A stretch of DNA of 64,000 bases from Rhizobium sp. BT03 (lineage in GTDB: Bacteria > Pseudomonadota > Alphaproteobacteria > Rhizobiales > Rhizobiaceae), in assembly GCF_030053155.1 (NCBI RefSeq), contig NZ_CP125641.1, forward strand, positions 434,001-498,000. Direction: 5' to 3'. The notes beneath the pieces were generated by a model. The model was not told the origin of the DNA and made no database searches. It was given only the letters and a program-made list of their open reading frames with translations. Every line of letters begins with the position of its first letter. Within the stretch, counting starts at the first letter, position 1. Shown here one piece after another: positions 1 to 64,000 of the stretch. Both the position numbers and the translations under genes were made by a program.

Positions 1-453
1 AAGAACCAGATGCTCCGCCTCTGCCTTCGTCCGCGCATAGGCATTGATCGGGCGTGGCAGGGGCGCGGTTTCGAGCACGCCGGTCTTGTCCTTGAGCTCG
101 AAGTAAACCGTCGGCGAGGAAATGTTGACGAAGCGGCGGGCGCAGAGCGCTTCGGCAAGATCAAGCGCGTTTCGCGTGCCTTCGATATTGGCCGCCCGAA
201 AGGCCGCGAGACGACCCCAAGGCGCCGAAAGCGCAGCACAATGGACGATCGCATCCACTTTGCCGATGCTGCCCGCCAGATGCAGGACGGGATACGAAAC
301 ATCCGCACGAACGGTCGTAAAACCAGCGTCCTGAAGGTTGCGGCAACGCGATTCGTTTCTGCCGAGGGCGACGGTGTCGAAGCCGCAGGCGCGCAGGTGC
401 CGGATCAGCGCGCCGCCCAGAAACCCCGTCGCTCCCGTGACAAGTATACGCAT
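1..453 (-). CDS. NAD-dependent epimerase/dehydratase, OleD-like (3' part cut by window edge)
   Basis: Extended short-chain dehydrogenase/reductase. The N-terminus MRILVTGATGFLGGAL carries the TGxxGxxG dinucleotide-binding motif at residues 6-13. IVHCAA and the NISS-PTVYFE segment fit the Rossmann core and active-site strand of the family. A YARTK motif (the YxxxK catalytic pair) lies close to the window edge. Only about 151 residues are visible. It starts 5 bp after the stop of the upstream KAS III-like gene on the same strand, so the two are almost certainly co-transcribed. That pairing suggests a reductase acting on a beta-keto product, as OleD does on the OleA condensation product. That role is inference; a generic sugar epimerase remains possible. 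Confidence 0.75.
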   Translation of the reverse strand, partial: MRILVTGATGFLGGALIRHLRACGFDTVALGRNESRCRNLQDAGFTTVRADVSYPVLHLAGSIGKVDAIVHCAALSAPWGRLAAFRAANIEGTRNALDLAEALCARRFVNISSPTVYFELKDKTGVLETAPLPRPINAYARTKAEAEHLVL

Positions 454-458
454 CCAGC

Positions 459-1445
459 TCAAACCTCGATGGCCATGCCGCCGAAGGAGACGCCAGCCGA
501 CGTGCCGAGCAGCAGAAGCCGCATTCCCTTCGTGATCCGCCCCTCCGCCCAGGCGATGTCGAGGGCGGTCGGAATGGAGGCTGCGATTTGGTTGCCAAAG
601 CGCGCCGCGATGTTGACCACGCGCGCAACAGACATGCCCGTCTGCTCGATCATGTGCTTCAAAGCCAGCGGACTTGCCTGGTGTGGCACGACGAGATCGA
701 CATCGGCGGGCGACCATCCGGCGGCGGCGAGAAGTTCGTCGACGAAGCTGGGAAAATGGCGACGCGTGATGCGGAACAGCTCCTTGCCGTCCATGCGGAA
801 CACGGCGTGGGCAGCAAATTCTGCCGGTTGCCGCTGAAAATCGAAGCGCGTACCGCCGGCGCCGATCTCGCAGGCCTCATAGGCCGAGGGATAGGTGCGC
901 ATGACGCTGGCACGGATTGTGCTGTCCCTCTCGGCAGCCACCGTCAGGACAACCGCGGCCGCCCCGTCGCCGAACAGCGCCGCAACGTCCGGCTGCTCCT
1001 TCCAGGGAAGCGCTCGCGAAGCGATTTCCGCGGAAAAAACAAGCGCAACGCGGGACTGTCCGACGGCGATGCGGCCGGCCGCCAGATCAACGGCTGTCAG
1101 GAAGCTGAGACAGCTCGCGTTGACATCGAAAGCTGCCGCATTGCCCTCGGGGATGCCGAGCCGATGCATCACCAGCGGGGCGGTTGTCGGAAGCGGTTGA
1201 TACGGAACGCCGCAAGCGCCGATTACAAGATCAATTTCTCCAGGGCCAACGGCTGCCTTTTGCATAGCAAGGCGCGCAGCTGCGACAGCAAGAGTGATCT
1301 GGTCGTCGTCGTCCTGGCAGACGTGACGGCTCAACACACCAGAAAGCCTCTCGAGATGACCCCGCGCAAAGCCGAATTGCTTATCGAGATCCGTCGACAA
1401 AACTATCCGCTGCGGAACGAAATGCCCCATTCCTGCTATCCGCAT
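459..1445 (-). CDS. 3-oxoacyl-ACP synthase III-like condensing enzyme (KAS III/OleA-like)
   Basis: A 328-residue thiolase-fold condensing enzyme. The KAS III triad is visible: Cys112 in NASCLSF, His255 in VPHQAS and Asn285 in RFGNQIAAS. The family joins an acyl thioester to malonyl-ACP or to a second acyl-CoA by a Claisen step. It lacks fabD, acpP or plsX neighbours, so it is probably not the housekeeping FabH. An SDR gene follows 5 bp downstream, resembling OleA/OleD of head-to-head hydrocarbon synthesis or a small beta-lactone or ketone pathway. No strong ribosome site precedes the chosen start, and an in-frame ATG six codons in (MGHF) is an alternative. Family membership is secure; the substrate is unknown. 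Confidence 0.8.
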   Translation of the reverse strand: MRIAGMGHFVPQRIVLSTDLDKQFGFARGHLERLSGVLSRHVCQDDDDQITLAVAAARLAMQKAAVGPGEIDLVIGACGVPYQPLPTTAPLVMHRLGIPEGNAAAFDVNASCLSFLTAVDLAAGRIAVGQSRVALVFSAEIASRALPWKEQPDVAALFGDGAAAVVLTVAAERDSTIRASVMRTYPSAYEACEIGAGGTRFDFQRQPAEFAAHAVFRMDGKELFRITRRHFPSFVDELLAAAGWSPADVDLVVPHQASPLALKHMIEQTGMSVARVVNIAARFGNQIAASIPTALDIAWAEGRITKGMRLLLLGTSAGVSFGGMAIEV

Positions 1446-1799
1446 TCGAAGAATATCGCTGCTCCTTCAACCGAGACTCCTTTGCATGGTGTACGTCTTC
1501 GTGAATGGTTCCGCAAACATTGCCCCAATTCGACCGCTGCCGTCACACCAAATTTCGAAGTCACTGAAAAGCGGATATTTGTTGACCGCACTCGTCCCTG
1601 CATTTTTCGGGAAGGCTTGGGTTCGAGCGTTTTTTCCAGACCGTGCAAGGGCACGATTCCTTCAAGCCCCGACAGGAGATGTTGCGGTACAAATTTGGCT
1701 GGGGCGCAAGTCGACGAATGTCGGGAATTCTCGATCCCGATGCGTGGCCAGTTCCTGTTGACCCATTTCCCAACTCTGGTGAAATGTGCCTCCCGTGAA
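1446..1799. other. Intergenic region without a supported gene
   Basis: The space lies between the start of the KAS III-like gene and the 3' end of the TetR gene. The small open frames here overlap each other on both strands, show no recognisable domain and have no convincing ribosome site. It should contain the promoter of the leftward KAS III operon, but I could not pick a convincing -35/-10 pair. Confidence 0.4.
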
Positions 1800-2390
1800 T
1801 CAATTGCGGCCAGCGGCGATCAGGGCGTGCGCGGCATCGCGGAGCAGACCCGTCGCCTCGCCGGGTTCGAAGACCTGCATGCTGACAAAGGCGCCGTTGA
1901 TCAGCACCGCGAGTTGGCCGGCAAGTCGGTCGGGTGCAGCAACCGCCAGTCGCCCGGCGATGGTCTTCAGGCGCCTCCGCATTTCACGCATATGGGCGTC
2001 GGCGACTTTGCGGGCGGGGTGGCCGGCTTCCGGAAACTCGGCCGCCGTGTTGATCTGCGGGCAGCCCCGGTAATTGTCCCGCCCTACCCGTTCGCCGATC
2101 CACTCGAAATGGGCGTCGAGTTCGGCGCCGGCGTCATCCGCGTGCTGTTCGGTTACCCGGTCCCAGGTGCTCCAGAAGTCCAGGTCCTCGCGCTTCAGGA
2201 AAGCCGCGATCAAATCGTCCTTGGTGCCGAAATGCCGGTAAAGGCTGGTTTTGGCGACACCGGATTTTTCCACCACCAGATCGACGCCGACGGCGCGGAC
2301 GCCGCGCCGGTAGAAGAGTTCCGATGCCGTCTCGAGAATTCTGTCCCGCACCTCGTTCACGGCAGGGGCGTTGGCTGTGCTTTTCGTCAT
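1800..2390 (-). CDS. TetR/AcrR-family transcriptional repressor
   Basis: A 196-residue TetR regulator. Residues 12-58 form the DNA-binding domain: a RDRILETASELFYRRG helix, then a helix-turn-helix ending in the family signature TSLYRHFGTKDDL. The C-terminal half is the ligand-binding and dimerisation domain. GGAGATAAG lies just upstream of the ATG. The gene is divergent from the reductase at 2493, and a perfect inverted repeat lies between them, so it very likely represses that gene and itself. The inducer is unknown. Confidence 0.9.
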   Translation of the reverse strand: MTKSTANAPAVNEVRDRILETASELFYRRGVRAVGVDLVVEKSGVAKTSLYRHFGTKDDLIAAFLKREDLDFWSTWDRVTEQHADDAGAELDAHFEWIGERVGRDNYRGCPQINTAAEFPEAGHPARKVADAHMREMRRRLKTIAGRLAVAAPDRLAGQLAVLINGAFVSMQVFEPGEATGLLRDAAHALIAAGRN

Positions 2391-2434
2391 TGCTTATCTC
2401 CAATTCAGTCACACTAGCAGAAAGTTGGTTGACA

Positions 2435-2480
2435 CGCTACAGACCTGTATGTTTTATAAAGGACAGACAGGTCTGTAGCG
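2435..2480. promoter_or_regulatory. Perfect 14-bp inverted repeat, probable TetR operator
   Basis: CGCTACAGACCTGT at 2435-2448 is exactly complementary to ACAGGTCTGTAGCG at 2467-2480, with an 18-bp AT-rich spacer. It directly follows TTGACA at 2429-2434 and precedes the ribosome site of the rightward gene, so bound repressor would cover the promoter. Its position between a tetR gene and its divergent partner is typical of TetR autoregulation. Confidence 0.75.
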
Positions 2481-2492
2481 CAGGAGAGAGCA

Positions 2493-3569
2493 ATGACCAC
2501 GCATCAAACCGACACCATCAGAACACCCCAGGCCGTCGCGGTCTTCGGCGCCAACGGCCATACCGGCCGGTTTGTCGTCGCCGAACTGTTGCGGCGCGGG
2601 CTGAAACCGATTGCGATCGGACGGAGTATCGGGCGACTGGCCGAAGCGGGCTTTCCGGAACGTGGCGTCGAATGCCGTGAAGCAGCGATTGAGGATGACG
2701 CGACGCTGGACAGGGCGCTCGCCGGCGCGGCGGCGGTCATCAACTGCGCCGGCCCGTTCATGGACACGGCCGACGCGGTCGTGCGCGCCGCGCTGCGGGC
2801 CGGCATCCATTATCTCGACGTAACGGCTGAACAGCCGAGCGCACAGGCCATATTCGACCGGCATGAGGCTGCTGCCCGGAAAGCGGGTGTGGCCGTCATC
2901 CCGGCCATGGGATTTTACGGCGGCCTAGCCGATCTGCTAGTGGCAGCCCTGATGGACGAATGGCAGCATGCCGACACTGTCGAAATCCGGGTTGCGCTCG
3001 ACAGCTGGCTGCCGACAAAAGGCACGCGGGTGACCGGGCAGAAGAACACCGCACGGCGCCTGGCCGTCAGCGGTGGGCAGCTTGGGCCGGTGCATCAGCC
3101 GCCGGCCGAAAGGGTATCCGTTTTACCGGCCCCGTTCGGCCGGCAGACATTCGTCGAGCTTCCATTTTCGGAAGTGCCGCTGATCGCCCGCCGCGTCCGC
3201 ACTAGGGAGCTGCACAGCTTTCTCAGCACGACAGCCCTGCGCGATGTTCGCGATCCGTCGACGCCCCTGCCCCAGGCCATCGATGAAACCGGGCGCTCGG
3301 CGCAGCGCTTCGCCGTCGAGGTGATCGTCACGCAAGGCGACCGGCAGCGCCGGGTTCTCGCCCAGGGACAGGACATCTATGCTGTCACGGCGCCGATCAT
3401 CTGCGAAGCGGTCCAGCGTCTTCTGTCGGGCGACATCCGCGATACCGGCGCAAAGCCACCAGCTGCCATTTTCCATGCGGCGAGCTTCCTGGCCGCGCTC
3501 GGCCCCAATCTGTCGGTTGAGACATCGATATCGACGGAGACGCCGCGGATCACCGGAACGGCACCATAG
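2493..3569 (+). CDS. Saccharopine dehydrogenase-like NAD(P)-binding oxidoreductase
   Basis: A 358-residue protein with an N-terminal Rossmann fold: VAVFGANGHTGRFV at about residues 15-28 carries the GxxGxTG-type motif, followed by INCAGPF and GIHYLDVTAEQ, typical of saccharopine-dehydrogenase-like or trans-acting enoyl-reductase proteins. A good ribosome site (AGGAGAG) lies 4-5 bp before the ATG. It is divergent from the tetR gene and shares the palindromic operator. The last 15 or so codons are antisense to a truncated ABC-ATPase stump at 3524-3604, so the C-terminus may have been created or altered by a deletion junction. The substrate is unknown. Confidence 0.75.
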   Translation: MTTHQTDTIRTPQAVAVFGANGHTGRFVVAELLRRGLKPIAIGRSIGRLAEAGFPERGVECREAAIEDDATLDRALAGAAAVINCAGPFMDTADAVVRAALRAGIHYLDVTAEQPSAQAIFDRHEAAARKAGVAVIPAMGFYGGLADLLVAALMDEWQHADTVEIRVALDSWLPTKGTRVTGQKNTARRLAVSGGQLGPVHQPPAERVSVLPAPFGRQTFVELPFSEVPLIARRVRTRELHSFLSTTALRDVRDPSTPLPQAIDETGRSAQRFAVEVIVTQGDRQRRVLAQGQDIYAVTAPIICEAVQRLLSGDIRDTGAKPPAAIFHAASFLAALGPNLSVETSISTETPRITGTAP

Positions 3570-3604
3570 TGCTTGCGGGTTTCGTCGAGCGTCACCGATG
3601 CCAT
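3524..3604 (-). pseudogene. 5' stump of a sugar ABC transporter ATPase gene (UgpC/MsmK type)
   Basis: Reading leftward after the GH32 gene, a strong GGAGGA ribosome site (3611-3616) precedes an ATG. The next 27 codons begin MASVTLDETRKHYGAV and run through VIRGVSVDID, closely matching the N-terminus of MsmK/UgpC-type ATPases of CUT1 sugar importers. The similarity stops before the Walker A motif, and the frame then runs on antisense into the reductase gene. The importer to its right has two permeases and a binding protein but no ATPase, so this is what remains of the missing subunit. Confidence 0.75.
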
Positions 3605-3621
3605 GCCGTTTCCTCCAGAGA

Positions 3622-5340
3622 TCAAAGACCGAGCTGCCAGATGTCGATGGCGATTATATTTCCCTCGGCTGCGGTCAGACGTGCCGTGCTCACCCCCTTG
3701 AAGCCGGGCAGCCGCTTGGTTCCCGTCCAGCGGCCATCGTCGGCGAAGACCTCGATCGAGCCTGCATCGAGGAAGATCCGGACGGTCGATGGGCGTGCGC
3801 CGGCGGCGATATAGCGGGGCGATGGCTTGGCATTCGCCACCGAGAAGGGAATGCTCAGGCCGTCGTCGTTCAGCTGCACCGCGACCGTCGCCGCGGGATG
3901 TTCGAGATCGAGGCGGAAAGCGTTGCCGGCCTCACCGAGGGTGAGCAGGATTTCGACGGAGCCGTTGGCGAGATCGACGCTCCGGCCATCCAGAAGACTT
4001 CCGGTATCCAGCCGTCGCTGCCGCAGGCTTTCGACCCCTGACACCGGCGGCGTGATCAGCGCACCATCTTGCAATGCCAGCCGGCGCGGCAGGGTCATCG
4101 CCGTCGGCATGTCGATCTCTCTCGATATATCCGTCCAGTTCGCGAGCCAGGCGATGCCGATAGGGCCGGTCTCGTCGACGAAGGCCTGGAAGGCGTAGGC
4201 GTCGGTGCCGAAATCCAGTTCCTGCTCGAATTCCACGGAGAAGCTGTGGCCATCGAAACGGCCGACGGTCGCAAGCGTCATGTTGCGCCGGCCGGTCGCA
4301 GGGTCGCGGCTGGTCAGCAGACCGAAGATCAAGGCCCAGCGCGTCGTCGGCTCGCTGGCGGGACCGTCGAGCGGCACCATGCAGGGGCACTCCGCCGCCG
4401 TCATCCCGAAGCGGTTCTCGCGGTGAAGCGTGCCGAGGAAGGTCCATCCCGTCGCCGCGGCCGGATCGTCGGTTTCGTAGAGCAGGATGACGCCGCCCTC
4501 GCGGTCGCGTGTGCCCACCAACATCTTCCATTTGCCGTCGGGGCCTGCGAAGACGTATGGGTCGCGGAAGTCGGTCGTCAGATTGAGACCCTCGGGACGC
4601 GCCGGCAGGATCAGGCTCGCCGGCTCGACGTTGACAAGATCGCGACTGGTGGCGGTGAACTGGACCTGTTCCTCCGGTTCGCGATCCTTCATATGCTCGG
4701 TGAAAAAAATGCGAAGGCCCGCTTCATCGCCGGGGAGCGCGATCGCGGAGCCGGAAAATGCCCCGCCCCGCCCGTCGGCCCGCTGAGCGAGTTCATCGGA
4801 AGGGAAAAGAAAGATGGGGAGATGCTTCCAGTGAAGATAGTCCTCGGAAACCGCATGACCCCAATGCATGTTGTTCCACCGAGGGCTATGGGGATAATGC
4901 TGGTAGAACAGGTGCAGCTTGCCGCCGAACCTTCCGAATCCGTTGGGATCGTTCATCCAGCCAAACAGCGGACGGAAGTGATAGCTGCCCGGGACTTCAG
5001 GTGTGGCGGTGCAATGCCGGACATGCAGCAGCCGGATGCCTTCTTCGAGAACGCGGGGCTGAAGGAAGGCATAGAGCACCGATATCTCGGTCGTAACGGG
5101 ATCGTAGGAGAAAGCCGCCTCTCCGCCGCTTTCCAGCGTCAGCAGCCGGAACTCGAACTCGTCAGGATTTGATGTTTCGACAGCACCGGCCGGGTCCCCG
5201 TCGACATGGGCCGTCAGCCTGCCCGGGGCACCGCCATGCGATGCCTTGATCCAGGCATGGATTGTGGTCCCTGCGGGCAGGACGGCGCTGATCGTCTCCA
5301 GCCCCATTTCATCGGAGGGAGAAATCGCTTGGCTTGTCAT
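3622..5340 (-). CDS. Glycoside hydrolase family 32 beta-fructosidase
   Basis: A 572-residue protein with the three GH32 signatures in order: WMNDPNG with the nucleophile Asp131, FRDPYVF with Asp259, and AAECPC with the acid/base Glu317. About 120 residues of beta-rich sequence precede the five-bladed propeller domain, and a C-terminal sandwich domain follows. No signal peptide is visible, so it should hydrolyse sucrose or short fructo-oligosaccharides in the cytoplasm after import. The ATG was chosen over a TTG one codon upstream. It starts 4 bp after the stop of the permease gene and is the last intact gene of the operon, which points to a fructosyl sugar as the cargo. Confidence 0.9.
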   Translation of the reverse strand: MTSQAISPSDEMGLETISAVLPAGTTIHAWIKASHGGAPGRLTAHVDGDPAGAVETSNPDEFEFRLLTLESGGEAAFSYDPVTTEISVLYAFLQPRVLEEGIRLLHVRHCTATPEVPGSYHFRPLFGWMNDPNGFGRFGGKLHLFYQHYPHSPRWNNMHWGHAVSEDYLHWKHLPIFLFPSDELAQRADGRGGAFSGSAIALPGDEAGLRIFFTEHMKDREPEEQVQFTATSRDLVNVEPASLILPARPEGLNLTTDFRDPYVFAGPDGKWKMLVGTRDREGGVILLYETDDPAAATGWTFLGTLHRENRFGMTAAECPCMVPLDGPASEPTTRWALIFGLLTSRDPATGRRNMTLATVGRFDGHSFSVEFEQELDFGTDAYAFQAFVDETGPIGIAWLANWTDISREIDMPTAMTLPRRLALQDGALITPPVSGVESLRQRRLDTGSLLDGRSVDLANGSVEILLTLGEAGNAFRLDLEHPAATVAVQLNDDGLSIPFSVANAKPSPRYIAAGARPSTVRIFLDAGSIEVFADDGRWTGTKRLPGFKGVSTARLTAAEGNIIAIDIWQLGL

Positions 5341-5344
5341 CAAT

Positions 5345-6238
5345 TCAACCTTTCACGGCGGAGCCGATAAAGGAGCTCACGAACCAGCGCTGGAATGCGA
5401 GGTAGAGCCCAAGGATCGGGATCATCATCAAAACGGAGGCGGCCATCGCGCGATCCCAGTAGATGCTGTCCTGTCCGAAGAAGGTGGCGATGGCCACCGC
5501 GATCGGCCGGGCATAATCGGTCTGCGTGACGAGGATCGGCCAGAGATACTGGTTCCAGGTCTCGATGCCCATGAGGATGGAGACGGTGGCGAGGGCCGGC
5601 AGGCTGAGCGGCAGGAAGATGGAGCGATAGGCCCGGAAAAACGAGGCGCCGTCGATCTCGGCGGCCTCAAGCAATTCCTTCGGCAGTTGCGCGAAGAACT
5701 GGTAGAAGAGGAAGATATAGAGCGGGCTGGCGACCCAGGGCACGATCTGCACCGCGAAGGTGTCGGACATTCCCGCCCTGGACACCATGATCACCAGCGG
5801 CATGATGATGCTTTCCTGCGGGATCACATAGAGCGCGATGACGATCGACAGGATGACGGCGCGGCCTTTGAACGATCCCCAGGCCAGGACAAATGCGGCC
5901 ATCGAATTGACGATCAGGCCGGAACAGACCGTCGTGACCAGAATGATCAGCGAGTTGATGAGGTAGCGCCCGAAGGCGAGTTCGCCCGAGAGGTGGCCGA
6001 CCTCGGCATAGTTGGACAGTGTGGGGTTCGAAACCCAGAAGGCCCGGAAGCTGCCCATATCGGCCAGAATCTGGAACCGGTCATCCTTGAGGCTTGCCAC
6101 GACCAGCAGCAGCAATGGAGAGACGATCACCAATGCGATGATGAAAATGCATATCGTCTGGATGATGCGAAGAACCGTTGCGGCGGAACGGGGCCGCGTT
6201 GTGCGGGCCTGCGCGATCGAGAGAGCGATATCAGACAT
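5345..6238 (-). CDS. Sugar ABC transporter permease, MalG type
   Basis: A 297-residue inner-membrane protein with about six hydrophobic segments and the cytoplasmic EAA loop, seen as EAAEIDGASFFRAYRSIFLPL in two stretches near residues 195-215. This loop couples the permease to the ATPase. It belongs to the CUT1 (MalG-like) branch. The start codon overlaps the end of the other permease gene by 8 bp, so translation is coupled. The pair presumably forms the heterodimeric channel for the sugar bound by the protein encoded at 7243-8535. Confidence 0.92.
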   Translation of the reverse strand: MSDIALSIAQARTTRPRSAATVLRIIQTICIFIIALVIVSPLLLLVVASLKDDRFQILADMGSFRAFWVSNPTLSNYAEVGHLSGELAFGRYLINSLIILVTTVCSGLIVNSMAAFVLAWGSFKGRAVILSIVIALYVIPQESIIMPLVIMVSRAGMSDTFAVQIVPWVASPLYIFLFYQFFAQLPKELLEAAEIDGASFFRAYRSIFLPLSLPALATVSILMGIETWNQYLWPILVTQTDYARPIAVAIATFFGQDSIYWDRAMAASVLMMIPILGLYLAFQRWFVSSFIGSAVKG

Positions 6239-7169
6239 CGAAGCGCCTCAGGAGCTGGCGCTGGATCAGCGCGATGACGAGAACGATCACGAACAAGATG
6301 ACCGAGACGGCGGAGGCATAGCCCATCTTCTGCTCTTCGAAGCCGGCGCGGACCATGTAATGCACGACAGTTTCGGTGCTGCTCTTCGGCCCGCCCTGGG
6401 TGAGAATGGCGACCTGGGTGTAGAGCTTGAACGCCTGGATGGTGGTGATGACAAGCCCGAAGACATGGGTCGGCCTGAGGCCGGGCATGGTCACATGCCA
6501 GAAGCGCCGGAAAACATTCGCGCCGTCGATCTTGGCGGCATCGTAGAGTTCATCGGGAATGCCCTGGAGGCCGGCGAGATAGACGATCATCTGGAAGCCG
6601 TAGGCCTGCCAGGCCGAGAGCAGGACGAGCGAGAACATCGCCCACTGGGGATCGCCGAGCCAATCGATCGGCTGGATCGCTCCGCCTGAGAGAAAACCGA
6701 GGATCTGGTTGAACGGCCCGGTGGGATACTGGAACAGGGTGCCCCAGATGACGCAGACCACGACCATCGAGGTAATTGCCGGCAGGAAGAACATGCCGCG
6801 CAGCAGGTTGCGGAACGGCAGCTTCTGATGCAGCAGCAGCGCCGTCGCGAAGGCGAGGCCGCACTGCGCCGGAATGATCCAGAAGGTGAAGCGCGAGACG
6901 TTCCAAAGAGCGGTCCAGAACAGATCGTCCTGGAAGATGCGGATGAAATTGTTGAACCAGACGAACCGGACGGGCGTCGGCCGCGGCACCAGAGGCTGGT
7001 TGGTCATCGCCGTCCAGAAGGACAGGAGGAACGGCAGGATCAGAAAGAGGGTCAGCAGGATGACGGCCGGCGCGAGCATGGCCGCTTCCTGCATCAGCCG
7101 TCCCCTGTCATGCCGGCGCGCCGGAGCCTTTCGGACGGATGTCGACGATATCGCTTGTTGCATGGCCAT
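6231..7169 (-). CDS. Sugar ABC transporter permease, MalF type
   Basis: A 312-residue integral membrane protein of the MalF/UgpA branch. An N-terminal cytoplasmic leader is followed by LAPAVILLTLFLILPFLLSF (first membrane helix), and the EAA-type loop appears as DAAKIDGANVFRRFWHVTMPGL. The start was set at the ATG behind GGAGAGGAGGAGCGA, not at an upstream frame extension lacking a ribosome site. The 3' end overlaps the second permease by 8 bp. It acts with the MalG-like subunit and the binding protein; a matching ATPase must come from elsewhere in the genome. Confidence 0.92.
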   Translation of the reverse strand: MAMQQAISSTSVRKAPARRHDRGRLMQEAAMLAPAVILLTLFLILPFLLSFWTAMTNQPLVPRPTPVRFVWFNNFIRIFQDDLFWTALWNVSRFTFWIIPAQCGLAFATALLLHQKLPFRNLLRGMFFLPAITSMVVVCVIWGTLFQYPTGPFNQILGFLSGGAIQPIDWLGDPQWAMFSLVLLSAWQAYGFQMIVYLAGLQGIPDELYDAAKIDGANVFRRFWHVTMPGLRPTHVFGLVITTIQAFKLYTQVAILTQGGPKSSTETVVHYMVRAGFEEQKMGYASAVSVILFVIVLVIALIQRQLLRRFDV

Positions 7170-7242
7170 TCGCTCCTCCTCTCCAGCCTGAATGCCGGTT
7201 CCGCCCTGCGATATCAGGCGGGGACATCGCAGGGGGGCACGC

Positions 7243-8535
7243 CTATTGTTCTTCGCCGAACGGCGGATAGCCGTCATTGTCCTCGATATCCTGATCGATC
7301 TTCTTGGCGGCTGACGTCAGCGCCTCCTTCGGATCGCCACCATTGAACACCTCGTCGACCGCCTGCATGAAGGCGGAGGTGATGGTCGGATAGGCTGGGT
7401 GCGGCGGGCGGGCGACGGCCGTCTTCGATGCCTGCTCGAAGGCGATCGCCATCGGGCCGCCGGCAGCATAGAGCGGCGATTCGGCAGCGAAGCTCTTCAA
7501 GCCGGGATAGCCCGACTGGCTGGCGACGTAAGTGCGGAACTCCTTGTCCTTCAGCAGGAAGCTGATGAACTTGCCCGATATATCGGGATGCGCCGAGGTC
7601 TTGGTGATCGCCCAGATCCAGGTGCCGTCAGGGCTCGCGCCCTTGGCGCCGAACTTCGGAAGCGGCAGCACGACGATATCGTCCTTCATCGTCGCGGCGG
7701 CCTCGGCATAGACCCAGTGTCCGCCGAGCGCCAATGCTGCCGGATTGCCTTGCGCGAAGAACTGGTTGGTTCCGGCCGACTGCGGCACCACCCAGCCGTT
7801 CTTGACCCATTTCTGCATCATCGCCAGCGCATCGACGCAGGTGTCGCTGTCCAGCGTGCCCTCGGATTTCCAGGCCTTGCGGTCGATCAGGTCGCAGCCG
7901 GCCGATTGCAGGATCGGGCCATAGGCATAGGTGATCCATTCGGTCTTGATGCCGTAGCCGCGGAAGGTGTCGATCGGCCATTTCACGCCGTCGAGCTTGG
8001 AAAGCTTCTCCAGGTAGCCTTCGAATTCCTCCCGGGTCCAGGCATCGTCGACGGATTTCGGGATGCGGGCGCCGATCGCTTCGAGATATTTCTTGTTGCC
8101 GTAAAGCACGACCGAGGAGTCGGTCAGGCCGATCGCGTAGAGGTCCTTGTCGATCGGGTATGTGCCCTGGGCGATGTTGGACTCCGTCATGTCGTCGAGG
8201 AGATCCTTGTCGATCAGCGGCTTGATCGGCTGAAGATAGCCCGACCAGACGTAATTGGCGAGGAACGGCGCATCGAGCTCCATCACGTCGGGCAGCTGCT
8301 TGGCCATGACGGCGGCGCTGAACTTCTCATTATAGGCATCGTGCGGCGCATAGATGAACTGCACGTCGACATCGGGATTAGCGGCCTCGAACCGTTCGGC
8401 GACCTTGCCATAGGCGGCGACAAAACCGGGGTCGCCCTGATGCATGACCTGGATTGCGGTTTTCTCGGCTGCCTGCGCGCCTATGGCGGATAGTGCCGAG
8501 GACAGGACCAGAGACCAAAGTAAACGTTTACCCAT
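7243..8535 (-). CDS. Extracellular solute-binding protein of a CUT1 sugar importer
   Basis: A 430-residue periplasmic protein. The first 22 residues form a Sec signal peptide (MGKRLLWSLVLSSALSAIG, then AQA-AE as the likely cleavage site). The body fits SBP family 1 (MalE-like), including VMHQGDPGF, an LPDVMELDAPF segment and TWIWAITKTSAHPD. It lies 36 bp downstream of the LacI gene and 73 bp upstream of the first permease gene. With the GH32 enzyme at the end of the operon, sucrose or a fructo-oligosaccharide is the most plausible ligand; this is inference. Confidence 0.9.
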   Translation of the reverse strand: MGKRLLWSLVLSSALSAIGAQAAEKTAIQVMHQGDPGFVAAYGKVAERFEAANPDVDVQFIYAPHDAYNEKFSAAVMAKQLPDVMELDAPFLANYVWSGYLQPIKPLIDKDLLDDMTESNIAQGTYPIDKDLYAIGLTDSSVVLYGNKKYLEAIGARIPKSVDDAWTREEFEGYLEKLSKLDGVKWPIDTFRGYGIKTEWITYAYGPILQSAGCDLIDRKAWKSEGTLDSDTCVDALAMMQKWVKNGWVVPQSAGTNQFFAQGNPAALALGGHWVYAEAAATMKDDIVVLPLPKFGAKGASPDGTWIWAITKTSAHPDISGKFISFLLKDKEFRTYVASQSGYPGLKSFAAESPLYAAGGPMAIAFEQASKTAVARPPHPAYPTITSAFMQAVDEVFNGGDPKEALTSAAKKIDQDIEDNDGYPPFGEEQ

Positions 8536-8571
8536 TAGAATTCCTCCTCCATTGAATGGGCCTATTTCAAT

Positions 8572-9576
8572 TTATACGGATGCCCGCTCCACCAGCTGGA
8601 ACGGCAGTTTCTGCACCCCGACCGGGACCCGGTCTTCGGCAAGCAGGATGTGCGCAGCCTGGCGGCCCATGGCGCGATGGGGCAGCGCCATGGTGGTCAG
8701 CGGCGGGTCGAGGCGCGAGGCGATCTCGACCTGGTTGTCGAAGCTCGCAACGGCGACGTCGTCGGGAATGGCGGCACCCGCCCGGCGCAGAGCGGCATAA
8801 ACTTCCATCGCCACGCGGTCATTGCCGCAGAGGATGGCATCGGGGCGCCGGGGGCCGTTCATCAAGTCATGCACATGCGCGGCCACGAGGCTGTGCGCCC
8901 GGTCGCTGTAGATCGCCTTGCTGACGGCGGGCAGGACAATGGCGCCGGCGCCGTCGATGCCGGCATGATCGAGCGCCTGCCGGAAACCGAGTTCACGCAG
9001 GTCGCCGGCGAGCAGCCCCGGCAGATTGATGAAGGCGATATTGCGCCGGCCGGCATCGATCAGGTAGTTGGTAATCTCCAGCGCCGCCCCCGTTTCATCG
9101 GGCACCAGCGAGGTCACGCGGTCGTTGGCATCGCGGCAGTTGATCATGACGCCGACCGTGTCGGCAAATTCGGGCGGCAGGTCGACGCTCTTGTGATACA
9201 TCGCGGCATAGGCAATCGCCCGCGGGCGAAAGCGCCGCATCTCGTCGAGGATCGACGCCACGCTGCGATGGCCGCCGAGCGTCATGGCGAAAACGGCCAT
9301 GTCGGCAGCGCGCACGGCGCCATCGAGCCCTCTGATGATCTCGGTGGCGAAAGGCGAGGTGATCAGATCGTCGGCGACCAGGCCGACGAGCGGCATCCAG
9401 CCTTGCCGCATGCTGCGCGCGGCGAAGTTGGTGACATATCCCAGCTCCTCGGCGATCTCCTTGATCCGCTGGCGGGTGTCCTCCGACATGCGGGCCGAGC
9501 CGCCATGCAATGCACCTGACACCGTTTTAACGGAGACACCTGCGCGGGCGGCTATGTCGTTGAGTGAGGCGGTCAC
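8572..9576 (-). CDS. LacI-family repressor of the GH32 sugar operon
   Basis: A 334-residue LacI/GalR regulator. Residues 3-55 form the helix-turn-helix and hinge (SLNDIAARAGVSVKTVSGAL through LGYVTNFAARSMRQG), followed by a periplasmic-binding-protein-like effector domain with LCGNDRVAMEVYAAL and DDVAVASFDNQVEI. Translation starts at GTG. It is the first gene of the leftward operon and has a palindromic operator 9 bp upstream, so it is probably autoregulated together with the importer and GH32 enzyme. Confidence 0.92.
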   Translation of the reverse strand: MTASLNDIAARAGVSVKTVSGALHGGSARMSEDTRQRIKEIAEELGYVTNFAARSMRQGWMPLVGLVADDLITSPFATEIIRGLDGAVRAADMAVFAMTLGGHRSVASILDEMRRFRPRAIAYAAMYHKSVDLPPEFADTVGVMINCRDANDRVTSLVPDETGAALEITNYLIDAGRRNIAFINLPGLLAGDLRELGFRQALDHAGIDGAGAIVLPAVSKAIYSDRAHSLVAAHVHDLMNGPRRPDAILCGNDRVAMEVYAALRRAGAAIPDDVAVASFDNQVEIASRLDPPLTTMALPHRAMGRQAAHILLAEDRVPVGVQKLPFQLVERASV

Positions 9577-9584
9577 GGGATCTC

Positions 9585-9606
9585 TTTGGGTTATCGATTA
9601 CCCAAA
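9585..9606. promoter_or_regulatory. LacI-type operator upstream of the GH32 operon
   Basis: A 22-bp near-perfect palindrome, with TTTGGGT and ACCCAAA as outer arms around a TATCGATT-type centre; 20 of 22 positions are symmetric. It sits just upstream of the lacI start codon. The central CG in an AT-rich palindrome is typical of LacI-family sites. Confidence 0.75.
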
Positions 9607-9763
9607 TTGATATCGCTCGTTTTGCGGCAAGTCAAGTTATGATGGCATGGCTGACGCAAATGCCGTCTCCCGCAGCGCATGGTCGCGTAACCCCCGCGGG
9701 GTGTTGATAGGGCGATCAGTTGACGGGCTCCGTTCACGCGAACTGCCAAGCGGCGATTGGTGC

Positions 9764-10786
9764 CTATATGGAAAGGGTGGTATTGCCCTGTACCAGCTCG
9801 AGCCGGGCTTGCCAGAAATCCGGCACTGGCTCCTCCTCCGTCATCCGCAACAGCGCCTGTGCGGCCTTCTCTCCGATTTCCATGCGCGGCACATCGATCG
9901 TGGTGAGCCGCGTTCGGACCGCATTGGCGAGCGACGTGCCGTTGAAGCCGACCACCGAAATCCGCTCGGGCACCGGAAACCCAGTCTGGTGCAGGTAGGA
10001 GAGGCCGCCCAGCGCCATGGCGTCGTTGAGGAAGTGAATGCCATCGATTTCAGGATGCATCCGCATGAGCTGCTCCGTCAGGAAGCGTCCGGTGACGGCT
10101 TGCCGCGGCCTGTCTTCGCAGGTCACACTGACGAGATCGACGTGGGCGGCGGCAAGCGAGGATTTCAGCGAGAGATGACGCCGGCTGGCACTGAGGTCCT
10201 TGTCGAGTTCGGCGCCCACATAGGCAATACGCCTCAGGCCGCGATCGAGGAAATGGTTTGCCACCAGGCGCCCCGCCTCCTCATGTGATGGACCGGCGCT
10301 GAAATCCAGCGCCTGCCTGTCGCAATCCCAAAGCTGGACCGCCGGGCAATTTCGCCGCGCCAGAAGCGCTTGCGCATCGGCACTCCTTGCCATGCCGCCG
10401 TTCAGCAGCAGTCCGGCTGGCTGGAAGGACAGCATTGCCCGGATCACGTCCGCCTCGACCGACGGATCAAATTGCGACTCTCCGATGAATGTCTGAAACC
10501 CCCTCGGCCTGAGTATGGCGTTAACCCCGCTGAGGACTTCCGCATAGACGATGTCACTGGTCGAGGGGATGATGACCGCCACGATCCGGCTTCTGCGTGA
10601 ACTCAATGTACCGGCGAGGCTGTTGGGCAGGTATCCAAGCTCACGCGCAGCCTGCCTGACCCTCTGCCGGGTTTCCTCCGAAATGTTGCCGACCTCGCGC
10701 AGCACCTTCGACACGGTCATTTTGCTCACCCCCGCCTTGGCAGCCACTTCAGCCAAGGTGACGGTCTTGGGGCGCTCTGAAGCCAC
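9764..10786 (-). CDS. LacI-family (GntR-type) transcriptional regulator
   Basis: A 340-residue LacI/GalR protein resembling gluconate-utilisation regulators. The helix-turn-helix is at residues 10-35 (LAEVAAKAGVSKMTVSKVLR), followed by the hinge LGYLPNSLAGTLSSRRS. The effector domain contains AVIIPSTSDIVYAEVLSG and ISVVGFNGTSLANAV. Translation starts at GTG behind a GGGAG site. It is divergent from a polar-amino-acid-type ABC importer, and two palindromes lie between them. That arrangement makes it the probable regulator of the importer. LacI proteins normally sense sugars or sugar acids, so the importer may carry such a compound. Confidence 0.9.
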   Translation of the reverse strand: MASERPKTVTLAEVAAKAGVSKMTVSKVLREVGNISEETRQRVRQAARELGYLPNSLAGTLSSRRSRIVAVIIPSTSDIVYAEVLSGVNAILRPRGFQTFIGESQFDPSVEADVIRAMLSFQPAGLLLNGGMARSADAQALLARRNCPAVQLWDCDRQALDFSAGPSHEEAGRLVANHFLDRGLRRIAYVGAELDKDLSASRRHLSLKSSLAAAHVDLVSVTCEDRPRQAVTGRFLTEQLMRMHPEIDGIHFLNDAMALGGLSYLHQTGFPVPERISVVGFNGTSLANAVRTRLTTIDVPRMEIGEKAAQALLRMTEEEPVPDFWQARLELVQGNTTLSI

Positions 10787-10833
10787 GATTTTCTCCCGCT
10801 CTTCGATGCTTATGAATTCGCTTGACGCAGCAT

Positions 10834-10851
10834 AATGTTATCGATAACGTT
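10834..10851. promoter_or_regulatory. LacI-type operator 1 in the divergent promoter region
   Basis: AATGTTATCGATAACGTT is an 18-bp palindrome with one mismatched pair. Its core TTATCGATAA is closely related to the site at 9585. It lies 47 bp from the GTG start of the regulator gene. Confidence 0.72.
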
Positions 10852-10855
10852 GCTC

Positions 10856-10873
10856 AAGGTTAGCGATAACCTT
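10856..10873. promoter_or_regulatory. LacI-type operator 2 in the divergent promoter region
   Basis: AAGGTTAGCGATAACCTT is an 18-bp palindrome with one mismatched pair. Its centre is 22 bp from that of operator 1, about two helical turns, so two dimers could bind side by side on one face of the DNA. Confidence 0.72.
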
Positions 10874-11037
10874 AATGCTGACAGCATGCAATCTCAAGCC
10901 CTTCCGGCATCCGTCCGGTCGGCGCGATGAAGGGTTTTATGCTGGCTATGGGAGGTCCGGCACACCGGTTCGCAAGGCTTCGAAGCAGAAGCGCGCGAAA
11001 ACGTGACCGTTTGAAATCATCCGGAGGAGGAAGGTCA

Positions 11038-11841
11038 ATGAAGTTTTCAAATAGCATCCGAACCGCACTGGCTGCGATCGGGATCGTCGCGGCCGGCCTG
11101 GCGTCTGCCGTCGAGGCGCATGCCGTCACTTTGAACGACATCATCTCGCGCGGCACCGTCCGTATCGGTGTTTTGACCGGCGCGCCGCCGATGGGAATGG
11201 TCGATGAAAAGGGCAATCCCACCGGCTACGATGTCGATGTCGCCAACCTGATCGGCGGCTATCTGTCGCTGCCGGTCGAGCTTGTGCCGTTGACGCCGCC
11301 GGCCCGCATTCCGGCCTTGCAGACCGGCAAGGTCGATTTCCTCGTCGCCACCCTGGCGCCGACCGGGGAGCGCGCCAAGACGGTGATGTTCACCCAGCCC
11401 TACAGCGCCTTCAACATGGACATCATCTCCGGCCCCGACCAGAAATTTGCCAAGCTTGCCGATCTCGAAGGCAAGCGCGTCGCCGCCAACCGGGGTTCGT
11501 CGCAGGAGACAGCGCTCCGCAAGGCTGCGATTCCAGGTCTGGAAATCGTCGTTTACGAGGATGATTCCACAAGCGCGCAGGCGCTGATCGCCGGCCAGGT
11601 CGATGCCGTCGCGCTGCCCTCGACGGTCGGCGATGCGATCATCAAGCAGCGCCCGGATGCCGGCCTGCAGGTCGGCTTCACCTTCTTCCAGCAGGGAAAC
11701 TCGATGGCCACCAAGCTGGACGATTTCGAACTGCGCCAATGGCTCAACACCGCTATCTACCTGATGAAGATCTCCGGCGATCTCGACAAGATTGCGACGA
11801 AGTGGACCGGCCGGCCGATGCCGACGCTGCCGACGTTCTGA
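11038..11841 (+). CDS. Polar-amino-acid-type ABC importer, periplasmic binding protein (SBP family 3)
   Basis: A 267-residue protein. A Sec signal peptide (MKFSNSIRTALAAIGIVAAG, cleavage near SAVEAHA) precedes an SBP_bac_3 domain with RIGVLTGAPPMGMVD, GYDVDVANLIG and VDFLVATLAPTGERAKTVMFT. The ATG was chosen because a strong GGAGGAGG lies just upstream; an upstream in-frame extension lacks one. It is the first gene of a four-gene importer operon. The class usually binds amino acids or opines, but the LacI-type regulator next door leaves the ligand open. Confidence 0.9.
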   Translation: MKFSNSIRTALAAIGIVAAGLASAVEAHAVTLNDIISRGTVRIGVLTGAPPMGMVDEKGNPTGYDVDVANLIGGYLSLPVELVPLTPPARIPALQTGKVDFLVATLAPTGERAKTVMFTQPYSAFNMDIISGPDQKFAKLADLEGKRVAANRGSSQETALRKAAIPGLEIVVYEDDSTSAQALIAGQVDAVALPSTVGDAIIKQRPDAGLQVGFTFFQQGNSMATKLDDFELRQWLNTAIYLMKISGDLDKIATKWTGRPMPTLPTF

Positions 11842-11904
11842 CCGCAGTTCTCGAGGATCCGCCGGCGATTGTTCCGGCGGATTTCCCATAGCCACGGAGT
11901 CCTC

Positions 11905-12609
11905 ATGTCCTACACATTTCAGTTCGGCGTGCTGGCCCAATACCAGGAGCAGATCTTCAGCGGTATCTGGCTGACGATCAAGCTGTCGGTGTTGTCGATC
12001 GTTCTCGGCTGCACTGCCGGCGTCGTGCTTGCCTCGGTACGCTCCGTTTGGGGCGGTGTGGTCCGCTTTCTCGTCGACGCCTATGTCGAGATCATCCGCA
12101 ATACACCCTTCCTGGTCCAGCTGTTCATCGTCTATTTCGGCTTGCCGGGCCTCGGCCTGCGCGTCGGCGCCGATACGGCCGCGCTGATCGGCATGACAAT
12201 CAACCTTGCCGCCTATTCAACCGAGATCATTCGGGCCGGCATCGAGGCAATCCACAAGTCGCAGATCGAGGCCGGCGAGGCCCTGGGGCTCACGCGGTTC
12301 CAAATCTATCGCCACGTCATCATCGTGCCGGCGGTCGCCAAGGTCTATCCGGCGCTGTGCAGCCAATTCGTGCTGATGATGCTGGCCTCCAGCATCTGCT
12401 CGGCCATCTCGACCCAGGAACTCGCCGCCTCGGCTGCCTTCATCGAATCGCAGACCTACCGCTCCTTCGAAATCTATATCGCCGTCACGCTGATCTATCT
12501 CGCCTTGGCGCTGACGCTGCGCGCTGCCCTTGCCCTGATCGGCATGTGGCTTTTCGGCCGCCGTGTCGCCCGGCGAGCGATGACGGCGCTCCCGGAGGTG
12601 CAGGCATGA
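11905..12609 (+). CDS. Polar-amino-acid-type ABC importer permease 1
   Basis: A 234-residue HisM/HisQ-like inner-membrane permease. The family N-terminus GIWLTIKLSVLSIVLG is followed by VEIIRNTPFLVQLFIVYFGL and the coupling loop EAGEALGLTRFQIYRHVIIVPA. The ATG follows a GGAG site. Its stop overlaps the start of permease 2 in an ATGA junction, so the two are translationally coupled and probably form a heterodimer. Confidence 0.92.
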   Translation: MSYTFQFGVLAQYQEQIFSGIWLTIKLSVLSIVLGCTAGVVLASVRSVWGGVVRFLVDAYVEIIRNTPFLVQLFIVYFGLPGLGLRVGADTAALIGMTINLAAYSTEIIRAGIEAIHKSQIEAGEALGLTRFQIYRHVIIVPAVAKVYPALCSQFVLMMLASSICSAISTQELAASAAFIESQTYRSFEIYIAVTLIYLALALTLRAALALIGMWLFGRRVARRAMTALPEVQA

Positions 12610-13265
12610 CCCTCACGACCTTTGGTGCCGATCAGTTCGGCTTTCTTCTTCTGTCGCTGCAATGGACGCTTCTGCTGACGGTGATCGCACTGATCGGTGG
12701 CGGTCTGCTGGGCTTTGCCGTGGCACTCGCCCGCACGGCGCAGCCGAAGCCCGTGCGCATTGCGGCCGCCACCTATATCCAGATCATTCAGGGCATTCCG
12801 GTGCTGATGATCCTGTTCCTCTCCTATTACGGTCTCAGCCTCGCCGGCTTGGAACTGCCGCCCCTCTTCGCGGCAGGAGCGTCTATGACGATCTACGCCT
12901 CCGGCTATCTTGCGGAAATCTGGCGGGGCTGCATCCAAGCCGTGCCGAAGCAGCAATGGGAGGCTTCGGAATCCCTCGCCATGACCAGGTTGCAGCAATA
13001 CCGCTATGTGATCCTGCCGCAGGCCATGCGCATCTCCTTGCCGCCGACGGTCGGCTTTGCCGTCCAGGTGGTGAAGAACACCTCGATCGCCTCGATCATC
13101 GGCTTCGTCGAGCTCGCCCGGGCCGGGCAGCTCATCAACAACGCGACGTTCCAGCCATTCCGCGTCTTCCTCGTGGTCGCCGCGCTTTATTTCGTCGTCT
13201 GTTACCCATTGTCCCAGCTCTCGCGCTTGCTGGAAAGGAGGCTTCATGCCGGAAGTAGTCGTTGA
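12606..13265 (+). CDS. Polar-amino-acid-type ABC importer permease 2
   Basis: A 219-residue HisM/HisQ-like permease with LSLQWTLLLTVIALIGGG, IQIIQGIPVLMILFLSYYGL and the ATPase-coupling loop WEASESLAMTRLQQYRYVILP. It begins in the ATGA overlap with permease 1. Its 3' end overlaps the ATPase gene by 20 bp, so the operon is tightly packed. No regulatory feature is visible inside the operon. Confidence 0.92.
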   Translation: MTLTTFGADQFGFLLLSLQWTLLLTVIALIGGGLLGFAVALARTAQPKPVRIAAATYIQIIQGIPVLMILFLSYYGLSLAGLELPPLFAAGASMTIYASGYLAEIWRGCIQAVPKQQWEASESLAMTRLQQYRYVILPQAMRISLPPTVGFAVQVVKNTSIASIIGFVELARAGQLINNATFQPFRVFLVVAALYFVVCYPLSQLSRLLERRLHAGSSR

Positions 13266-13977
13266 AAACGTCCACAAGAGCTTTGGTGCTCTCGAAGTCC
13301 TCAAGGGGGTATCTCTGACGGTCGGCCACGGGGAAGTCTTTGCGCTGATCGGTCGATCGGGCTCAGGCAAAAGCACGCTGCTGCGCTGCATGAACGGCCT
13401 GGAAAAGATCAATTCCGGCCGCATCGAAATTGCCGGCCACACGCTCGGGCAGGACGCAAAGGCGCTTCGCAAACTCCGCACCGACGTCGGCATCGTCTTC
13501 CAGAGCTACAATCTCTTTCCGCATTTGACGGTGGGCGAGAACATCATGCTGGCGCCGCGGATCGTCAAGGACGTGGCGAAGACGAAGGCCCGGGAGATTG
13601 CCCACGAGGTACTTAAGCTCGTCGGCTTGTCGGAAAAGTTCGACTCCTACCCGGACCAGCTTTCCGGCGGCCAGCAGCAACGCGTCGCCATCGCCCGATC
13701 GCTGGCGATGCGGCCGAAGGTCATGCTCTTCGACGAGGTGACATCGGCGCTCGACCCGGAGCTCACCGAAGAAGTGCTCACGGTGATGGAGCAGCTCGCC
13801 CGCGACGGCATGACCATGATCCTGGTGACGCATGAAATGGGGTTTGCCCGGCGCGTGGCTACGCAGACGATCTTCATGCACAAGGGAAAAATCTGGGAAC
13901 AGGGACCGTCTGCAAAGCTCTTCGCCGATCCACAGACGCCGGAACTGCGGCAGTTCGTGAAATCCGACGTCAAATAA
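13246..13977 (+). CDS. Polar-amino-acid-type ABC importer ATPase
   Basis: A 243-residue GlnQ/HisP-like ATPase. Walker A is GRSGSGKST (residues about 37-45), the Q-loop is [12 protein letters not shown], the signature is LSGGQQQR, Walker B is [12 protein letters not shown] and the switch histidine is in VTHEMGFA. It drives import through the two permeases encoded just upstream. It is the last gene of the operon; a terminator follows about 200 bp later. Confidence 0.95.
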
Positions 13978-14126
13978 TAGGTTTTGCATCAGGATAAAAG
14001 CGGGCGACGATGAGGGTCGGAAACGATCCTGGCATCGAAGGAGACCAATAAATGCACTCCCGCAGGCCAGTCCACGGCCGGGGCCGCCGGGCATCGCAAT
14101 ACCAGGCGCATCGCCTATACGATAGC

Positions 14127-14144
14127 ACCCATTCGCGAATGGGT
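14127..14144. repeat. Perfect 18-bp palindrome
   Basis: ACCCATTCGCGAATGGGT is perfectly self-complementary. It lies in the intergenic stretch downstream of the importer ATPase gene and upstream of a classical terminator. It could be a transcript hairpin or a protein-binding site; nothing in the sequence decides between these. Confidence 0.5.
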
Positions 14145-14171
14145 CTTCCGGCAGCATAACTAGAAGTCCGC

Positions 14172-14197
14172 AAAAACCCCGCCGAAGCGGGGTTTTT
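14172..14197. terminator. Rho-independent terminator between convergent genes
   Basis: AACCCCGC and GCGGGGTT pair around a short GAA loop, with A5 on one side and T5 on the other. The hairpin can therefore stop transcription from both directions: the importer operon from the left and the small secreted-protein gene from the right. Confidence 0.88.
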
Positions 14198-14211
14198 GTG
14201 ATGGAGGCGGA

Positions 14212-14532
14212 TCAGTTGTTGTGGGCCGCGCAGGCCTCATCCATCGGCGTGGCGTTGCTGGTGCCGCCCTGGGTCTGGAGGTTGGCGGAGTTGTTGACCG
14301 GGTTCGGGCACTTGGTCTTGTCCATTTTCATCGTGCCGCCGGTCGTGGAGCCGGTTGTGGTGGTATCGGTCGCCATCGGCTTTTTGGCCTTCATGTCGCC
14401 GGATGCGCCGCCGCCCTGATCGGCCTGGTTCTTGTCGATCGTGGCGCCGGCCGGCGCCGGATTGGACTGGGCGAAGGCCGATGTGGCCATGCCGAGGGCG
14501 AAAAGCGATGCTGCTACGAGTTTCATACGCAT
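14212..14532 (-). CDS. Small secreted hypothetical protein
   Basis: A 106-residue protein of no family I recognise. The N-terminus MRMKLVAASLFALGMATSAFAQ is a clear Sec signal peptide. The mature part is low in hydrophobicity and rich in Thr, Gly, Asn and Lys (DTTTTGSTTGGTMKMDKTKC), and ends near a Cys-containing DEACAAHNN. The second of three closely spaced ATGs was chosen because it lies 8 bp from GGAGG. It stands alone between the terminator at 14172 and the GntR gene. Function is unknown. Confidence 0.65.
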   Translation of the reverse strand: MRMKLVAASLFALGMATSAFAQSNPAPAGATIDKNQADQGGGASGDMKAKKPMATDTTTTGSTTGGTMKMDKTKCPNPVNNSANLQTQGGTSNATPMDEACAAHNN

Positions 14533-14625
14533 TCTCATATCCTCCTTGGGATTTTTGCCTGACGGGCCTATCCACAACCTCGCCGGCACATCATTGTTCC
14601 CAAGCAGCCGCTAAACAAAAGCGCC

Positions 14626-15348
14626 CTACTTCGCGTAAAGCGCCCGCGAGCGTTCGAGGTGTTTGAGCAGCGCCATCTCCGAGCCGTCGACGTCGTTGGC
14701 TTCGAGGCGGTCGACGATTTCGTCGTGTTCGGCGAGCGTGAACTTTTCCTTGCCGGTCCAGATCAGCATCTCGGTATGATATTCCTTCAGCCAGGCAAGC
14801 ATCGCTTCGCTGACGGCGACATAGATCGGGTTACCGGAGATCTGGGCGATGCGGGTGTGAAATTCCATATCGGCGTCGATGAACGCTTCGGCCCGCCCGA
14901 GTGACATGCGCTGGTGCTCGATGATGGCCCTGAGGTCGGCGATGTCTTTTGCCGAGGCGCGCTGGGCGGCCTCGCGGGCCATGCCGCGCTCGAAGAAGAT
15001 GCGGGCGCTCTTTAAATGTTCGAGCGAGTCGGCCGATTGCGACAGCATGATCTTGGCGGTGAGATCGACCTGGCGGAAGATCGACTTTGCCGTCAGCCGC
15101 AAGACCTTTGCGCGCTCGCCGTGCGAAATGCTGACGAGACCCTTGTTGGCGAGCGACTGCATGGCCTCGCGGATTGCCGGCCGGCCGACGCCGAAGCGCT
15201 CCATCAGCACTCGCTCGGAGGGCATTTCATCGCCGGGCTGAAGCTCGCCTGAGGTGATCAGCCGCTCCAACCGATCAAACACTTCGTCGGAGAGTTTCCG
15301 GCGGACGATTTGTTCGATGGGCTGGGTCATGAGATCTCGCTGGCTCAA
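14626..15348 (-). CDS. GntR-family (FadR/NanR-like, FCD domain) regulator of the apiose/RLP locus
   Basis: A 240-residue regulator. The winged helix at about residues 13-75 includes LSDEVFDRLERLITSGEL, PSERVLMERFGVGRPAIREA and KGLVSISHGERAKV, closest in style to E. coli NanR. The C-terminal all-helical FCD effector domain carries the metal/ligand histidines in DADMEFHTRIAQ. A GGAGGAG site 5 bp upstream supports a TTG start; an ATG seven codons later (MTQP) is the alternative. It is divergent from the RuBisCO-like gene, and a motif near that promoter recurs before the oxidoisomerase gene, so it probably controls the catabolic operon in response to an intermediate. Confidence 0.88.
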   Translation of the reverse strand: MSQRDLMTQPIEQIVRRKLSDEVFDRLERLITSGELQPGDEMPSERVLMERFGVGRPAIREAMQSLANKGLVSISHGERAKVLRLTAKSIFRQVDLTAKIMLSQSADSLEHLKSARIFFERGMAREAAQRASAKDIADLRAIIEHQRMSLGRAEAFIDADMEFHTRIAQISGNPIYVAVSEAMLAWLKEYHTEMLIWTGKEKFTLAEHDEIVDRLEANDVDGSEMALLKHLERSRALYAK

Positions 15349-15441
15349 AATGTCTCCTCCTAACAGTTTTCCGGACCAAGGACAAAGCTTGTGGCCGAAA
15401 ATTTGCGTGCGCGAAGATTCCGCTTTTCAACGATTGGAATA

Positions 15442-15454
15442 CTCATTATACCAG
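15442..15454. promoter_or_regulatory. Candidate GntR binding motif upstream of the RLP gene
   Basis: CTCATTATACCAG matches a motif at 19384 at 12 of 13 positions. On the other strand it contains GGTATA, the half-site recognised by E. coli NanR, the closest-looking relative of the adjacent regulator. It lies in the divergent promoter region. Binding is inferred, not shown. Confidence 0.5.
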
Positions 15455-15510
15455 ATCACAAGTTGACGCCATGACAATCTGCATGGGCCGAGAGGAGCAG
15501 CCGTCCGTTC

Positions 15511-16767
15511 ATGATGATTACCCTGACCTACCGCATCGAAACGCCCGGCAGCGTCGAGGCGATGGCGGAAAAGATCGCCAGCGACCAGTCGACCGGAACC
15601 TTCGTGCCGGTTCCCGGCGAGACCGAGGAGCTGAAATCGCGGGTCGCCGCCCGGGTGCTGGCGATCCGCCGGCTCGAGGATGGGCATCATCCGACCTGGC
15701 CGGAGGCGGCGCCCGGCACGCGGCTGCATCGCGCCGATGTCGACATCGGCTTCCCGCTTGAGGCGGTCGGCACCGATCTTGCCGCCCTGATGACCATTGC
15801 GATCGGCGGCGTCTATTCGATCAGGGGCATGACCGCCATCCGCATCGTCGACATGAAACTGCCGGATGCCTTCAAAGGCGCCCATCCCGGACCGCAATTC
15901 GGCATCCCCGGAAGCCGAAGGCTCACCGGCGTCGAAGGCCGGCCGATCATCGGCACGATCGTCAAGCCGGCGCTGGGCCTGAGGCCGAACGAGACGGCGG
16001 AACTGGTCGGCGAGTTGATCGCATCGGGCGTCGACTTCATCAAGGACGACGAGAAGCTGATGAGCCCGGCCTATTCGCCGCTCAAGGAGCGCGTCGCCGC
16101 GATCATGCCGCGCATTCTCGATCATGAGCAGAAGACCGGCAAGAAGGTGATGTATGCCTTCGGCATCTCGCATGCCGATCCCGACGAGATGATGCGCAAC
16201 CACGATATCGTCGCTGCGGCCGGCGGCAATTGCGCCGTCGTCAACATCAACTCGATCGGCTTCGGCGGCATGAGCTTCCTGCGCAAGCGCTCCAGCCTGG
16301 TGCTGCACGCGCATCGCAACGGCTGGGACGTGCTGACGCGCGATCCCGGCGCCGGCATGGACTTCAAGGTTTACCAGCAGTTCTGGCGGCTCTTGGGCGT
16401 CGACCAGTTCCAGATCAACGGCATCAGGGTCAAATATTGGGAGCCGGACGACAGCTTCGTCTCGTCCTTCAAGGCGGTCAGCGCGCCGCTCTTCGACGCC
16501 GCCGACCGGCCGCTTCCGGTCGCAGGCTCCGGCCAGTGGGGCGGGCAAGCGCCGGAGACCTATCAGCGCACCGGCCGCACCGTCGATCTCCTTTATCTCT
16601 GCGGCGGCGGCATCGTCAGCCATCCCGGCGGACCTGCGGCCGGCGTCCGCGCCGTGCAGCAGGCCTGGCAGGCCGCAGTCGCCGATATTCCGCTGGAGAC
16701 TTACGCCAAGGAACATCCGGAGCTTGCTGCCTCGATCGCAAAATTCAGCGATGGCAAGGGCGCATGA
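15511..16767 (+). CDS. oiaX: RuBisCO-like protein, 3-oxo-isoapionate-4-phosphate transcarboxylase/hydrolase type
   Basis: A 418-residue form IV RuBisCO homologue. An N-terminal alpha/beta domain precedes a TIM barrel. RuBisCO-type residues kept are Lys152 in IVKPALGL and the metal site Lys178-Asp180-Glu181 in GVDFIKDDE; HAHRNGWD at 266-273 and a loop with Lys308 in GIRVKYWEPDD are also seen. The GTIVKPALGL and NSIGFGG contexts differ from true RuBisCO. Next to the kinase and oxidoisomerase genes, the best match is the RLP that cleaves 3-oxo-isoapionate 4-phosphate to glycolate and 3-phosphoglycerate in bacterial apiose catabolism. It is the first gene of the operon and overlaps the kinase by ATGA. 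The family is certain; the exact reaction is inferred from context. Confidence 0.85.
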   Translation: MMITLTYRIETPGSVEAMAEKIASDQSTGTFVPVPGETEELKSRVAARVLAIRRLEDGHHPTWPEAAPGTRLHRADVDIGFPLEAVGTDLAALMTIAIGGVYSIRGMTAIRIVDMKLPDAFKGAHPGPQFGIPGSRRLTGVEGRPIIGTIVKPALGLRPNETAELVGELIASGVDFIKDDEKLMSPAYSPLKERVAAIMPRILDHEQKTGKKVMYAFGISHADPDEMMRNHDIVAAAGGNCAVVNINSIGFGGMSFLRKRSSLVLHAHRNGWDVLTRDPGAGMDFKVYQQFWRLLGVDQFQINGIRVKYWEPDDSFVSSFKAVSAPLFDAADRPLPVAGSGQWGGQAPETYQRTGRTVDLLYLCGGGIVSHPGGPAAGVRAVQQAWQAAVADIPLETYAKEHPELAASIAKFSDGKGA

Positions 16768-18110
16768 CCGTCATGAACGACCTTCTCGTCAGCTATTACG
16801 GGGATGATTTTACCGGCTCGACCGATGTCATGGAGGCGCTCGCTTCGCGCGGCGTCGAGACCGCCCTCTTCCTCGGTCTTCCCAAGCCGGAATTGGTCGC
16901 CCGCTTCAAACACTGCCGCGCGATCGGTATTGCCGGAACGAGCCGCAGCGAGACGCCGGCATGGATGGAACTGCATCTCGTGCCTGCCTTCGACTGGCTG
17001 CGCTCGCTCGGTGCGGCCATCTGCCATTACAAGGTTTGCTCGACCTTCGATTCCAGCCCTGGCATCGGCAATATCGGAAAGGCTATCGAAATCGGCGGCA
17101 AGATCTTCGGGCAGGCGATCGTCCCCGTCATCGTCGGCGCGCCGCAGCTGAAGCGCTACACGGCTTTCGGCAATCTCTTCGCAGCCTATCAGGGCCGCGT
17201 CTTCCGCATCGACCGCCATCCCGTCATGAGCCGCCATCCCGTCACCCCGATGGACGAGGCGGATCTTGGCGTTCATCTGTCGAAGCAGACCGCCCTTCCC
17301 GTGCTGCTTGCCGATCTCGTTGCGATCACGGCCGAGGATGCCGATCAGCGCATCGACGCGCTGGTGTCGAGCCCGGAGGGCATCCTGCTCCTCGACGTCG
17401 ATTCCGAAGCGACGCAGGCGGCCGCTGGCCGGCAGCTGCTGCGTGTCGCCGGCCGGTCCGGCAGCTTCGTCGCCGGTTCGTCCGGGGTCGAATACGCCCT
17501 GCTCGATGCATGGCGGCGGGCCGGCGTGATTGGCGAAAGCGGTGCCGTATTTCCCGATGTCGGCCCGGTCGAGCGGCTTGCCGTCGTCTCCGGCAGCGTC
17601 TCGCCGACGACCGAGCGGCAGATCCGCACCGCCGTCGAGAACGGTTTCGAGGCCATCGCGCTCGATCCGCTGGCGCTGGTTTCGGAGAATGGCGAAGGCG
17701 CAGTGGAGGCGGCGGCGCAGGCCGGCATCCGCAAGCTGAAAGAAGGCAAGAGCGTCATCCTCTATACGGCGCTCGGCCCCTCCGCTGACCGCGGTGCCGA
17801 TATCGACCGGCTTCCGGGCGCCCGCCATCGGCTCGGCAGCGCGCTCGGCACGATCCTGCGGCGGCTGATCGAAGCGGAAGGGCTATCGCGCGCGGTCGTC
17901 GCTGGTGGCGACACGTCGAGCCACGCGCTGCGGCAATTGAAGATCGACGCGCTGACGACGCTGCTGCCATTGCCCCAGACGCCGGGCTCGCCGCTCTGCC
18001 TCGCGCATGGCGACTATCCGCCGACCAACGGCCTGCAGGTCGCGCTGAAAGGCGGCCAGGTCGGAACGGACGGCTATTTCGCGCAGATCCGCGATGGAAG
18101 GAAAAGCTGA
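16764..18110 (+). CDS. oiaK: Four-carbon acid sugar kinase family (DUF1537), 3-oxo-isoapionate kinase type
   Basis: A 448-residue protein with both halves of the four-carbon acid sugar kinase family. The N-terminal sugar-binding domain opens with SYYGDDFTGSTDVMEALASR. The C-terminal nucleotide-binding domain has AVVSGSVSPTTERQI, VVAGGDTSSHAL and a terminal VGTDGYFAQI. It starts in an ATGA overlap with the RLP gene, which strongly suggests that the two act in sequence. The expected role is phosphorylation of 3-oxo-isoapionate at C4 to make the RLP substrate. Other family members act on threonate, erythronate or 3-oxo-tetronates, so the substrate assignment rests on the neighbourhood. Confidence 0.85.
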   Translation: MTVMNDLLVSYYGDDFTGSTDVMEALASRGVETALFLGLPKPELVARFKHCRAIGIAGTSRSETPAWMELHLVPAFDWLRSLGAAICHYKVCSTFDSSPGIGNIGKAIEIGGKIFGQAIVPVIVGAPQLKRYTAFGNLFAAYQGRVFRIDRHPVMSRHPVTPMDEADLGVHLSKQTALPVLLADLVAITAEDADQRIDALVSSPEGILLLDVDSEATQAAAGRQLLRVAGRSGSFVAGSSGVEYALLDAWRRAGVIGESGAVFPDVGPVERLAVVSGSVSPTTERQIRTAVENGFEAIALDPLALVSENGEGAVEAAAQAGIRKLKEGKSVILYTALGPSADRGADIDRLPGARHRLGSALGTILRRLIEAEGLSRAVVAGGDTSSHALRQLKIDALTTLLPLPQTPGSPLCLAHGDYPPTNGLQVALKGGQVGTDGYFAQIRDGRKS

Positions 18111-18913
18111 TGGTCGTCTGGGTCGGCACCAGTTTCAAGATGAACAAGACGGTGGAGGAAGCGCTCGCTTTCGCGCACCGCCTCGCAGCGACGGATGCGG
18201 AACGCGATACCCGCGTGCAGCGCTTCGTCATCCCCGCCTTTACTGCGGTGCGCGAAGTCAAGCGCGTGCTTTCCGAGACCTCGGTGAAGGTCGGTGCCCA
18301 GAACATGCATTGGGAGGATGCCGGCGCCTGGACCGGCGAGATTTCGGCCTTGATGCTGAAGGACTGCGAGCTCGATATCGTCGAGCTCGGCCATTCCGAG
18401 CGCCGCGAGCATTTCGGCGAGACCGACGAAGCCGTCGGCCTCAAGGTTTCCGCCGCGCTCCGTCATGGCCTGACGCCGCTGATCTGCATCGGCGAAACCT
18501 TGCAGGAACGCCAAAAGGGGCGGGCCGATGCCGTTTTGCGGCGCCAGGTCGAGGCCGCCTTGCGGGGCATCGACACCGAGGCCGACAAGGCTCCGATCCT
18601 GCTTGCCTATGAGCCTGTCTGGGCGATCGGCGCCAACGGCATTCCGGCGACGGCCGACTATGCGTCGGAACGACACGGAAGGATCGCCGAGCTGGCGAGA
18701 TCCATTCTCGGCCATGCGGTGCCGGTTCTCTACGGCGGCAGCGTCAATCCCGACAATTGCGAGGAACTGGTGACGCAGGCGCATATCGACGGCCTGTTCA
18801 TTGGCCGCTCTGCCTGGTCCGTCGACGGTTATCTCGACATTCTCGGCCGCGTCAGCGCGGCGATCTACCGCTCATCCCCACGCCAGACGGCGAGCGAAAG
18901 GAAACTGCCATGA
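18110..18913 (+). CDS. lerI: Triosephosphate isomerase-like protein, probable L-erythrulose-1-phosphate isomerase
   Basis: A 267-residue TIM-barrel protein with the triosephosphate isomerase catalytic set: Lys10 in GTSFKMNKT, His95 in ELGHSERRE and Glu168 in AYEPVWAIG, plus the phosphate loop [19 protein letters not shown] in place of the NWKMN of housekeeping TpiA is typical of tetrulose-phosphate isomerases (LerI, EryH). Its start overlaps the kinase stop by 1 bp and its stop overlaps the RpiB-like gene. Tandem LerI-DerI pairs convert L-erythrulose 1-phosphate to D-erythrulose 4-phosphate and then D-erythrose 4-phosphate, which is my preferred role. An ordinary second TpiA cannot be excluded. 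Confidence 0.75.
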
Positions 18914-19356
18914 AGATCGCAATTGGGGCGGACAGCGCCGGCAAACCGCTATTGGATGTCATTGCCGCCCATCTCGCCGGCAAGGCGGACCTCGAAGTTC
19001 ACGATCTCAGCCAGTCCGGCTTTTATGCCGATCTTTCCCAGCGTCTGGCGCAGACGATCGTCGACGGCGAACACCAGCGCGGCATTCTGTTCTGCGGCAC
19101 CGGCATCGGCGTGTGCATTTCGGCAAACAAGGTGCCTGGTATTCGCGCCGCACTCACCCACGACACCTATTCGGCCGAACGCGCGGCGAAATCGAACAAC
19201 GCCCAGATCATCACGATGGGCGCGCGCGTCATCGGGCCGGAACTGGCGAAATCGATCGTCGACGTCTGGCTCGCCTCGGAATTCGACCCTGATGGCCCAT
19301 CGGCCGGCAATGTCGAGGCGATCGACCGGCTCGACGCCGAAAAACACGGGTCTTGA
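18910..19356 (+). CDS. derI: RpiB/LacAB-family sugar-phosphate isomerase, probable D-erythrulose-4-phosphate isomerase
   Basis: A 148-residue RpiB-fold isomerase. Conserved features are [11 protein letters not shown] at the N-terminus, the active-site loop [16 protein letters not shown] with Cys62, and the [18 protein letters not shown] segment. It starts in an ATGA overlap with the TIM-like gene. RpiB relatives paired with TIM relatives act on four-carbon sugar phosphates (DerI, EryI). That pairing, plus the DhaK/DhaL-type kinase near 28498, suggests conversion of D-erythrulose 4-phosphate to D-erythrose 4-phosphate. A ribose-5-phosphate role is the alternative. Confidence 0.75.
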
Positions 19357-19383
19357 ACAACTAAATAGTGATATGGTGATTGA

Positions 19384-19396
19384 CTCATCATACCAG
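19384..19396. promoter_or_regulatory. Second copy of the candidate GntR motif, inside a promoter
   Basis: CTCATCATACCAG, nearly identical to the motif at 15442. It begins at the end of a possible -35 box TTGACT (19380-19385) and lies before a possible -10 box (CATATT, 19405-19410), so a bound repressor would block the promoter. It implies that the oxidoisomerase-transporter segment has its own promoter under the same regulator. Confidence 0.5.
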
Positions 19397-19433
19397 TACG
19401 TGATCATATTCAGACGGAAAAGATGAGGAAAAC

Positions 19434-21279
<1,846 letters not shown>

Positions 21280-21288
21280 TCAGCACCA

Positions 21289-21322
21289 ATTGCGGAGGGT
21301 GCAGCGTTGCGCCCTCCGCAAT
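21289..21322. repeat. Intercistronic hairpin after the binding-protein gene
   Basis: ATTGCGGAGGG at 21289-21299 is exactly complementary to CCCTCCGCAAT at 21312-21322. It starts 9 bp after the stop of the binding-protein gene and lacks a good T-run, as expected for a 3' protecting hairpin or a leaky attenuator inside an ABC operon. Confidence 0.6.
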
Positions 21323-21352
21323 GCATTTTGCAAGACGTCGAGGTTCACCCGC

Positions 21353-21993
21353 ATGTTGAGAATGAAGGGCGCCCTGGTTGCTGCCATCGTGGCGGCGGCC
21401 CTGCCCGGTTGCAAGATCATCAAGACGCCGACCGCTGAGGAAAAAGCGGCTGAAGTGGCCAAGACCGCCTTCGATCCGAATGCCAAGGTCGAGGCGATCT
21501 GGCAGCCTCAAGTCGTGCCCTATTTCGAAAAGCGCGCCGGCGAGCTGAAGGACATCATGCAGCTCGTTGCCACGAGCCCCGATGCCGCGGGCGAAAAATA
21601 CGGCAATCCGCGCAAGCAGAGCAGTTCGCCCTGGACCTATGCGGTGAAGATCACCGGCAAGGTCGTCGCGGCCGATACGGCCTCGCGCGCGGCGACGCTC
21701 GATGTCGATGCCGATGGCGACGGAAAGGCCGATGCGAAGGTGCAGATCGGCCCGGCGCTGCGCGGCACGGCACTGCGCGACACGCTCGATTTCGTCAATT
21801 TCAACGAGTTCAAGAACCAGATCGAATGGGCGCAGTTCGGCAAGGCGTTCAACGAGAAGGCCAATACCGCCTTCCTCTCCGCCGTCCCGCGCGACGGTCT
21901 TGCCGGCAAGACGGTAACGGTGATCGGCGCCTTTCCGCTGCCGAAAAGCGGCGAGCTGCCGCTCGTCACACCTTCGGAACTGAAGGTGGGCTC

Positions 21994-21997
<4 letters not shown>
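21353..21997 (+). CDS. DUF2291-family lipoprotein of the sugar importer operon
   Basis: A 214-residue protein. The signal peptide ends in a lipobox (ALPGC, Cys20), so it is probably a membrane-anchored periplasmic lipoprotein. The rest matches the DUF2291 family, found beside RbsA/RbsC-type transporters: VVPYFEKRAGELKDIM, PWTYAVKITGKVVAAD and DFVNFNEFKNQIEW. The ATG before LRMKG was chosen because it places the signal peptide at the N-terminus. Its stop overlaps the ATPase start by ATGA. The family has no well-established function; a role in sugar uptake is inferred from the conserved context. Confidence 0.8.
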
Positions 21998-23540
<1,543 letters not shown>

Positions 23541-23544
<4 letters not shown>

Positions 23545-24605
23545 TGGCGGCTACCTCAACCACTCTTGCGCCGAAGGGCGCCAACGGCTCGGCGCTTCTG
23601 ACGCTGATGAAGCTCAGGACTTTCATCGCGCTTTTCGCCGTCATCATCTTCTTCGCGATCTTCGCACCGAACTTCACCTCGACGGCGAACATGATCCTGA
23701 TGTCGAAGCATGTGGCGCTGAACGCCTTCCTGGCGATGGGCATGACCTTCGTCATCATCACCGGCGGCATCGACCTTTCGGTCGGCTCGATCGTCGGGCT
23801 TTGCGGCATGGTCGCGGGCGGGCTGATCCTCTACGGCATCGAACTGCCGATCGGCTACACCATCTATTTCAACCTCTTCGAGATCGTGCTGATCACGCTG
23901 TCGATCGGCCTTATCATCGGCCTGATCAACGGTCTCTTGATCACCAAGCTCAACGTCGCGCCCTTCATCGCCACGCTCGGCACGCTCTATATCGCCCGCG
24001 GCCTGGCGCTGCTGTCCTCGGACGGCCAGACCTTTCCGAACCTCGTCGGCCGGCCGGAATACGCCACCACCGGCTTCGACTTCTTCGGCGCCGGCCGCAT
24101 TCTCGGCTTGCCGGTGTCGATCTGGATCCTGATCGTGCTGGCGCTCGCGGCTGCCTATGTCGCGCGTTCGACGCCGATCGGCCGCCACATCTTCGCCGTC
24201 GGCGGCAATGAGCGGGCGGCGCGCATGTCCGGCATCCGCGTCGATCTCGTGAAAATCTTCGTCTACATGTTCTCCGGCCTTTGCGCGGCGATCGTCGGCG
24301 TCGTCATCTCCTCGGAGCTGATGGCCGCCCATCCGGCGACCGGCGAAAGCTTCGAGCTCAATGCGATCGCCGCAGCGGTGCTCGGCGGCACCTCGATGTC
24401 GGGTGGGCGCGGCACGATCGGCGGCACGATCATCGGCGCCTTCGTCATCGGCATCCTCTCCGACGGGCTTGTCATGATGGGCGTCTCCTCCTTCTGGCAG
24501 ATGGTCATCAAGGGCCTCGTCATCATCATCGCCGTGGTCGTCGACCAGGCGCAGCGCCGCCTGCAGCAGCGCGTCACCCTCATGCAGATGGCAAAGGCGG
24601 GTTGA
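23541..24605 (+). CDS. Ribose-type sugar ABC importer permease (RbsC-like)
   Basis: A 354-residue integral membrane protein with about 8-10 hydrophobic segments. Family signatures are FVIITGGIDLSVGSIVGL, LNVAPFIATLGTLYIARGLAL and ELNAIAAAVLGGTSMSGGRG, the last typical of RbsC-type permeases. It overlaps the ATPase gene and is followed after 1 bp by the dehydrogenase gene, tying the importer to the first oxidation step. Confidence 0.95.
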
Positions 24606-24606
24606 C

Positions 24607-25641
24607 ATGAGCGGATTGAAAGGCGCGTTGATCGGCTGCGGCTTCTTTGCGATCAACCAGATGCATGGCTGGAACGATGTCGACGGTGCCGAGATCGTCG
24701 CCATCTGCGACCGCGATCCCGAGCGGCTGAAGCTCGTCGGCGACCAGTTCGGCATCGAGCGGCGCTACAGCGATGCCGGGGCGATGTTTGCCGATGGCGG
24801 CTTCGATTTCGTCGATATCGCCACGACAGTTCAGAGCCACCGCGCCCTGGTGGAAATGGCCGCTCGAAACAGGGTGCCGGCCATCTGCCAGAAGCCTTTC
24901 GCCAGGACGCTGGCGGATGCCAAGGCGATGGTCGAAGCCTGCCGCGCTGCCGGCGTGGCGCTGATGGTGCACGAGAATTTTCGCTGGCAGACGCCGATCC
25001 AGGCGGTGCGCAAGGCGCTCGATGTGGGCGCCATCGGCACGCCCTTCTGGGGCCGCTTCTCCTTCCGCTCGGGCTACGACGTCTTTTCCGGCCAGCCCTA
25101 TCTCGCCGAAGGCGAGCGCTTCATCATCGAGGACCTCGGCATCCATACGCTCGATATCGCCCGCTATATCCTCGGCGACGTCAGCGCGCTGACCGCCCGC
25201 ACCAAGCGGGTCAACCCCAGGATTAAGGGCGAGGATGTCGCGACCATCCTGCTCGATCACGAAAACGGCGCGACCTCCGTCGTCGATGTCAGCTACGCCA
25301 CCAGGCTCTCGAAGGAGCCCTTCCCCGAGACGCTGATCGAACTCGACGGCTCCGAAGGCACGATCCGGCTCAGCCAGGGCTACGGCCTGGAGATCACCAA
25401 CGGCAAGGGCACGACCGTCATGGATGTCTCGCCGAAGCTGCTGTCCTGGGCCTCGCGGCCCTGGCACAACATCCAGGAAAGCGTCTATGCGATAGAGCAG
25501 CATTGGGTCGACCAGCTCAGGCGCGGCGCGGAGCACTCGACCTCGGGCGCCGACAATCTGAAGACCTTCGCCCTCGTCGAGGCCGCCTATGACAGCGCCG
25601 CGCGCGGTCAGACGATCGATATCAGGGCTCTGCTGCGATGA
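24607..25641 (+). CDS. apsD: Gfo/Idh/MocA-family dehydrogenase, D-apiose dehydrogenase type
   Basis: A 344-residue oxidoreductase. The N-terminal Rossmann domain begins with LKGALIGCGFFAINQMHGW, and AICQKPFARTLADAKAMV carries the family EKP-like motif as QKP. The C-terminal domain has EDLGIHTLDIARYILGDV with the conserved HxxD region. It would oxidise the imported sugar, D-apiose, to apionolactone using NAD(P). It lies 1 bp from the permease gene and overlaps the lactonase gene by 4 bp, so import, oxidation and lactone hydrolysis are encoded in a row. Family membership is sure; apiose is inferred from the cluster. Confidence 0.82.
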   Translation: MSGLKGALIGCGFFAINQMHGWNDVDGAEIVAICDRDPERLKLVGDQFGIERRYSDAGAMFADGGFDFVDIATTVQSHRALVEMAARNRVPAICQKPFARTLADAKAMVEACRAAGVALMVHENFRWQTPIQAVRKALDVGAIGTPFWGRFSFRSGYDVFSGQPYLAEGERFIIEDLGIHTLDIARYILGDVSALTARTKRVNPRIKGEDVATILLDHENGATSVVDVSYATRLSKEPFPETLIELDGSEGTIRLSQGYGLEITNGKGTTVMDVSPKLLSWASRPWHNIQESVYAIEQHWVDQLRRGAEHSTSGADNLKTFALVEAAYDSAARGQTIDIRALLR

Positions 25642-27512
25642 CCGCCGATGCGTTCCAGCTCTACGGCACCCGCGCTGCGGAAAGGCCGCCGGTCCGCCTG
25701 ACGGCGGGAAAGCTGACGGCCGATCTCGCCGACGGCAACCTTCGTACGATCCGCTACGACGGTGTCGAGGTGCTGCGGGCGATTTCCTATCTCGTCCGCG
25801 ACCGGGACTGGGGCACCTACAGCCCTGACATCGCCGATCTCAGGATCGAACAGGGCGAGGATCGGTTCGAGGTGACTTATCTCGCTCGCTGCCAGGGACC
25901 TGATGAGACGACGCTCGTCATCGAGGTCCGCATCAGCGGCAATCAGGACCGGCTCGATTTCGAGGCCGAAGCCCGGAGCGGAACCGGCTTCGAGACCAAT
26001 CGCTGCGGCTTCTGCATCCTGCATCCGATCGTCGGCGTTGCCGGTTCGCCGGCAGCGGTCGAACATGTCGACGGCCAGATCGCGGCGACGCGTTTTCCCA
26101 ATGTCATCGAGCCGTGGCAGCCCTTCAAGGACATGCGCGCCATCACCCATCAGGTCATGCCTGATGTAAGCGCGGAATGCCGGATGGAGGGTGACACCTT
26201 CGAAATGGAGGACCAGCGCAACTGGTCCGATGCCTCCTACAAAACCTATGTCAGGCCGCTCGCCTTGCCCTGGCCTTACCGGATCCCGGCCAACCAGCCC
26301 GTCCGGCAGAAGACGTCGCTCATCATCACGGATATCAGCCGCTCCGTTGCGCCGCCAGCCGCGACGCAGAGCGGAGCCATAAGGCTCGAACGCGGCGCGC
26401 GGACCGGCACCATGCCCGATATCGGCGTGATCGTTACGCCCGAGGAGGCCGAGGCGACGCGCGCGGCCGCGTTCCTCCTGTCGGAGATCGCGCCCAAGGA
26501 ACTGCTCTTCCATTTCGATCCCGATGCCGGGCACGGCCTCGACGCGCTGAAAAACTTCGCGGAGATCGCTGCTCTCCATCGCGGTCGCTTGACGCTGGAG
26601 ATCGCGCTCCCCTGCAAATCGTCGCCGGCGGGCGAGGCGGCCGGGATCGCCCGGCAGATGCAGCAGGCGGGCTTCAAGCCCGACGCGATCCTGATTTCGC
26701 CCTCCGTCGACCGGCAATCGACGCCGCCCGGCAGCAAATGGCCGGACTGCCCTCCGCTCGATGAGGTCTACGCCGCAGCCCGCGCCGCCTTCTCCGGCAT
26801 TCGCATCGGCGGCGGCATGCTCAGCTATTTCACCGAGCTCAACCGCAAGCGCGTGCCGGCGGACGAGATCGATTTCGTCAGCCATTGCACCAACCCGATC
26901 GTGCACGCGGCCGACGATCTCAGCGTCATGCAGACACTGGAAGCGCTGCCCTTCATCACGCGCTCCGTCCGTGCGATCTACGGCGACAAGCCCTATCGCA
27001 TCGGTCCGTCGACGATCCCGATGCGGCAGAATCCCTATGGCAGCCGCACGATGGACAATCCCGCCAGTGGACGCATTCCGATGGCCAACCGCGACCCCCG
27101 CCACAACGGCCGTTTCGCCGAGGCCTTCGCGCTCGGCTATGCGATCCGGGTGCTGGAGGCCGGTCTCGAATGCCTGACGCTTTCGGCGCTGACCGGTCCT
27201 TTCGGGTTGGTCGCAGGTCGCGATGAGCCGGTCGCGCAAGGCGGGCGGCGGCCGCTCTTCAACACGGTGCGGACCTTGTCGGCGCTGGCGGGTGCATCCT
27301 GGCAGGAATGCCTCTCGTCTTCGCCCTCCGAAGTTCTGTCGTTTGTGGCGCGGGATGCCGCAGGCGCCAAGCTTTATGTGGTCAATCTCACAGGCGAAGA
27401 GCGAAGGGTCGGCGGCAGCGCACTGGCCGAAGAGCTGCGGCTCGCGCCCTTCGCGACGGCCGCCTTGCCGCTAGAACAGGATGATTTTAGGCCCGGTTGG
27501 CCTAAAATCTGA
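25638..27512 (+). CDS. apnL: D-apionate lactonase-type protein
   Basis: A 624-residue protein resembling ApnL, which opens apionolactone to D-apionate. There is no signal peptide and no close similarity to common lactonases such as SMP-30. Visible landmarks include TAGKLTADLADGNLRTIRY, DFEAEARSGTGFETNRCGFC, HPIVGVAG, a YFTELNRKR stretch and FVSHCTNPIVHAADD, the last two giving a glycosidase-like TIM-barrel feel. It begins in an ATGA overlap with the dehydrogenase gene. The last dozen codons and the stop lie inside a large palindromic repeat (27472-27523), so the C-terminal tail DDFRPGWPKI is probably repeat-derived. The assignment rests mainly on gene order. Confidence 0.75.
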   Translation: MTADAFQLYGTRAAERPPVRLTAGKLTADLADGNLRTIRYDGVEVLRAISYLVRDRDWGTYSPDIADLRIEQGEDRFEVTYLARCQGPDETTLVIEVRISGNQDRLDFEAEARSGTGFETNRCGFCILHPIVGVAGSPAAVEHVDGQIAATRFPNVIEPWQPFKDMRAITHQVMPDVSAECRMEGDTFEMEDQRNWSDASYKTYVRPLALPWPYRIPANQPVRQKTSLIITDISRSVAPPAATQSGAIRLERGARTGTMPDIGVIVTPEEAEATRAAAFLLSEIAPKELLFHFDPDAGHGLDALKNFAEIAALHRGRLTLEIALPCKSSPAGEAAGIARQMQQAGFKPDAILISPSVDRQSTPPGSKWPDCPPLDEVYAAARAAFSGIRIGGGMLSYFTELNRKRVPADEIDFVSHCTNPIVHAADDLSVMQTLEALPFITRSVRAIYGDKPYRIGPSTIPMRQNPYGSRTMDNPASGRIPMANRDPRHNGRFAEAFALGYAIRVLEAGLECLTLSALTGPFGLVAGRDEPVAQGGRRPLFNTVRTLSALAGASWQECLSSSPSEVLSFVARDAAGAKLYVVNLTGEERRVGGSALAEELRLAPFATAALPLEQDDFRPGWPKI

Positions 27513-27523
27513 ATCCTGTTCTA
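27472..27523. repeat. Large palindromic element forming the end of the lactonase gene
   Basis: TAGAACAGGAT at 27472-27482 pairs with ATCCTGTTCTA at 27513-27523. Inside it, GATTTTAGGCC at 27483-27493 pairs with GGCCTAAAATC at 27499-27509 around a 5-bp loop. The lactonase stop codon sits at 27510-27512 within the right arm. The structure can act as a terminator-like hairpin and looks like a dispersed intergenic repeat that landed on the gene end. Confidence 0.75.
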
Positions 27524-27535
27524 AATTAAAGAGTT

Positions 27536-27585
27536 AGAGCATGATGTCGTCCGAAAACCGCTCACACTTTTCGGCATCATGCTCT
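27536..27585. repeat. Rhizobial intergenic palindrome (AGAGCATGATG...CATCATGCTCT)
   Basis: AGAGCATGATG at 27536-27546 pairs with CATCATGCTCT at 27575-27585, and the inner parts CCGAAAA and TTTTCGG also pair. I recognise this as a palindrome dispersed in Rhizobium intergenic regions. The IS5-type element inserted at its right edge. Confidence 0.7.
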
Positions 27586-27586
27586 A

Positions 27587-28430
27587 GGAGTCGTGGACTC
27601 TTGGGATTCCCAAAGGTGAGCAAATCAGATTCAAGACTGTCTTTTGGAGGCAGTCATGGGTGTTTTAGATCGTCTCATTCTTCGAGATGACCAGTGGGAG
27701 CGGATGTCTCGCCATATCATTGGCGACGATCGCACGCGCGGTTCGTCTGGACGTGACAATCGCATGTTTGTGGAAGCGGTCTTGTGGATCGTGCGGACGG
27801 GTTCGCCCTGGCGCGATCTGCCGGAGGTGTTCGGTGATTGGAACAGCGTGTTTCGCCGCTTCAGCCGCTGGAGCCAAAAGGGTGTCTGGTGGCGTGTCTT
27901 TGAGGCGATGTCGGAGGATACCGACTTCGAATATCTGATCGTCGACAGCACTATTATTCGCGCCCACCAGCACGCCTCCGGCGCAAAAAAGGGGCTGAAG
28001 ATCAGGCCCTTGGCCGTTCCCGCGGCGGCTTGAGCACCAAAATCCATATGGCCGTGCGTGGCCTTGGATGTCCCGTTCGTTTCATCCTGACCGCCGGTCA
28101 GAAAGGCGATGCACCGCAAGCCGATCTCCTGATCGAAGACCTGCCAGCCGAGGTCGTCATGGCCGATACGGCCTACGACAGCGACCGGCTACGCAAACTC
28201 ATTGCCGACAAGGGCGCGCAAGCGGTCATCCCGAACAATCCCTCGCGTGCCAAGAAGTATCCGCTCGACAAGCAACTCTATGCTCAGCGTTATCTCATCG
28301 AATGCTGCTTCTCGAAGCTCAAGCAGTTTCGACGCATCGCCACACGATATGAGAAAACCGTTCGAAACTACAAAGCCATGATCGCTCTGGCCGCCACAAT
28401 CCTATGGCTCAGATAAGTGTCCACAGCTCC
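27587..28430 (+). mobile_element. IS5-family (IS427-like) insertion sequence, 844 bp
   Basis: The ends are imperfect inverted repeats: GGAGTCGTGGACTCTT at the left, and GGAGCTGTGGACACTT reading inward from the right. TA dinucleotides at 27585-27586 and 28431-28432 flank the element, as expected for the 2-bp target duplication of the IS427 group. It contains one transposase split over two frames. It separates the lactonase gene from the DhaK-type kinase gene and so divides what was probably one catabolic operon. Confidence 0.88.
27656..28416 (+). CDS. IS5-family transposase produced by a -1 frameshift
   Basis: The first frame (125 aa if unshifted, ending at 28033) begins MGVLDRLILRDDQWERM behind a GGAGG site and carries the first catalytic Asp in LIVDSTIIRAHQHASGAKKG. 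The second frame supplies STKIHMAV, the second Asp in VMADTAYDSD and the Glu in YLIECCFSKLKQFRR. A slippery AAAAAAG at 27985-27991 lies exactly where a -1 shift joins GAKKG to the family continuation AEDQALGRSRGG. No other damage is seen, so the element may be active. This arrangement is common in the IS427 group. Confidence 0.88.
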
Positions 28431-28497
28431 TAGCGGATTGACCTCCGGCCCGCCCGCCGCATCTATTCAGTCGGAGCTTGTTCAGGGGAGGATCGGC

Positions 28498-29502
28498 GTG
28501 AAGACGAAGAAGCTTATCAATGCAGGCGCGGATGCCGTCGATGAGATGCTGCAGGGCGTTCTCGCGGCGCATCCCGAGCACCTCCATGCCGTGGACGGCG
28601 TGCCGCGCGCCATCATTGCCAGGAACGGCCCGCGCAAGGGCAAGGTCGGGCTGGTGATCGGCGGCGGATCCGGGCATGAGCCGACATTCCTCGGCTATGT
28701 CGGCAAGGGGCTCGCCGATGCCGCCGCGATCGGCAATGTCTTCGCCTCGCCGCCGCCCGATCCGATCATGGCCTGCGCCATGGCCGTCGACGGCGGCGTC
28801 GGCGTGCTTTTCATGTACGGCAACTATGCCGGCGACGTCATGAACTTCGACATGGCCGCGGAAATGCTGGCGCTCGACGATATCGCGGTGCGCACCGTGC
28901 TCACCACCGACGATGTCGCGTCCGCGCCCGCCGATCAGAAGGACAGGCGGCGCGGCGTGGCCGGCAATGTCTTCATCTTCAAGGCCGCCGGCGCTGCCTG
29001 CGATCTTCTCTATTCCTTCGACGAGGTCGAGCGCGCCGCCCGCCACGCTAATGCGCGCACCTATACGATGGGCGTGGCGCTTTCGCCCTGCTCGCTGCCC
29101 CAGACCTTGAAGCCGAACTTCCAGATCGGCGAGGAGGAGATGGAGATCGGCATGGGCATCCACGGCGAGCCCGGCGTGGCGCGCGGGCCGCTTGGAACGG
29201 CCGATGCGGTGACCGACGAACTGATGGACAATCTTCTCCAGGAGATGAAAGCCGAGCGGGGCGATCGTGTCGCCGTGCTCGTCAACTCGCTCGGCTCCAC
29301 GCCGATGATGGAGCTCTACATCATGATGCGGCGCGTCAAGGCGCGGCTCGACGAGGCCGGGCTCGTCATCCATACCTCGCTCGTCGGCAATTACTGCACC
29401 TCGCTCGAAATGGCAGGCGCCTCCATCACGCTCATGCATCTCGACGACGAGCTTCAGCGGCTGATCGACCATCCCTGCGACTGCGCCATGTTCAGGAGGT
29501 GA
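28498..29502 (+). CDS. Dihydroxyacetone kinase subunit DhaK-like, probable L-erythrulose kinase subunit
   Basis: A 334-residue DhaK-domain protein. GLVIGGGSGHEPTFLGYVG and MYGNYAGDVMNFDMA form the substrate site, and the covalent substrate-binding His222 is in MGIHGEPG. Translation starts at GTG behind AGGGGAGG, 66 bp right of the IS end. It works with the DhaL-type subunit encoded next. Because a LerI/DerI-like isomerase pair is encoded upstream in the same locus, the likely substrate is L-erythrulose (or another tetrulose) rather than dihydroxyacetone; this is inference. No phosphotransferase DhaM gene is near, so ATP is the likely phosphate donor. Confidence 0.85.
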   Translation: MKTKKLINAGADAVDEMLQGVLAAHPEHLHAVDGVPRAIIARNGPRKGKVGLVIGGGSGHEPTFLGYVGKGLADAAAIGNVFASPPPDPIMACAMAVDGGVGVLFMYGNYAGDVMNFDMAAEMLALDDIAVRTVLTTDDVASAPADQKDRRRGVAGNVFIFKAAGAACDLLYSFDEVERAARHANARTYTMGVALSPCSLPQTLKPNFQIGEEEMEIGMGIHGEPGVARGPLGTADAVTDELMDNLLQEMKAERGDRVAVLVNSLGSTPMMELYIMMRRVKARLDEAGLVIHTSLVGNYCTSLEMAGASITLMHLDDELQRLIDHPCDCAMFRR

Positions 29503-29505
29503 TCG

Positions 29506-30153
29506 ATGCCGATCGAGACCAAAGACCTGCAGCATCTCTTTGCCCTGATCGCCGCCGATATCGCGGCGCATCGCGACCATCTCTGCGAGCTGGACGGCGC
29601 GATCGGCGACGGCGATCACGGCCTTGCCATGGATGCCGGCTGTGAGGCCGCGGCCAAGGCGGTCGCAGCACTCGACCCCGCGCAGGCTGCGCCGACAGCC
29701 GTCTTCAACGCGGCGGCAAAGGCATTCCTGAATGCGGTCGGCGCATCCTCCGGCCCGCTCTATGCCACCGCTTTCATGCGCGCCGGCGCCGCCGTCAAGG
29801 ACAGGCCGGACCTCGCGGACGAGGAGTTTGTGCGCGCTTTCGCGGCGATGGCTGCGGGCATTCAAGAGCGCGGCAAGGCCGAGCCCGGCGAAAAGACCAT
29901 GGTCGATGCCTGGAAGCCCGCGGCCGATGCGGCGTCTGATGCCTGGGCATCGGGAGCTTCCCTCCTCGAATGTTTCGATCTGGCCGAGCGGGCGGCGCGC
30001 CAGGGCTGCGAAGCGACCAAGGATATGACGGCGGCCAAGGGGCGGGCGTCGCGGTTGGGAGAACGGGTGATCGGCCACATCGACCCCGGCGCGGCATCGG
30101 CCGCGATCGTCATCGCTGCCATAACCAATTTCGTTCGAGACGCGGATGGCTAG
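29506..30153 (+). CDS. Dihydroxyacetone kinase subunit DhaL-like
   Basis: A 215-residue all-helical nucleotide-binding subunit. CELDGAIGDGDHGLAMDAGC carries the Asp residues that hold Mg-nucleotide, and ASSGPLYATAFMRAG and GEKTMVDAWKPA are the family loops. It lies 3 bp after the DhaK-type gene. In two-subunit ATP-dependent kinases this protein delivers phosphate to the ketose held by DhaK. It ends the catabolic locus. Confidence 0.88.
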   Translation: MPIETKDLQHLFALIAADIAAHRDHLCELDGAIGDGDHGLAMDAGCEAAAKAVAALDPAQAAPTAVFNAAAKAFLNAVGASSGPLYATAFMRAGAAVKDRPDLADEEFVRAFAAMAAGIQERGKAEPGEKTMVDAWKPAADAASDAWASGASLLECFDLAERAARQGCEATKDMTAAKGRASRLGERVIGHIDPGAASAAIVIAAITNFVRDADG

Positions 30154-30215
30154 CTCAGACTTGTCACCTCAAAATCTCGCCGATAGGTTGTCGGGGGTAA
30201 CGAGGTAGCCAAGAC

Positions 30216-30725
30216 ATGCGTATCCGAAAAGCCGTCTCCTCCGACGCGGAGGAACTGAGCGCTCTCCTGAACGAGATCATCCGCGCCGGCGGAACGACCG
30301 CGCTCGAGACACCGCTTTCGGCCGCCGAGTTTGCCGACTGGTTCATCGATGGCGAATTTCCGCTTGCCTGCCATGTGGCCGAGCACAATCAGTCGCTGGT
30401 CGGCTTTCAATCGCTGAGCTTATACGGCGATCCGCCGAAAGGCGTCGCCGACATCGCCACCTTTGCCCGTATGAACCCGAAGACCGCAGGCGTCGGCAGC
30501 GCGCTTTTCCCCGCGACGCTGGCGGCAGCGGAAGAGGTCAAGCTCGAATTCATCAATGCGACCATCCGCGCCGACAATGTCAGCGGCCTTGGCTATTACG
30601 CGAAGATGGGCTTTGAGACCTATGACAGGGTGGTCCAGGTTCCGCTTCAGGACGGGACGCCGGTCGACAGGATCAAGAAGCGCTTCAGCGTAAACGCCGT
30701 GAAGCGTGCGACGCCGAACGCCTGA
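30216..30725 (+). CDS. GNAT-family N-acetyltransferase
   Basis: A 169-residue acetyltransferase. The family N-terminus MRIRKAVSSDAEELSALLNE and the acetyl-CoA region around NPKTAGVGSALFPATLAAAEE (where RGxGxG-like spacing appears as GVGSAL) are followed by INATIRADNVSGLGYYAKMGFETYD, the typical GNAT C-terminal half. It lies 62 bp after the DhaL-type gene on the same strand but has no obvious link to sugar catabolism. Substrate unknown. Confidence 0.85.
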   Translation: MRIRKAVSSDAEELSALLNEIIRAGGTTALETPLSAAEFADWFIDGEFPLACHVAEHNQSLVGFQSLSLYGDPPKGVADIATFARMNPKTAGVGSALFPATLAAAEEVKLEFINATIRADNVSGLGYYAKMGFETYDRVVQVPLQDGTPVDRIKKRFSVNAVKRATPNA

Positions 30726-30783
30726 ATGGTTGAGATGATACACACGGCAATGACCAGAGACGTGCAGCCTTAAGAGCACGCGC

Positions 30784-32226
30784 CTATCCCTTCACCGTGA
30801 TGAGTGGCTTGATCCTCGCAACTTTTGTTATCATATCCGCGTCGACCATCGGTGCCACAACGCTGTCGATTGGCTTGTATGCCGCTGGCGCCTCTTCCTT
30901 GAGCCGAGCCTGGATCTCGGCCACAATATCCTGCCGGCCCCGCAAAGTCGGGCTTCGAGGGTCGACGGGACCGATGACACGCAGCCCACTGCCGATATTC
31001 GTTTTCGAGCGCGCTTCCTGCCTTGATAGCTTGCGCCCCGCGCCATGAGCAGCCGACTCCAGAAATTCGCTCGAGCCGCATCCAGCAAGTAGCCAGGTGC
31101 CATCGCCCATGGAGCCGGGAAGGATGACCGGTTCGCCGAGCCATTCATATGGACTGGAGGCCATGACACCAACACCCCTGGCTGGGCACGCACCCTTTCT
31201 ATGGCGTACGATATTTCCGTTTTGCCAAACAGTGTTGTGTGGGGCGTCATAGACGAGACGATGGTCGACTTCTCGTCCCAAAGCGCGCGCTAGGGCCTCC
31301 ACCGCCGCCAGCCCGATAAAGAAGCGGTTGGCGAAGGCGGCATTCACGGCATTCGCATGACCATCCATGTACCTTCTGTAGAGGTGCGGCTGCATTTCCA
31401 TAGAGAGCACCCGCCAATCCTCGCCAGATCTGGAAGCAATCCTCGCTCTCTCTTTTGTTGCCGTGCCTACTCGCTGTCCAAAGTCAAGAGAGCCCGAGTG
31501 GACGACAAGGACGACTGAGCCGGACTTCAGTCCGGCAGTTCGGGCAAATGCACCATCTGCAACGTGATCGACATAACCGAGTTCCACGAAGTGGTTCCCA
31601 CCACCGATCGTGCCGAGGATAGCATCGCGGCGGTGGTCGTCATCGACCTGCGCATAGTCTGCGAAGTCAGGATCGATGCCCTCGCATGAGAAAACCCCGT
31701 TGTCGGAATGCCGTTCGAGATCGACCCACGCCCGCGAAAGATCGAGTTTGGAGAGCAGGCCAGTACTCGTCCGTTGCAGGTTATCAAGGAGCCCAGGTAG
31801 ACCCTCGCGTAGAATTGCGTGACGGTCCAAACCCGTTAGGGCGATATCACGCCCGCCCTGAAAGAAGAGATGGCGAAGATGATGGTCGAGAAACGGTGTC
31901 GACAATTGATCTGCCGCAACGTCTTCGAGAACAACCATGCGCATCCCGCATCCGATGTCCGAGCCGATCATGTGCGGGAGAACCGCACCCTCAAGGTCCG
32001 CGACGACGCCAACGGGGACGGGTTTGCCGGGATGAAAGTCGGGGGTCGTGACGACTGCGCGAAGCGATGCCTTCTTTTGAATCAACGCTTCCGGCGATGG
32101 CAGCGCGCTCGCAAGGTCCGCAAGTGAATGTGAAAAACTCTGCTCCGGTTCGTCGTGTGCAACGACCGACCTGATGACATGCCCAGCAATGTTGCTGGTG
32201 CGGCAGATGAATGATGGCGCGTTCAT
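30784..32226 (-). CDS. RtcB-like RNA ligase
   Basis: A 480-residue RtcB-family protein, near the usual length. Manganese-site motifs are present in modified form: IGSDIGCGMRM (Asp90, Cys93), GTIGGGNHFVELG, LVVHSGSLDFG and ILPGSMGDGTWLLAG. The guanylylation motif appears as AHGAGRKLSR, keeping the His-Gly-Ala-Gly-Arg core. The family ligates 2',3'-cyclic phosphate or 3'-phosphate ends to 5'-OH ends in RNA repair. There is no rtcA, archease or rtcR gene nearby. The SDIGCG and SMGDGTW variants place it in a divergent subgroup, so its role may differ from E. coli RtcB. Confidence 0.85.
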   Translation of the reverse strand: MNAPSFICRTSNIAGHVIRSVVAHDEPEQSFSHSLADLASALPSPEALIQKKASLRAVVTTPDFHPGKPVPVGVVADLEGAVLPHMIGSDIGCGMRMVVLEDVAADQLSTPFLDHHLRHLFFQGGRDIALTGLDRHAILREGLPGLLDNLQRTSTGLLSKLDLSRAWVDLERHSDNGVFSCEGIDPDFADYAQVDDDHRRDAILGTIGGGNHFVELGYVDHVADGAFARTAGLKSGSVVLVVHSGSLDFGQRVGTATKERARIASRSGEDWRVLSMEMQPHLYRRYMDGHANAVNAAFANRFFIGLAAVEALARALGREVDHRLVYDAPHNTVWQNGNIVRHRKGACPARGVGVMASSPYEWLGEPVILPGSMGDGTWLLAGCGSSEFLESAAHGAGRKLSRQEARSKTNIGSGLRVIGPVDPRSPTLRGRQDIVAEIQARLKEEAPAAYKPIDSVVAPMVDADMITKVARIKPLITVKG

Positions 32227-32632
32227 GTGGTTCTCCGTGAGTGCCTAGGTTCAGCAGCCGCGGCAATACGGAGTGTCGGCGCATATGGCATGGCTTGATG
32301 AAAGGCTCAATTCCTTTTCAAAGTTGGCGCCAGAGGGATGTGAGGGAAGGCGCCCGAGTGGAGAAAACGCTCCTCAATAGCAACGGGCGTTGTGGATGAC
32401 CGACAAGCCGCGCCACCTAATGTGCCGGAGCCAAGTGCTGCGACGGGTCGAGTTTTGTGCGGCGGCTATAGTAAGCCTATGAGGTATCAGCATAGTTTTT
32501 TACAATGGAAGAAAAGTGGCGATTAACTTCCGTCATAAATGGTGCTGTCTCGAGGATGTTATCGACTGCCGATAGTGGTAGATCTTGAATGTAAGACGTA
32601 AAACAGATCGAAGCCATGTCCGGAGATCAGCC
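32227..32632. other. Intergenic region without a supported gene
   Basis: The space lies between the divergent RtcB-like and methyltransferase genes. No frame in it shows a ribosome site with a domain. It should hold both promoters; I see no convincing palindrome, riboswitch or RNA gene. Confidence 0.4.
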
Positions 32633-33526
32633 ATGCCGACTGCGATGTTCACAGCCGACGAACTTGCGGTGGTCCGCCGCGCTTACGCTCATCAGGTGGC
32701 GGCAACCGCCGGGACGACGAACCCGCGGATCGAGGCGGCCTTTGCCGTCGTGCCTCGCGAAAAATTCCTCGGCACGCCGCCATGGCAGATCGCCAATCTA
32801 GGTGGCGGATATCGCCCGCTGCTCTCCGCCGATTTGGTTCTGGCCTATCAGGATGCGCTGTTCGCCCTGCGGGCTGACAAGGGTGTCAACAATGGCAGCC
32901 CGTCGCTGCACGCGCGGCTCCTGGCGGAACTGGACGTGCAAATCGGCGATCGCATCGCCCATATCGGCGCCGGCACCGGCTATTATAGCGCCATTCTTTC
33001 GGAGTTGGTCGGCGCCACCGGTCATGTCTATGCCGTCGAGATGGATCCCAATCTGGCAGGCCACGCTCGATCAGCGCTTGCGGACCGGGCCAATGTCAGC
33101 GTCATCATCGCCGACGGTAATCAATGGCCGCAGCAAGAGATGGATGCGATCTACGTGAATTTCGCCGTCGGGCGTCCCGCGGTGCCCTGGATCGAGAGGC
33201 TGCGACCCAGAGGGCGCTTGGTATTGCCGCTCGGCGTGCCGCGCCAGGGCCGGCCGTCGAATGGCGGCCGTCATGCCTCCCATGGCGCCGCACTTCGCAT
33301 CGAGCGCGGCGCCGATGGATTTGCAGCGCGCTGGATCGGCACAGCCTATTTCGTCTGCGCCGATGGGGGATTGACGATCGATGAGAATGAGACCGAGGCG
33401 CTGACGGCCGCGTTCAAACGCGGCGGCATCGAGTTCGTGAAGAGTCTGCTCTGGAAGACGGAGCCGCGAATGGGCCGCTGCTGGTATATCGGCGACCAAT
33501 GGGCGCTCTGTTACGACGATCCCTGA
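32633..33526 (+). CDS. Protein-L-isoaspartate O-methyltransferase-like methyltransferase
   Basis: A 297-residue class I SAM-dependent methyltransferase of the PCMT type. PRIEAAFAVVPREKFLG is the family N-terminal signature, RIAHIGAGTGYYSAIL (about 112-127) is the SAM motif I, and VYAVEMDPNLAGHA is the post-I acidic segment. It is longer than housekeeping Pcm (about 210 residues) because of a C-terminal extension after LVLPLGVPRQG. The extended form is often a repair methyltransferase paralogue of uncertain substrate. It stands alone; a GC-rich hairpin follows at 33588. Confidence 0.8.
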   Translation: MPTAMFTADELAVVRRAYAHQVAATAGTTNPRIEAAFAVVPREKFLGTPPWQIANLGGGYRPLLSADLVLAYQDALFALRADKGVNNGSPSLHARLLAELDVQIGDRIAHIGAGTGYYSAILSELVGATGHVYAVEMDPNLAGHARSALADRANVSVIIADGNQWPQQEMDAIYVNFAVGRPAVPWIERLRPRGRLVLPLGVPRQGRPSNGGRHASHGAALRIERGADGFAARWIGTAYFVCADGGLTIDENETEALTAAFKRGGIEFVKSLLWKTEPRMGRCWYIGDQWALCYDDP

Positions 33527-33587
33527 AGCATTCATTCCGGGTCGTGGAAACTCGTCGGCGGCGACAGCGGCCCGCCGCGATAACGAA

Positions 33588-33615
33588 AGCCCGGCGCGGG
33601 AGAGGGCGCCGGGCT
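33588..33615. terminator. GC-rich hairpin after the methyltransferase gene
   Basis: AGCCCGGCGC at 33588-33597 pairs with GCGCCGGGCT at 33606-33615 around an 8-bp loop. Only TTCGAT follows, so termination may be weak or Rho-assisted. Confidence 0.5.
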
Positions 33616-33819
33616 TCGATAGGGATGACCGACAGCCTGGGAGGAGGAATGCTGTCCGTCGAACAGAAGCGGCTCGGAGGGTTGAGCGCTTCGGTCCAGC
33701 ATCAAGTAGTGACGCAATGCCACAAATTCAAGCTTGGCGGTTGGGCTATGGCGGGTGACGCGCTGGAGGCGGGTCGGGATGGGTGCGGCTCTGGTAATGG
33801 CTCGCGGATTCTGCGCGGT

Positions 33820-33879
33820 GTTGTCCGCGGACAACTTGCGCCGCTGCATTGGAATGGTTGCCTGTTGTCCGCGGACAAC
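33820..33879. repeat. Two identical perfect 16-bp palindromes, 44 bp apart
   Basis: GTTGTCCGCGGACAAC occurs at 33820-33835 and again at 33864-33879. Each copy is perfectly symmetric. They could be paired protein-binding sites or hairpin modules of a repeat. No regulator gene lies next to them, so the role is unknown. Confidence 0.6.
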
Positions 33880-33895
33880 CTTTTCATTCGGCGTC

Positions 33896-34560
33896 GGTGC
33901 GCCCGCCTCGTCCTTCGAGGCCCCTTGCGGGGCGCCCCAGGATGAGGCTCTCGGGGGGCGGGCGCAAATTCTCCAGCGCCCGTTATAGGGGCGCAGAATG
34001 CCAACGCGCCCCTGTTAGGACGCGGCATCCGCCAATGTCCCTCAGTCCGAGGTCCGCAGGCTGACGGCCGGAGCCTCGAAGGACGTGCTCTGCGCTGCTT
34101 CCTGCGTTCATTCTGCGTTGGCGTACCCGCCTCTTCCTTCGAGACCCCTGCGGGGCGCCTCAGGATGAGGCTCTCGTGGGCGCTGAGCCCGCCGCCGCCG
34201 GCAGCCGCTTTGCTCCAACCTATCAGGAGTGCGGCACCCTCCAACGTCCCTCATCCTGAGGCGCGTAGGCCAAAGGCCGGAGCCTCGAAGGACACGCTCC
34301 AGCGGTGCTCCTTGCGTCCACCACCAGTGCGCCCGCCTCGTCCTTCGAGGCCCCTGCGGGGCACCTCAGGATGAGGCTCTCGGGGGGGCGGAGGCGCAGA
34401 TTCTCCAGCGCCCGTTATAGCGGTGCAGAATGCTAACGCCCCCTGTTAAGGTCGCGGCATCCCCCAACGTCCCTCATCCTGAGACGCGCAGGCTGAAGGC
34501 CGGAGCATCGCTGGGTCCGCCGCGTCCTTCGAGGGCGCCTCAGGACGAAGCTTCTCGAGA
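33896..34560. repeat. Cluster of RIME-like mosaic palindromic repeats
   Basis: At least three copies of a unit in which a forward arm (CCTCGTCCTTCGAGGCCCC, then GCGGGGCGCCTCAGGATGAG) is followed 100-150 bp later by a reverse arm (CCTCATCCTGAGGCGCG, then GGCCGGAGCCTCGAAGGAC). Forward arms begin near 33905, 34128 and 34334; reverse arms lie near 34045-34085, 34245-34305 and 34470-34510. The pattern fits the Rhizobium-specific intergenic mosaic elements described in R. leguminosarum. Confidence 0.8.
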
Positions 34561-34872
34561 GCGCCGGCGCGGAAAGCTGGAAGGTCGAGGGGTATTCTCC
34601 AACGTTGCTTCATGGATTCACCGGGGTGCTGCGGACAACGGATGCCGCGGGCGCTGTTCAGATATGATGTCGCGTGTCGAGTTGCGCCGACAAATCCCGT
34701 TGGCCCCATGAGCCTAAGCCTTGATGGTGAAGTGTTTGACGGTTAATGTATGAGTCTGGAAGCCTATCCAAACCTGCTGCCGGGTTGAAGGGCATGTGAG
34801 GTTTCTCGACGACCGTGTTCCTCAAGGTCGAAGTGTAATCGGCAGACTTCGACCAGAGCACTGGATCGTCCC

Positions 34873-35238
34873 ATGTTGAACCCATCCATCAGGTTCTCGC
34901 CTTCGAACGTCGTCACTTTAAAGCAAGCGTTACGGGGCCAATATCCTCACATCAAATCGTCGCACTTTGATGAGGCAATCGCCGCGTCATTCGGCTTCAA
35001 CTCATATGCTGCCATGCGCCCCGCCTTGTATCAGCTTGGCGCTTACGCCCGGCTGATCGTCGTCACCGACCACTTGCTGCTTCTGCTCCGCCTGGAGGAG
35101 CTTGGCTATCGCAATATCGCACCGGAGTCGTTGCGTCGCCTCATCTGGAATATAAACTTCCCCGATGATCGATATGACAACGATGTCGGACAGATTGTCC
35201 GAGCCCGCAGGAGGCCCGCGGCCGCCAATGCCGGGTAG
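34873..35238 (+). CDS. Hypothetical protein
   Basis: A 121-residue protein starting at an ATG. I do not recognise a named family. The N-terminal half (LKQALRGQYPHIKSSHFDEA, then IAASFGFNSYAAMRPAL) looks like a small helical segment seen in some uncharacterised and plasmid-borne proteins, ending in a G-F-x-S/T-x-A-A-M motif. The C-terminus is basic and Arg/Ala rich. It lies between the RIME cluster and an IS1182-type element, in a region of probable horizontal turnover. It may be the surviving part of a larger lost gene. Confidence 0.45.
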   Translation: MLNPSIRFSPSNVVTLKQALRGQYPHIKSSHFDEAIAASFGFNSYAAMRPALYQLGAYARLIVVTDHLLLLLRLEELGYRNIAPESLRRLIWNINFPDDRYDNDVGQIVRARRRPAAANAG

Positions 35239-35299
35239 CACATTGGCTGCATGCTAAAGTTGGAAGCGATCTGACGTGAAAAGTAGCGAGGTGGCCGGC

Positions 35300-35340
35300 G
35301 TGCCCGCCTCGTCCTTCGAGGCCCCTGCGGGGCGCCTCAG
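35300..35340. repeat. Left half of a RIME-like repeat split by IS copy 1
   Basis: CGTCCTTCGAGGCCCC and GCGGGGCGCCTCAG are cut exactly after CTCAG. The remainder of the unit (CTCAGGATGAGGCTCTCG) resumes at 36878, on the other side of the IS. Confidence 0.8.
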
Positions 35341-36877
35341 AGCCTGTGAATGTTTTGTGGCGGTGTCGATGGGATTGTGATTCTGTTGGGTGGTTGATTT
35401 GCTTGGGGGATGATGGTGAGCGACGAGCTGTTCGAAGGATTGCCGGTGCATGGATCGCAGCGCAGTGCTCAGGCGGGGCGCGGGGCGGCGCGCATGCGCG
35501 AGCCGGTGCGCGATCAGATCGAGTTGCGTGCCGTGGATATCGACAGCTTGATCGGCCAGGATCACGCGGTGCGCGTGATTTGGAGCTATGTCGAGGGACT
35601 GGATCTGAGCGCGCTTGAAGATCGGATCAAAGCGCGTGAGCAGCGGCCGGGCCATCCGCCGATTTCGCCACGGCTTTTGCTGGCGCTGTGGCTCTATGCC
35701 AGCAGCGATGGCGTCGGCAGTGCGCGGGCGCTGGAACGGCTGTGCGGGAGCCACGACGTCTATCGCTGGCTGTGCGGCGGCGTCTCGGTGAACTATCACA
35801 CGCTGTCGGATTTTCGGGTTGGTTGCGCCGATCTGCTCGACCGGCTGCTGGCCGAGCATCTGGCGGCGCTTGCCGATGCCGGCCTCGTCGCTTTCGATAA
35901 TTTGGCGCAGGATGGCGTGCGGGTCCGGGCGAGCGCGGGTGCCGCCTCGTTCGGCCGCAAGGCGACGCTTGATCGGCATCTTTCCATTGCCGAGGCGGTT
36001 GTGGATCAGCTCAAGCGCGAGGTCGATGCGCGTTCGGATGCCAGCACTCGGCGCATCGAGGCTGCCAGGCAACGAGCGGCGCGTGAGCGCGGCGAGCGGC
36101 TCAGAGCAGCCAAGGCCGCTCTTGACGAGATTCAGCGCCATCGCCAAGCGCGCGAAGAAAAGCGCGGCAATGGCAAAAAGCCGAAGGAGCCGCGCGCCTC
36201 CAGCACGGATGCGCAGGCGCGGGTGATGAAGATGGCCGACGGCGGCTTCCGTCCGGCTTATAATGTGCAGGTTGCGAGCACCGCCGGCGAGCAGTTCGTG
36301 GTCGGGCTCGAGGTGACCAATGCCGGCTCCGATCGCGGCCTCATGCGGCCGATGCTGGAGCGGTTGCGCGCGCTGAGCGGCCATCTGCCGCGCCGCTATC
36401 TCGCCGATGGCGGCTTTTGCAGCGCTGAAGATATCGAGTGGGCGCACGGCGAAGGGGTCGAGGTCTTTTGTCCGCCCACGCAGTCCAAACACGGAACCGA
36501 TCCCTTCTTGCCGCGGCGCGGCGACGGTGCGGGTGTGTCAACCTGGCGGACCCGCATGGGAAGCGAGACGGGCAAGGCTCAGTACAAACCCCGCTCGATC
36601 TGCGAATGCATCCATGCCCGCTGGCGCAACTGGAATCTGCGACAATTGACGGTGCGCGGCATCGAAAAGGTCCAGGCCGTCGTGCTCTGCTACGCACTCA
36701 CCAACAATATCCTGCAAGGCCATCGGCTTGCCAATGGCTAAACCAGGGCAATCACCCTGACGCCAACACGCGACCATCAAAACGCACCGCGTAATCGGCT
36801 AACGCTCGATGGCATCGGCCAGCCAAGACCAGCCAACACTGGCCTGAAACGCACAAGATTCAAAAGCTTCACAAGCT
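35341..36877 (+). mobile_element. IS1182-type insertion sequence, copy 1 (1,537 bp)
   Basis: The ends are related inverted repeats: AGCCTGTGAATGTTTT at the left, and AGCTTGTGAAGCTTTT reading inward from the right. A 5-bp direct repeat CTCAG flanks it (35336-35340 and 36878-36882). The target is the stem-loop of a RIME-like repeat. It carries one full-length transposase gene. Copy 2 at 37429-38965 has the same length, lies in inverted orientation and differs at only a few positions that I could find. Confidence 0.9.
35410..36741 (+). CDS. IS1182-family transposase, copy 1
   Basis: A 443-residue intact DDE-type transposase. The N-terminal part has HPPISPRLLLALWLYASSDG and HDVYRWLCGGVSVNYHTLSDFR, typical of IS1182/IS1380-like N-terminal domains. 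A long Arg/Lys-rich helical insertion follows at about 195-265 (ERGERLRAAKAALDE). The DDE core comes after VMKMADGGFRPAYNVQ, with YLADGGFCSAEDIE, and a C-terminal ICECIHARWRNWNLRQL and VLCYALTNNIL. No stop or frameshift interrupts it. Confidence 0.9.
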   Translation: MMVSDELFEGLPVHGSQRSAQAGRGAARMREPVRDQIELRAVDIDSLIGQDHAVRVIWSYVEGLDLSALEDRIKAREQRPGHPPISPRLLLALWLYASSDGVGSARALERLCGSHDVYRWLCGGVSVNYHTLSDFRVGCADLLDRLLAEHLAALADAGLVAFDNLAQDGVRVRASAGAASFGRKATLDRHLSIAEAVVDQLKREVDARSDASTRRIEAARQRAARERGERLRAAKAALDEIQRHRQAREEKRGNGKKPKEPRASSTDAQARVMKMADGGFRPAYNVQVASTAGEQFVVGLEVTNAGSDRGLMRPMLERLRALSGHLPRRYLADGGFCSAEDIEWAHGEGVEVFCPPTQSKHGTDPFLPRRGDGAGVSTWRTRMGSETGKAQYKPRSICECIHARWRNWNLRQLTVRGIEKVQAVVLCYALTNNILQGHRLANG

Positions 36878-37428
36878 CTCAGGATGAGGCTCTCGGGGAT
36901 GTCGGTGCGGGTTTTTCTGGGCCTGTCGCTGAGGCGCACCGAATGCCGGCGCCTCTTATTGGGGGTGCGGCATCTTCCAGCGGTCCTCACCTGAGGCGCG
37001 CAGGCCGCAGGCCGCAGCCTCGAAGGACACGCTCCGGCGCTGCTTCTTGCATTCATCTGGCGTCGGCGTGCCCGCCTCGTTCTTCGAAGCCCTGTGGGGC
37101 GCCTCAGGATGAGGCTTTCGGGGATGTCGGCGCGAGTTTTTCAGTGCCGGTTGCTGAGGTGCCGAATGCCTTTTATTAAGGGGCAGCATCCTGCGCACTT
37201 CATTCCGAGGTGCACAGGCCGTAGGCCGGAGCCTCGAAGGACATGCCCAATGTTGCTTCTTGCGTTCATTCGGCTTCGGCGACGGCACACCCGCCTTGCC
37301 CTCCGAGGTCCCCGCGGGGCACCTCAGGTGAGGCTTCTCGGGGCGGATTCTCCGGTATCTGTTGTTGCAACTCGGCTTGCCCGTGGCGCCTGTTGAGGGC
37401 GGCATCTTCCAACGGTCCTCATCCTGAG
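36878..37428. repeat. RIME-like repeat segment between the two IS1182-type copies
   Basis: Holds the right half of the repeat hit by IS copy 1, at least one whole unit (arms near 37070-37115 and 37200-37245), and the half-unit ending in CTGAG that was hit by IS copy 2. No gene is supported. The small frames here read through repeat arms. Confidence 0.75.
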
Positions 37429-38965
37429 AGCTTGTGAAGCTTTTGAATCTTGTGCGTTTCAGGCCAGTGTTGGCTGGTCTTGGCTGGCTGATGCCATCGA
37501 GCGTTAGCCGATTACGCGGTGCGTTTTGATGGTCGCGTGTTGGCGTCAGGGTGATTGCCCTGGTTTAGCCATTGGCAAGCCGATGGCCTTGCAGGATATT
37601 GTTGGTGAGTGCGTAGCAGAGCACGACGGCTTGGACCTTTTCGATGCCGCGCACCGTCAATTGTCGCAGATTCCAGTTGCGCCAGCGGGCATGGATGCAT
37701 TCGCAGATCGAGCGGGGTTTGTACTGAGCCTTGCCCGTCTCGCTTCCCATGCGGGTCCGCCAGGTTGACACACCCGCACCGTCGCCGCGCCGCGGCAAGA
37801 AGGGATCGGTTCCGTGTTTGGACTGCGTGGGCGGACAAAAGACCTCGACCCCTTCGCCGTGCGCCCACTCGATATCTTCAGCGCTGCAAAAGCCGCCATC
37901 GGCGAGATAGCGGCGCGGCAGATGGCCGCTCAGCGCGCGCAACCGCTCCAGCATCGGCCGCATGAGGCCGCGATCGGAGCCGGCATTGGTCACCTCGAGC
38001 CCGACCACGAACTGCTCGCCGGCGGTGCTCGCAACCTGCACATTATAAGCCGGACGGAAGCCGCCGTCGGCCATCTTCATCACCCGCGCCTGCGCATCCG
38101 TGCTGGAGGCGCGCGGCTCCTTCGGCTTTTTGCCATTGCCGCGCTTTTCTTCGCGCGCCTGGCGATGGCGCTGAATCTCGTCAAGAGCGGCCTTGGCTGC
38201 TCTGAGCCGCTCGCCGCGCTCACGCGCCGCTCGTTGCCTGGCAGCCTCGATGCGCCGAGTGCTGGCATCCGAACGCGCATCGACCTCGCGCTTGAGCTGA
38301 TCCACAACCGCCTCGGCAATGGAAAGATGCCGATCAAGCGTCGCCTTGCGGCCGAACGAGGCGGCACCCGCGCTCGCCCGGACCCGCACGCCATCCTGCG
38401 CCAAATTATCGAAAGCGACGAGGCCGGCATCGGCAAGCGCCGCCAGATGCTCGGCCAGCAGCCGGTCGAGCAGATCGGCGCAACCAACCCGAAAATCCGA
38501 CAGCGTGTGATAGTTCACCGAGACGCCGCCGCACAGCCAGCGATAGACGTCGTGGCTCCCGCACAGCCGTTCCAGCGCCCGCGCACTGCCGACGCCATCG
38601 CTGCTGGCATAGAGCCACAGCGCCAGCAAAAGCCGTGGCGAAATCGGCGGATGGCCCGGCCGCTGCTCACGCGCTTTGATCCGATCTTCAAGCGCGCTCA
38701 GATCCAGTCCCTCGACATAGCTCCAAATCACGCGCACCGCGTGATCCTGGCCGATCAAGCTGTCGATATCCACGGCACGCAACTCGATCTGATCGCGCAC
38801 CGGCTCGCGCATGCGCGCCGCCCCGCGCCCCGCCTGAGCACTGCGCTGCGATCCATGCACCGGCAATCCTTCGAACAGCTCGTCGCTCACCATCATCCCC
38901 CAAGCAAATCAACCACCCAACAGAATCACAATCCCATCGACACCGCCACAAAACATTCACAGGCT
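37429..38965 (-). mobile_element. IS1182-type insertion sequence, copy 2 (1,537 bp, inverted)
   Basis: Same length and ends as copy 1 in the opposite orientation, flanked by CTGAG at 37424-37428 and 38966-38970, the complement of CTCAG. Differences from copy 1 are few: a CAA/CAG change in the QAREEK codon region, another near the 3' end of the transposase gene, and one in the non-coding tail. This points to recent transposition or ongoing gene conversion. Confidence 0.9.
37565..38896 (-). CDS. IS1182-family transposase, copy 2
   Basis: A 443-residue protein that appears identical in sequence to copy 1, with the nucleotide differences I found in the gene being silent. All landmarks (WLYASSDG, the Arg/Lys-rich helical insertion, YLADGGFCSAEDIE, VLCYALTNNIL) are intact, so both copies could supply transposase. 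Opposite orientation and 551 bp of separation allow inversion of the intervening repeat segment by homologous recombination. Confidence 0.9.
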   Translation of the reverse strand: MMVSDELFEGLPVHGSQRSAQAGRGAARMREPVRDQIELRAVDIDSLIGQDHAVRVIWSYVEGLDLSALEDRIKAREQRPGHPPISPRLLLALWLYASSDGVGSARALERLCGSHDVYRWLCGGVSVNYHTLSDFRVGCADLLDRLLAEHLAALADAGLVAFDNLAQDGVRVRASAGAASFGRKATLDRHLSIAEAVVDQLKREVDARSDASTRRIEAARQRAARERGERLRAAKAALDEIQRHRQAREEKRGNGKKPKEPRASSTDAQARVMKMADGGFRPAYNVQVASTAGEQFVVGLEVTNAGSDRGLMRPMLERLRALSGHLPRRYLADGGFCSAEDIEWAHGEGVEVFCPPTQSKHGTDPFLPRRGDGAGVSTWRTRMGSETGKAQYKPRSICECIHARWRNWNLRQLTVRGIEKVQAVVLCYALTNNILQGHRLANG

Positions 38966-39110
38966 CTGAGGCGCGCAGGCCGCAGGCCGAAGCCTCGAAG
39001 GACGCGCTCTGGCGCTGCTTCTTGCATTCCTTCGATGCCGGCGCACCCGCCTCGTCCTTCGAGGCGCCCTGCGGGGCGCCTCAGGATGAGGCTTCTCGAG
39101 GGCTGCGGCG
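38966..39110. repeat. RIME-like repeat to the right of IS copy 2
   Basis: Begins with the reverse arm cut by the IS (CTGAGGCGCGCAGGCCGCAG, then GCCTCGAAGGAC) and continues to a forward arm CCTCGTCCTTCGAGG near 39050 and CAGGATGAGGCTTCTCG. It completes the unit interrupted at 37428. Confidence 0.75.
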
Positions 39111-39579
39111 CGGCAGTTTCGGCGCGCGGCGGGCGATGTTTGCCGTGGGCAACGTGAGCGACTATTGCCGGTCGTGTGCGACAGCGCTATTGATGAAGGT
39201 GGGCATGGTGGCGCGCTGGACGTCCAGCGTTCGGGCCGATGGCGGCGGGCGGAATTCAGGTTCAAATTGCACTTTCCGAACCGCGTAAAAGCCCGAATTT
39301 GCCGCCTTGGGGCATCGAATTTGCCAAGCAGGCAGTCGCCTCCAGATATAGACTACGCGGCAGTGATGAAACCAAAGTCCGGTTTCGTTTCCGTATCAAG
39401 AAATATATCCAATAAAATCAGCGGATTATGATCCGAGAATTTGATGCGGTTTCTGTCCCGCAGCCCTCGTGGGCTGCGGCGTCCCCTCCCCTGCGCTCCG
39501 AATCTCCGCAGGAAAGCAACGGCTTGCATCCTTTTGCGGCACCCGGCGTTATCCACGCAGCAAATCGGAGGATAGGGTA
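39111..39579. other. Intergenic region with a hairpin, no supported gene
   Basis: Contains a strong hairpin, CCGCAGCCC at 39458-39466 with GGGCTGCGG at 39471-39479. The AT-richer stretch around 39380-39430 may hold the promoter of the YihY-type gene. No coding frame with domain support is seen. Confidence 0.4.
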
Positions 39580-40659
39580 ATGGCAGATGTGCTCCCGCTC
39601 AAGAGGTTGTCCATCGCCGCTGCGATGATGGCGGCGGCGATCGGGGCATTTGTGTTGATACAGGCGAAGCAGGACGGTGTACTGGTCCCGCCCGCGGAAC
39701 CGGGCCGGGCGGTTGACGATCATGGCCGCAGCGCCGCCACGCCCGAGGCTATTCCGCTCAGCGGTCTTCGTGATGTGTTCTGGCGGGTTTACCATGAAGT
39801 CCTGAACGACCGGGTGACGCTCATTGCCGCGGGCGTGACTTTTTATCTGCTGCTGGCGCTGTTTCCCGCCATGGCGGCTTTGGTCTCACTCTATGGGCTG
39901 GTTGCCGATCCGGTCACGATTTCGGAGCATCTTCGCGAATTGGCCGGTCTATTGCCGCCGGGCGCCTTCGACCTGCTTGCCGATCAGATCAAGGAACTCG
40001 TCAGCAAGCGTGACAGTGCGCTCGGCATCACCTTCTTCGTCGGTCTCGGCATTGCGCTGTGGAGCACGCATAGCGGCACGCTGGCGATTTTCGATGCGAT
40101 GAACGTCGCCTATGAGGAGAATGAAAAGCGCGGACTTATCCGGTTGAACCTCATCGGCCTCTGCTTCACCTTGAGCGCGATGCTTCTGATGGTGGTGATG
40201 GTCATGCTCGTCGGGGTGATGCCTGTGGTGCTCTCCTATCTCTGGCTCGATCAATTCAAGGAGCACATGGCCCTTCTGCTGCGGTGGCCGCTGCTTCTGC
40301 TGGTTGTCGCGGTGGCGGTCACCTCGGTTTACCGCTTCGGCCCCAGCCGGGAGCCCGCCAAACTCCGGTGGATGACCTGGGGCGCGGGTCTGACGACCGT
40401 CGCCTGGGCCGCCATGTCGCTTGCCTTCTCCTTCTATCTCGATCATTTCGCCAACTACAACGCGACCTACGGCACGCTCGGCGCGCTGATCGGCTTCCTT
40501 ATCTGGATCTGGCTTTCCGTCGTCATTCTCGTCATCGGCGCGGAACTCAACGCCGAGCTGGAACATCAGACCGCGAGGGACACGACGACGGGCATGCCGC
40601 TGCCGATGGGCGCGCGCGGCGCCTATGTTGCGGACACCTTGGGCGAGACCGTGAGCTAA
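39580..40659 (+). CDS. YihY/BrkB-family inner-membrane protein
   Basis: A 359-residue integral membrane protein. The start was set at the ATG behind GGAGGATAGGGTA. One N-terminal hydrophobic segment precedes a roughly 35-residue linker, then the YihY core: DRVTLIAAGVTFYLLLALFP, LGIALWSTHSGTLAIFDAMN, AYEENEKRGLIRLNL and YNATYGTLGALIGFLIWIW. The extra N-terminal segment and linker go beyond the standard core. The family was once annotated as ribonuclease BN, which is incorrect; its function is unresolved (export or envelope role proposed). Confidence 0.85.
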   Translation: MADVLPLKRLSIAAAMMAAAIGAFVLIQAKQDGVLVPPAEPGRAVDDHGRSAATPEAIPLSGLRDVFWRVYHEVLNDRVTLIAAGVTFYLLLALFPAMAALVSLYGLVADPVTISEHLRELAGLLPPGAFDLLADQIKELVSKRDSALGITFFVGLGIALWSTHSGTLAIFDAMNVAYEENEKRGLIRLNLIGLCFTLSAMLLMVVMVMLVGVMPVVLSYLWLDQFKEHMALLLRWPLLLLVVAVAVTSVYRFGPSREPAKLRWMTWGAGLTTVAWAAMSLAFSFYLDHFANYNATYGTLGALIGFLIWIWLSVVILVIGAELNAELEHQTARDTTTGMPLPMGARGAYVADTLGETVS

Positions 40660-40746
40660 CCGTTAAGGAGCGGCACCGATCATTGCATTCTCCCATGCAG
40701 TTTTGATGTAATTTGTCCCTGGGCAATCCCGACAGAGGAGACGATC

Positions 40747-42030
40747 ATGACGGCCCCGCATCCTTCCAAAACCCATATCGGCAATCATGCACTGCATCCC
40801 GAAACGCAGATGCTGAATTACGGCTACGATCCCGAACTCTCGGAAGGGGCGGTCAAGCCGCCGGTATTCCTCACCTCGACCTTCGTCTTCAATTCGGCCG
40901 AGGATGGCCGCGATTTCTTCGATTACGTCTCGGGCCGCCGCGAGCCGCCGGCCGGCAAGGGCGCCGGCCTCGTCTATTCGCGCTTCAATCATCCCAATAG
41001 CGAGATCGTCGAGGACAGGCTCGCCGTCTATGAGCGGACGGAAAGCGGCGCGCTGTTTTCTTCAGGCATGTCGGCGATCGCCACCACGCTGCTTGCCTTC
41101 GTCAGGCCGGGCGATGCCGTCCTGCATTCTCAGCCGCTTTATGGCGGCACGGAAACATTGCTGGCCAAAACCTTCCTGAACCTCGGCGTCGCCGCTATCG
41201 GCTTTGCCGACGGTGTCAGCGAGGGCTCGGTGCAGAAGGCGGCTGAGGAGGCGATGGCCAGGGGCCGCGTTTCCGTCATCCTGATCGAAACGCCCGCCAA
41301 CCCGACCAACAGCCTGGTCGATGTCGCGATGATCCGGCGCGTCGCCGACGCAATCGGCGCAAAGCAGGGGCATGTGCCGATCATCGTCTGCGACAACACC
41401 CTGCTCGGCCCGGTTTTCCAGCGGCCGATCGAACACGGCGCCGATATCTCGCTCTATTCGCTGACCAAATATGTCGGCGGCCATTCCGACCTGATCGCCG
41501 GCGCCGTTCTCGGCCGCAAGGCAGTCATCAAGCAGGTCAAGGCGTTGCGCGGCGCGATCGGCACCCAGCTCGATCCGCATTCCTGCTGGATGCTCGGCCG
41601 CTCGCTGGAAACGCTGCAGCTGCGCATGGAGCGGGCAAACAGCAATGCGCGCGCCGTCGCCGATTTTCTGCGCGATCACCCGAAGGTCGAGAAGGTTCAC
41701 TACCTGCCTTACCACAATCCGGATTCACCGGCCGGCCGGACCTTCGCCGTGCAATGCACCGGCGCCGGTTCCACCTTTTCCTTCGACATTCGCGGCGGCC
41801 AGCCGGCCTCCTTCAAATTCCTGAACGCGCTGCAGGTGTTCAAACTCGCGGTCAGCCTCGGCGGCACGGAATCGCTGGCGAGCCACCCGGCGACCATGAC
41901 GCATTCCGGCGTGCCGGCCGTTGTGCGCCAGCGCATCGGGGTGCTGGAATCGACCATCCGCCTGTCGATCGGCATCGAGCATCCGGACGATCTGATCGCC
42001 GACTTGGAGATGGCGCTGCAGGCGGCCTGA
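40747..42030 (+). CDS. Cys/Met-metabolism PLP-dependent enzyme (cystathionine gamma-synthase / methionine gamma-lyase-like)
   Basis: A 427-residue trans-sulfuration-type enzyme. The PLP lysine is Lys241 in [13 protein letters not shown]; other signatures are [40 protein letters not shown] and [24 protein letters not shown] precedes the ATG. It is slightly longer than typical MetB. These features cover cystathionine gamma-synthase, cystathionine lyase and methionine gamma-lyase, and I cannot decide among them. No met genes are adjacent. Confidence 0.85.
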
Positions 42031-42049
42031 GGCCGCGCCAGGAGATATC

Positions 42050-42072
42050 GATGCCCGGCGTCGCCGGGCATC
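42050..42072. terminator. Shared hairpin between convergent genes
   Basis: GATGCCCGGCG at 42050-42060 is exactly complementary to CGCCGGGCATC at 42062-42072. It lies between the ends of the PLP enzyme gene and the leftward cupin gene. There is no T-run, so efficiency is uncertain. Confidence 0.55.
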
Positions 42073-42082
42073 GTGCGTAACA

Positions 42083-42496
42083 TCATTTGTCGTCGGTCGT
42101 CAGCTCCGTCTCGTCCGAGTTCACCACGAAGACCGCAAGCAGTTTCGCCGGCGCGGTCTTGCTGCCGTTGGCGCTGACACTGTGGTGATCGCCGGGGAAT
42201 TCGGGAAAGCTTTCGCCGGCCTTGTAAATCTTCACCGGGCCGTCATTGACCTGGCTTTTGATCGAGCCCTCCAGAACGGTGGCATAGATGAAGGCGGATT
42301 TCGGGTGGGTGTGGCCCGGCGATGTGCCGCCGGGCTTATATTCGACGAGCACGGCCTTGATGCTCTTGCCTGGAACGTTGGGAAGCTCGTGGTCGTAGAC
42401 GAGGGTTACCTTCGCCTTGTCGCCCGCGGCATGCGCTACGGTGCCGGCGACAATGGCAACGGCGAATGCCGCCGCCGAGATCATTTTTCCTAACAT
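42083..42496 (-). CDS. Secreted cupin-domain protein
   Basis: A 137-residue protein. A signal peptide (MLGKMISAAAFAVAIVAG, cleavage near AHA-AGD) precedes a small cupin barrel. The first cupin motif is GHTHPKSAFIYATVLEG and the second is FPEFPGDHHSVSAN, giving metal-ligand His and Glu/Asp candidates. The ATG follows AAGGAG. The gene lies 63 bp after the NmrA-like reductase gene on the same strand. Substrate unknown. Confidence 0.8.
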   Translation of the reverse strand: MLGKMISAAAFAVAIVAGTVAHAAGDKAKVTLVYDHELPNVPGKSIKAVLVEYKPGGTSPGHTHPKSAFIYATVLEGSIKSQVNDGPVKIYKAGESFPEFPGDHHSVSANGSKTAPAKLLAVFVVNSDETELTTDDK

Positions 42497-42559
42497 GTCT
42501 GGTCTCCTTGCGTTGATGGAAGCGGTAGCCGCGAGGGCCACGAAGGGCGGCCCCGGCCG

Positions 42560-43324
42560 TCAAGCGCTCTTCTTCTGCGGTGGCTGCCGGCTGAGCCAGT
42601 CGTCGAAGCGGATGCGGCCGAGCCGCGCCTTGGGCCCGGTGACCAGCGAGTCATCCTCGAGCTCGACGCCGAAGTAACGGGCGTGCGGATCGGCGATCAC
42701 CTGGCGCGGATCGTTCGTCGCCTTGAGGAGGCGCGTGACGATGTCGGTGAGCCGGATTTTCTCCGGCCCGCCGATCTCGATCGTGCCGTTCACGGGGGCT
42801 GCGAGCGCCACCTCGGCCATGACATCGGCGACATCGTCCGAAGCGATCGGCTGCACATAGGCCGGTGACAGATGCACCATCTGACCTGATGTGCCTGACT
42901 GGGCGATGCCGGCCATGAATTCATGGAACTGGGTGGAATGCACGATGGTGTAGGGAATGCCTGAGCCCTTGATCAGCTCCTCCTGGGCCATCTTGGCGCG
43001 CATATAGCCGCTGGCCTGCAGCCGCTCCATGCCGACGATCGACAGTGCGATGTGATGTTTTACGCCGGCCGCGGCCGCTGCCTTCAGCAGATTGCGGCCG
43101 GAGGTCTGGAAGAATTCCAGGACCGCCTTGTCCTCGAAGGAGGGCGAGTTGGCGAGGTCGAGCACCACCTCGGCGCCTGCGAGGGCTTCGGCCAGCCCCT
43201 TGCCGGTGATCGTGTCGACGCCCGAATTCGGCGACGCCGCCAGCACCTCGTGCCCCTTGCTGCGCAATCTTTCCACGGTCTTCGAGCCGATGAGGCCGGT
43301 GCCGCCGATAATGACGATCTTCAT
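42560..43324 (-). CDS. NmrA-like / NAD(P)H-binding SDR protein
   Basis: A 254-residue atypical SDR. The N-terminus MKIVIIGGTGLIGSKTVERL has the GxxGxxG motif, followed by VLDLANSPSFEDKAV and MERLQASGYMRAKMAQEELI, where YxxxK-like catalysis is weak, as in NmrA-type proteins. AAGGAG precedes the ATG. It leads a two-gene leftward unit with the secreted cupin. Proteins of this type often act as NADP-linked quinone reductases or redox sensors; the role here is unknown. Confidence 0.82.
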   Translation of the reverse strand: MKIVIIGGTGLIGSKTVERLRSKGHEVLAASPNSGVDTITGKGLAEALAGAEVVLDLANSPSFEDKAVLEFFQTSGRNLLKAAAAAGVKHHIALSIVGMERLQASGYMRAKMAQEELIKGSGIPYTIVHSTQFHEFMAGIAQSGTSGQMVHLSPAYVQPIASDDVADVMAEVALAAPVNGTIEIGGPEKIRLTDIVTRLLKATNDPRQVIADPHARYFGVELEDDSLVTGPKARLGRIRFDDWLSRQPPQKKSA

Positions 43325-44050
43325 GGGTGGTCTCCTTGTCCCTTACGAGGATTTCCTCTGTTGACGTGAGCTGGCTGGCGCAATCGCCGCCTCGGCGAGG
43401 CCGGCGACGTCATCGGTATGGGGACCGTCACTTGAGTGCGGGCGGCCGGAACCGATGGACAGGAGAATGCGCCGGATCGCGAGCCGGAACCATTCTCCCT
43501 CGGTCGTTGTCGGCCTATGCCAAGGCAGTAGGGCGGCTCGCCGAAATGGCGGAATTTGACGTCAACAGGGATCGGCCTGCGATCGTCGGTGCGGATGAGC
43601 GGAGGTGAGGGCGTTGCCGATGCGGAGTTTGGCGAGACGCCAACCCCACTCTCCGTCGTCCCCGGCCTCGAGCAGAGGACCCATGCCGCGGCTGCCGGTG
43701 GATGCGGTGTGGATGCTCGGCTCAAGGCCGAGCAGGACGGAGGGCGAGGCTAAAGTCGCGGGAGATCGCTCACCTCGTCGGAGACCTAGCGTCAGGTCCG
43801 CCCCTGCCGCTCCCAATCCTCACGCAGCGGCTTCAGGTCGTTGCCGATGTAGTTGAGTGGATCCGGCCCAGTTTGGCGAGAAGCCAACCCAGCCTCCGTC
43901 GTCCTCGGCCTTGCGCCGAGGACCCATGCCGCGGTTGCCGGTGGATGCGGTGTGGATGCTCGGCTCAAGGCCGAGCAGGACGGAGAGTGGAGCTAACGTC
44001 GCCGATCCTTCTCTCCGTCTTTTACGGGCAGCCGATGCAGGCGGTCCTTC
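43325..44050. other. Intergenic region with two copies of a mosaic repeat
   Basis: No supported gene. Two long related units occupy about 43626-43743 and 43870-43986, each running from AGTTTGGCGAGA through CCATGCCGCGG and GGATGCTCGGCTCAAGGCC to AGCAGGACGGAG. A shorter relative lies at 49906-50023. The open frames on both strands reflect these repeats. Confidence 0.6.
43626..43986. repeat. Tandem pair of a CTCGGCTCAAGGCCGAG-bearing repeat
   Basis: Unit 1 is at 43626-43743 and unit 2 at 43870-43986, spaced 244 bp apart. Each holds CTCCGTCGTC near its left and GCTCGGCTCAAGGCCGAGC near its right, so the ends can form stems. The arms resemble those of the repeat at 49906-50023. Confidence 0.65.
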
Positions 44051-45250
44051 TCAGGAAAGCGCGGCAGCCTTGAAGAGCGCCGTCAGTCCAATGCCGCCGC
44101 CGATGCCGATCATGGCGAGGCCGGTGGCGCCGGGAACACCGGCGCGGACCAGCTGACTGTACAGTCTTGTAACCAAGATTGCGCCGGATGCGCCGAAGGG
44201 ATGGCCCAGGGCAATGGCGCCGCCCTCCCTGTTGACCGCGTCGGTGGAGATATCGAGCTGATCCAGCGAGGCCAGAACCTGGGCGGCGAAGGCCTCGTTG
44301 AATTCGATGGCATCGACGCCGGAGAGCAAAAGCCCGGGCTGGCGCTGCAGCAGCTTCCTGGTCGAGGCGACCGGGCCGATGCCGAGCAGGTTGGGATCGA
44401 CGCCGGCGGCAGCGCTGTCGATGAAGGCGAGGCCTTTTTCGATGCCGAGGCTTTTGGCTAGGCCCCGGCTCATGACGAGCACCAGGCAGGCGCCGTCGTT
44501 CACAGGGCAGGCATTGCCTGCCGTCACCGAACCGTCGGGGAGGAAGACGGGCTTGAGGTTTGCCAGTGCTTCGATCGATGTCGTGGGGCGCGGGCATTCG
44601 TCCCGCTCCAGCAATCCGTGCCCAGTGGAGATTTCGACGATCTCTTGCCGGAAGAGACCGGCCTCAGCCGCCTTGACGGCGAGGCGGTGGCTGCGGAGCG
44701 CGAATTCATCCTGTCTCCGGCGCGTGATGCCAAATTGCCGGGCGACGTTTTCGGCGGCAATGCCCATATCGGGATCGCCGACTGCATCAGGGGAAAAGCG
44801 GGCGCGACCGTAAAAGCGCGGCAGCGCCCCGTTGGCTTTCGGCCGTTCGACGCGCCAGGGCGCGGTGCTGACGCTCTCGACGCCGCCGGCGAGAAAACAG
44901 GACCCCGCCTTCGCCTGGATCAGGCGGGCGGCCATGATGATCGCTTCCAGGCCGGAACCGCATTGCCGGTCGATGGCGACGCCGGGAACCGCCAGGGGCA
45001 GGCCGGCGGCAAGCGCCGCCAACCGGCCGATATTGCCGCCGCCGCCAGCGGCATTGCCGACCAGCACGTCGTCGATGGCTTCGGGCGCAATGCCTGTTTC
45101 GGCAACGATCCGCCGGATGATCGGCGCAAGCAGGTCTTCGGCCGCAACAGTCGCAAGCGATCCGAAGGCCCGGCCGATCGGGGTGCGGTAAGCGGCAACC
45201 ACGACCGGCTGCCAATCCTCGTCAGGCTGATAAGCGTAGGACAAGACCAT
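44051..45250 (-). CDS. Thiolase-family protein lacking the second catalytic cysteine
   Basis: A 399-residue thiolase-fold protein. The nucleophile Cys97 is kept in AIDRQCGSGLEA, as are IEFNEAFAAQVLA and the His in GHPFGASGA. In the C-terminal motif, usually CxGGGxG, the sequence is MIGIGGGIG, so the second catalytic Cys is replaced by Gly382. True acetyl-CoA acetyltransferases need that Cys as base, so activity may be altered toward hydrolysis or another acyl transfer. It overlaps the acyl-CoA ligase gene by 29 bp and probably acts on its product. Confidence 0.82.
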   Translation of the reverse strand: MVLSYAYQPDEDWQPVVVAAYRTPIGRAFGSLATVAAEDLLAPIIRRIVAETGIAPEAIDDVLVGNAAGGGGNIGRLAALAAGLPLAVPGVAIDRQCGSGLEAIIMAARLIQAKAGSCFLAGGVESVSTAPWRVERPKANGALPRFYGRARFSPDAVGDPDMGIAAENVARQFGITRRRQDEFALRSHRLAVKAAEAGLFRQEIVEISTGHGLLERDECPRPTTSIEALANLKPVFLPDGSVTAGNACPVNDGACLVLVMSRGLAKSLGIEKGLAFIDSAAAGVDPNLLGIGPVASTRKLLQRQPGLLLSGVDAIEFNEAFAAQVLASLDQLDISTDAVNREGGAIALGHPFGASGAILVTRLYSQLVRAGVPGATGLAMIGIGGGIGLTALFKAAALS

Positions 45251-46745
45251 CTCCCGAAATCACCGCTGCTTCCACCTGGCCTCTGGAAATCTTGCCGCTG
45301 CTCGTCATCGGCCAAGAAGCGATATGGTGGAATTGCCTGGGGATCTTGAACCTGGCGAGCTGTCGCGCGCAATGCTCGGCCAGCATTTTCGCGTCTTTCG
45401 CCTCTCCCGAGACGACTGCCACGATCTGCTGGCCATAATACGCATCCGGCAGGCCGAAGACGACGGCCTCTTCGACGCCGGGGCAGGTTTTCAGCGCGCT
45501 TTCGACTTCGGCGGGATAGACGTTGTTGCCGCCCGATATCATCATGCCGCCTGCCCGGCCGATCACCCGCAGCATGCCGTTTTCGTCGAGCTCGCCGAGA
45601 TCGCCGACCGTCGCTCCCGCCTCGGTGACCCGGAATGCCTGGCCGTCATCGCCCCAGAGATAGCCGTCGGCGATGAGATCGCTGCTGACGAAGATGGTGC
45701 CCGGCACATCGGTCCCGACATCGTTTCCATCAGGGTCGCGAATGGAAATCTCGACGCCGGGATAGGCCTGCCCCACCCGGTCGATCGGAAAATCGACCGC
45801 GCCGCCGACAAGGGTGGAGATGGTCATGAAACCGATTTCGGACGCGCCGTAATATTCGCGAATGCGCGCTTTCGGGAAAAGGCGGCGCATGGCTTCGACC
45901 CCGTTCGCGTCGAGCTTGGCGCCCGCGGTCAGAACGTCGTGCAGGGAGGTCAGAGCCGGTTCGTCTGCCCACGCCCTGGCAATGCCGGCTATATGGGTCG
46001 GCACGGCGACCAGCCGTTCGATCTTCTCGGAGGCGAGGATACGCGCGACGGCGGCGGGATCCCATTTCCGGACCGAATGGAAGGTGCCGCCGGCATCCAA
46101 GGCTTCGACCAAGGCGTAAAGCGCCAGCCCATGCGCCAGGGCGCCGGGGCATAGGGTGGACGGCGCATCCTCGAGTTCGAAGACGACATGTCCGCGATCG
46201 AGGCTGCGGCGCCACTGCTCGCGCGAGCGAAAATAGGCTTTCGGCTCGGCGGTGGTGCCCGAGGTAAAGCCGATCAGGAAGATGCCATCGGCATCGTCAG
46301 GCAGATCATCTCCGGTCTCAGCGAGATCGAAGGGCTCGGCTTCGGCGGCGACGACCGATATGCCGAGCCTGCGAGCAATTTCGGCGCTCGGCCCGGCATA
46401 ATCGTCGACAATGAGCACGTCGGGCGCCAGCCGCTCGACGATGCGCTCGATTCTCTCAGGCGGCATCATCGGGTCGATCACCGCGCAGGCGTTCGGCAGG
46501 GCAGTGGCGGCGATAAAATATTCGGCGAAGCCGATATGGTTGCCGAGGCTGAGGGCTACAAGTTTTTCCACGCCGGGCAGATCGAGCGTGCGGCAGCTTA
46601 AGCGCGGCAATTCCTGGAGAAAGCGGCAGATCGCCTTGGCACGCACATAAAGCTCGCCGTAGCTCAGGAAGCGGCCGTCGATCACCACGGCCGGCGTGTC
46701 AGGCCTTTCCGCTGCATGTCGAATAAGCTGCGCATGGATCGGCAT
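45222..46745 (-). CDS. AMP-dependent acyl-CoA synthetase/ligase
   Basis: A 507-residue ANL-superfamily enzyme. The P-loop motif is FTSGTTAEPKAYF, motif A5 is YYGASEIGFM, and the hinge region is DLGELDENGMLRVIGRAGG, followed by the ISGGNNVYPAEVES segment. The catalytic C-terminal Lys falls in MTSSGKISRGQVE. The ATG behind AGCGAG was preferred to an upstream GTG. The gene lies between thioesterase and thiolase genes in one leftward operon, so it likely activates a carboxylic acid of unknown chain type. Confidence 0.87.
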   Translation of the reverse strand: MPIHAQLIRHAAERPDTPAVVIDGRFLSYGELYVRAKAICRFLQELPRLSCRTLDLPGVEKLVALSLGNHIGFAEYFIAATALPNACAVIDPMMPPERIERIVERLAPDVLIVDDYAGPSAEIARRLGISVVAAEAEPFDLAETGDDLPDDADGIFLIGFTSGTTAEPKAYFRSREQWRRSLDRGHVVFELEDAPSTLCPGALAHGLALYALVEALDAGGTFHSVRKWDPAAVARILASEKIERLVAVPTHIAGIARAWADEPALTSLHDVLTAGAKLDANGVEAMRRLFPKARIREYYGASEIGFMTISTLVGGAVDFPIDRVGQAYPGVEISIRDPDGNDVGTDVPGTIFVSSDLIADGYLWGDDGQAFRVTEAGATVGDLGELDENGMLRVIGRAGGMMISGGNNVYPAEVESALKTCPGVEEAVVFGLPDAYYGQQIVAVVSGEAKDAKMLAEHCARQLARFKIPRQFHHIASWPMTSSGKISRGQVEAAVISGDGLVLRLSA

Positions 46746-46773
46746 GGACACTCGCTGGTTTGAAGATCGGCCG

Positions 46774-47184
46774 TCAGCCTAACGCCGCTCTGGTGGTCTC
46801 GGGGATCGGCGTGGGACGGCTGTCCGAAAGGCCGACGCAGACCCAGACAAGGCCGGCTGAGGCGCAGTGGGCGCCGTCGCGCTGGCGAAAGAGTTCGATC
46901 GCGAAGGCGAGACTTGTGCGCCCGATTTTCTCGACGCTCACCTTGGCTTCGACGACATCGTCGACGTCGATGGGGCTGTGAAAGGTGATCTCGGCCTTCT
47001 TCACGTGATAGGCGACACCTGAGGAGGTGTGACGGAAGTGGCTCAAGATTTCCCGGTGCCGCAGGAACTCGACGACCGCATCCTCGCAATAATCGAGGTA
47101 AACCGAATTGTGGACATGGCCATAGATGTCGATGTCTCGCATAGAGACCCGGAAGGATGCTAAAGGCCTGTCGTCAACGCTCAT
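46774..47184 (-). CDS. Acyl-CoA thioesterase (4HBT hot-dog fold)
   Basis: A 136-residue single hot-dog protein. The family signature is MRDIDIYGHVHNSVYLDYCE, with the catalytic Asp at the start of DIDIYGHVHN, then the AYHVKKAEITFHSPI strand. It resembles YbgC/4-hydroxybenzoyl-CoA thioesterases. The ATG (MSVDD) was taken as start; a TTG four codons upstream is possible. It is the first gene of the thioesterase-ligase-thiolase operon, divergent from the enoyl-reductase-like gene. Confidence 0.83.
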   Translation of the reverse strand: MSVDDRPLASFRVSMRDIDIYGHVHNSVYLDYCEDAVVEFLRHREILSHFRHTSSGVAYHVKKAEITFHSPIDVDDVVEAKVSVEKIGRTSLAFAIELFRQRDGAHCASAGLVWVCVGLSDSRPTPIPETTRAALG

Positions 47185-47237
47185 GCGATCACCCAAAATT
47201 GGTGGGCTGTTCTAACCGCTGTTGTCTGGGGGATGCA

Positions 47238-48206
47238 ATGCAATATCAGGCGATCGTGCGAAAATTCGGGCCGGCCCCGGAGGTCGTCGGGATCGAGCGG
47301 GCCGAGCTGCCGGCGCTGCGGCGCGACCAGGTGCGGGTGCGCCTGCTCGCGCGCTCGATCAATCCCTCCGATATCATCACCATATCAGGCGCCTATGCCG
47401 GCCGCACGACCCTGCCCTTCATCCCCGGCTTCGAAGCCTTCGGCGTGCTCGAAGCCTGCGGTGAAGAGGTTTACGGGCTTGCGCCCGGCACCCGCGTGCT
47501 GCCGGTGCGCAGCGCCGGCGGATGGCAGGAATTCAAGGATACCGATCCCAGCTGGTGTCTTCGTGTTCCGGAAGCGCTGTCCGATTTCGAGGCGGCGACG
47601 AGCTACGTCAACCCGATGACGGCCTGGCTGATGCTGCACAAGAAAATCGGGCTGAGACCCGGCATGCGCATCGCCGTCAATGCGGCCGCCTCTTCGATCG
47701 GATCGATCCTGATCGGTCTGGCAAATGCCGTCGGCGTCGAGCCGATCGCGATCGTCCGCAGCGAGGAGTCGGTGGCGCGCCTGCGCGGCCGGCTCGAGTC
47801 TGTCATCGTCGACGGGGCGGACGACGATCTGGCCGCGGGCCTTGCCGGCCGGCATGGGCTGGACGCGGTGCTCGACTGCGTCGGCGGCGCGCGTGCCTCA
47901 ATCCTCGCTGCTGCGCTCAAACCAGGCGGCCATTTCGTGCATTACGGTCTGCTTTCGGGCCAAAGCATTCCGAATTCCTTCTGGGCCTCTCATCCCGATA
48001 TCAGCTTTTCCTTTTTCCATCTCAGAGAATGGGTTCATTCCGAAGCCATGGGGGATGTCCAGCGCGCCTATTCCGAAGTGGCGGCGCAGATCGCCCAGAA
48101 GGTCATCGCGACCGAGGTGCGGGAGGTCTTTCCCCTGGATAAGATCGGTGAGGCGCTGCAATCCGCCCTTCCCTTCCGGGCGGGCGGCAAGGTGCTGCTG
48201 GCCTGA
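47238..48206 (+). CDS. Zinc-free MDR oxidoreductase, enoyl-thioester reductase/quinone reductase type
   Basis: A 322-residue medium-chain dehydrogenase/reductase without the zinc-binding Cys/His set. The substrate region has LLARSINPSDIITISGAYAG and FIPGFEAFGVLEACGEEV. The cofactor fold is VNAAASSIGSILIGLANAVG, with VEPIAIVRSEESVARL suggesting NADPH. LDAVLDCVGGARAS and the late FHLREWVHSE resemble MECR/Etr1-type 2-enoyl thioester reductases. It is divergent from the thioesterase operon by about 50 bp, so the two may be co-regulated in acyl metabolism. Confidence 0.82.
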   Translation: MQYQAIVRKFGPAPEVVGIERAELPALRRDQVRVRLLARSINPSDIITISGAYAGRTTLPFIPGFEAFGVLEACGEEVYGLAPGTRVLPVRSAGGWQEFKDTDPSWCLRVPEALSDFEAATSYVNPMTAWLMLHKKIGLRPGMRIAVNAAASSIGSILIGLANAVGVEPIAIVRSEESVARLRGRLESVIVDGADDDLAAGLAGRHGLDAVLDCVGGARASILAAALKPGGHFVHYGLLSGQSIPNSFWASHPDISFSFFHLREWVHSEAMGDVQRAYSEVAAQIAQKVIATEVREVFPLDKIGEALQSALPFRAGGKVLLA

Positions 48207-48214
48207 CAAAACCA

Positions 48215-48385
48215 GCGCCCGCCTCGTCATTCGAGGCCCCTGCGGGGCACCTCAGGATGAGGCTCTCGTGGGCGTTGGCGTATCCTCATCCGCCCGTTAT
48301 TATCGGCGCGGCATCCGCAACCTCCCTCATCCTGAGGCGTGGAGGCCGTAGGCCGGAGCCTCGAAGGACACGCGCCAGCGCTGCT
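48215..48385. repeat. RIME-like repeat, complete unit
   Basis: A forward arm (CGCCTCGTCATTCGAGGCCC, then GCGGGGCACCTCAGGATGAG) near 48220-48265 is followed by a reverse arm (CCTCATCCTGAGGCGTGGAG, then GCCGGAGCCTCGAAGGACAC) near 48325-48372. It sits between two convergent genes and is the cleanest isolated copy of the family in this window. Confidence 0.8.
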
Positions 48386-48409
48386 TCTTGCACCTGCCTC
48401 GGTCCAAAC

Positions 48410-48769
48410 CTACACAGTTTCGTGCCGCAGCCGTGCGCGGATAATCTCCGGGTGGTTCCGCTCGGCCCATCCGACCAGGGCTTTCATCGGGATGAGGAAG
48501 GAGCGCCCCAGCTCCGTCAGCTCATATTCGACGCGCGGCGGGACTTCGGGATAGACGGTGCGCCTGACATAGCCGTCCTGCTCCAGATGCCGCAGCGTCT
48601 TGGAAAGCATCTGTTTCGAAATGTCGCCGATCTCGCGCAGCAGCTCGTTGAAGCGCTTCTTGTCGGTTTCCAGCGCCTCGAGCGTCAGCAGGCTCCATTG
48701 ATCGCCGATGCGATCGAGCACGCCTCTGATCGGGCATCCGGCTCCCGGCCGATCGGTTTCTTCAGGCAC
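48410..48769 (-). CDS. HxlR-family transcriptional regulator
   Basis: A 119-residue winged-helix regulator. CPIRGVLDRIGDQWSLLTLEAL is the family N-terminus with its sensing Cys12, RFNELLREIGDISKQMLSKT is the recognition helix region, and EYELTELGRSFLIPM is the wing and C-terminal helix. Translation starts at GTG behind AAGGAGGA. It is divergent from a secreted NTF2-like gene, and an inverted repeat lies between them. HxlR proteins often respond to electrophiles or oxidants through Cys. Confidence 0.88.
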   Translation of the reverse strand: MPEETDRPGAGCPIRGVLDRIGDQWSLLTLEALETDKKRFNELLREIGDISKQMLSKTLRHLEQDGYVRRTVYPEVPPRVEYELTELGRSFLIPMKALVGWAERNHPEIIRARLRHETV

Positions 48770-48860
48770 GGCGTCCTCCTTTTTGGGTCATCGCGCGCTG
48801 ACCTTGGCACTGAAAACTGCCTTCTTGCCGGGCATGTCGCTCTGTCCTAGACCAGCCTCA

Positions 48861-48879
48861 TAGTCTGTTTCTTAGACTA
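48861..48879. promoter_or_regulatory. Inverted repeat, candidate HxlR operator
   Basis: TAGTCT at 48861-48866 pairs with AGACTA at 48874-48879, separated by 7 bp. It lies between the hxlR-type gene and the divergent secreted-protein gene, close to the expected promoters. Confidence 0.5.
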
Positions 48880-48908
48880 GATCGCGGCCATACCAAGGAG
48901 CTTGATGC

Positions 48909-49370
48909 ATGACATTCGGGAAATCGCTTTTCGCACTCGCCATTGTGGCGGGAATGGCCATGCCTTCCGGCGCTTTTGCCGCCGCGCGGGATGTGAAGGT
49001 CGAGGAAGCCAATCGCAAGCTGGTGGTGGAGTTTTACGACCGATTCTTCAACAAACACGATATCGCCGCCGCCTCGGTCGTCGCGGACGAGTACCGGCAG
49101 CACAATCCTGAGGTACCCGATGGCAAGAAGCCTTTCGTCTCCTTCTTCACCGGCTTCTTCAAGGACAATGCGCAGTCGAAGGCCGAGATCGTCCGCAGTT
49201 CGGCCGACGGCGATCTCGTCTGGCTGCATGTGCATGCGACGAACGGCACCGGCGATCGCGGCCAGGCGATCGTCGATATTTTCCGCGTCAAGAACGGCAA
49301 GATCGTCGAACACTGGGATGTGATCCAGGCGGTTCCGAAAGACGCCGCCAACAAGAACACCATGTTCTGA
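48909..49370 (+). CDS. Secreted SnoaL-like (NTF2 fold) protein
   Basis: A 153-residue protein with a Sec signal peptide (MTFGKSLFALAIVAGMAMPS, cleavage near AFA-AAR). The mature part matches SnoaL-like predicted ester cyclases: VEFYDRFFNKHDIAAAS, YRQHNPEVPDGKKPF and IVDIFRVKNGKIVEHWDVIQ. It is divergent from the HxlR gene. An enzymatic role is not established for this subgroup. Confidence 0.82.
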   Translation: MTFGKSLFALAIVAGMAMPSGAFAAARDVKVEEANRKLVVEFYDRFFNKHDIAAASVVADEYRQHNPEVPDGKKPFVSFFTGFFKDNAQSKAEIVRSSADGDLVWLHVHATNGTGDRGQAIVDIFRVKNGKIVEHWDVIQAVPKDAANKNTMF

Positions 49371-49386
49371 TCGAAGGTCTGAATTC

Positions 49387-49415
49387 AATGGGGCCGGCTT
49401 TTAGCTGGCCCCATT
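49387..49415. terminator. Convergent hairpin overlapping the receiver gene end
   Basis: AATGGGGCC at 49387-49395 pairs with GGCCCCATT at 49407-49415. The stop codon and last codons of the leftward receiver gene lie in this hairpin, so it probably ends both convergent genes. Confidence 0.55.
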
Positions 49416-49889
49416 CTCGGCGGAATCGGCCCACGGGCGTTCCGCTTTCGGCGTCGCCAGCCCGTGTTTGGCAAGTTCCAGCGTCAGGATGCGGGTTTCG
49501 AGCAGGTTGAAGATGCGCAGGACAGCCTCGATCGCGTCGAAGGGCTTCGTCAGGAAATCCTTGGCGCCGAGCGAAAGTGCGCGCCTGCGCGTCGGCAGGG
49601 TCGCATCGGCGGTCAGAACCAGGATCGGCAGGTAGCTGTTTTCGGGAATGAGCCTTGCGAAGGTTTCGAGAAGCGCGAAGCCGTCGAGATCGGGCATCAT
49701 CAGGTCGAGAAGAACGAGATCGACTGGATGCTCGCGGAAGAGCCGAAGCGCCTCGCGCGGCTCAGTGGTGCTGATCAGCGCCTTAAAGCCTTCACGCTTG
49801 AGAATGCGCTCCAGCAGCGAAACATTGGCCGGCTCGTCATCGACGATCAGGATCGTCGAGGCTCGCACGATATCGGTGGAATCTGTCAT
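49401..49889 (-). CDS. Single-domain response regulator (CheY-like)
   Basis: A 162-residue receiver protein. The acidic pocket is ILIVDDEPAN (Asp17-Glu19), the phospho-acceptor is Asp62 in LVLLDLMMPDLDG, Thr is in LVLTADAT and Lys in FLTKPFDA. A 35-residue C-terminal helical tail follows, without a DNA-binding or enzymatic domain. It lies about 160 bp downstream of the histidine kinase gene on the same strand, separated by a repeat, and could be a phosphate relay partner of that kinase. Confidence 0.88.
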   Translation of the reverse strand: MTDSTDIVRASTILIVDDEPANVSLLERILKREGFKALISTTEPREALRLFREHPVDLVLLDLMMPDLDGFALLETFARLIPENSYLPILVLTADATLPTRRRALSLGAKDFLTKPFDAIEAVLRIFNLLETRILTLELAKHGLATPKAERPWADSAENGAS

Positions 49890-49905
49890 GGACCAAAACC
49901 CGCGA

Positions 49906-50023
49906 CGTCATCCTCGGCCTTGTGCCGAGGATCTATGCCGGCCCAATTAAGTTTCTAAAAATAAATGTTTTCCCGTCAAGCAATTACCGTGGTCAGATGC
50001 TCGGCACAAGGCCGAGCATGACG
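49906..50023. repeat. Inverted-repeat element between receiver and kinase genes
   Basis: A 24-bp arm at 49906-49929 is complementary at 23 positions to 50000-50023. Each arm contains CTCGG with CACAAGGCCGAG or its complement. The core is AT-rich (AAAAATAAATG). It belongs to the same family as the units near 43626-43986 and splits the signalling cluster. Confidence 0.65.
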
Positions 50024-50053
50024 GAGGAGAGCTTTTCAACAACTGGCGGTGCC

Positions 50054-52006
50054 CTACGGCACCGCGACGTCTTGCGTCTCGATCTCCCGCATCGCCACCG
50101 GCGCGCGCGGCAGATCGACATGGAAGGTGGCGCCGCCTTGCCCGTTGCTCAAGCCGAGCGTGCCGCCCATGGCGTCGATCAGATGTTTCGACAGCGCAAG
50201 CCCGAGGCCCGTCCCCTCCTGGTTGATCCGCTCGGCCCCCAGCCGGTCGAACGGCGTGAACAGCCGGGCGACGCGGTCGGCCGGGATGCCGGGGCCGGTA
50301 TCGCTGACTTCGATCCGAATGCGATCTCCCATCGCGCGTTGGCTGACGGTCACGCTTCCCTGGTGACGATTGTATTTCACCGCATTGGAGAGAAGGTTCA
50401 GGAACACCTGCAGCAGACGCCGCCGGTCGGCGAGCACCATCAGACCCGGCTCGGCCGGCGCGGTGACCTCGATCCGGATCTGCTGCTTGCCGCAGAGCGG
50501 TCTTGCAAGCGACACCGCTTCATCGATCACTTCGGCGACAGGCTGCGGCTCGACAGCGAGATCCATGCGGCCGGCCTCGATTCTGGCCATATCGAGAACC
50601 TCGTCGATCAGGCTGAGCAGATGCCGGCCGGCTCTCAGGATCTGGGCGACGCTCTCCCTGGAATCGGCATCGGTCACGTCCATTTCCAGAAGCTGGGCGA
50701 AACCGAGAACGGCATTGAGCGGCGTGCGCAGCTCGTGGCTCATGCGCGACAGGAACTCGCTCTTGGCGTTGCTGGCACGGATCGCATCCTCGCGGGCGGC
50801 AAGCAGCGCCTCCTCGAATTGCTTGCGCTCGGTAATGTCGCGGGTGATCTTGGAAAAGCCGCGCAGCCGGCCGGTCTCATCATGGAGCGCGGTGACGACG
50901 ACGTGCGACCAGAACCGCGACCCGTCCTTGCGCAGGCGCCATCCTTCCGCCTCGGTACGTCCATCGCGCGCCGCCTTGGAAAGCTCTTCTGCCGGAAATG
51001 TGTCCCTGCTTTGGGTGGGGTAGAAGCGGGAAAAATGCTGGCCGACGATTTCCTCGGCACCGTAACCGGTGATCCGCTCGGCGCCGGCGTTCCAGCTCAC
51101 CACCTGCCCATGGGCATCGAGCCCGAAGATGCCGTAATCGCTGACGCCCTCGACCAGTTGGCGGAAGCGTTCCTCGCTCTCGGTCAGATCGGCCTCGCGC
51201 TTTTTCAGAAGGACGCTCGCGTCTTCGAGCGCCTGTTCGAGGCTGCCGAGTTCATCGAGGAAAGGATCGGCCACCGTGACGACTTCGCCTTGCGACAAGA
51301 GATGCGCCTGGGCTTTCAATGCGTGCACGCGGCGCACGATGCTTGCTGAAAACAGGAAGACGGCGGCGAGCGCGCCGGCAAAACCAAGAAAGCCGGCTGA
51401 TATCATCAGGCTGCGCGACAGGGTGCGGACCTGGTCGGCGGCCTGTGTCCTTGCGTCAAGGAGATCGGCCTCCCGCCGGTTCATCGCGTCGATCTCCTGC
51501 CTCAGCACATCGAGGACCTGCTTGCCCTCGATGAGCCTGGCCGCAAGATCCTCGCGCCCGCCGGCGCGCAGGATGTTGGCCTGTTGCAACAGCTGCAGAC
51601 GGTCGACTTTGGCATCGACCAGAGCGCGGATGCGGTCGAGGCGGGCCTTCTGCTCTTCATCCCGCAATCGGCGGCCGACTTCGTCGAGCACCACGGGCAG
51701 CCTGTCCTCGGCCCGGTTGAAGGGGTCGAGAAAATCGGGTCTGCCGGTCAGGAGATATCCCCGCATCGCCGTTGCGGCCTCGGCAATCAAGGCGTGGATC
51801 TCCTGAATGCCCGACTGGATCTCCAGCGTCACGCGCACCTGATCCTCGGCGATCCGGCTTTGCCGGTCGGCGACGAAGACCGAGGCGAGAGCCGCCAAGA
51901 GCAGCGCCAGCGGCACCATGATGATGACGATGCCCTTCGCCCGCAGCGGAAGGTCGGCGAAGCGCAACGACCGCCGACCCGCAGGTACCGACGTTGTCCC
52001 GGTCAT
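50054..52006 (-). CDS. Membrane sensor histidine kinase (CHASE3-HAMP-PAS-HisKA-HATPase)
   Basis: A 650-residue kinase. TM1 is near residues 24-45, a CHASE3-like periplasmic helical domain covers about 50-195 (AEAATAMRGYLLTGRPDFLD), and TM2 is near 200-222. A HAMP-like linker and a PAS domain (280-395, VSWNAGAERITGYGAEEIVG) follow. HisKA has His424 in MSHELRTPLNAVLG. The ATPase boxes are LLSNAVKYN, DTGPGIP, LFTPFDR and GTGLGLAL. Its start overlaps the stop of the NarL-type regulator by 4 bp. The signal is unknown; the CHASE3-PAS layout suggests both an external and an internal input. Confidence 0.92.
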   Translation of the reverse strand: MTGTTSVPAGRRSLRFADLPLRAKGIVIIMVPLALLLAALASVFVADRQSRIAEDQVRVTLEIQSGIQEIHALIAEAATAMRGYLLTGRPDFLDPFNRAEDRLPVVLDEVGRRLRDEEQKARLDRIRALVDAKVDRLQLLQQANILRAGGREDLAARLIEGKQVLDVLRQEIDAMNRREADLLDARTQAADQVRTLSRSLMISAGFLGFAGALAAVFLFSASIVRRVHALKAQAHLLSQGEVVTVADPFLDELGSLEQALEDASVLLKKREADLTESEERFRQLVEGVSDYGIFGLDAHGQVVSWNAGAERITGYGAEEIVGQHFSRFYPTQSRDTFPAEELSKAARDGRTEAEGWRLRKDGSRFWSHVVVTALHDETGRLRGFSKITRDITERKQFEEALLAAREDAIRASNAKSEFLSRMSHELRTPLNAVLGFAQLLEMDVTDADSRESVAQILRAGRHLLSLIDEVLDMARIEAGRMDLAVEPQPVAEVIDEAVSLARPLCGKQQIRIEVTAPAEPGLMVLADRRRLLQVFLNLLSNAVKYNRHQGSVTVSQRAMGDRIRIEVSDTGPGIPADRVARLFTPFDRLGAERINQEGTGLGLALSKHLIDAMGGTLGLSNGQGGATFHVDLPRAPVAMREIETQDVAVP

Positions 52007-52665
52007 GACTGATCTTCCCCTGATGTTGCGACGAGCCCGCCGCGCACGGCCATGACGGCGGCCTGCGTCCGGTCGCCGGCGCCGAGCTTGCCGATGATGC
52101 GTTCGACATGGATCTTCACGGTGCCGGGCGAAATCTTCAGCGCCCGGCCAATCTCCTTGTTGGTCAGGCCTCCGGCCACTTTCGTCAGCACCTCGCGCTC
52201 GCGCACCGTCAGTGTTTCCAGGCCGCTATTGTTGGTCTGCGGCTTGGTGGCGGCGCGCTTCAAGAGTCTTGCGACCAGCGGGCCGTCGAAGAAGGCGTCG
52301 CCCGCGAGCACGCGGCGGATCGTGCGCAGAATGTCGTCGCGGCTGGCGTCCTTCAGCAGATAGCCGGTGGCCCCGGCCTCGATCGCCGCTTCCAGATAAT
52401 CGAGACTGTCATGCATGGTGATGATCATCACCCGCGTTTCCGGCGACACGCGGCGGATCTCCCTGGCGGCGGCGAGGCCGTCCATGCGTGGCATGCGGAT
52501 GTCGAGCAGTGCCAGATCCGGCTTGCGGGCAGCGCAAGCGTCCACCGCTTCCACGCCGTCGCGCACATCGAAGGCGACATGGAAATCGTCCTGGCCGCCG
52601 ATCATGGCAATCAGCCCGGCGCGGGCGATGTCATGATCGTCGGCAACGAGAATGGATGCGGTCAT
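52003..52665 (-). CDS. NarL/FixJ-type response regulator
   Basis: A 220-residue regulator. The receiver domain has VADDHD (Asp9-Asp10), the phospho-Asp55 in LALLDIRMPRMDG, and Lys in GYLLKDASRDD. The C-terminal LuxR-type helix-turn-helix is LTVREREVLTKVAGGLTNKE, then IGRALKISPGTVKIHVERI. It overlaps the upstream NarX-type kinase gene and the downstream PAS kinase gene, both by 4 bp. Its cognate kinase is most likely the NarX-type protein, by family. Confidence 0.93.
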   Translation of the reverse strand: MTASILVADDHDIARAGLIAMIGGQDDFHVAFDVRDGVEAVDACAARKPDLALLDIRMPRMDGLAAAREIRRVSPETRVMIITMHDSLDYLEAAIEAGATGYLLKDASRDDILRTIRRVLAGDAFFDGPLVARLLKRAATKPQTNNSGLETLTVREREVLTKVAGGLTNKEIGRALKISPGTVKIHVERIIGKLGAGDRTQAAVMAVRGGLVATSGEDQS

Positions 52666-53849
52666 CCCGATATCGTCTCCTGCTGAAGGGGTGCGAAGGC
52701 GCGGACACAGGTGCCGCCTGCAGCTCCCGCGCCGATCTCGATACGGCCGCCGAGCAGCGCCAGCCGCTCTCGCATGCCGACGATGCCGAGCCGCGCTCCC
52801 CGCTCCTGAATCCGGGGCGCTTCGCCGATGCCCTTTCCATCATCGATCACTTCGAGATGGGCTTCACCCGCGCTGTCCTCGAAGAGGCGCACGATGAGCC
52901 GGCGCGCCTCGGCATGCTTGATCACATTGGTGATTGCCTCCTGCGCGACGCGGTAGAAGATGATCCCGGTCGATGCCGGCCAGCGGTCGGCGCCGGCATC
53001 GAGATCGGCGATCACCTCCAGGCCGTCGATCGCATCGAGGCGGGTGCGCAGCGCCGCCGCGACGCCGAGATCATCGAGCTCGGGCGGGCGAAGATCGGCG
53101 ATAGCAGCACGGAGATCGGCGACGGAATGGCGCGCGAGTGCGGCGAGCTGGTCGATCTCCGGCTTCAGCGCATGCGCCTCGCCGATACGGGCGGCCAAAT
53201 CCTGCAGGCGATAGCTGAGGCCGGCGGCGAGCTGCGCCGAGCCGTCATGCAGATCGAGCGCCACCCGCTGCCGCTCCTGCTCCTGCGCCTGGATCAGCTG
53301 CGCGACGAGGGCCGCGAGTTCGCTGCGCTGCCGCTGCAGATCGCCGAGCAGCGCCTGCTTCTCCGCCGCTTGCCGTTCGAGATTGCAGGCGTCGGCGAGC
53401 TGGCCCGCCACCACCTCCAAGGTCTGCCGGTCGTCTGCGTCGACAGGCCGCCCTCTCGACGGGCCGATGAGCGTCAGCGAGAGATCGGAACCATCCTGCG
53501 AGGCATACAGGATGCCGTCGCTTTCCGGGCTCCTCGATTGCCCGACCGTCAGCTGCATGGGCGCCTCTCCGTGCAAGGGCGGAAAGACGAGCCTCGCAAG
53601 CGACGCTCCGGCGAAATCGGCAAGCCGGGACAGAACCTCCGGGGCGGCCGTTTCGAATGTTTGCGCATCGAGCAGGTTTCGCGCTTCGATGATGAAACGC
53701 AGCCGCGCCGCCCGTGCTTCCGCCGCCCGGTAAAGGGCTCTCATCTCCGCGACATCAGGCGAATGCGCTGTATCTGTGTTATGCTCCAGGCCCAAGGGGA
53801 CTGCTCCTGAAATGAATGACGAGTTGAACGCGCCCGGCACGATAGTCAT
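52662..53849 (-). CDS. NarX-type (HisKA_3) cytoplasmic sensor kinase
   Basis: A 395-residue kinase without membrane segments. A GAF-like N-terminal region (about 45-160) precedes a coiled coil and the HisKA_3 H-box ERQRVALDLHDGSAQ with His201. The ATPase domain has RVAQEAITNVIKHAEA, IDDGKGIG and GIVGMRERLALLGGRI. HisKA_3 kinases pair with NarL-type regulators, and the regulator gene follows with a 4-bp overlap. An internal Met (MRALY) is an alternative start. It is the first gene of a three-gene signalling operon. Confidence 0.9.
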   Translation of the reverse strand: MTIVPGAFNSSFISGAVPLGLEHNTDTAHSPDVAEMRALYRAAEARAARLRFIIEARNLLDAQTFETAAPEVLSRLADFAGASLARLVFPPLHGEAPMQLTVGQSRSPESDGILYASQDGSDLSLTLIGPSRGRPVDADDRQTLEVVAGQLADACNLERQAAEKQALLGDLQRQRSELAALVAQLIQAQEQERQRVALDLHDGSAQLAAGLSYRLQDLAARIGEAHALKPEIDQLAALARHSVADLRAAIADLRPPELDDLGVAAALRTRLDAIDGLEVIADLDAGADRWPASTGIIFYRVAQEAITNVIKHAEARRLIVRLFEDSAGEAHLEVIDDGKGIGEAPRIQERGARLGIVGMRERLALLGGRIEIGAGAAGGTCVRAFAPLQQETISG

Positions 53850-53993
53850 TCCGGTGGGAATGTCATCTATGCCGTTCGGCAGACCGGATCGGAGCCACCC
53901 GGCAGATGGGGCGGCAGCGCCGGCCGCTTAGATATTGGTCATGCGGTCGACCGAAGCGATATCCGCCGGAACCGCCACAAAGGAAAGTCAAAC

Positions 53994-54449
53994 ATGCGTA
54001 CCATCATTGCCGCCGCCCTCGTCCTCGGTTTCGTTCAGGTCCAGTCGGCGGCAGCGGCCGAAACGGCGACCTGCGCGCCGGTGAGCGAAGAACAGGTCGC
54101 CAAGCTCTTCGACCGCTGGAACGCTTCGCTCGCAACGCTCAATCCCGAGGAAGTCGCCAAGAATTACAGCGCGGACTCCGTGCTGCTGGCGACGCTCGCG
54201 AACAAGCCGCGCCTGACCCAGGAAGAGCGGATCGACTATTTCAAGCACTTCCTGGAAAAGGGCCCCAAGGGCCACATCGACAGCCGCACCATCAAGACCG
54301 GCTGCAACTGGGCGGTCGACACCGGCACCTACACCTTCACCATGAAGGACGGCTCGAAGGTTCCCGCCCGCTATACCTACACCTACGAATTCAAGGACGG
54401 GAACTGGCTGATCACCTCGCACCACTCCTCGATGATGCCGGAGAAGTAA
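53994..54449 (+). CDS. Secreted SgcJ/EcaC-type NTF2-fold protein
   Basis: A 151-residue protein with a Sec signal peptide (MRTIIAAALVLGFVQVQSAA, cleavage near AAA-AET). The mature part matches the SgcJ/EcaC/DUF4440 group: LFDRWNASLATLNPEEVAKN, YSADSVLLATL, and a final SHHSSMMPE. AAAGGAAAG precedes the ATG. It is divergent from the kinase operon and followed by a clear terminator, so it is a single-gene unit. It may be a target of the neighbouring signalling system, but that is speculation. Confidence 0.82.
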   Translation: MRTIIAAALVLGFVQVQSAAAAETATCAPVSEEQVAKLFDRWNASLATLNPEEVAKNYSADSVLLATLANKPRLTQEERIDYFKHFLEKGPKGHIDSRTIKTGCNWAVDTGTYTFTMKDGSKVPARYTYTYEFKDGNWLITSHHSSMMPEK

Positions 54450-54470
54450 AGGTCCGTCCGATCCGGCAGG

Positions 54471-54500
54471 AAGACCCCGTGTCCACCCACACGGGGTCTT
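54471..54500 (+). terminator. Terminator hairpin after the SgcJ-like gene
   Basis: AAGACCCCGTGT at 54471-54482 is exactly complementary to ACACGGGGTCTT at 54489-54500, with a 6-bp loop. The T-run is short (CTT), so it may be only partly factor-independent. Confidence 0.7.
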
Positions 54501-54543
54501 CTGATGTTGACGGACGGAAGAGAAGGCGTGCCGTGCGGAACCC

Positions 54544-54709
54544 CCCTCTGCCCTGCCGGGCATCTCCCCCACAAGGGGGGAGATTGGCAAGTGGCTCAAA
54601 CTTCGCGCCCATTACGCTTTTGCCAGACTGTGAGGCTGGTTGTTTGGCGAGGCCGTTGCGCCCAGCCGATCTCCCCACCTGTGGGGGAGATGCCCGGCAG
54701 GGCAGAGGG
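54544..54709. repeat. Element with perfect 30-bp terminal inverted repeats
   Basis: 54544-54573 is exactly complementary to 54680-54709; the arms contain CTGCCCTGCCGGGCATC. The 106-bp centre carries no gene. It looks like a non-autonomous palindromic element of MITE or mosaic type. Confidence 0.75.
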
Positions 54710-54796
54710 GGTGCCACACGGTACACCCTCTCCTTCTCGTAAAAATCTCGCCCATCGCGTATCGCCACGCCAACCCGCGCTCCCTCTCCTGTACCC

Positions 54797-54898
54797 GTCA
54801 CAGGAATCCAGCGACCGCGCATCTGCGCGGTGAATGACTCTCATTTGGGAAGGAAGTCTCCCGCGCCCAAGGACCTGGGCGCACTGGATTCCTGTGAC
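54797..54898. repeat. Element with 15-bp inverted arms (GTCACAGGAATCCAG)
   Basis: GTCACAGGAATCCAG at 54797-54811 pairs exactly with CTGGATTCCTGTGAC at 54884-54898. Inside it, CGCGC-containing sub-stems occur on both sides (CGCGCATCTGCGCGG and GCGCCCAAGGACCTGGGCGC). It could fold into a long branched hairpin. Confidence 0.65.
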
Positions 54899-54956
54899 GA
54901 GCACAGGAATGAGGAGAAGTAATGCCGTGGAATCACAAGGCATTCCGATAGAGACG

Positions 54957-54991
54957 AAAAAGCCCTGGCGCAGCCGAAGCTGCGCCAGGGC
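54957..54991 (-). terminator. Rho-independent terminator of katG
   Basis: On the minus strand, GCCCTGGCGCAGC, a TTCG tetraloop and GCTGCGCCAGGGC form a perfect 13-bp stem followed by TTTTT. It lies 14 bp after the katG stop and is the strongest terminator in the window. Confidence 0.93.
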
Positions 54992-55005
54992 GAAATGCTT
55001 GCCGA

Positions 55006-57333
<2,328 letters not shown>

Positions 57334-58248
57334 ATGAAGAACCTGACCCTGAAACAGCTGCGTTATTTTGAAGCCCTGGCAAGGGATGGCCGCTTCCGGC
57401 GCGCGGCCGATGCCTGCGCGATTTCCCAGCCGGCCCTCTCCATGCAGATCAAAGAACTCGAGCAGGAGTTGGGCAGCGAGCTTTTCGAGCGCAGCGCGCG
57501 CGAGGTGAAGCTGACGGCCTTCGGCCAGACCTTCGCTCTCAGGGTCCGCGAGATCCTGCGCGCCGTGGACGAGCTGGGGGAATTGGCGCGGGCCTCGCGC
57601 GATTCCTTCCTGACGCGGCTGCGCATCGGCATCATCCCGACGATCGCCCCCTATCTGCTGCCGGTCATCATAAACGATCTGAACAAAAGTTTCGCCGGTA
57701 TTCAGATCGAAGTGCGCGAGACGCAGACGGCAAAGCTGGTTCAGGAGCTGGCGCAAGGTCAACTGGATACGGCGATCGTCGCGCTGCCGGTGTCGGAACC
57801 GTCGCTGACCGAACTCGAACTCTTCAAGGAGGAGTTCGTCCTGGTGCGGCGGCCCGAAGACGAGGGCAAGCCGGTGCCCGAACGCGAGGCGCTGCGCGAA
57901 ATGCGGTTGTTGCTGCTCGAAGAAGGCCACTGCTTCCGCGATCAGGCGCTGTCGTTCTGCAAGATCGGGCCGGCCCGCCCGCGTGAAGTCATGGAAGGCA
58001 GCTCGCTCTCCACCCTGGTCCAGATGGTCAGCGCCGGGATCGGCATCACCTTGATCCCGGAGATGGCCGTTCCGGTGGAAACGCGCTCGGCGCAGGTTTC
58101 GATCTCCCGCTTCCAGTCTCCGCAGCCGTCGCGAACGATCGGCATGGTCTGGCGCAATTCGACCCCCATGGCCAAGCAGCTGCTGCAGGTTTCCGAGGTG
58201 GTTCGCCGCTCGGCGGAGGCGATGCGAGGGCAGTATGCTGGGGGGTGA
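57334..58248 (+). CDS. oxyR: Peroxide-sensing LysR-family regulator OxyR
   Basis: A 304-residue LysR protein. The helix-turn-helix is at about 5-60 (LKQLRYFEALARDGRFRRAA, then QPALSMQIKELEQELGSELF). The redox pair is Cys200 and Cys209 in LLEEGHCFRDQALSFCK, matching the peroxide-sensing Cys199/Cys208 of E. coli OxyR. It should activate katG when oxidised. The two genes are divergent across 141 bp. Confidence 0.95.
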   Translation: MKNLTLKQLRYFEALARDGRFRRAADACAISQPALSMQIKELEQELGSELFERSAREVKLTAFGQTFALRVREILRAVDELGELARASRDSFLTRLRIGIIPTIAPYLLPVIINDLNKSFAGIQIEVRETQTAKLVQELAQGQLDTAIVALPVSEPSLTELELFKEEFVLVRRPEDEGKPVPEREALREMRLLLLEEGHCFRDQALSFCKIGPARPREVMEGSSLSTLVQMVSAGIGITLIPEMAVPVETRSAQVSISRFQSPQPSRTIGMVWRNSTPMAKQLLQVSEVVRRSAEAMRGQYAGG

Positions 58249-58289
58249 GCGGGCGATGGTTGTTCAGTCGTGCCCAAGACCCCGCCCCA

Positions 58290-58398
58290 AACCCCTCCCC
58301 ACAAGGGGGAGGGGCTTAACTCGCGGCCCTGGCTGCATTCAGTCTTGAACGCAGAGCATGCGGCTGGCTCTAGCCCCTCCCCCTTGTGGGGAGGGGTT
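58290..58398. repeat. Element with perfect 27-bp inverted repeats
   Basis: 58290-58316 is exactly complementary to 58372-58398. Each arm is itself a CCCCTCCCC/GGGGGAGGGG hairpin. It lies between the convergent oxyR and TadG-like genes and may end both transcripts. Confidence 0.75.
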
Positions 58399-58416
58399 TT
58401 GGTTCGCCCTCCGCGT

Positions 58417-59826
58417 TTACTGCGTGAGCCGCAAGGTATCCCCGCGAATGGCGGCGGCGATCGTCTCGTAGACGGTCTTGATGGTCGCCGGCGATGCGGT
58501 GAAGAAATGTGCGGTGTTGGTGGCGCAGTTGCGGATATTCACCACATCGGCATCGCTGCTATAGGACAGCGTATAGATTTCGATGCCGCTCTTCTTCATC
58601 GCCGAGCATGCGGCCTGCATTGCTGAGGTGGCGACCTGGTTGCAGGCTGACGATTGGGTTTGAGAACAGATCCAGTCGAACTTGTCGTTCGGGTCATATT
58701 TCGTGTTCATTTCCCCGTCGGTCATGAACACCATGACTTTCTGTACGGAATCGGATGCGGCCGCAGGCGAGGTCTTGTCTCCCCATACGCCCTTCCATTT
58801 CGGCGACAAGGTGTACCATCCAGCGACCACGCCGGCGTCCAGGCGGGTGGAGCCTTCGGATGTCAGCTGGGTCACGGCGTTTTTCAGATAGGTGAAGTCG
58901 CCCGTCAGCGGCGTGATCGGCGGCGGACAGAAACTGGTCCCCGATTTGGGATTGGCATCCATGGCGACGAAGGCGACAGTGCTCGGCGGCGCATCGCTCA
59001 TGCCCTCAGTGCCGATCGCGCCGGCATCCTTGACATCGACATCGGCGCGCGGCTCGATGCAGCCCATCCAGTAATAATTCTTGGACGTGGACATAACCGG
59101 CGTGACGCCGTCGATCCAATAGCCGAGCTTATAGCTGGAGGAAGTATAGACGGATTTCGGATCGGTCCAGCGTTTGGGAACCGCCGCTGCTCCATTATAC
59201 GATTTGAGCCAGGCCGTATTTCCCATGCCGATGTTGACGCGGCTGGAAAAAGGCACGATCGAGATTTTGGTTTTGTCGACGAGCGCGGCGTTGGATGAGA
59301 AGGCATGCAGAAAGCCGCTGACCGCGGTTTGCATCGGTGCGAAACGGTTCTCCTCGATCATCGAACTCGACACGTCGAGAACCAGCGCGATCTCCAATTG
59401 CTTCACGCCCGGCAAGGCTGCGCAGGACCTGACACTGATCGGAACGGACTGGATATTGGCCACCTGCATGAAGGTGGTGGGCACGGCGTCCGCGACGTCG
59501 AGGCATAGTTCCGACTCGTCGCTCGAGACTTCTGGCTCGCCGATGACGGCAGTCTGAAGGTCGCCATTCGCGGAAAGGAAGGCGTTGACGGTCTTAGCAA
59601 TGCTCGCCTCCGGCATGCCGTGCTTGTATTTTGCCGCGGCCGCGAGCACCGCAGAATCTGCGGCCGACTGTAAATCCGTTCGATCGTTATAAGCTCTGAT
59701 GAAGTCGATGGAGGCGCCGACCGCGAGAAGCAGAGGCACGGCGACCAAAATGAAGATGATTGCGACGGCTCCGTCGCGATTGTCGGTCAGGCGGGAAAGG
59801 GAAAAGAAACGGCGTGTCATATGCAT
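58417..59826 (-). CDS. TadG-like pilus-assembly protein with von Willebrand factor A domain
   Basis: A 469-residue protein. The N-terminal TadE/TadG segment (GAVAIIFILVAVPLLLAVGA, one membrane helix) and DLQSAADSAVLAAAAKY are typical of Flp pilus proteins. A von Willebrand A domain follows, with the metal-binding DVSSSM (about 155-160), later Thr in STRLDAG and Asp in VFMTDGEMN. It would sit in the inner membrane with the vWA domain in the periplasm. No other tad/cpa genes are near, so it is an orphan. The exact start (MHMTRR or MTRR) is unsure. Confidence 0.85.
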   Translation of the reverse strand: MHMTRRFFSLSRLTDNRDGAVAIIFILVAVPLLLAVGASIDFIRAYNDRTDLQSAADSAVLAAAAKYKHGMPEASIAKTVNAFLSANGDLQTAVIGEPEVSSDESELCLDVADAVPTTFMQVANIQSVPISVRSCAALPGVKQLEIALVLDVSSSMIEENRFAPMQTAVSGFLHAFSSNAALVDKTKISIVPFSSRVNIGMGNTAWLKSYNGAAAVPKRWTDPKSVYTSSSYKLGYWIDGVTPVMSTSKNYYWMGCIEPRADVDVKDAGAIGTEGMSDAPPSTVAFVAMDANPKSGTSFCPPPITPLTGDFTYLKNAVTQLTSEGSTRLDAGVVAGWYTLSPKWKGVWGDKTSPAAASDSVQKVMVFMTDGEMNTKYDPNDKFDWICSQTQSSACNQVATSAMQAACSAMKKSGIEIYTLSYSSDADVVNIRNCATNTAHFFTASPATIKTVYETIAAAIRGDTLRLTQ

Positions 59827-60112
59827 CGGCTCAAAATATCTTCAGTTCTCTCATGTCCTCCCGAGGCAGGGCTACGGCGGTACCGTTAACGACCAGGAAA
59901 TGCCGGGCCGTGTGAGAACGATAGGGAGAATTTTCAGACGCGAATCGTATAGACGGCTCTGATTCTGGATATTTTGGCGGTGATCGACGCCGCCTCATCA
60001 CCTTCGTCGGGAAGGCTTCGAACGGACGGCGTCACCCGACCGGGCTCTTGAACGAGCATCGGACCCGCTTTGTGGCGCGTATCAATCGACGGACCGGGCT
60101 CAGCCCCTCGTC

Positions 60113-60934
60113 TTAAGAGCGCCGTTTGAACGTATGCTCGGCCGCCGGAAATTTTCGCGACCGGACTTCGTCGGCATAGGCTGCGGCAGCCGCTGTGATC
60201 CTCTTGCCGAGGTCGTCGTAACGCTTGACGAAACGAGGGGTGAAATCGTTGAAGAGCCCCAGAATGTCGTCGGACACCAGAACCTGGCCGTCGCAGGCGG
60301 AAGAGGCGCCGATACCGATGGTCGGTATGTGCATGGCTGAAGTCACCTCCCGGGCAAGCGGCTCCACCGTGCCTTCGACGACGGCTGCAAAGGCGCCAGA
60401 GCCGCCGATGGCATGCGCGTCACGCCGGATTTTTGACGTCTCGTGTTCCGAATGGCCGACGGAACGATAACCTCCCGCGGTATGAACCTGCTGCGGCATC
60501 AGGCCGATATGCCCCATGACCGGGACGCCTCGCTTCGTCAGAAAGGCGATGGTCTCGGCCATCTCCTCGCCGCCCTCCAGCTTGACGGCATCGCAGCCGG
60601 TTTCCTGCAGGATGCGGACAGCATTGCGGAAGGCAACCTCTTTCGATTCCTGATAACTGCCGAACGGCATGTCGACGACGACGCAGGCCTTGGAGACGCC
60701 GCGCATGACAGCCTTGCCATGGGCGATCATCATGTCGAGCGTGACGCCGATGGTGGTCTCCATGCCGTAGAGCACCATGCCGAGCGAATCCCCGACCAGC
60801 AGCAGGTCGCAATGCTCATCGAGCAGGCGCGCCATCGGCGTGGTATAGGCGGTCAGGCAGACGATCGGCTTGCCACCCTTCATGGCGCAGATGCGCGTCG
60901 GCGTCAGGCGCTTTTGAGATCCGGTGGCGCTCAT
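60113..60934 (-). CDS. panB: 3-methyl-2-oxobutanoate hydroxymethyltransferase
   Basis: A 273-residue TIM-barrel enzyme. It adds a hydroxymethyl group from methylene-tetrahydrofolate to 2-oxoisovalerate to give ketopantoate, the first step of pantothenate synthesis. Signatures are [15 protein letters not shown] [33 protein letters not shown] with the metal Asp, [11 protein letters not shown] and GHIGLMPQ. Its start overlaps the panC stop by ATGA, so the two are translationally coupled. Confidence 0.96.
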
Positions 60935-61833
60935 TTCGTCACTCCCTTTCCCGGCTTGCCCTTCCCGCCGATAACCCCGGCAATCCGGTTGTTGTGGACC
61001 ACTCGGTTGTCGAGCAGCCGCGTCGAGCCGAACCGAACGAAAAGCGCCACGATGACAGGGTCATCGATCGAGCTGACCGGCTCAAGCGTCGAAGCGTCTC
61101 TGACGGCGACGACTTCGGGTGTTGCCAGAGGCTCGCGACCGAGGAATTCCGTGAGCTTTGCTTCCAATTTCCTGGCATCCGTCAGACCGTCGGCAACCAG
61201 GCGCTCGGCCTCGTCGAGGGTCCGCGGGACGATCGCCGCGGCACGCCGCTCCTCAGCATTGAGATAGATATTGCGCGACGACAATGCGAGGCCGTCGCCG
61301 TCCCTGACCGTCGGTACCGATATCACCCGCACCGGCACGGCCAGATCATCCACCATGCGTTTGATGATGACGACCTGCTGGTAGTCCTTCTCGCCGAAAT
61401 AGGCGGTCTGCGGCTGGACGATGTTGAAAAGCTTGTTGACGACCGTGGCGACGCCGGCAAAGTGTCCGGGCCGGACCGCCCCTTCGAGCTGGTGCCCGAG
61501 ATCGGGAACGTCGACCACGGTCAGCATGGGCCGGGGATACATATCCTCGACGCCGGGCGAAAAAAGGAAATTGACTCCGGCCTGCTTCAGCATGGCTGCG
61601 TCGCGTTCCAGATCGCGCGGATATTTGCTCAGGTCTTCGGCTGGGCCGAACTGCAGCGGATTGACGAAAATCGAGACGACGACGATGTCGTTCTCGGCGC
61701 GGGCGCGCGTGACGAGCTGCATGTGCCCGGCATGGAGATAACCCATCGTCGGCACGAGGCCGACGGTGCGCCCCTGCCGCTTCAGAGCGTCGAGTGTGTG
61801 GCGCAGCTCGTCAATGCTCGAGAAAACCCGCAT
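60931..61833 (-). CDS. panC: Pantothenate synthetase
   Basis: A 300-residue enzyme that joins pantoate and beta-alanine with ATP to give pantothenate. The HIGH-like motif is [11 protein letters not shown] (about 28-38). [28 protein letters not shown] and a KMSKS-like [10 protein letters not shown] follow. The ATG after GGAGGATAT was chosen; an upstream frame extension lacks a ribosome site. It leads the panC-panB operon, an order also known on plasmid p42f of R. etli. Confidence 0.96.
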
Positions 61834-62109
61834 ATATCCTCCCCGCGGCCGGTCACTCCATCTTGGGCGCGGATAAGGACTGTAATCGATGCTGGAGGTC
61901 AATGCATATTCTGCGATAAAAACGATTAGATGGAACGGCATGCCGAACGCCGGGCGATATCAGCCCAGGAAAAGGCCATTTCGCCACGGAGTTCCCGCGC
62001 CGCTTCCGAGCGGCTTGCAGCCGGACCGGCGATGTGCGACTTCCATTGCTTGCCCTGTCCGTCAAGATACCATCACAGTCGGTCGCTATGGACGTTACAT
62101 GGAGGACGC

Positions 62110-62583
62110 ATGGATAAGCCCTGGAAGATCAGCCGCGGACCGATTGCGGCAACCGAGCTCGACGTGGAGAAGGCAACCGCGATCAATATGCTGCTGATCC
62201 GGCCGGTCGCCGTGCTTCCGGCCAAAGCGGGAGATCCGATCCGTCCATTTGCCGTCGGCCTTTTCAACGAACTCCGTCCGCTCTTGAAGCCTGATGCCGG
62301 TGTCACGACGCTGCGGCGGGCGACCGCTGCCTATGTCCACTGCCGGCGCTACTATTTCGCCAGCGCCCAGCCCGATTCCATGCGCCATGACCTTGCCGGC
62401 GACCCCGTCGAACCGCTGTCACCCGAAGACCGGATCGTCGCGCAAAAGCGCTTCCTGAGCCTCAAGCAGAGCACCGGCAAGGCTGAAGCGCCCGAGCAGG
62501 CGGCACCGGTTCCCCCTCCCCTGCTGAGCAAAAGCGAACAGATCCGCGCGGCCCTTCTCGGCAAAAGGAACGCCGTCAGCTAG
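62110..62583 (+). CDS. ProQ/FinO-domain RNA-binding protein
   Basis: A 157-residue protein. The central region matches the ProQ/FinO fold: RPFAVGLFNELRPLLKP, LRRATAAYVHCRRYYFASAQ and MRHDLAGDPVEPLSPEDR. A short N-terminal and a low-complexity C-terminal extension (PEQAAPVPPPLLSK, then SEQIRAALLGKRN) flank it. GGAGGACGC precedes the ATG. Such proteins bind structured RNAs and act as small-RNA chaperones. It stands alone between panC and the peroxidase gene. No fertility-plasmid genes are adjacent, so a ProQ-like global role is more likely than a FinO role. Confidence 0.8.
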   Translation: MDKPWKISRGPIAATELDVEKATAINMLLIRPVAVLPAKAGDPIRPFAVGLFNELRPLLKPDAGVTTLRRATAAYVHCRRYYFASAQPDSMRHDLAGDPVEPLSPEDRIVAQKRFLSLKQSTGKAEAPEQAAPVPPPLLSKSEQIRAALLGKRNAVS

Positions 62584-62757
62584 ATTCGTACGGTGCCGGA
62601 TCGAAGAATAGAGCGCCATTTGTTCGGCGCTCTGTAAACGATTGCCGTGTCGACTCATCAAAACCTTCGTGTAGTCCTCAGTTTTTGCTTTACAGAGCAT
62701 TAATGCAATTGCGCTAATTTTAGCACCAACCAGAACCGGTTTGGACTTGCTAGAACG

Positions 62758-63744
62758 ATGCGTTTCCCGATTGCAGCTTCCCTCTTCGCATTGGCCGCGG
62801 TCCAGCCCGGCGCGGCCGCCGATCTTTCCGCCTATAAACGGCCGCTGACGGTTCCTTTCCAGGGGGTGACGGCCTATTCCCCTCAGTTGGCGACGCTCGG
62901 CAAGATGCTGTTCTTCGACCCCCGGCTTTCCGGCAACAAGAACATGACCTGCGCCAGCTGTCATAACCCGTCCTTCGGCTTCGAGACACCAGTGAAGACG
63001 CCGATCGGCGCGGCCAATACCGCGCTCGGGCGCCAGGCGCCGACGGTTCTGAACGTTGCCTGGGTCACGCCCTTCTTCTGGGACGGCCGCGCCCCGAACC
63101 TGGAGGAGCAGGCGGCGGGCCCGATCACCGCTGCCGCTGAGATGAACGGTAAGCTCGACGATGCCGTGAGCGAGATGCAGGACATACCCGGCTACAAGAA
63201 GTGGTTCGGCGAGGTCTTCCCCGACAAGGGCATTACCAAGGAGACGCTGCTGACGGCGATCGCCACTTATGAACGGACGGTGGTTTCCAACTGGTCGCCC
63301 TTCGACCGCTGGGTGGATGGCGACGAGAAAGCGGTCTCCGATAGCGCCAAGCGCGGCTTCGAGCTGTTCACCGGCACGGCTGGCTGTTCCGCCTGCCACT
63401 CGGGCTGGAATTTCACCGACAACAAGTTCCATGACATCGGCCTGCCGAGTGAGGATATCGGCCGCTACAAGATCGATGCGAGCAGCGCCGACAATAAATA
63501 CGCTTTCAAGACGCCCGGCCTGCGCAACACGCTCTACCGCGGTCCCTATATGCATGACGGCAGCCTGAAGAGCATGGACGAGGTGATCGTCCACTATGAA
63601 AGCGGTGGCGTCAGCCGTCCGTCGCTCGATCCCGACATGTCGCCCTTCCTGCTGACGGAAGAGGAGAGCAAGGATCTGATCGCCTTTCTGGAAACGCTGA
63701 CTGCCGAAAAGCAAGACATCCCCCTGCCGACGCTGCCGAACTGA
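62758..63744 (+). CDS. Di-haem cytochrome c peroxidase family protein
   Basis: A 328-residue periplasmic protein. A signal peptide (MRFPIAASLFALAAVQPG, cleavage near AAA-DLS) precedes two haem c motifs: CASCH at 65-69 and CSACH at 210-214. LFFDPRLSGNKNM, LNVAWVTPFFWDGRAPNLEEQA and TPGLRNTLYRGPYMHDGSLK are CCP/MauG family landmarks. It would reduce hydrogen peroxide in the periplasm or oxidise a partner. It lies 10 bp before a sensor-like gene on the same strand, so it may be co-transcribed with it. Confidence 0.9.
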   Translation: MRFPIAASLFALAAVQPGAAADLSAYKRPLTVPFQGVTAYSPQLATLGKMLFFDPRLSGNKNMTCASCHNPSFGFETPVKTPIGAANTALGRQAPTVLNVAWVTPFFWDGRAPNLEEQAAGPITAAAEMNGKLDDAVSEMQDIPGYKKWFGEVFPDKGITKETLLTAIATYERTVVSNWSPFDRWVDGDEKAVSDSAKRGFELFTGTAGCSACHSGWNFTDNKFHDIGLPSEDIGRYKIDASSADNKYAFKTPGLRNTLYRGPYMHDGSLKSMDEVIVHYESGGVSRPSLDPDMSPFLLTEEESKDLIAFLETLTAEKQDIPLPTLPN

Positions 63745-63754
63745 GGTGCAGGCA

Positions 63755-64000
63755 ATGAAACTCTCCATCCGCATGCAGATACTCATCCCCATGGTGGCCA
63801 CGATCATCGTCGGCTTCGGCAGCGCATTCCTGATCGGCTACCAGGCGATCACCGGCCAGACCCGGGTCGCCGCGGTCGTGCAGGAGGCGGTGAACGCCAA
63901 GCTGGCCTCCGCCCAAATCGAACAGCAGTTCAGGCAAGCGACATCGGTCGTCGACCGAGTGCTGTCGATGACGAATTTCGTCTCTGCGGCCGAGGTCAAG
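63755..64000 (+). CDS. N-terminal part of a membrane sensor, probably a chemoreceptor (cut by window edge)
   Basis: Eighty-two residues are visible. MKLSIRMQILIPMVATIIVG is followed by a hydrophobic helix to about residue 29, then a helical presumed periplasmic region (VAAVVQEAVNAKLASAQIEQ). This fits the start of a methyl-accepting chemotaxis protein or other sensor with a four-helix input domain. It begins 10 bp after the cytochrome peroxidase gene, suggesting a redox-linked input. The output domain is outside the window. Confidence 0.6.
   Translation, partial: MKLSIRMQILIPMVATIIVGFGSAFLIGYQAITGQTRVAAVVQEAVNAKLASAQIEQQFRQATSVVDRVLSMTNFVSAAEVK

Follow-up and report, generated by a model that had tools for sequence, protein, structure and literature searches.

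OiaT, a RuBisCO-like protein (RLP) working as transcarboxylase/hydrolase, forms glycolate and 3-phosphoglycerate. The OiaX-type pathway of Agrobacterium radiobacter K84, which we take to consist of the same enzyme families as the operon analysed here, breaks down D-apiose. It was reportedly set out in Carter et al. 2018 (Nat Chem Biol 14:696). In an excerpt of PMC6302742, Carter et al. 2018 is cited for this kind of pathway, the K84 RLP is given as a decarboxylase of 3-oxo-isoapionate 4-phosphate, and the RLP of Xanthobacter autotrophicus is described as carrying out transcarboxylation/hydrolysis of the same compound. ApnL, ApsD, ApnO, OiaK and OiaX have been annotated in Rhodobacteraceae strain LCG007, which grows on D-apiose (PMC11747546, excerpt).

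Here we analyse the window, a stretch of 64,000 nucleotides from Rhizobium sp. BT03. It very probably contains an operon, of the decarboxylating OiaX type, that is self-sufficient for D-apiose breakdown; our search for eryC in the genome gave no match. Such operons have already been described and the window is a further example. The RLP reaction predicted here is that of the K84 pathway (PMC6302742, excerpt), and the LCG007 cluster has the same five enzymes, although LCG007 belongs to another family and LerI and DerI are unmentioned in the excerpt describing it (PMC11747546). The OiaT-type pathway of X. autotrophicus resembles the window in RLP substrate (PMC6302742, excerpt), in having a related kinase and in the metal site; its RLPs, however, keep the RuBisCO residues that are changed in OiaX. 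The rhizobial erythritol locus, eryABCD-eryR-tpiB-rpiB, has in tpiB-rpiB the counterpart of lerI-derI in the window, but it starts from erythritol and not from RLP decarboxylation. While the window operon has its own lerI-derI, two Rhizobium rhizogenes genomes (L040, L056) have none at the apiose locus and carry the pair about 5 kb or less from eryC elsewhere.

Gene content and proposed route

The RLP, DUF1537 kinase, oxidoisomerase, ribose-type importer, dehydrogenase and lactonase genes of the original prediction were all found between positions 15511 and 27512, intact, in one direction and in the order claimed (Table 1). The order had been called overlapping, which is correct for six of ten junctions; the other four are gapped by 1, 76, 77 and 82 bases. 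The enzyme list had been called complete, but it missed lerI (a TIM homologue) and derI (an RpiB homologue) inside the overlapping run; the divergent GntR/FCD regulator had been omitted as well. Chance does not explain these assignments, given scores of 247 bits with Pfam RuBisCO_large, 781 with the OiaX model and 1060 with the ApnL model, and a gene set common to most of 80 related loci. The 80 loci were the top-ranking ones among 441 relatives, and nearly all come from Rhizobiales. The kinase and apnO are each present in 79 of them and the regulator in all 80; in L029 the other pathway genes are all absent near oiaX. As to the "precisely named families" of the original prediction, OiaX and ApnL do exceed curated cut-offs, while OiaK falls below its own and no NCBIfam name exists for ApnO or ApsD.

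Table 1. Features of the apiose locus and its surroundings (positions in the window)
Feature	Position	Strand	Evidence
GntR/FCD regulator, NanR subfamily, probable repressor	14626..15348	-	NF003011 361 bits, cut-off 260; Pfam GntR + FCD
Operator-like site TCATTATACCAG upstream of oiaX	15443..15454	+	pattern TSATYATACCAG
oiaX, putative RuBisCO-like 3-oxo-isoapionate-4-phosphate decarboxylase	15511..16767	+	NF042437 780.8 bits, cut-off 700; clade 100/100
oiaK, putative DUF1537 3-oxo-isoapionate kinase, own clade	16764..18110	+	NF042436 467.5 bits, below cut-off 700; clade 100/100
lerI, putative TIM-barrel L-erythrulose-1-phosphate isomerase	18110..18913	+	top PDB match 11ef 376 bits
derI, putative RpiB-type D-erythrulose-4-phosphate isomerase	18910..19356	+	NF051858 256.9 bits, cut-off 240
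Second operator-like site TCATCATACCAG upstream of apnO	19385..19396	+	pattern TSATYATACCAG
apnO, probable D-apionate oxidoisomerase	19434..20261	+	Pfam PGDH_C 240 bits; PDB 5t57 449 bits
Sugar-binding protein (SBP) of importer	20338..21279	+	PDB 5ibq/4ry0 608/606 bits
DUF2291 periplasmic lipoprotein	21362..21997	+	PF10054 207.5 bits
Importer ATPase, CUT2/ribose type	21994..23544	+	xylose, ribose, arabinose ATPase models 476-515 bits
Importer permease	23541..24605	+	ribose permease model 272.8 bits, below cut-off 398
apsD, putative D-apiose dehydrogenase (Gfo/Idh/MocA)	24607..25641	+	PDB 5uhw family 635.6 bits
apnL, putative D-apionate lactonase, 624 aa	25638..27512	+	NF049900 1059.8 bits, cut-off 750
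IS5-family element separating apnL from dhaK, two-frame transposase	27584..28433	+	NF033580 124.7 bits, cut-off 110
dhaK + dhaL, dihydroxyacetone-kinase-type pair	28498..30153	+	dhaK from chosen GTG start 28498

In the proposed route, whose reactions are carried over from relatives, D-apiose would be taken up by the importer, oxidised by ApsD to D-apionolactone and, after ring opening by ApnL, yield D-apionate. ApnO would oxidise and isomerise D-apionate to 3-oxo-isoapionate and OiaK would phosphorylate it at O4. The 4-phosphate would then be decarboxylated by OiaX via a metal-stabilised enediolate, giving CO2 and L-erythrulose 1-phosphate. The latter would be converted by LerI to D-erythrulose 4-phosphate and further by DerI to D-erythrose 4-phosphate, which would enter the pentose-phosphate pathway. 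The product of decarboxylation would pass through these two isomerases, which makes the route two enzymes longer than previously listed.

LerI and DerI

The best PDB match of LerI, 11ef, is named "L-erythrulose-1-phosphate isomerase"; the next one, an ordinary TIM, scores 183 bits. In NCBIfam the protein matches triose-phosphate isomerase (423.5 bits, cut-off 293) and no LerI model. The derI gene is alone in the genome in matching its Pfam family, while a second TIM is encoded elsewhere. We rejected the possibility that the two are ordinary triose-phosphate and ribose-5-phosphate isomerases, considering the other TIM, the DerI score above its own cut-off and the proximity of LerI to 11ef. LerI may have an additional role as triose-phosphate isomerase, and DerI as RpiB.

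Both genes lie near OiaX in 30 of the 80 loci and near transcarboxylase-like RLPs in none of 20. When derI is missing from the locus it is found elsewhere, above the cut-off, in 44 of 46 searched OiaX genomes, as compared to 4 of 43 genomes without OiaX. For lerI the corresponding numbers are 26/28 and 2/12. In two of the OiaX genomes searched (L070, L074) neither gene was found. A local lerI-derI pair is present in 18 of 20 OiaX genomes without eryC, the window genome included, and in 13 of 61 with eryC, so that 13 genomes carry eryC plus a local pair (Fisher p = 6e-8; the test ignores kinship, but each label has to change about 9 times on the tree). The label EryC was given by eye, from the place of the gene in the ery locus of L150. 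L150 belongs to the 870-kb replicon of R. johnstonii 3841 and contains the lerI-derI counterparts; the apiose locus of this strain (L020) has no such pair.

It is unlikely that LerI and DerI belong to the breakdown of a polyol or tetrulose (erythritol or, together with DhaKL, L-erythrulose) and merely share the locus with the apiose genes. The same kind of pair does occur as tpiB-rpiB in rhizobial erythritol loci (L150; PMC3599248, excerpt) and DhaKL-type genes adjoin lerI-derI in several loci. However, the window genome gave no eryC match, and the local pair sits between oiaK and apnO in 26 of 30 loci. The two uses are compatible and both can hold. The excerpt of PMC3599248 also states that R. 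etli lacks the erythritol locus and that dihydroxyacetone phosphate is the end product of erythritol breakdown; because of the latter, the erythrulose-phosphate roles proposed here lean on the names of the models and PDB entries.

Tentatively, and with some doubt, we propose that lerI-derI is an exchangeable module, which would join RuBisCO-like decarboxylation (apiose) and erythritol oxidation at L-erythrulose 1-phosphate. Rhizobia without the erythritol locus would maintain a copy of their own within the apiose operon and others would borrow the erythritol copy; DhaK-DhaL, as L-erythrulose kinase, would provide a third entry, and five substitutions in the RuBisCO site would mark the switch from transcarboxylation/hydrolysis to plain decarboxylation. 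For root-nodule bacteria this gives a testable rule on how apiose and erythritol catabolism share genes. Our literature search, covering a minority of subscription journals, gave no title pointing to sharing of lerI-derI, and we do not claim priority.

The RuBisCO-like protein and its kinase

The RLP is predicted from its sequence to belong to the CO2-releasing branch and to form L-erythrulose 1-phosphate; we consider the pathway reading as a whole highly probable. NCBI names its nearest relatives OiaX. Trees had been named beforehand as a possible refutation, and they place the RLP in the OiaX clade and the kinase among kinases of OiaX loci, both with 100/100 support. The OiaX clade comprises 15 rows in a 38-row tree, apart from RuBisCO and 20 transcarboxylase-like RLPs, which do not form a clade of their own; 14 of 86 OiaX loci were used, and a long-branch warning applies among the second-group rows. 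Scores with the OiaX model are split as well, with 772-786 bits for seven matches and 379-472 for the next 20.

The conserved RuBisCO metal site claimed for this protein was confirmed. More specifically, the carbamate lysine and two acidic metal ligands correspond to K178, D180 and E181, which are kept in 87/87 OiaX-group rows (84 distinct, as L136, L137 and L140 repeat L039, L007 and L033). The full RuBisCO active site is not present: the window RLP has D25, G100, A154, Q301 and G339, whose RuBisCO counterparts are presumably Glu60, Asn123, Lys177, His327 and Ser379 (spinach numbers). Five RuBisCO active-site positions are changed in 87/87 OiaX rows and RuBisCO-like in 20/20 second-group rows. 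D25, G100, Q299, Q301 and G339 make a short list of residues separating decarboxylase-group RLPs from transcarboxylase-like ones.

Glycolate and 3-phosphoglycerate, the products named by the original prediction, are those of OiaT and not of OiaX, although the prediction itself had used the name OiaX. It is very improbable that the window RLP is an OiaT-like transcarboxylase/hydrolase with the isomerases as bystanders, even if OiaT-type RLPs use the same substrate (PMC6302742, excerpt), are adjoined by related kinases in 18/20 cases, lack a separate clade in the tree and in one genome (G055) occur about 15 kb from an RLP of the OiaX group. The score split, the OiaX clade, the five active-site positions and the co-occurrence of the isomerases with OiaX all oppose it. 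The window RLP shares 37-47% identity with the 20 RLPs of the second group and did not group with OiaT, a name carried by 7 of the 120 relatives listed for L121, a second-group RLP. With OiaX as decarboxylase the predicted products become CO2 and erythrose 4-phosphate, and the mutant phenotypes to be expected differ.

For the kinase the OiaK model is the top family, followed by a model at 162 bits. With this model the five kinases tested at other OiaX loci reach 463-478 bits, OiaX-linked kinases of R. rhizogenes are likewise below the cut-off, and none of ten other RLP-linked kinases tested reached it (304-582 bits). The OiaK model may have been built on another clade.

Sugar oxidation and uptake

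The D-apiose assignment of the original prediction is well supported by OiaX and ApnL, both above cut-offs, and by ApsD, whose nearest PDB entry is 5uhw, presumably a D-apiose dehydrogenase. The match extends across 343 residues and the next PDB match has 86 bits; in a second look 5uhw was not among the 50 matches listed. The 5t57 match of ApnO carries another name and NCBIfam gives no fitting one. The importer ATPase is above the cut-off in none of the 25 families listed. The SBP match 4ry0 is RHE_PF00037 of R. etli CFN 42, and we assume that relatives of the SBP handle apiose. Structure models from 7-row alignments were poor, with mean pLDDT 51 for SBP and 49 for ApsD. That the same chemistry serves another branched nutrient, e.g. 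D-hamamelose, for whose pathway an RLP acting as oxygenase is cited (PMC10176493, excerpt), or apionate alone, is very improbable in view of the ApnL score, the closeness of ApsD to 5uhw and the growth of an OiaX-type strain on D-apiose (PMC11747546, excerpt).

Regulation and downstream genes

Judging from its relatives, the divergent NanR-type regulator would act as a repressor on both halves of the operon through a shared operator. The pattern TSATYATACCAG occurs twice in the window, as compared to 0.02 expected, and 4 times in the 6.9 Mb genome (reversed control 1). By eye, one of the two other matches is inside a trmD-like open frame and the other is flanked by a sugar-binding-protein gene on one side and another GntR/FCD gene on the other. 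A shorter core lies between gntR and oiaX in 75 of 83 distinct gaps; in 65 out of 82 distinct loci it lies no more than 200 bp ahead of apnO. It is also found in 6 of 20 second-group loci and therefore is not OiaX-specific, although in one of the six, L131, the core comes from a neighbouring OiaX operon. The oxidoisomerase of L131 is that of the OiaX operon in L138. The operator reading of the two candidate sites is weaker than it looks: the site before oiaX contains one GGTATA and the one before apnO has a copy with a single base changed, and E. coli NanR binds poorly to a single GGTATA repeat (PMC8012715, excerpt).

Downstream, DhaL matches TIGR02365 with 190.7 bits (cut-off 138) and DhaK matches TIGR02363 with 385.6 bits, below the cut-off of 406. 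The pair is possibly an L-erythrulose kinase. No named reference sequence of such a kinase surfaced for comparison, and a literature search for it, covering a minority of subscription journals, was without result. DhaKL relatives adjoin lerI-derI or apnL in 8 of 80 loci. The IS5-family element has imperfect terminal repeats and is flanked by CTAG, its ends being read by eye.

The predicted D-apiose operon and its enzymes

The window (G000:C2:434001-498000 in a genome of 6.9 Mb) holds an intact D-apiose operon of an already known kind, which belongs to the decarboxylase (OiaX) branch of the RuBisCO-like proteins (RLPs). The gene order is RLP, DUF1537 kinase, TIM homologue, RpiB homologue, PGDH_C oxidoisomerase, sugar-binding protein, DUF2291 lipoprotein, ABC ATPase, permease, Gfo/Idh/MocA dehydrogenase and 624-residue lactonase. 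A GntR/FCD regulator gene of the NanR subfamily (361 bits, cut-off 260) is divergent from the operon. All genes named in the original prediction are present as claimed, but the two isomerases (TIM and RpiB homologues) had been left out. Among the best 80 of 441 relatives, the nearest RLPs are those of R. phaseoli (locus L002) and R. lentis (L004), with 96% identity.

Features in and downstream of the D-apiose operon
Feature	Position	Strand	Details
D-apiose operon	15511-27512	+	eleven genes; 6 of 10 junctions overlap
Inverted repeat	27535-27586		15 bases, 22-base loop; directly after apnL
IS5-family element	27584-28433		between apnL and dhaK-dhaL; transposase in two frames; ~65 bases ahead of dhaK start
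dhaK-dhaL pair	28498-30153		DhaK 386 bits, just below the dihydroxyacetone-kinase cut-off of 406
Transposase-like ORFs	35410-36741 and 37565-38896	opposite to each other	443 aa each, identical translation, ~0.8 kb apart

ApnL (1060 bits, cut-off 750), OiaX (781 bits, cut-off 700) and DerI (257 bits, cut-off 240) score above curated cut-offs; the reactions and substrates assigned to these and the other enzymes are predicted ones. The dehydrogenase matches PDB 5uhw, which we take to be D-apiose dehydrogenase, with 636 bits as compared to 86 for the next chain. The binding protein matches PDB 5ibq and 4ry0 (608 and 606 bits against 213 for the next), 5ibq presumably being an apiose complex. For the kinase, OiaK is the top family at 467 bits, under the cut-off of 700, which is also unmet by ten further RLP-linked kinases (304 to 582 bits), two of them from R. 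rhizogenes; in the tree it shares a 100/100 clade with kinases from 14 further OiaX loci. The NCBIfam model search gave no fitting name for the oxidoisomerase, and it is a probable ApnO by its gene place, fold family and match to PDB 5t57 (449 bits).

Decarboxylase or transcarboxylase

The transcarboxylase-type outcome originally expected, with glycolate and 3-phosphoglycerate as products, is the one part that was wrong, as indicated by model scores, phylogeny, the active site and the linked isomerases. Specifically, among 398 genomes sampled from the phylum, the best OiaX-model hits split into seven at 772-786 bits (window included), 20 at 379-472 and the rest at or below 145. OiaX rows form a 100/100 clade in a 38-row tree, where the second group, 20 transcarboxylase-like RLPs, forms no single clade and has long branches. 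At least seven of the 120 listed relatives of L121, a second-group RLP, bear the JGI name 3-oxoisoapionate-4-phosphate transcarboxylase/hydrolase, and the named ones among the 120 mostly have a RuBisCO name. The second group may be mixed, since a D-hamamelose pathway RLP is also cited.

In an alignment of 87 OiaX rows (84 distinct), 20 second-group rows and 7 RuBisCO-type hits, K152, K178, D180, E181, H266, H268, R269 and K308, metal site included, are invariant in all three groups. Positions 25, 100, 299, 301 and 339 are D, G, Q, Q and G in OiaX (one row has C at 339) and E, N, H, H and S in the other two groups; they presumably correspond to spinach Glu60, Asn123, His325, His327 and Ser379. 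Judged from sequence, OiaX would retain the enediolate-forming machinery, and the altered residues would be those handling the carboxylated intermediate and its hydrolysis, which fits plain decarboxylation. According to excerpts of PMC6302742, 3-oxo-isoapionate 4-phosphate is decarboxylated by the A. radiobacter K84 RLP and transcarboxylated/hydrolysed by that of X. autotrophicus. In genome G055 (loci L131 and L138) a second-group RLP with its own GntR-type gene lies ~15 kb from the oiaX of an OiaX operon.

The two isomerases and the link to erythritol

The TIM homologue (LerI) matches a PDB L-erythrulose-1-phosphate isomerase with 376 bits as compared to 183 for ordinary TIM, and is named TPI under NCBIfam (424 bits, cut-off 293). 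The genome has another TIM, which is likely to serve glycolysis. DerI, the RpiB homologue, is the sole match to its Pfam family in the window genome.

Among the 80 OiaX loci (best 80 of 441), the regulator is present in 80, kinase and oxidoisomerase in 79 each, dehydrogenase and lactonase in 78 each, binding protein in 72, LerI in 30 and DerI in 33. The 20 second-group loci have the kinase in 18, the oxidoisomerase in six (one as part of an adjacent OiaX operon), the lactonase in two, and dehydrogenase, LerI and DerI in none. DerI exceeds its cut-off in 47 of the 49 OiaX genomes searched; a local DerI is missing from 46 of these genomes, of which 44 have a copy elsewhere. The frequency is 4/43 in genomes without OiaX, one of the four being among 16 with a second-group RLP. 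LerI of at least 275 bits occurs in 26 of 28 OiaX genomes lacking a local copy versus 2 of 12 genomes without OiaX. Two observations count against the proposed pathway: lerI and derI were both undetected in OiaX genomes L070 (3.1 Mb assembly) and L074, and Paramesorhizobium deserti (L029) has gntR and oiaX (91%), with the remaining pathway genes all absent from the surrounding 10 kb.

In R. johnstonii 3841 lerI-derI lies ~3 kb from a putative eryC, identified from where it sits in an ery-type locus. Excerpts of PMC3599248 describe an eryR-tpiB-rpiB unit and R. etli without the erythritol locus. The end product there is dihydroxyacetone phosphate, so the erythrulose-phosphate roles rest on model names, PDB names and general background. 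We searched for EryC in 81 genomes, the one of the window and those of the 80 loci: 18 have the local pair and no EryC, 48 EryC and no pair, 13 both and two (L062, L074) neither. The alternation has a Fisher p of 6e-8 (1e-7 without the window), with kinship not removed, and each label changes about nine times on a quick 80-row tree. Therefore, genomes able to borrow the erythritol isomerases tend to omit the local pair, and those unable usually carry it.

Genes downstream of apnL

Relatives of dhaK-dhaL (DhaK identity 75-86%) adjoin lerI-derI (L021, L024, L051, L054) or directly follow apnL (L066, L068, L072, L073) in 8 of the 80 loci, and at locus L138 they lie downstream of derI on the same strand. 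One plausible role for dhaK-dhaL is as an L-erythrulose kinase that would supply the node at which LerI-DerI act. The inverted repeat after apnL could be either a terminator or a repeat of the intergenic kind.

Regulation

The window has two matches to the candidate operator TSATYATACCAG, one upstream of oiaX and one upstream of apnO, against an expectation of 0.02. The whole genome has four, versus one for the reversed pattern. Among 83 gntR-oiaX gaps, 75 contain its core, which also lies no more than 200 bp upstream of 65 of 82 apnO genes; a further 10 hits occur in 1.73 Mb of the OiaX loci. At loci L135, L138 and L139, oiaX and apnO start separate units with an operator-like site ahead of both. 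GGTATA, the repeat recognised by NanR of E. coli, is present as its reverse complement in the oiaX-side site; a lone repeat is bound poorly by NanR, according to excerpts of PMC8012715. The core is also present in 6 of 20 second-group loci. One of the other matches to the operator-like pattern in the window genome separates a different GntR/FCD-like gene from a sugar-binding-protein-like gene (L147, G000:C1:3224200).
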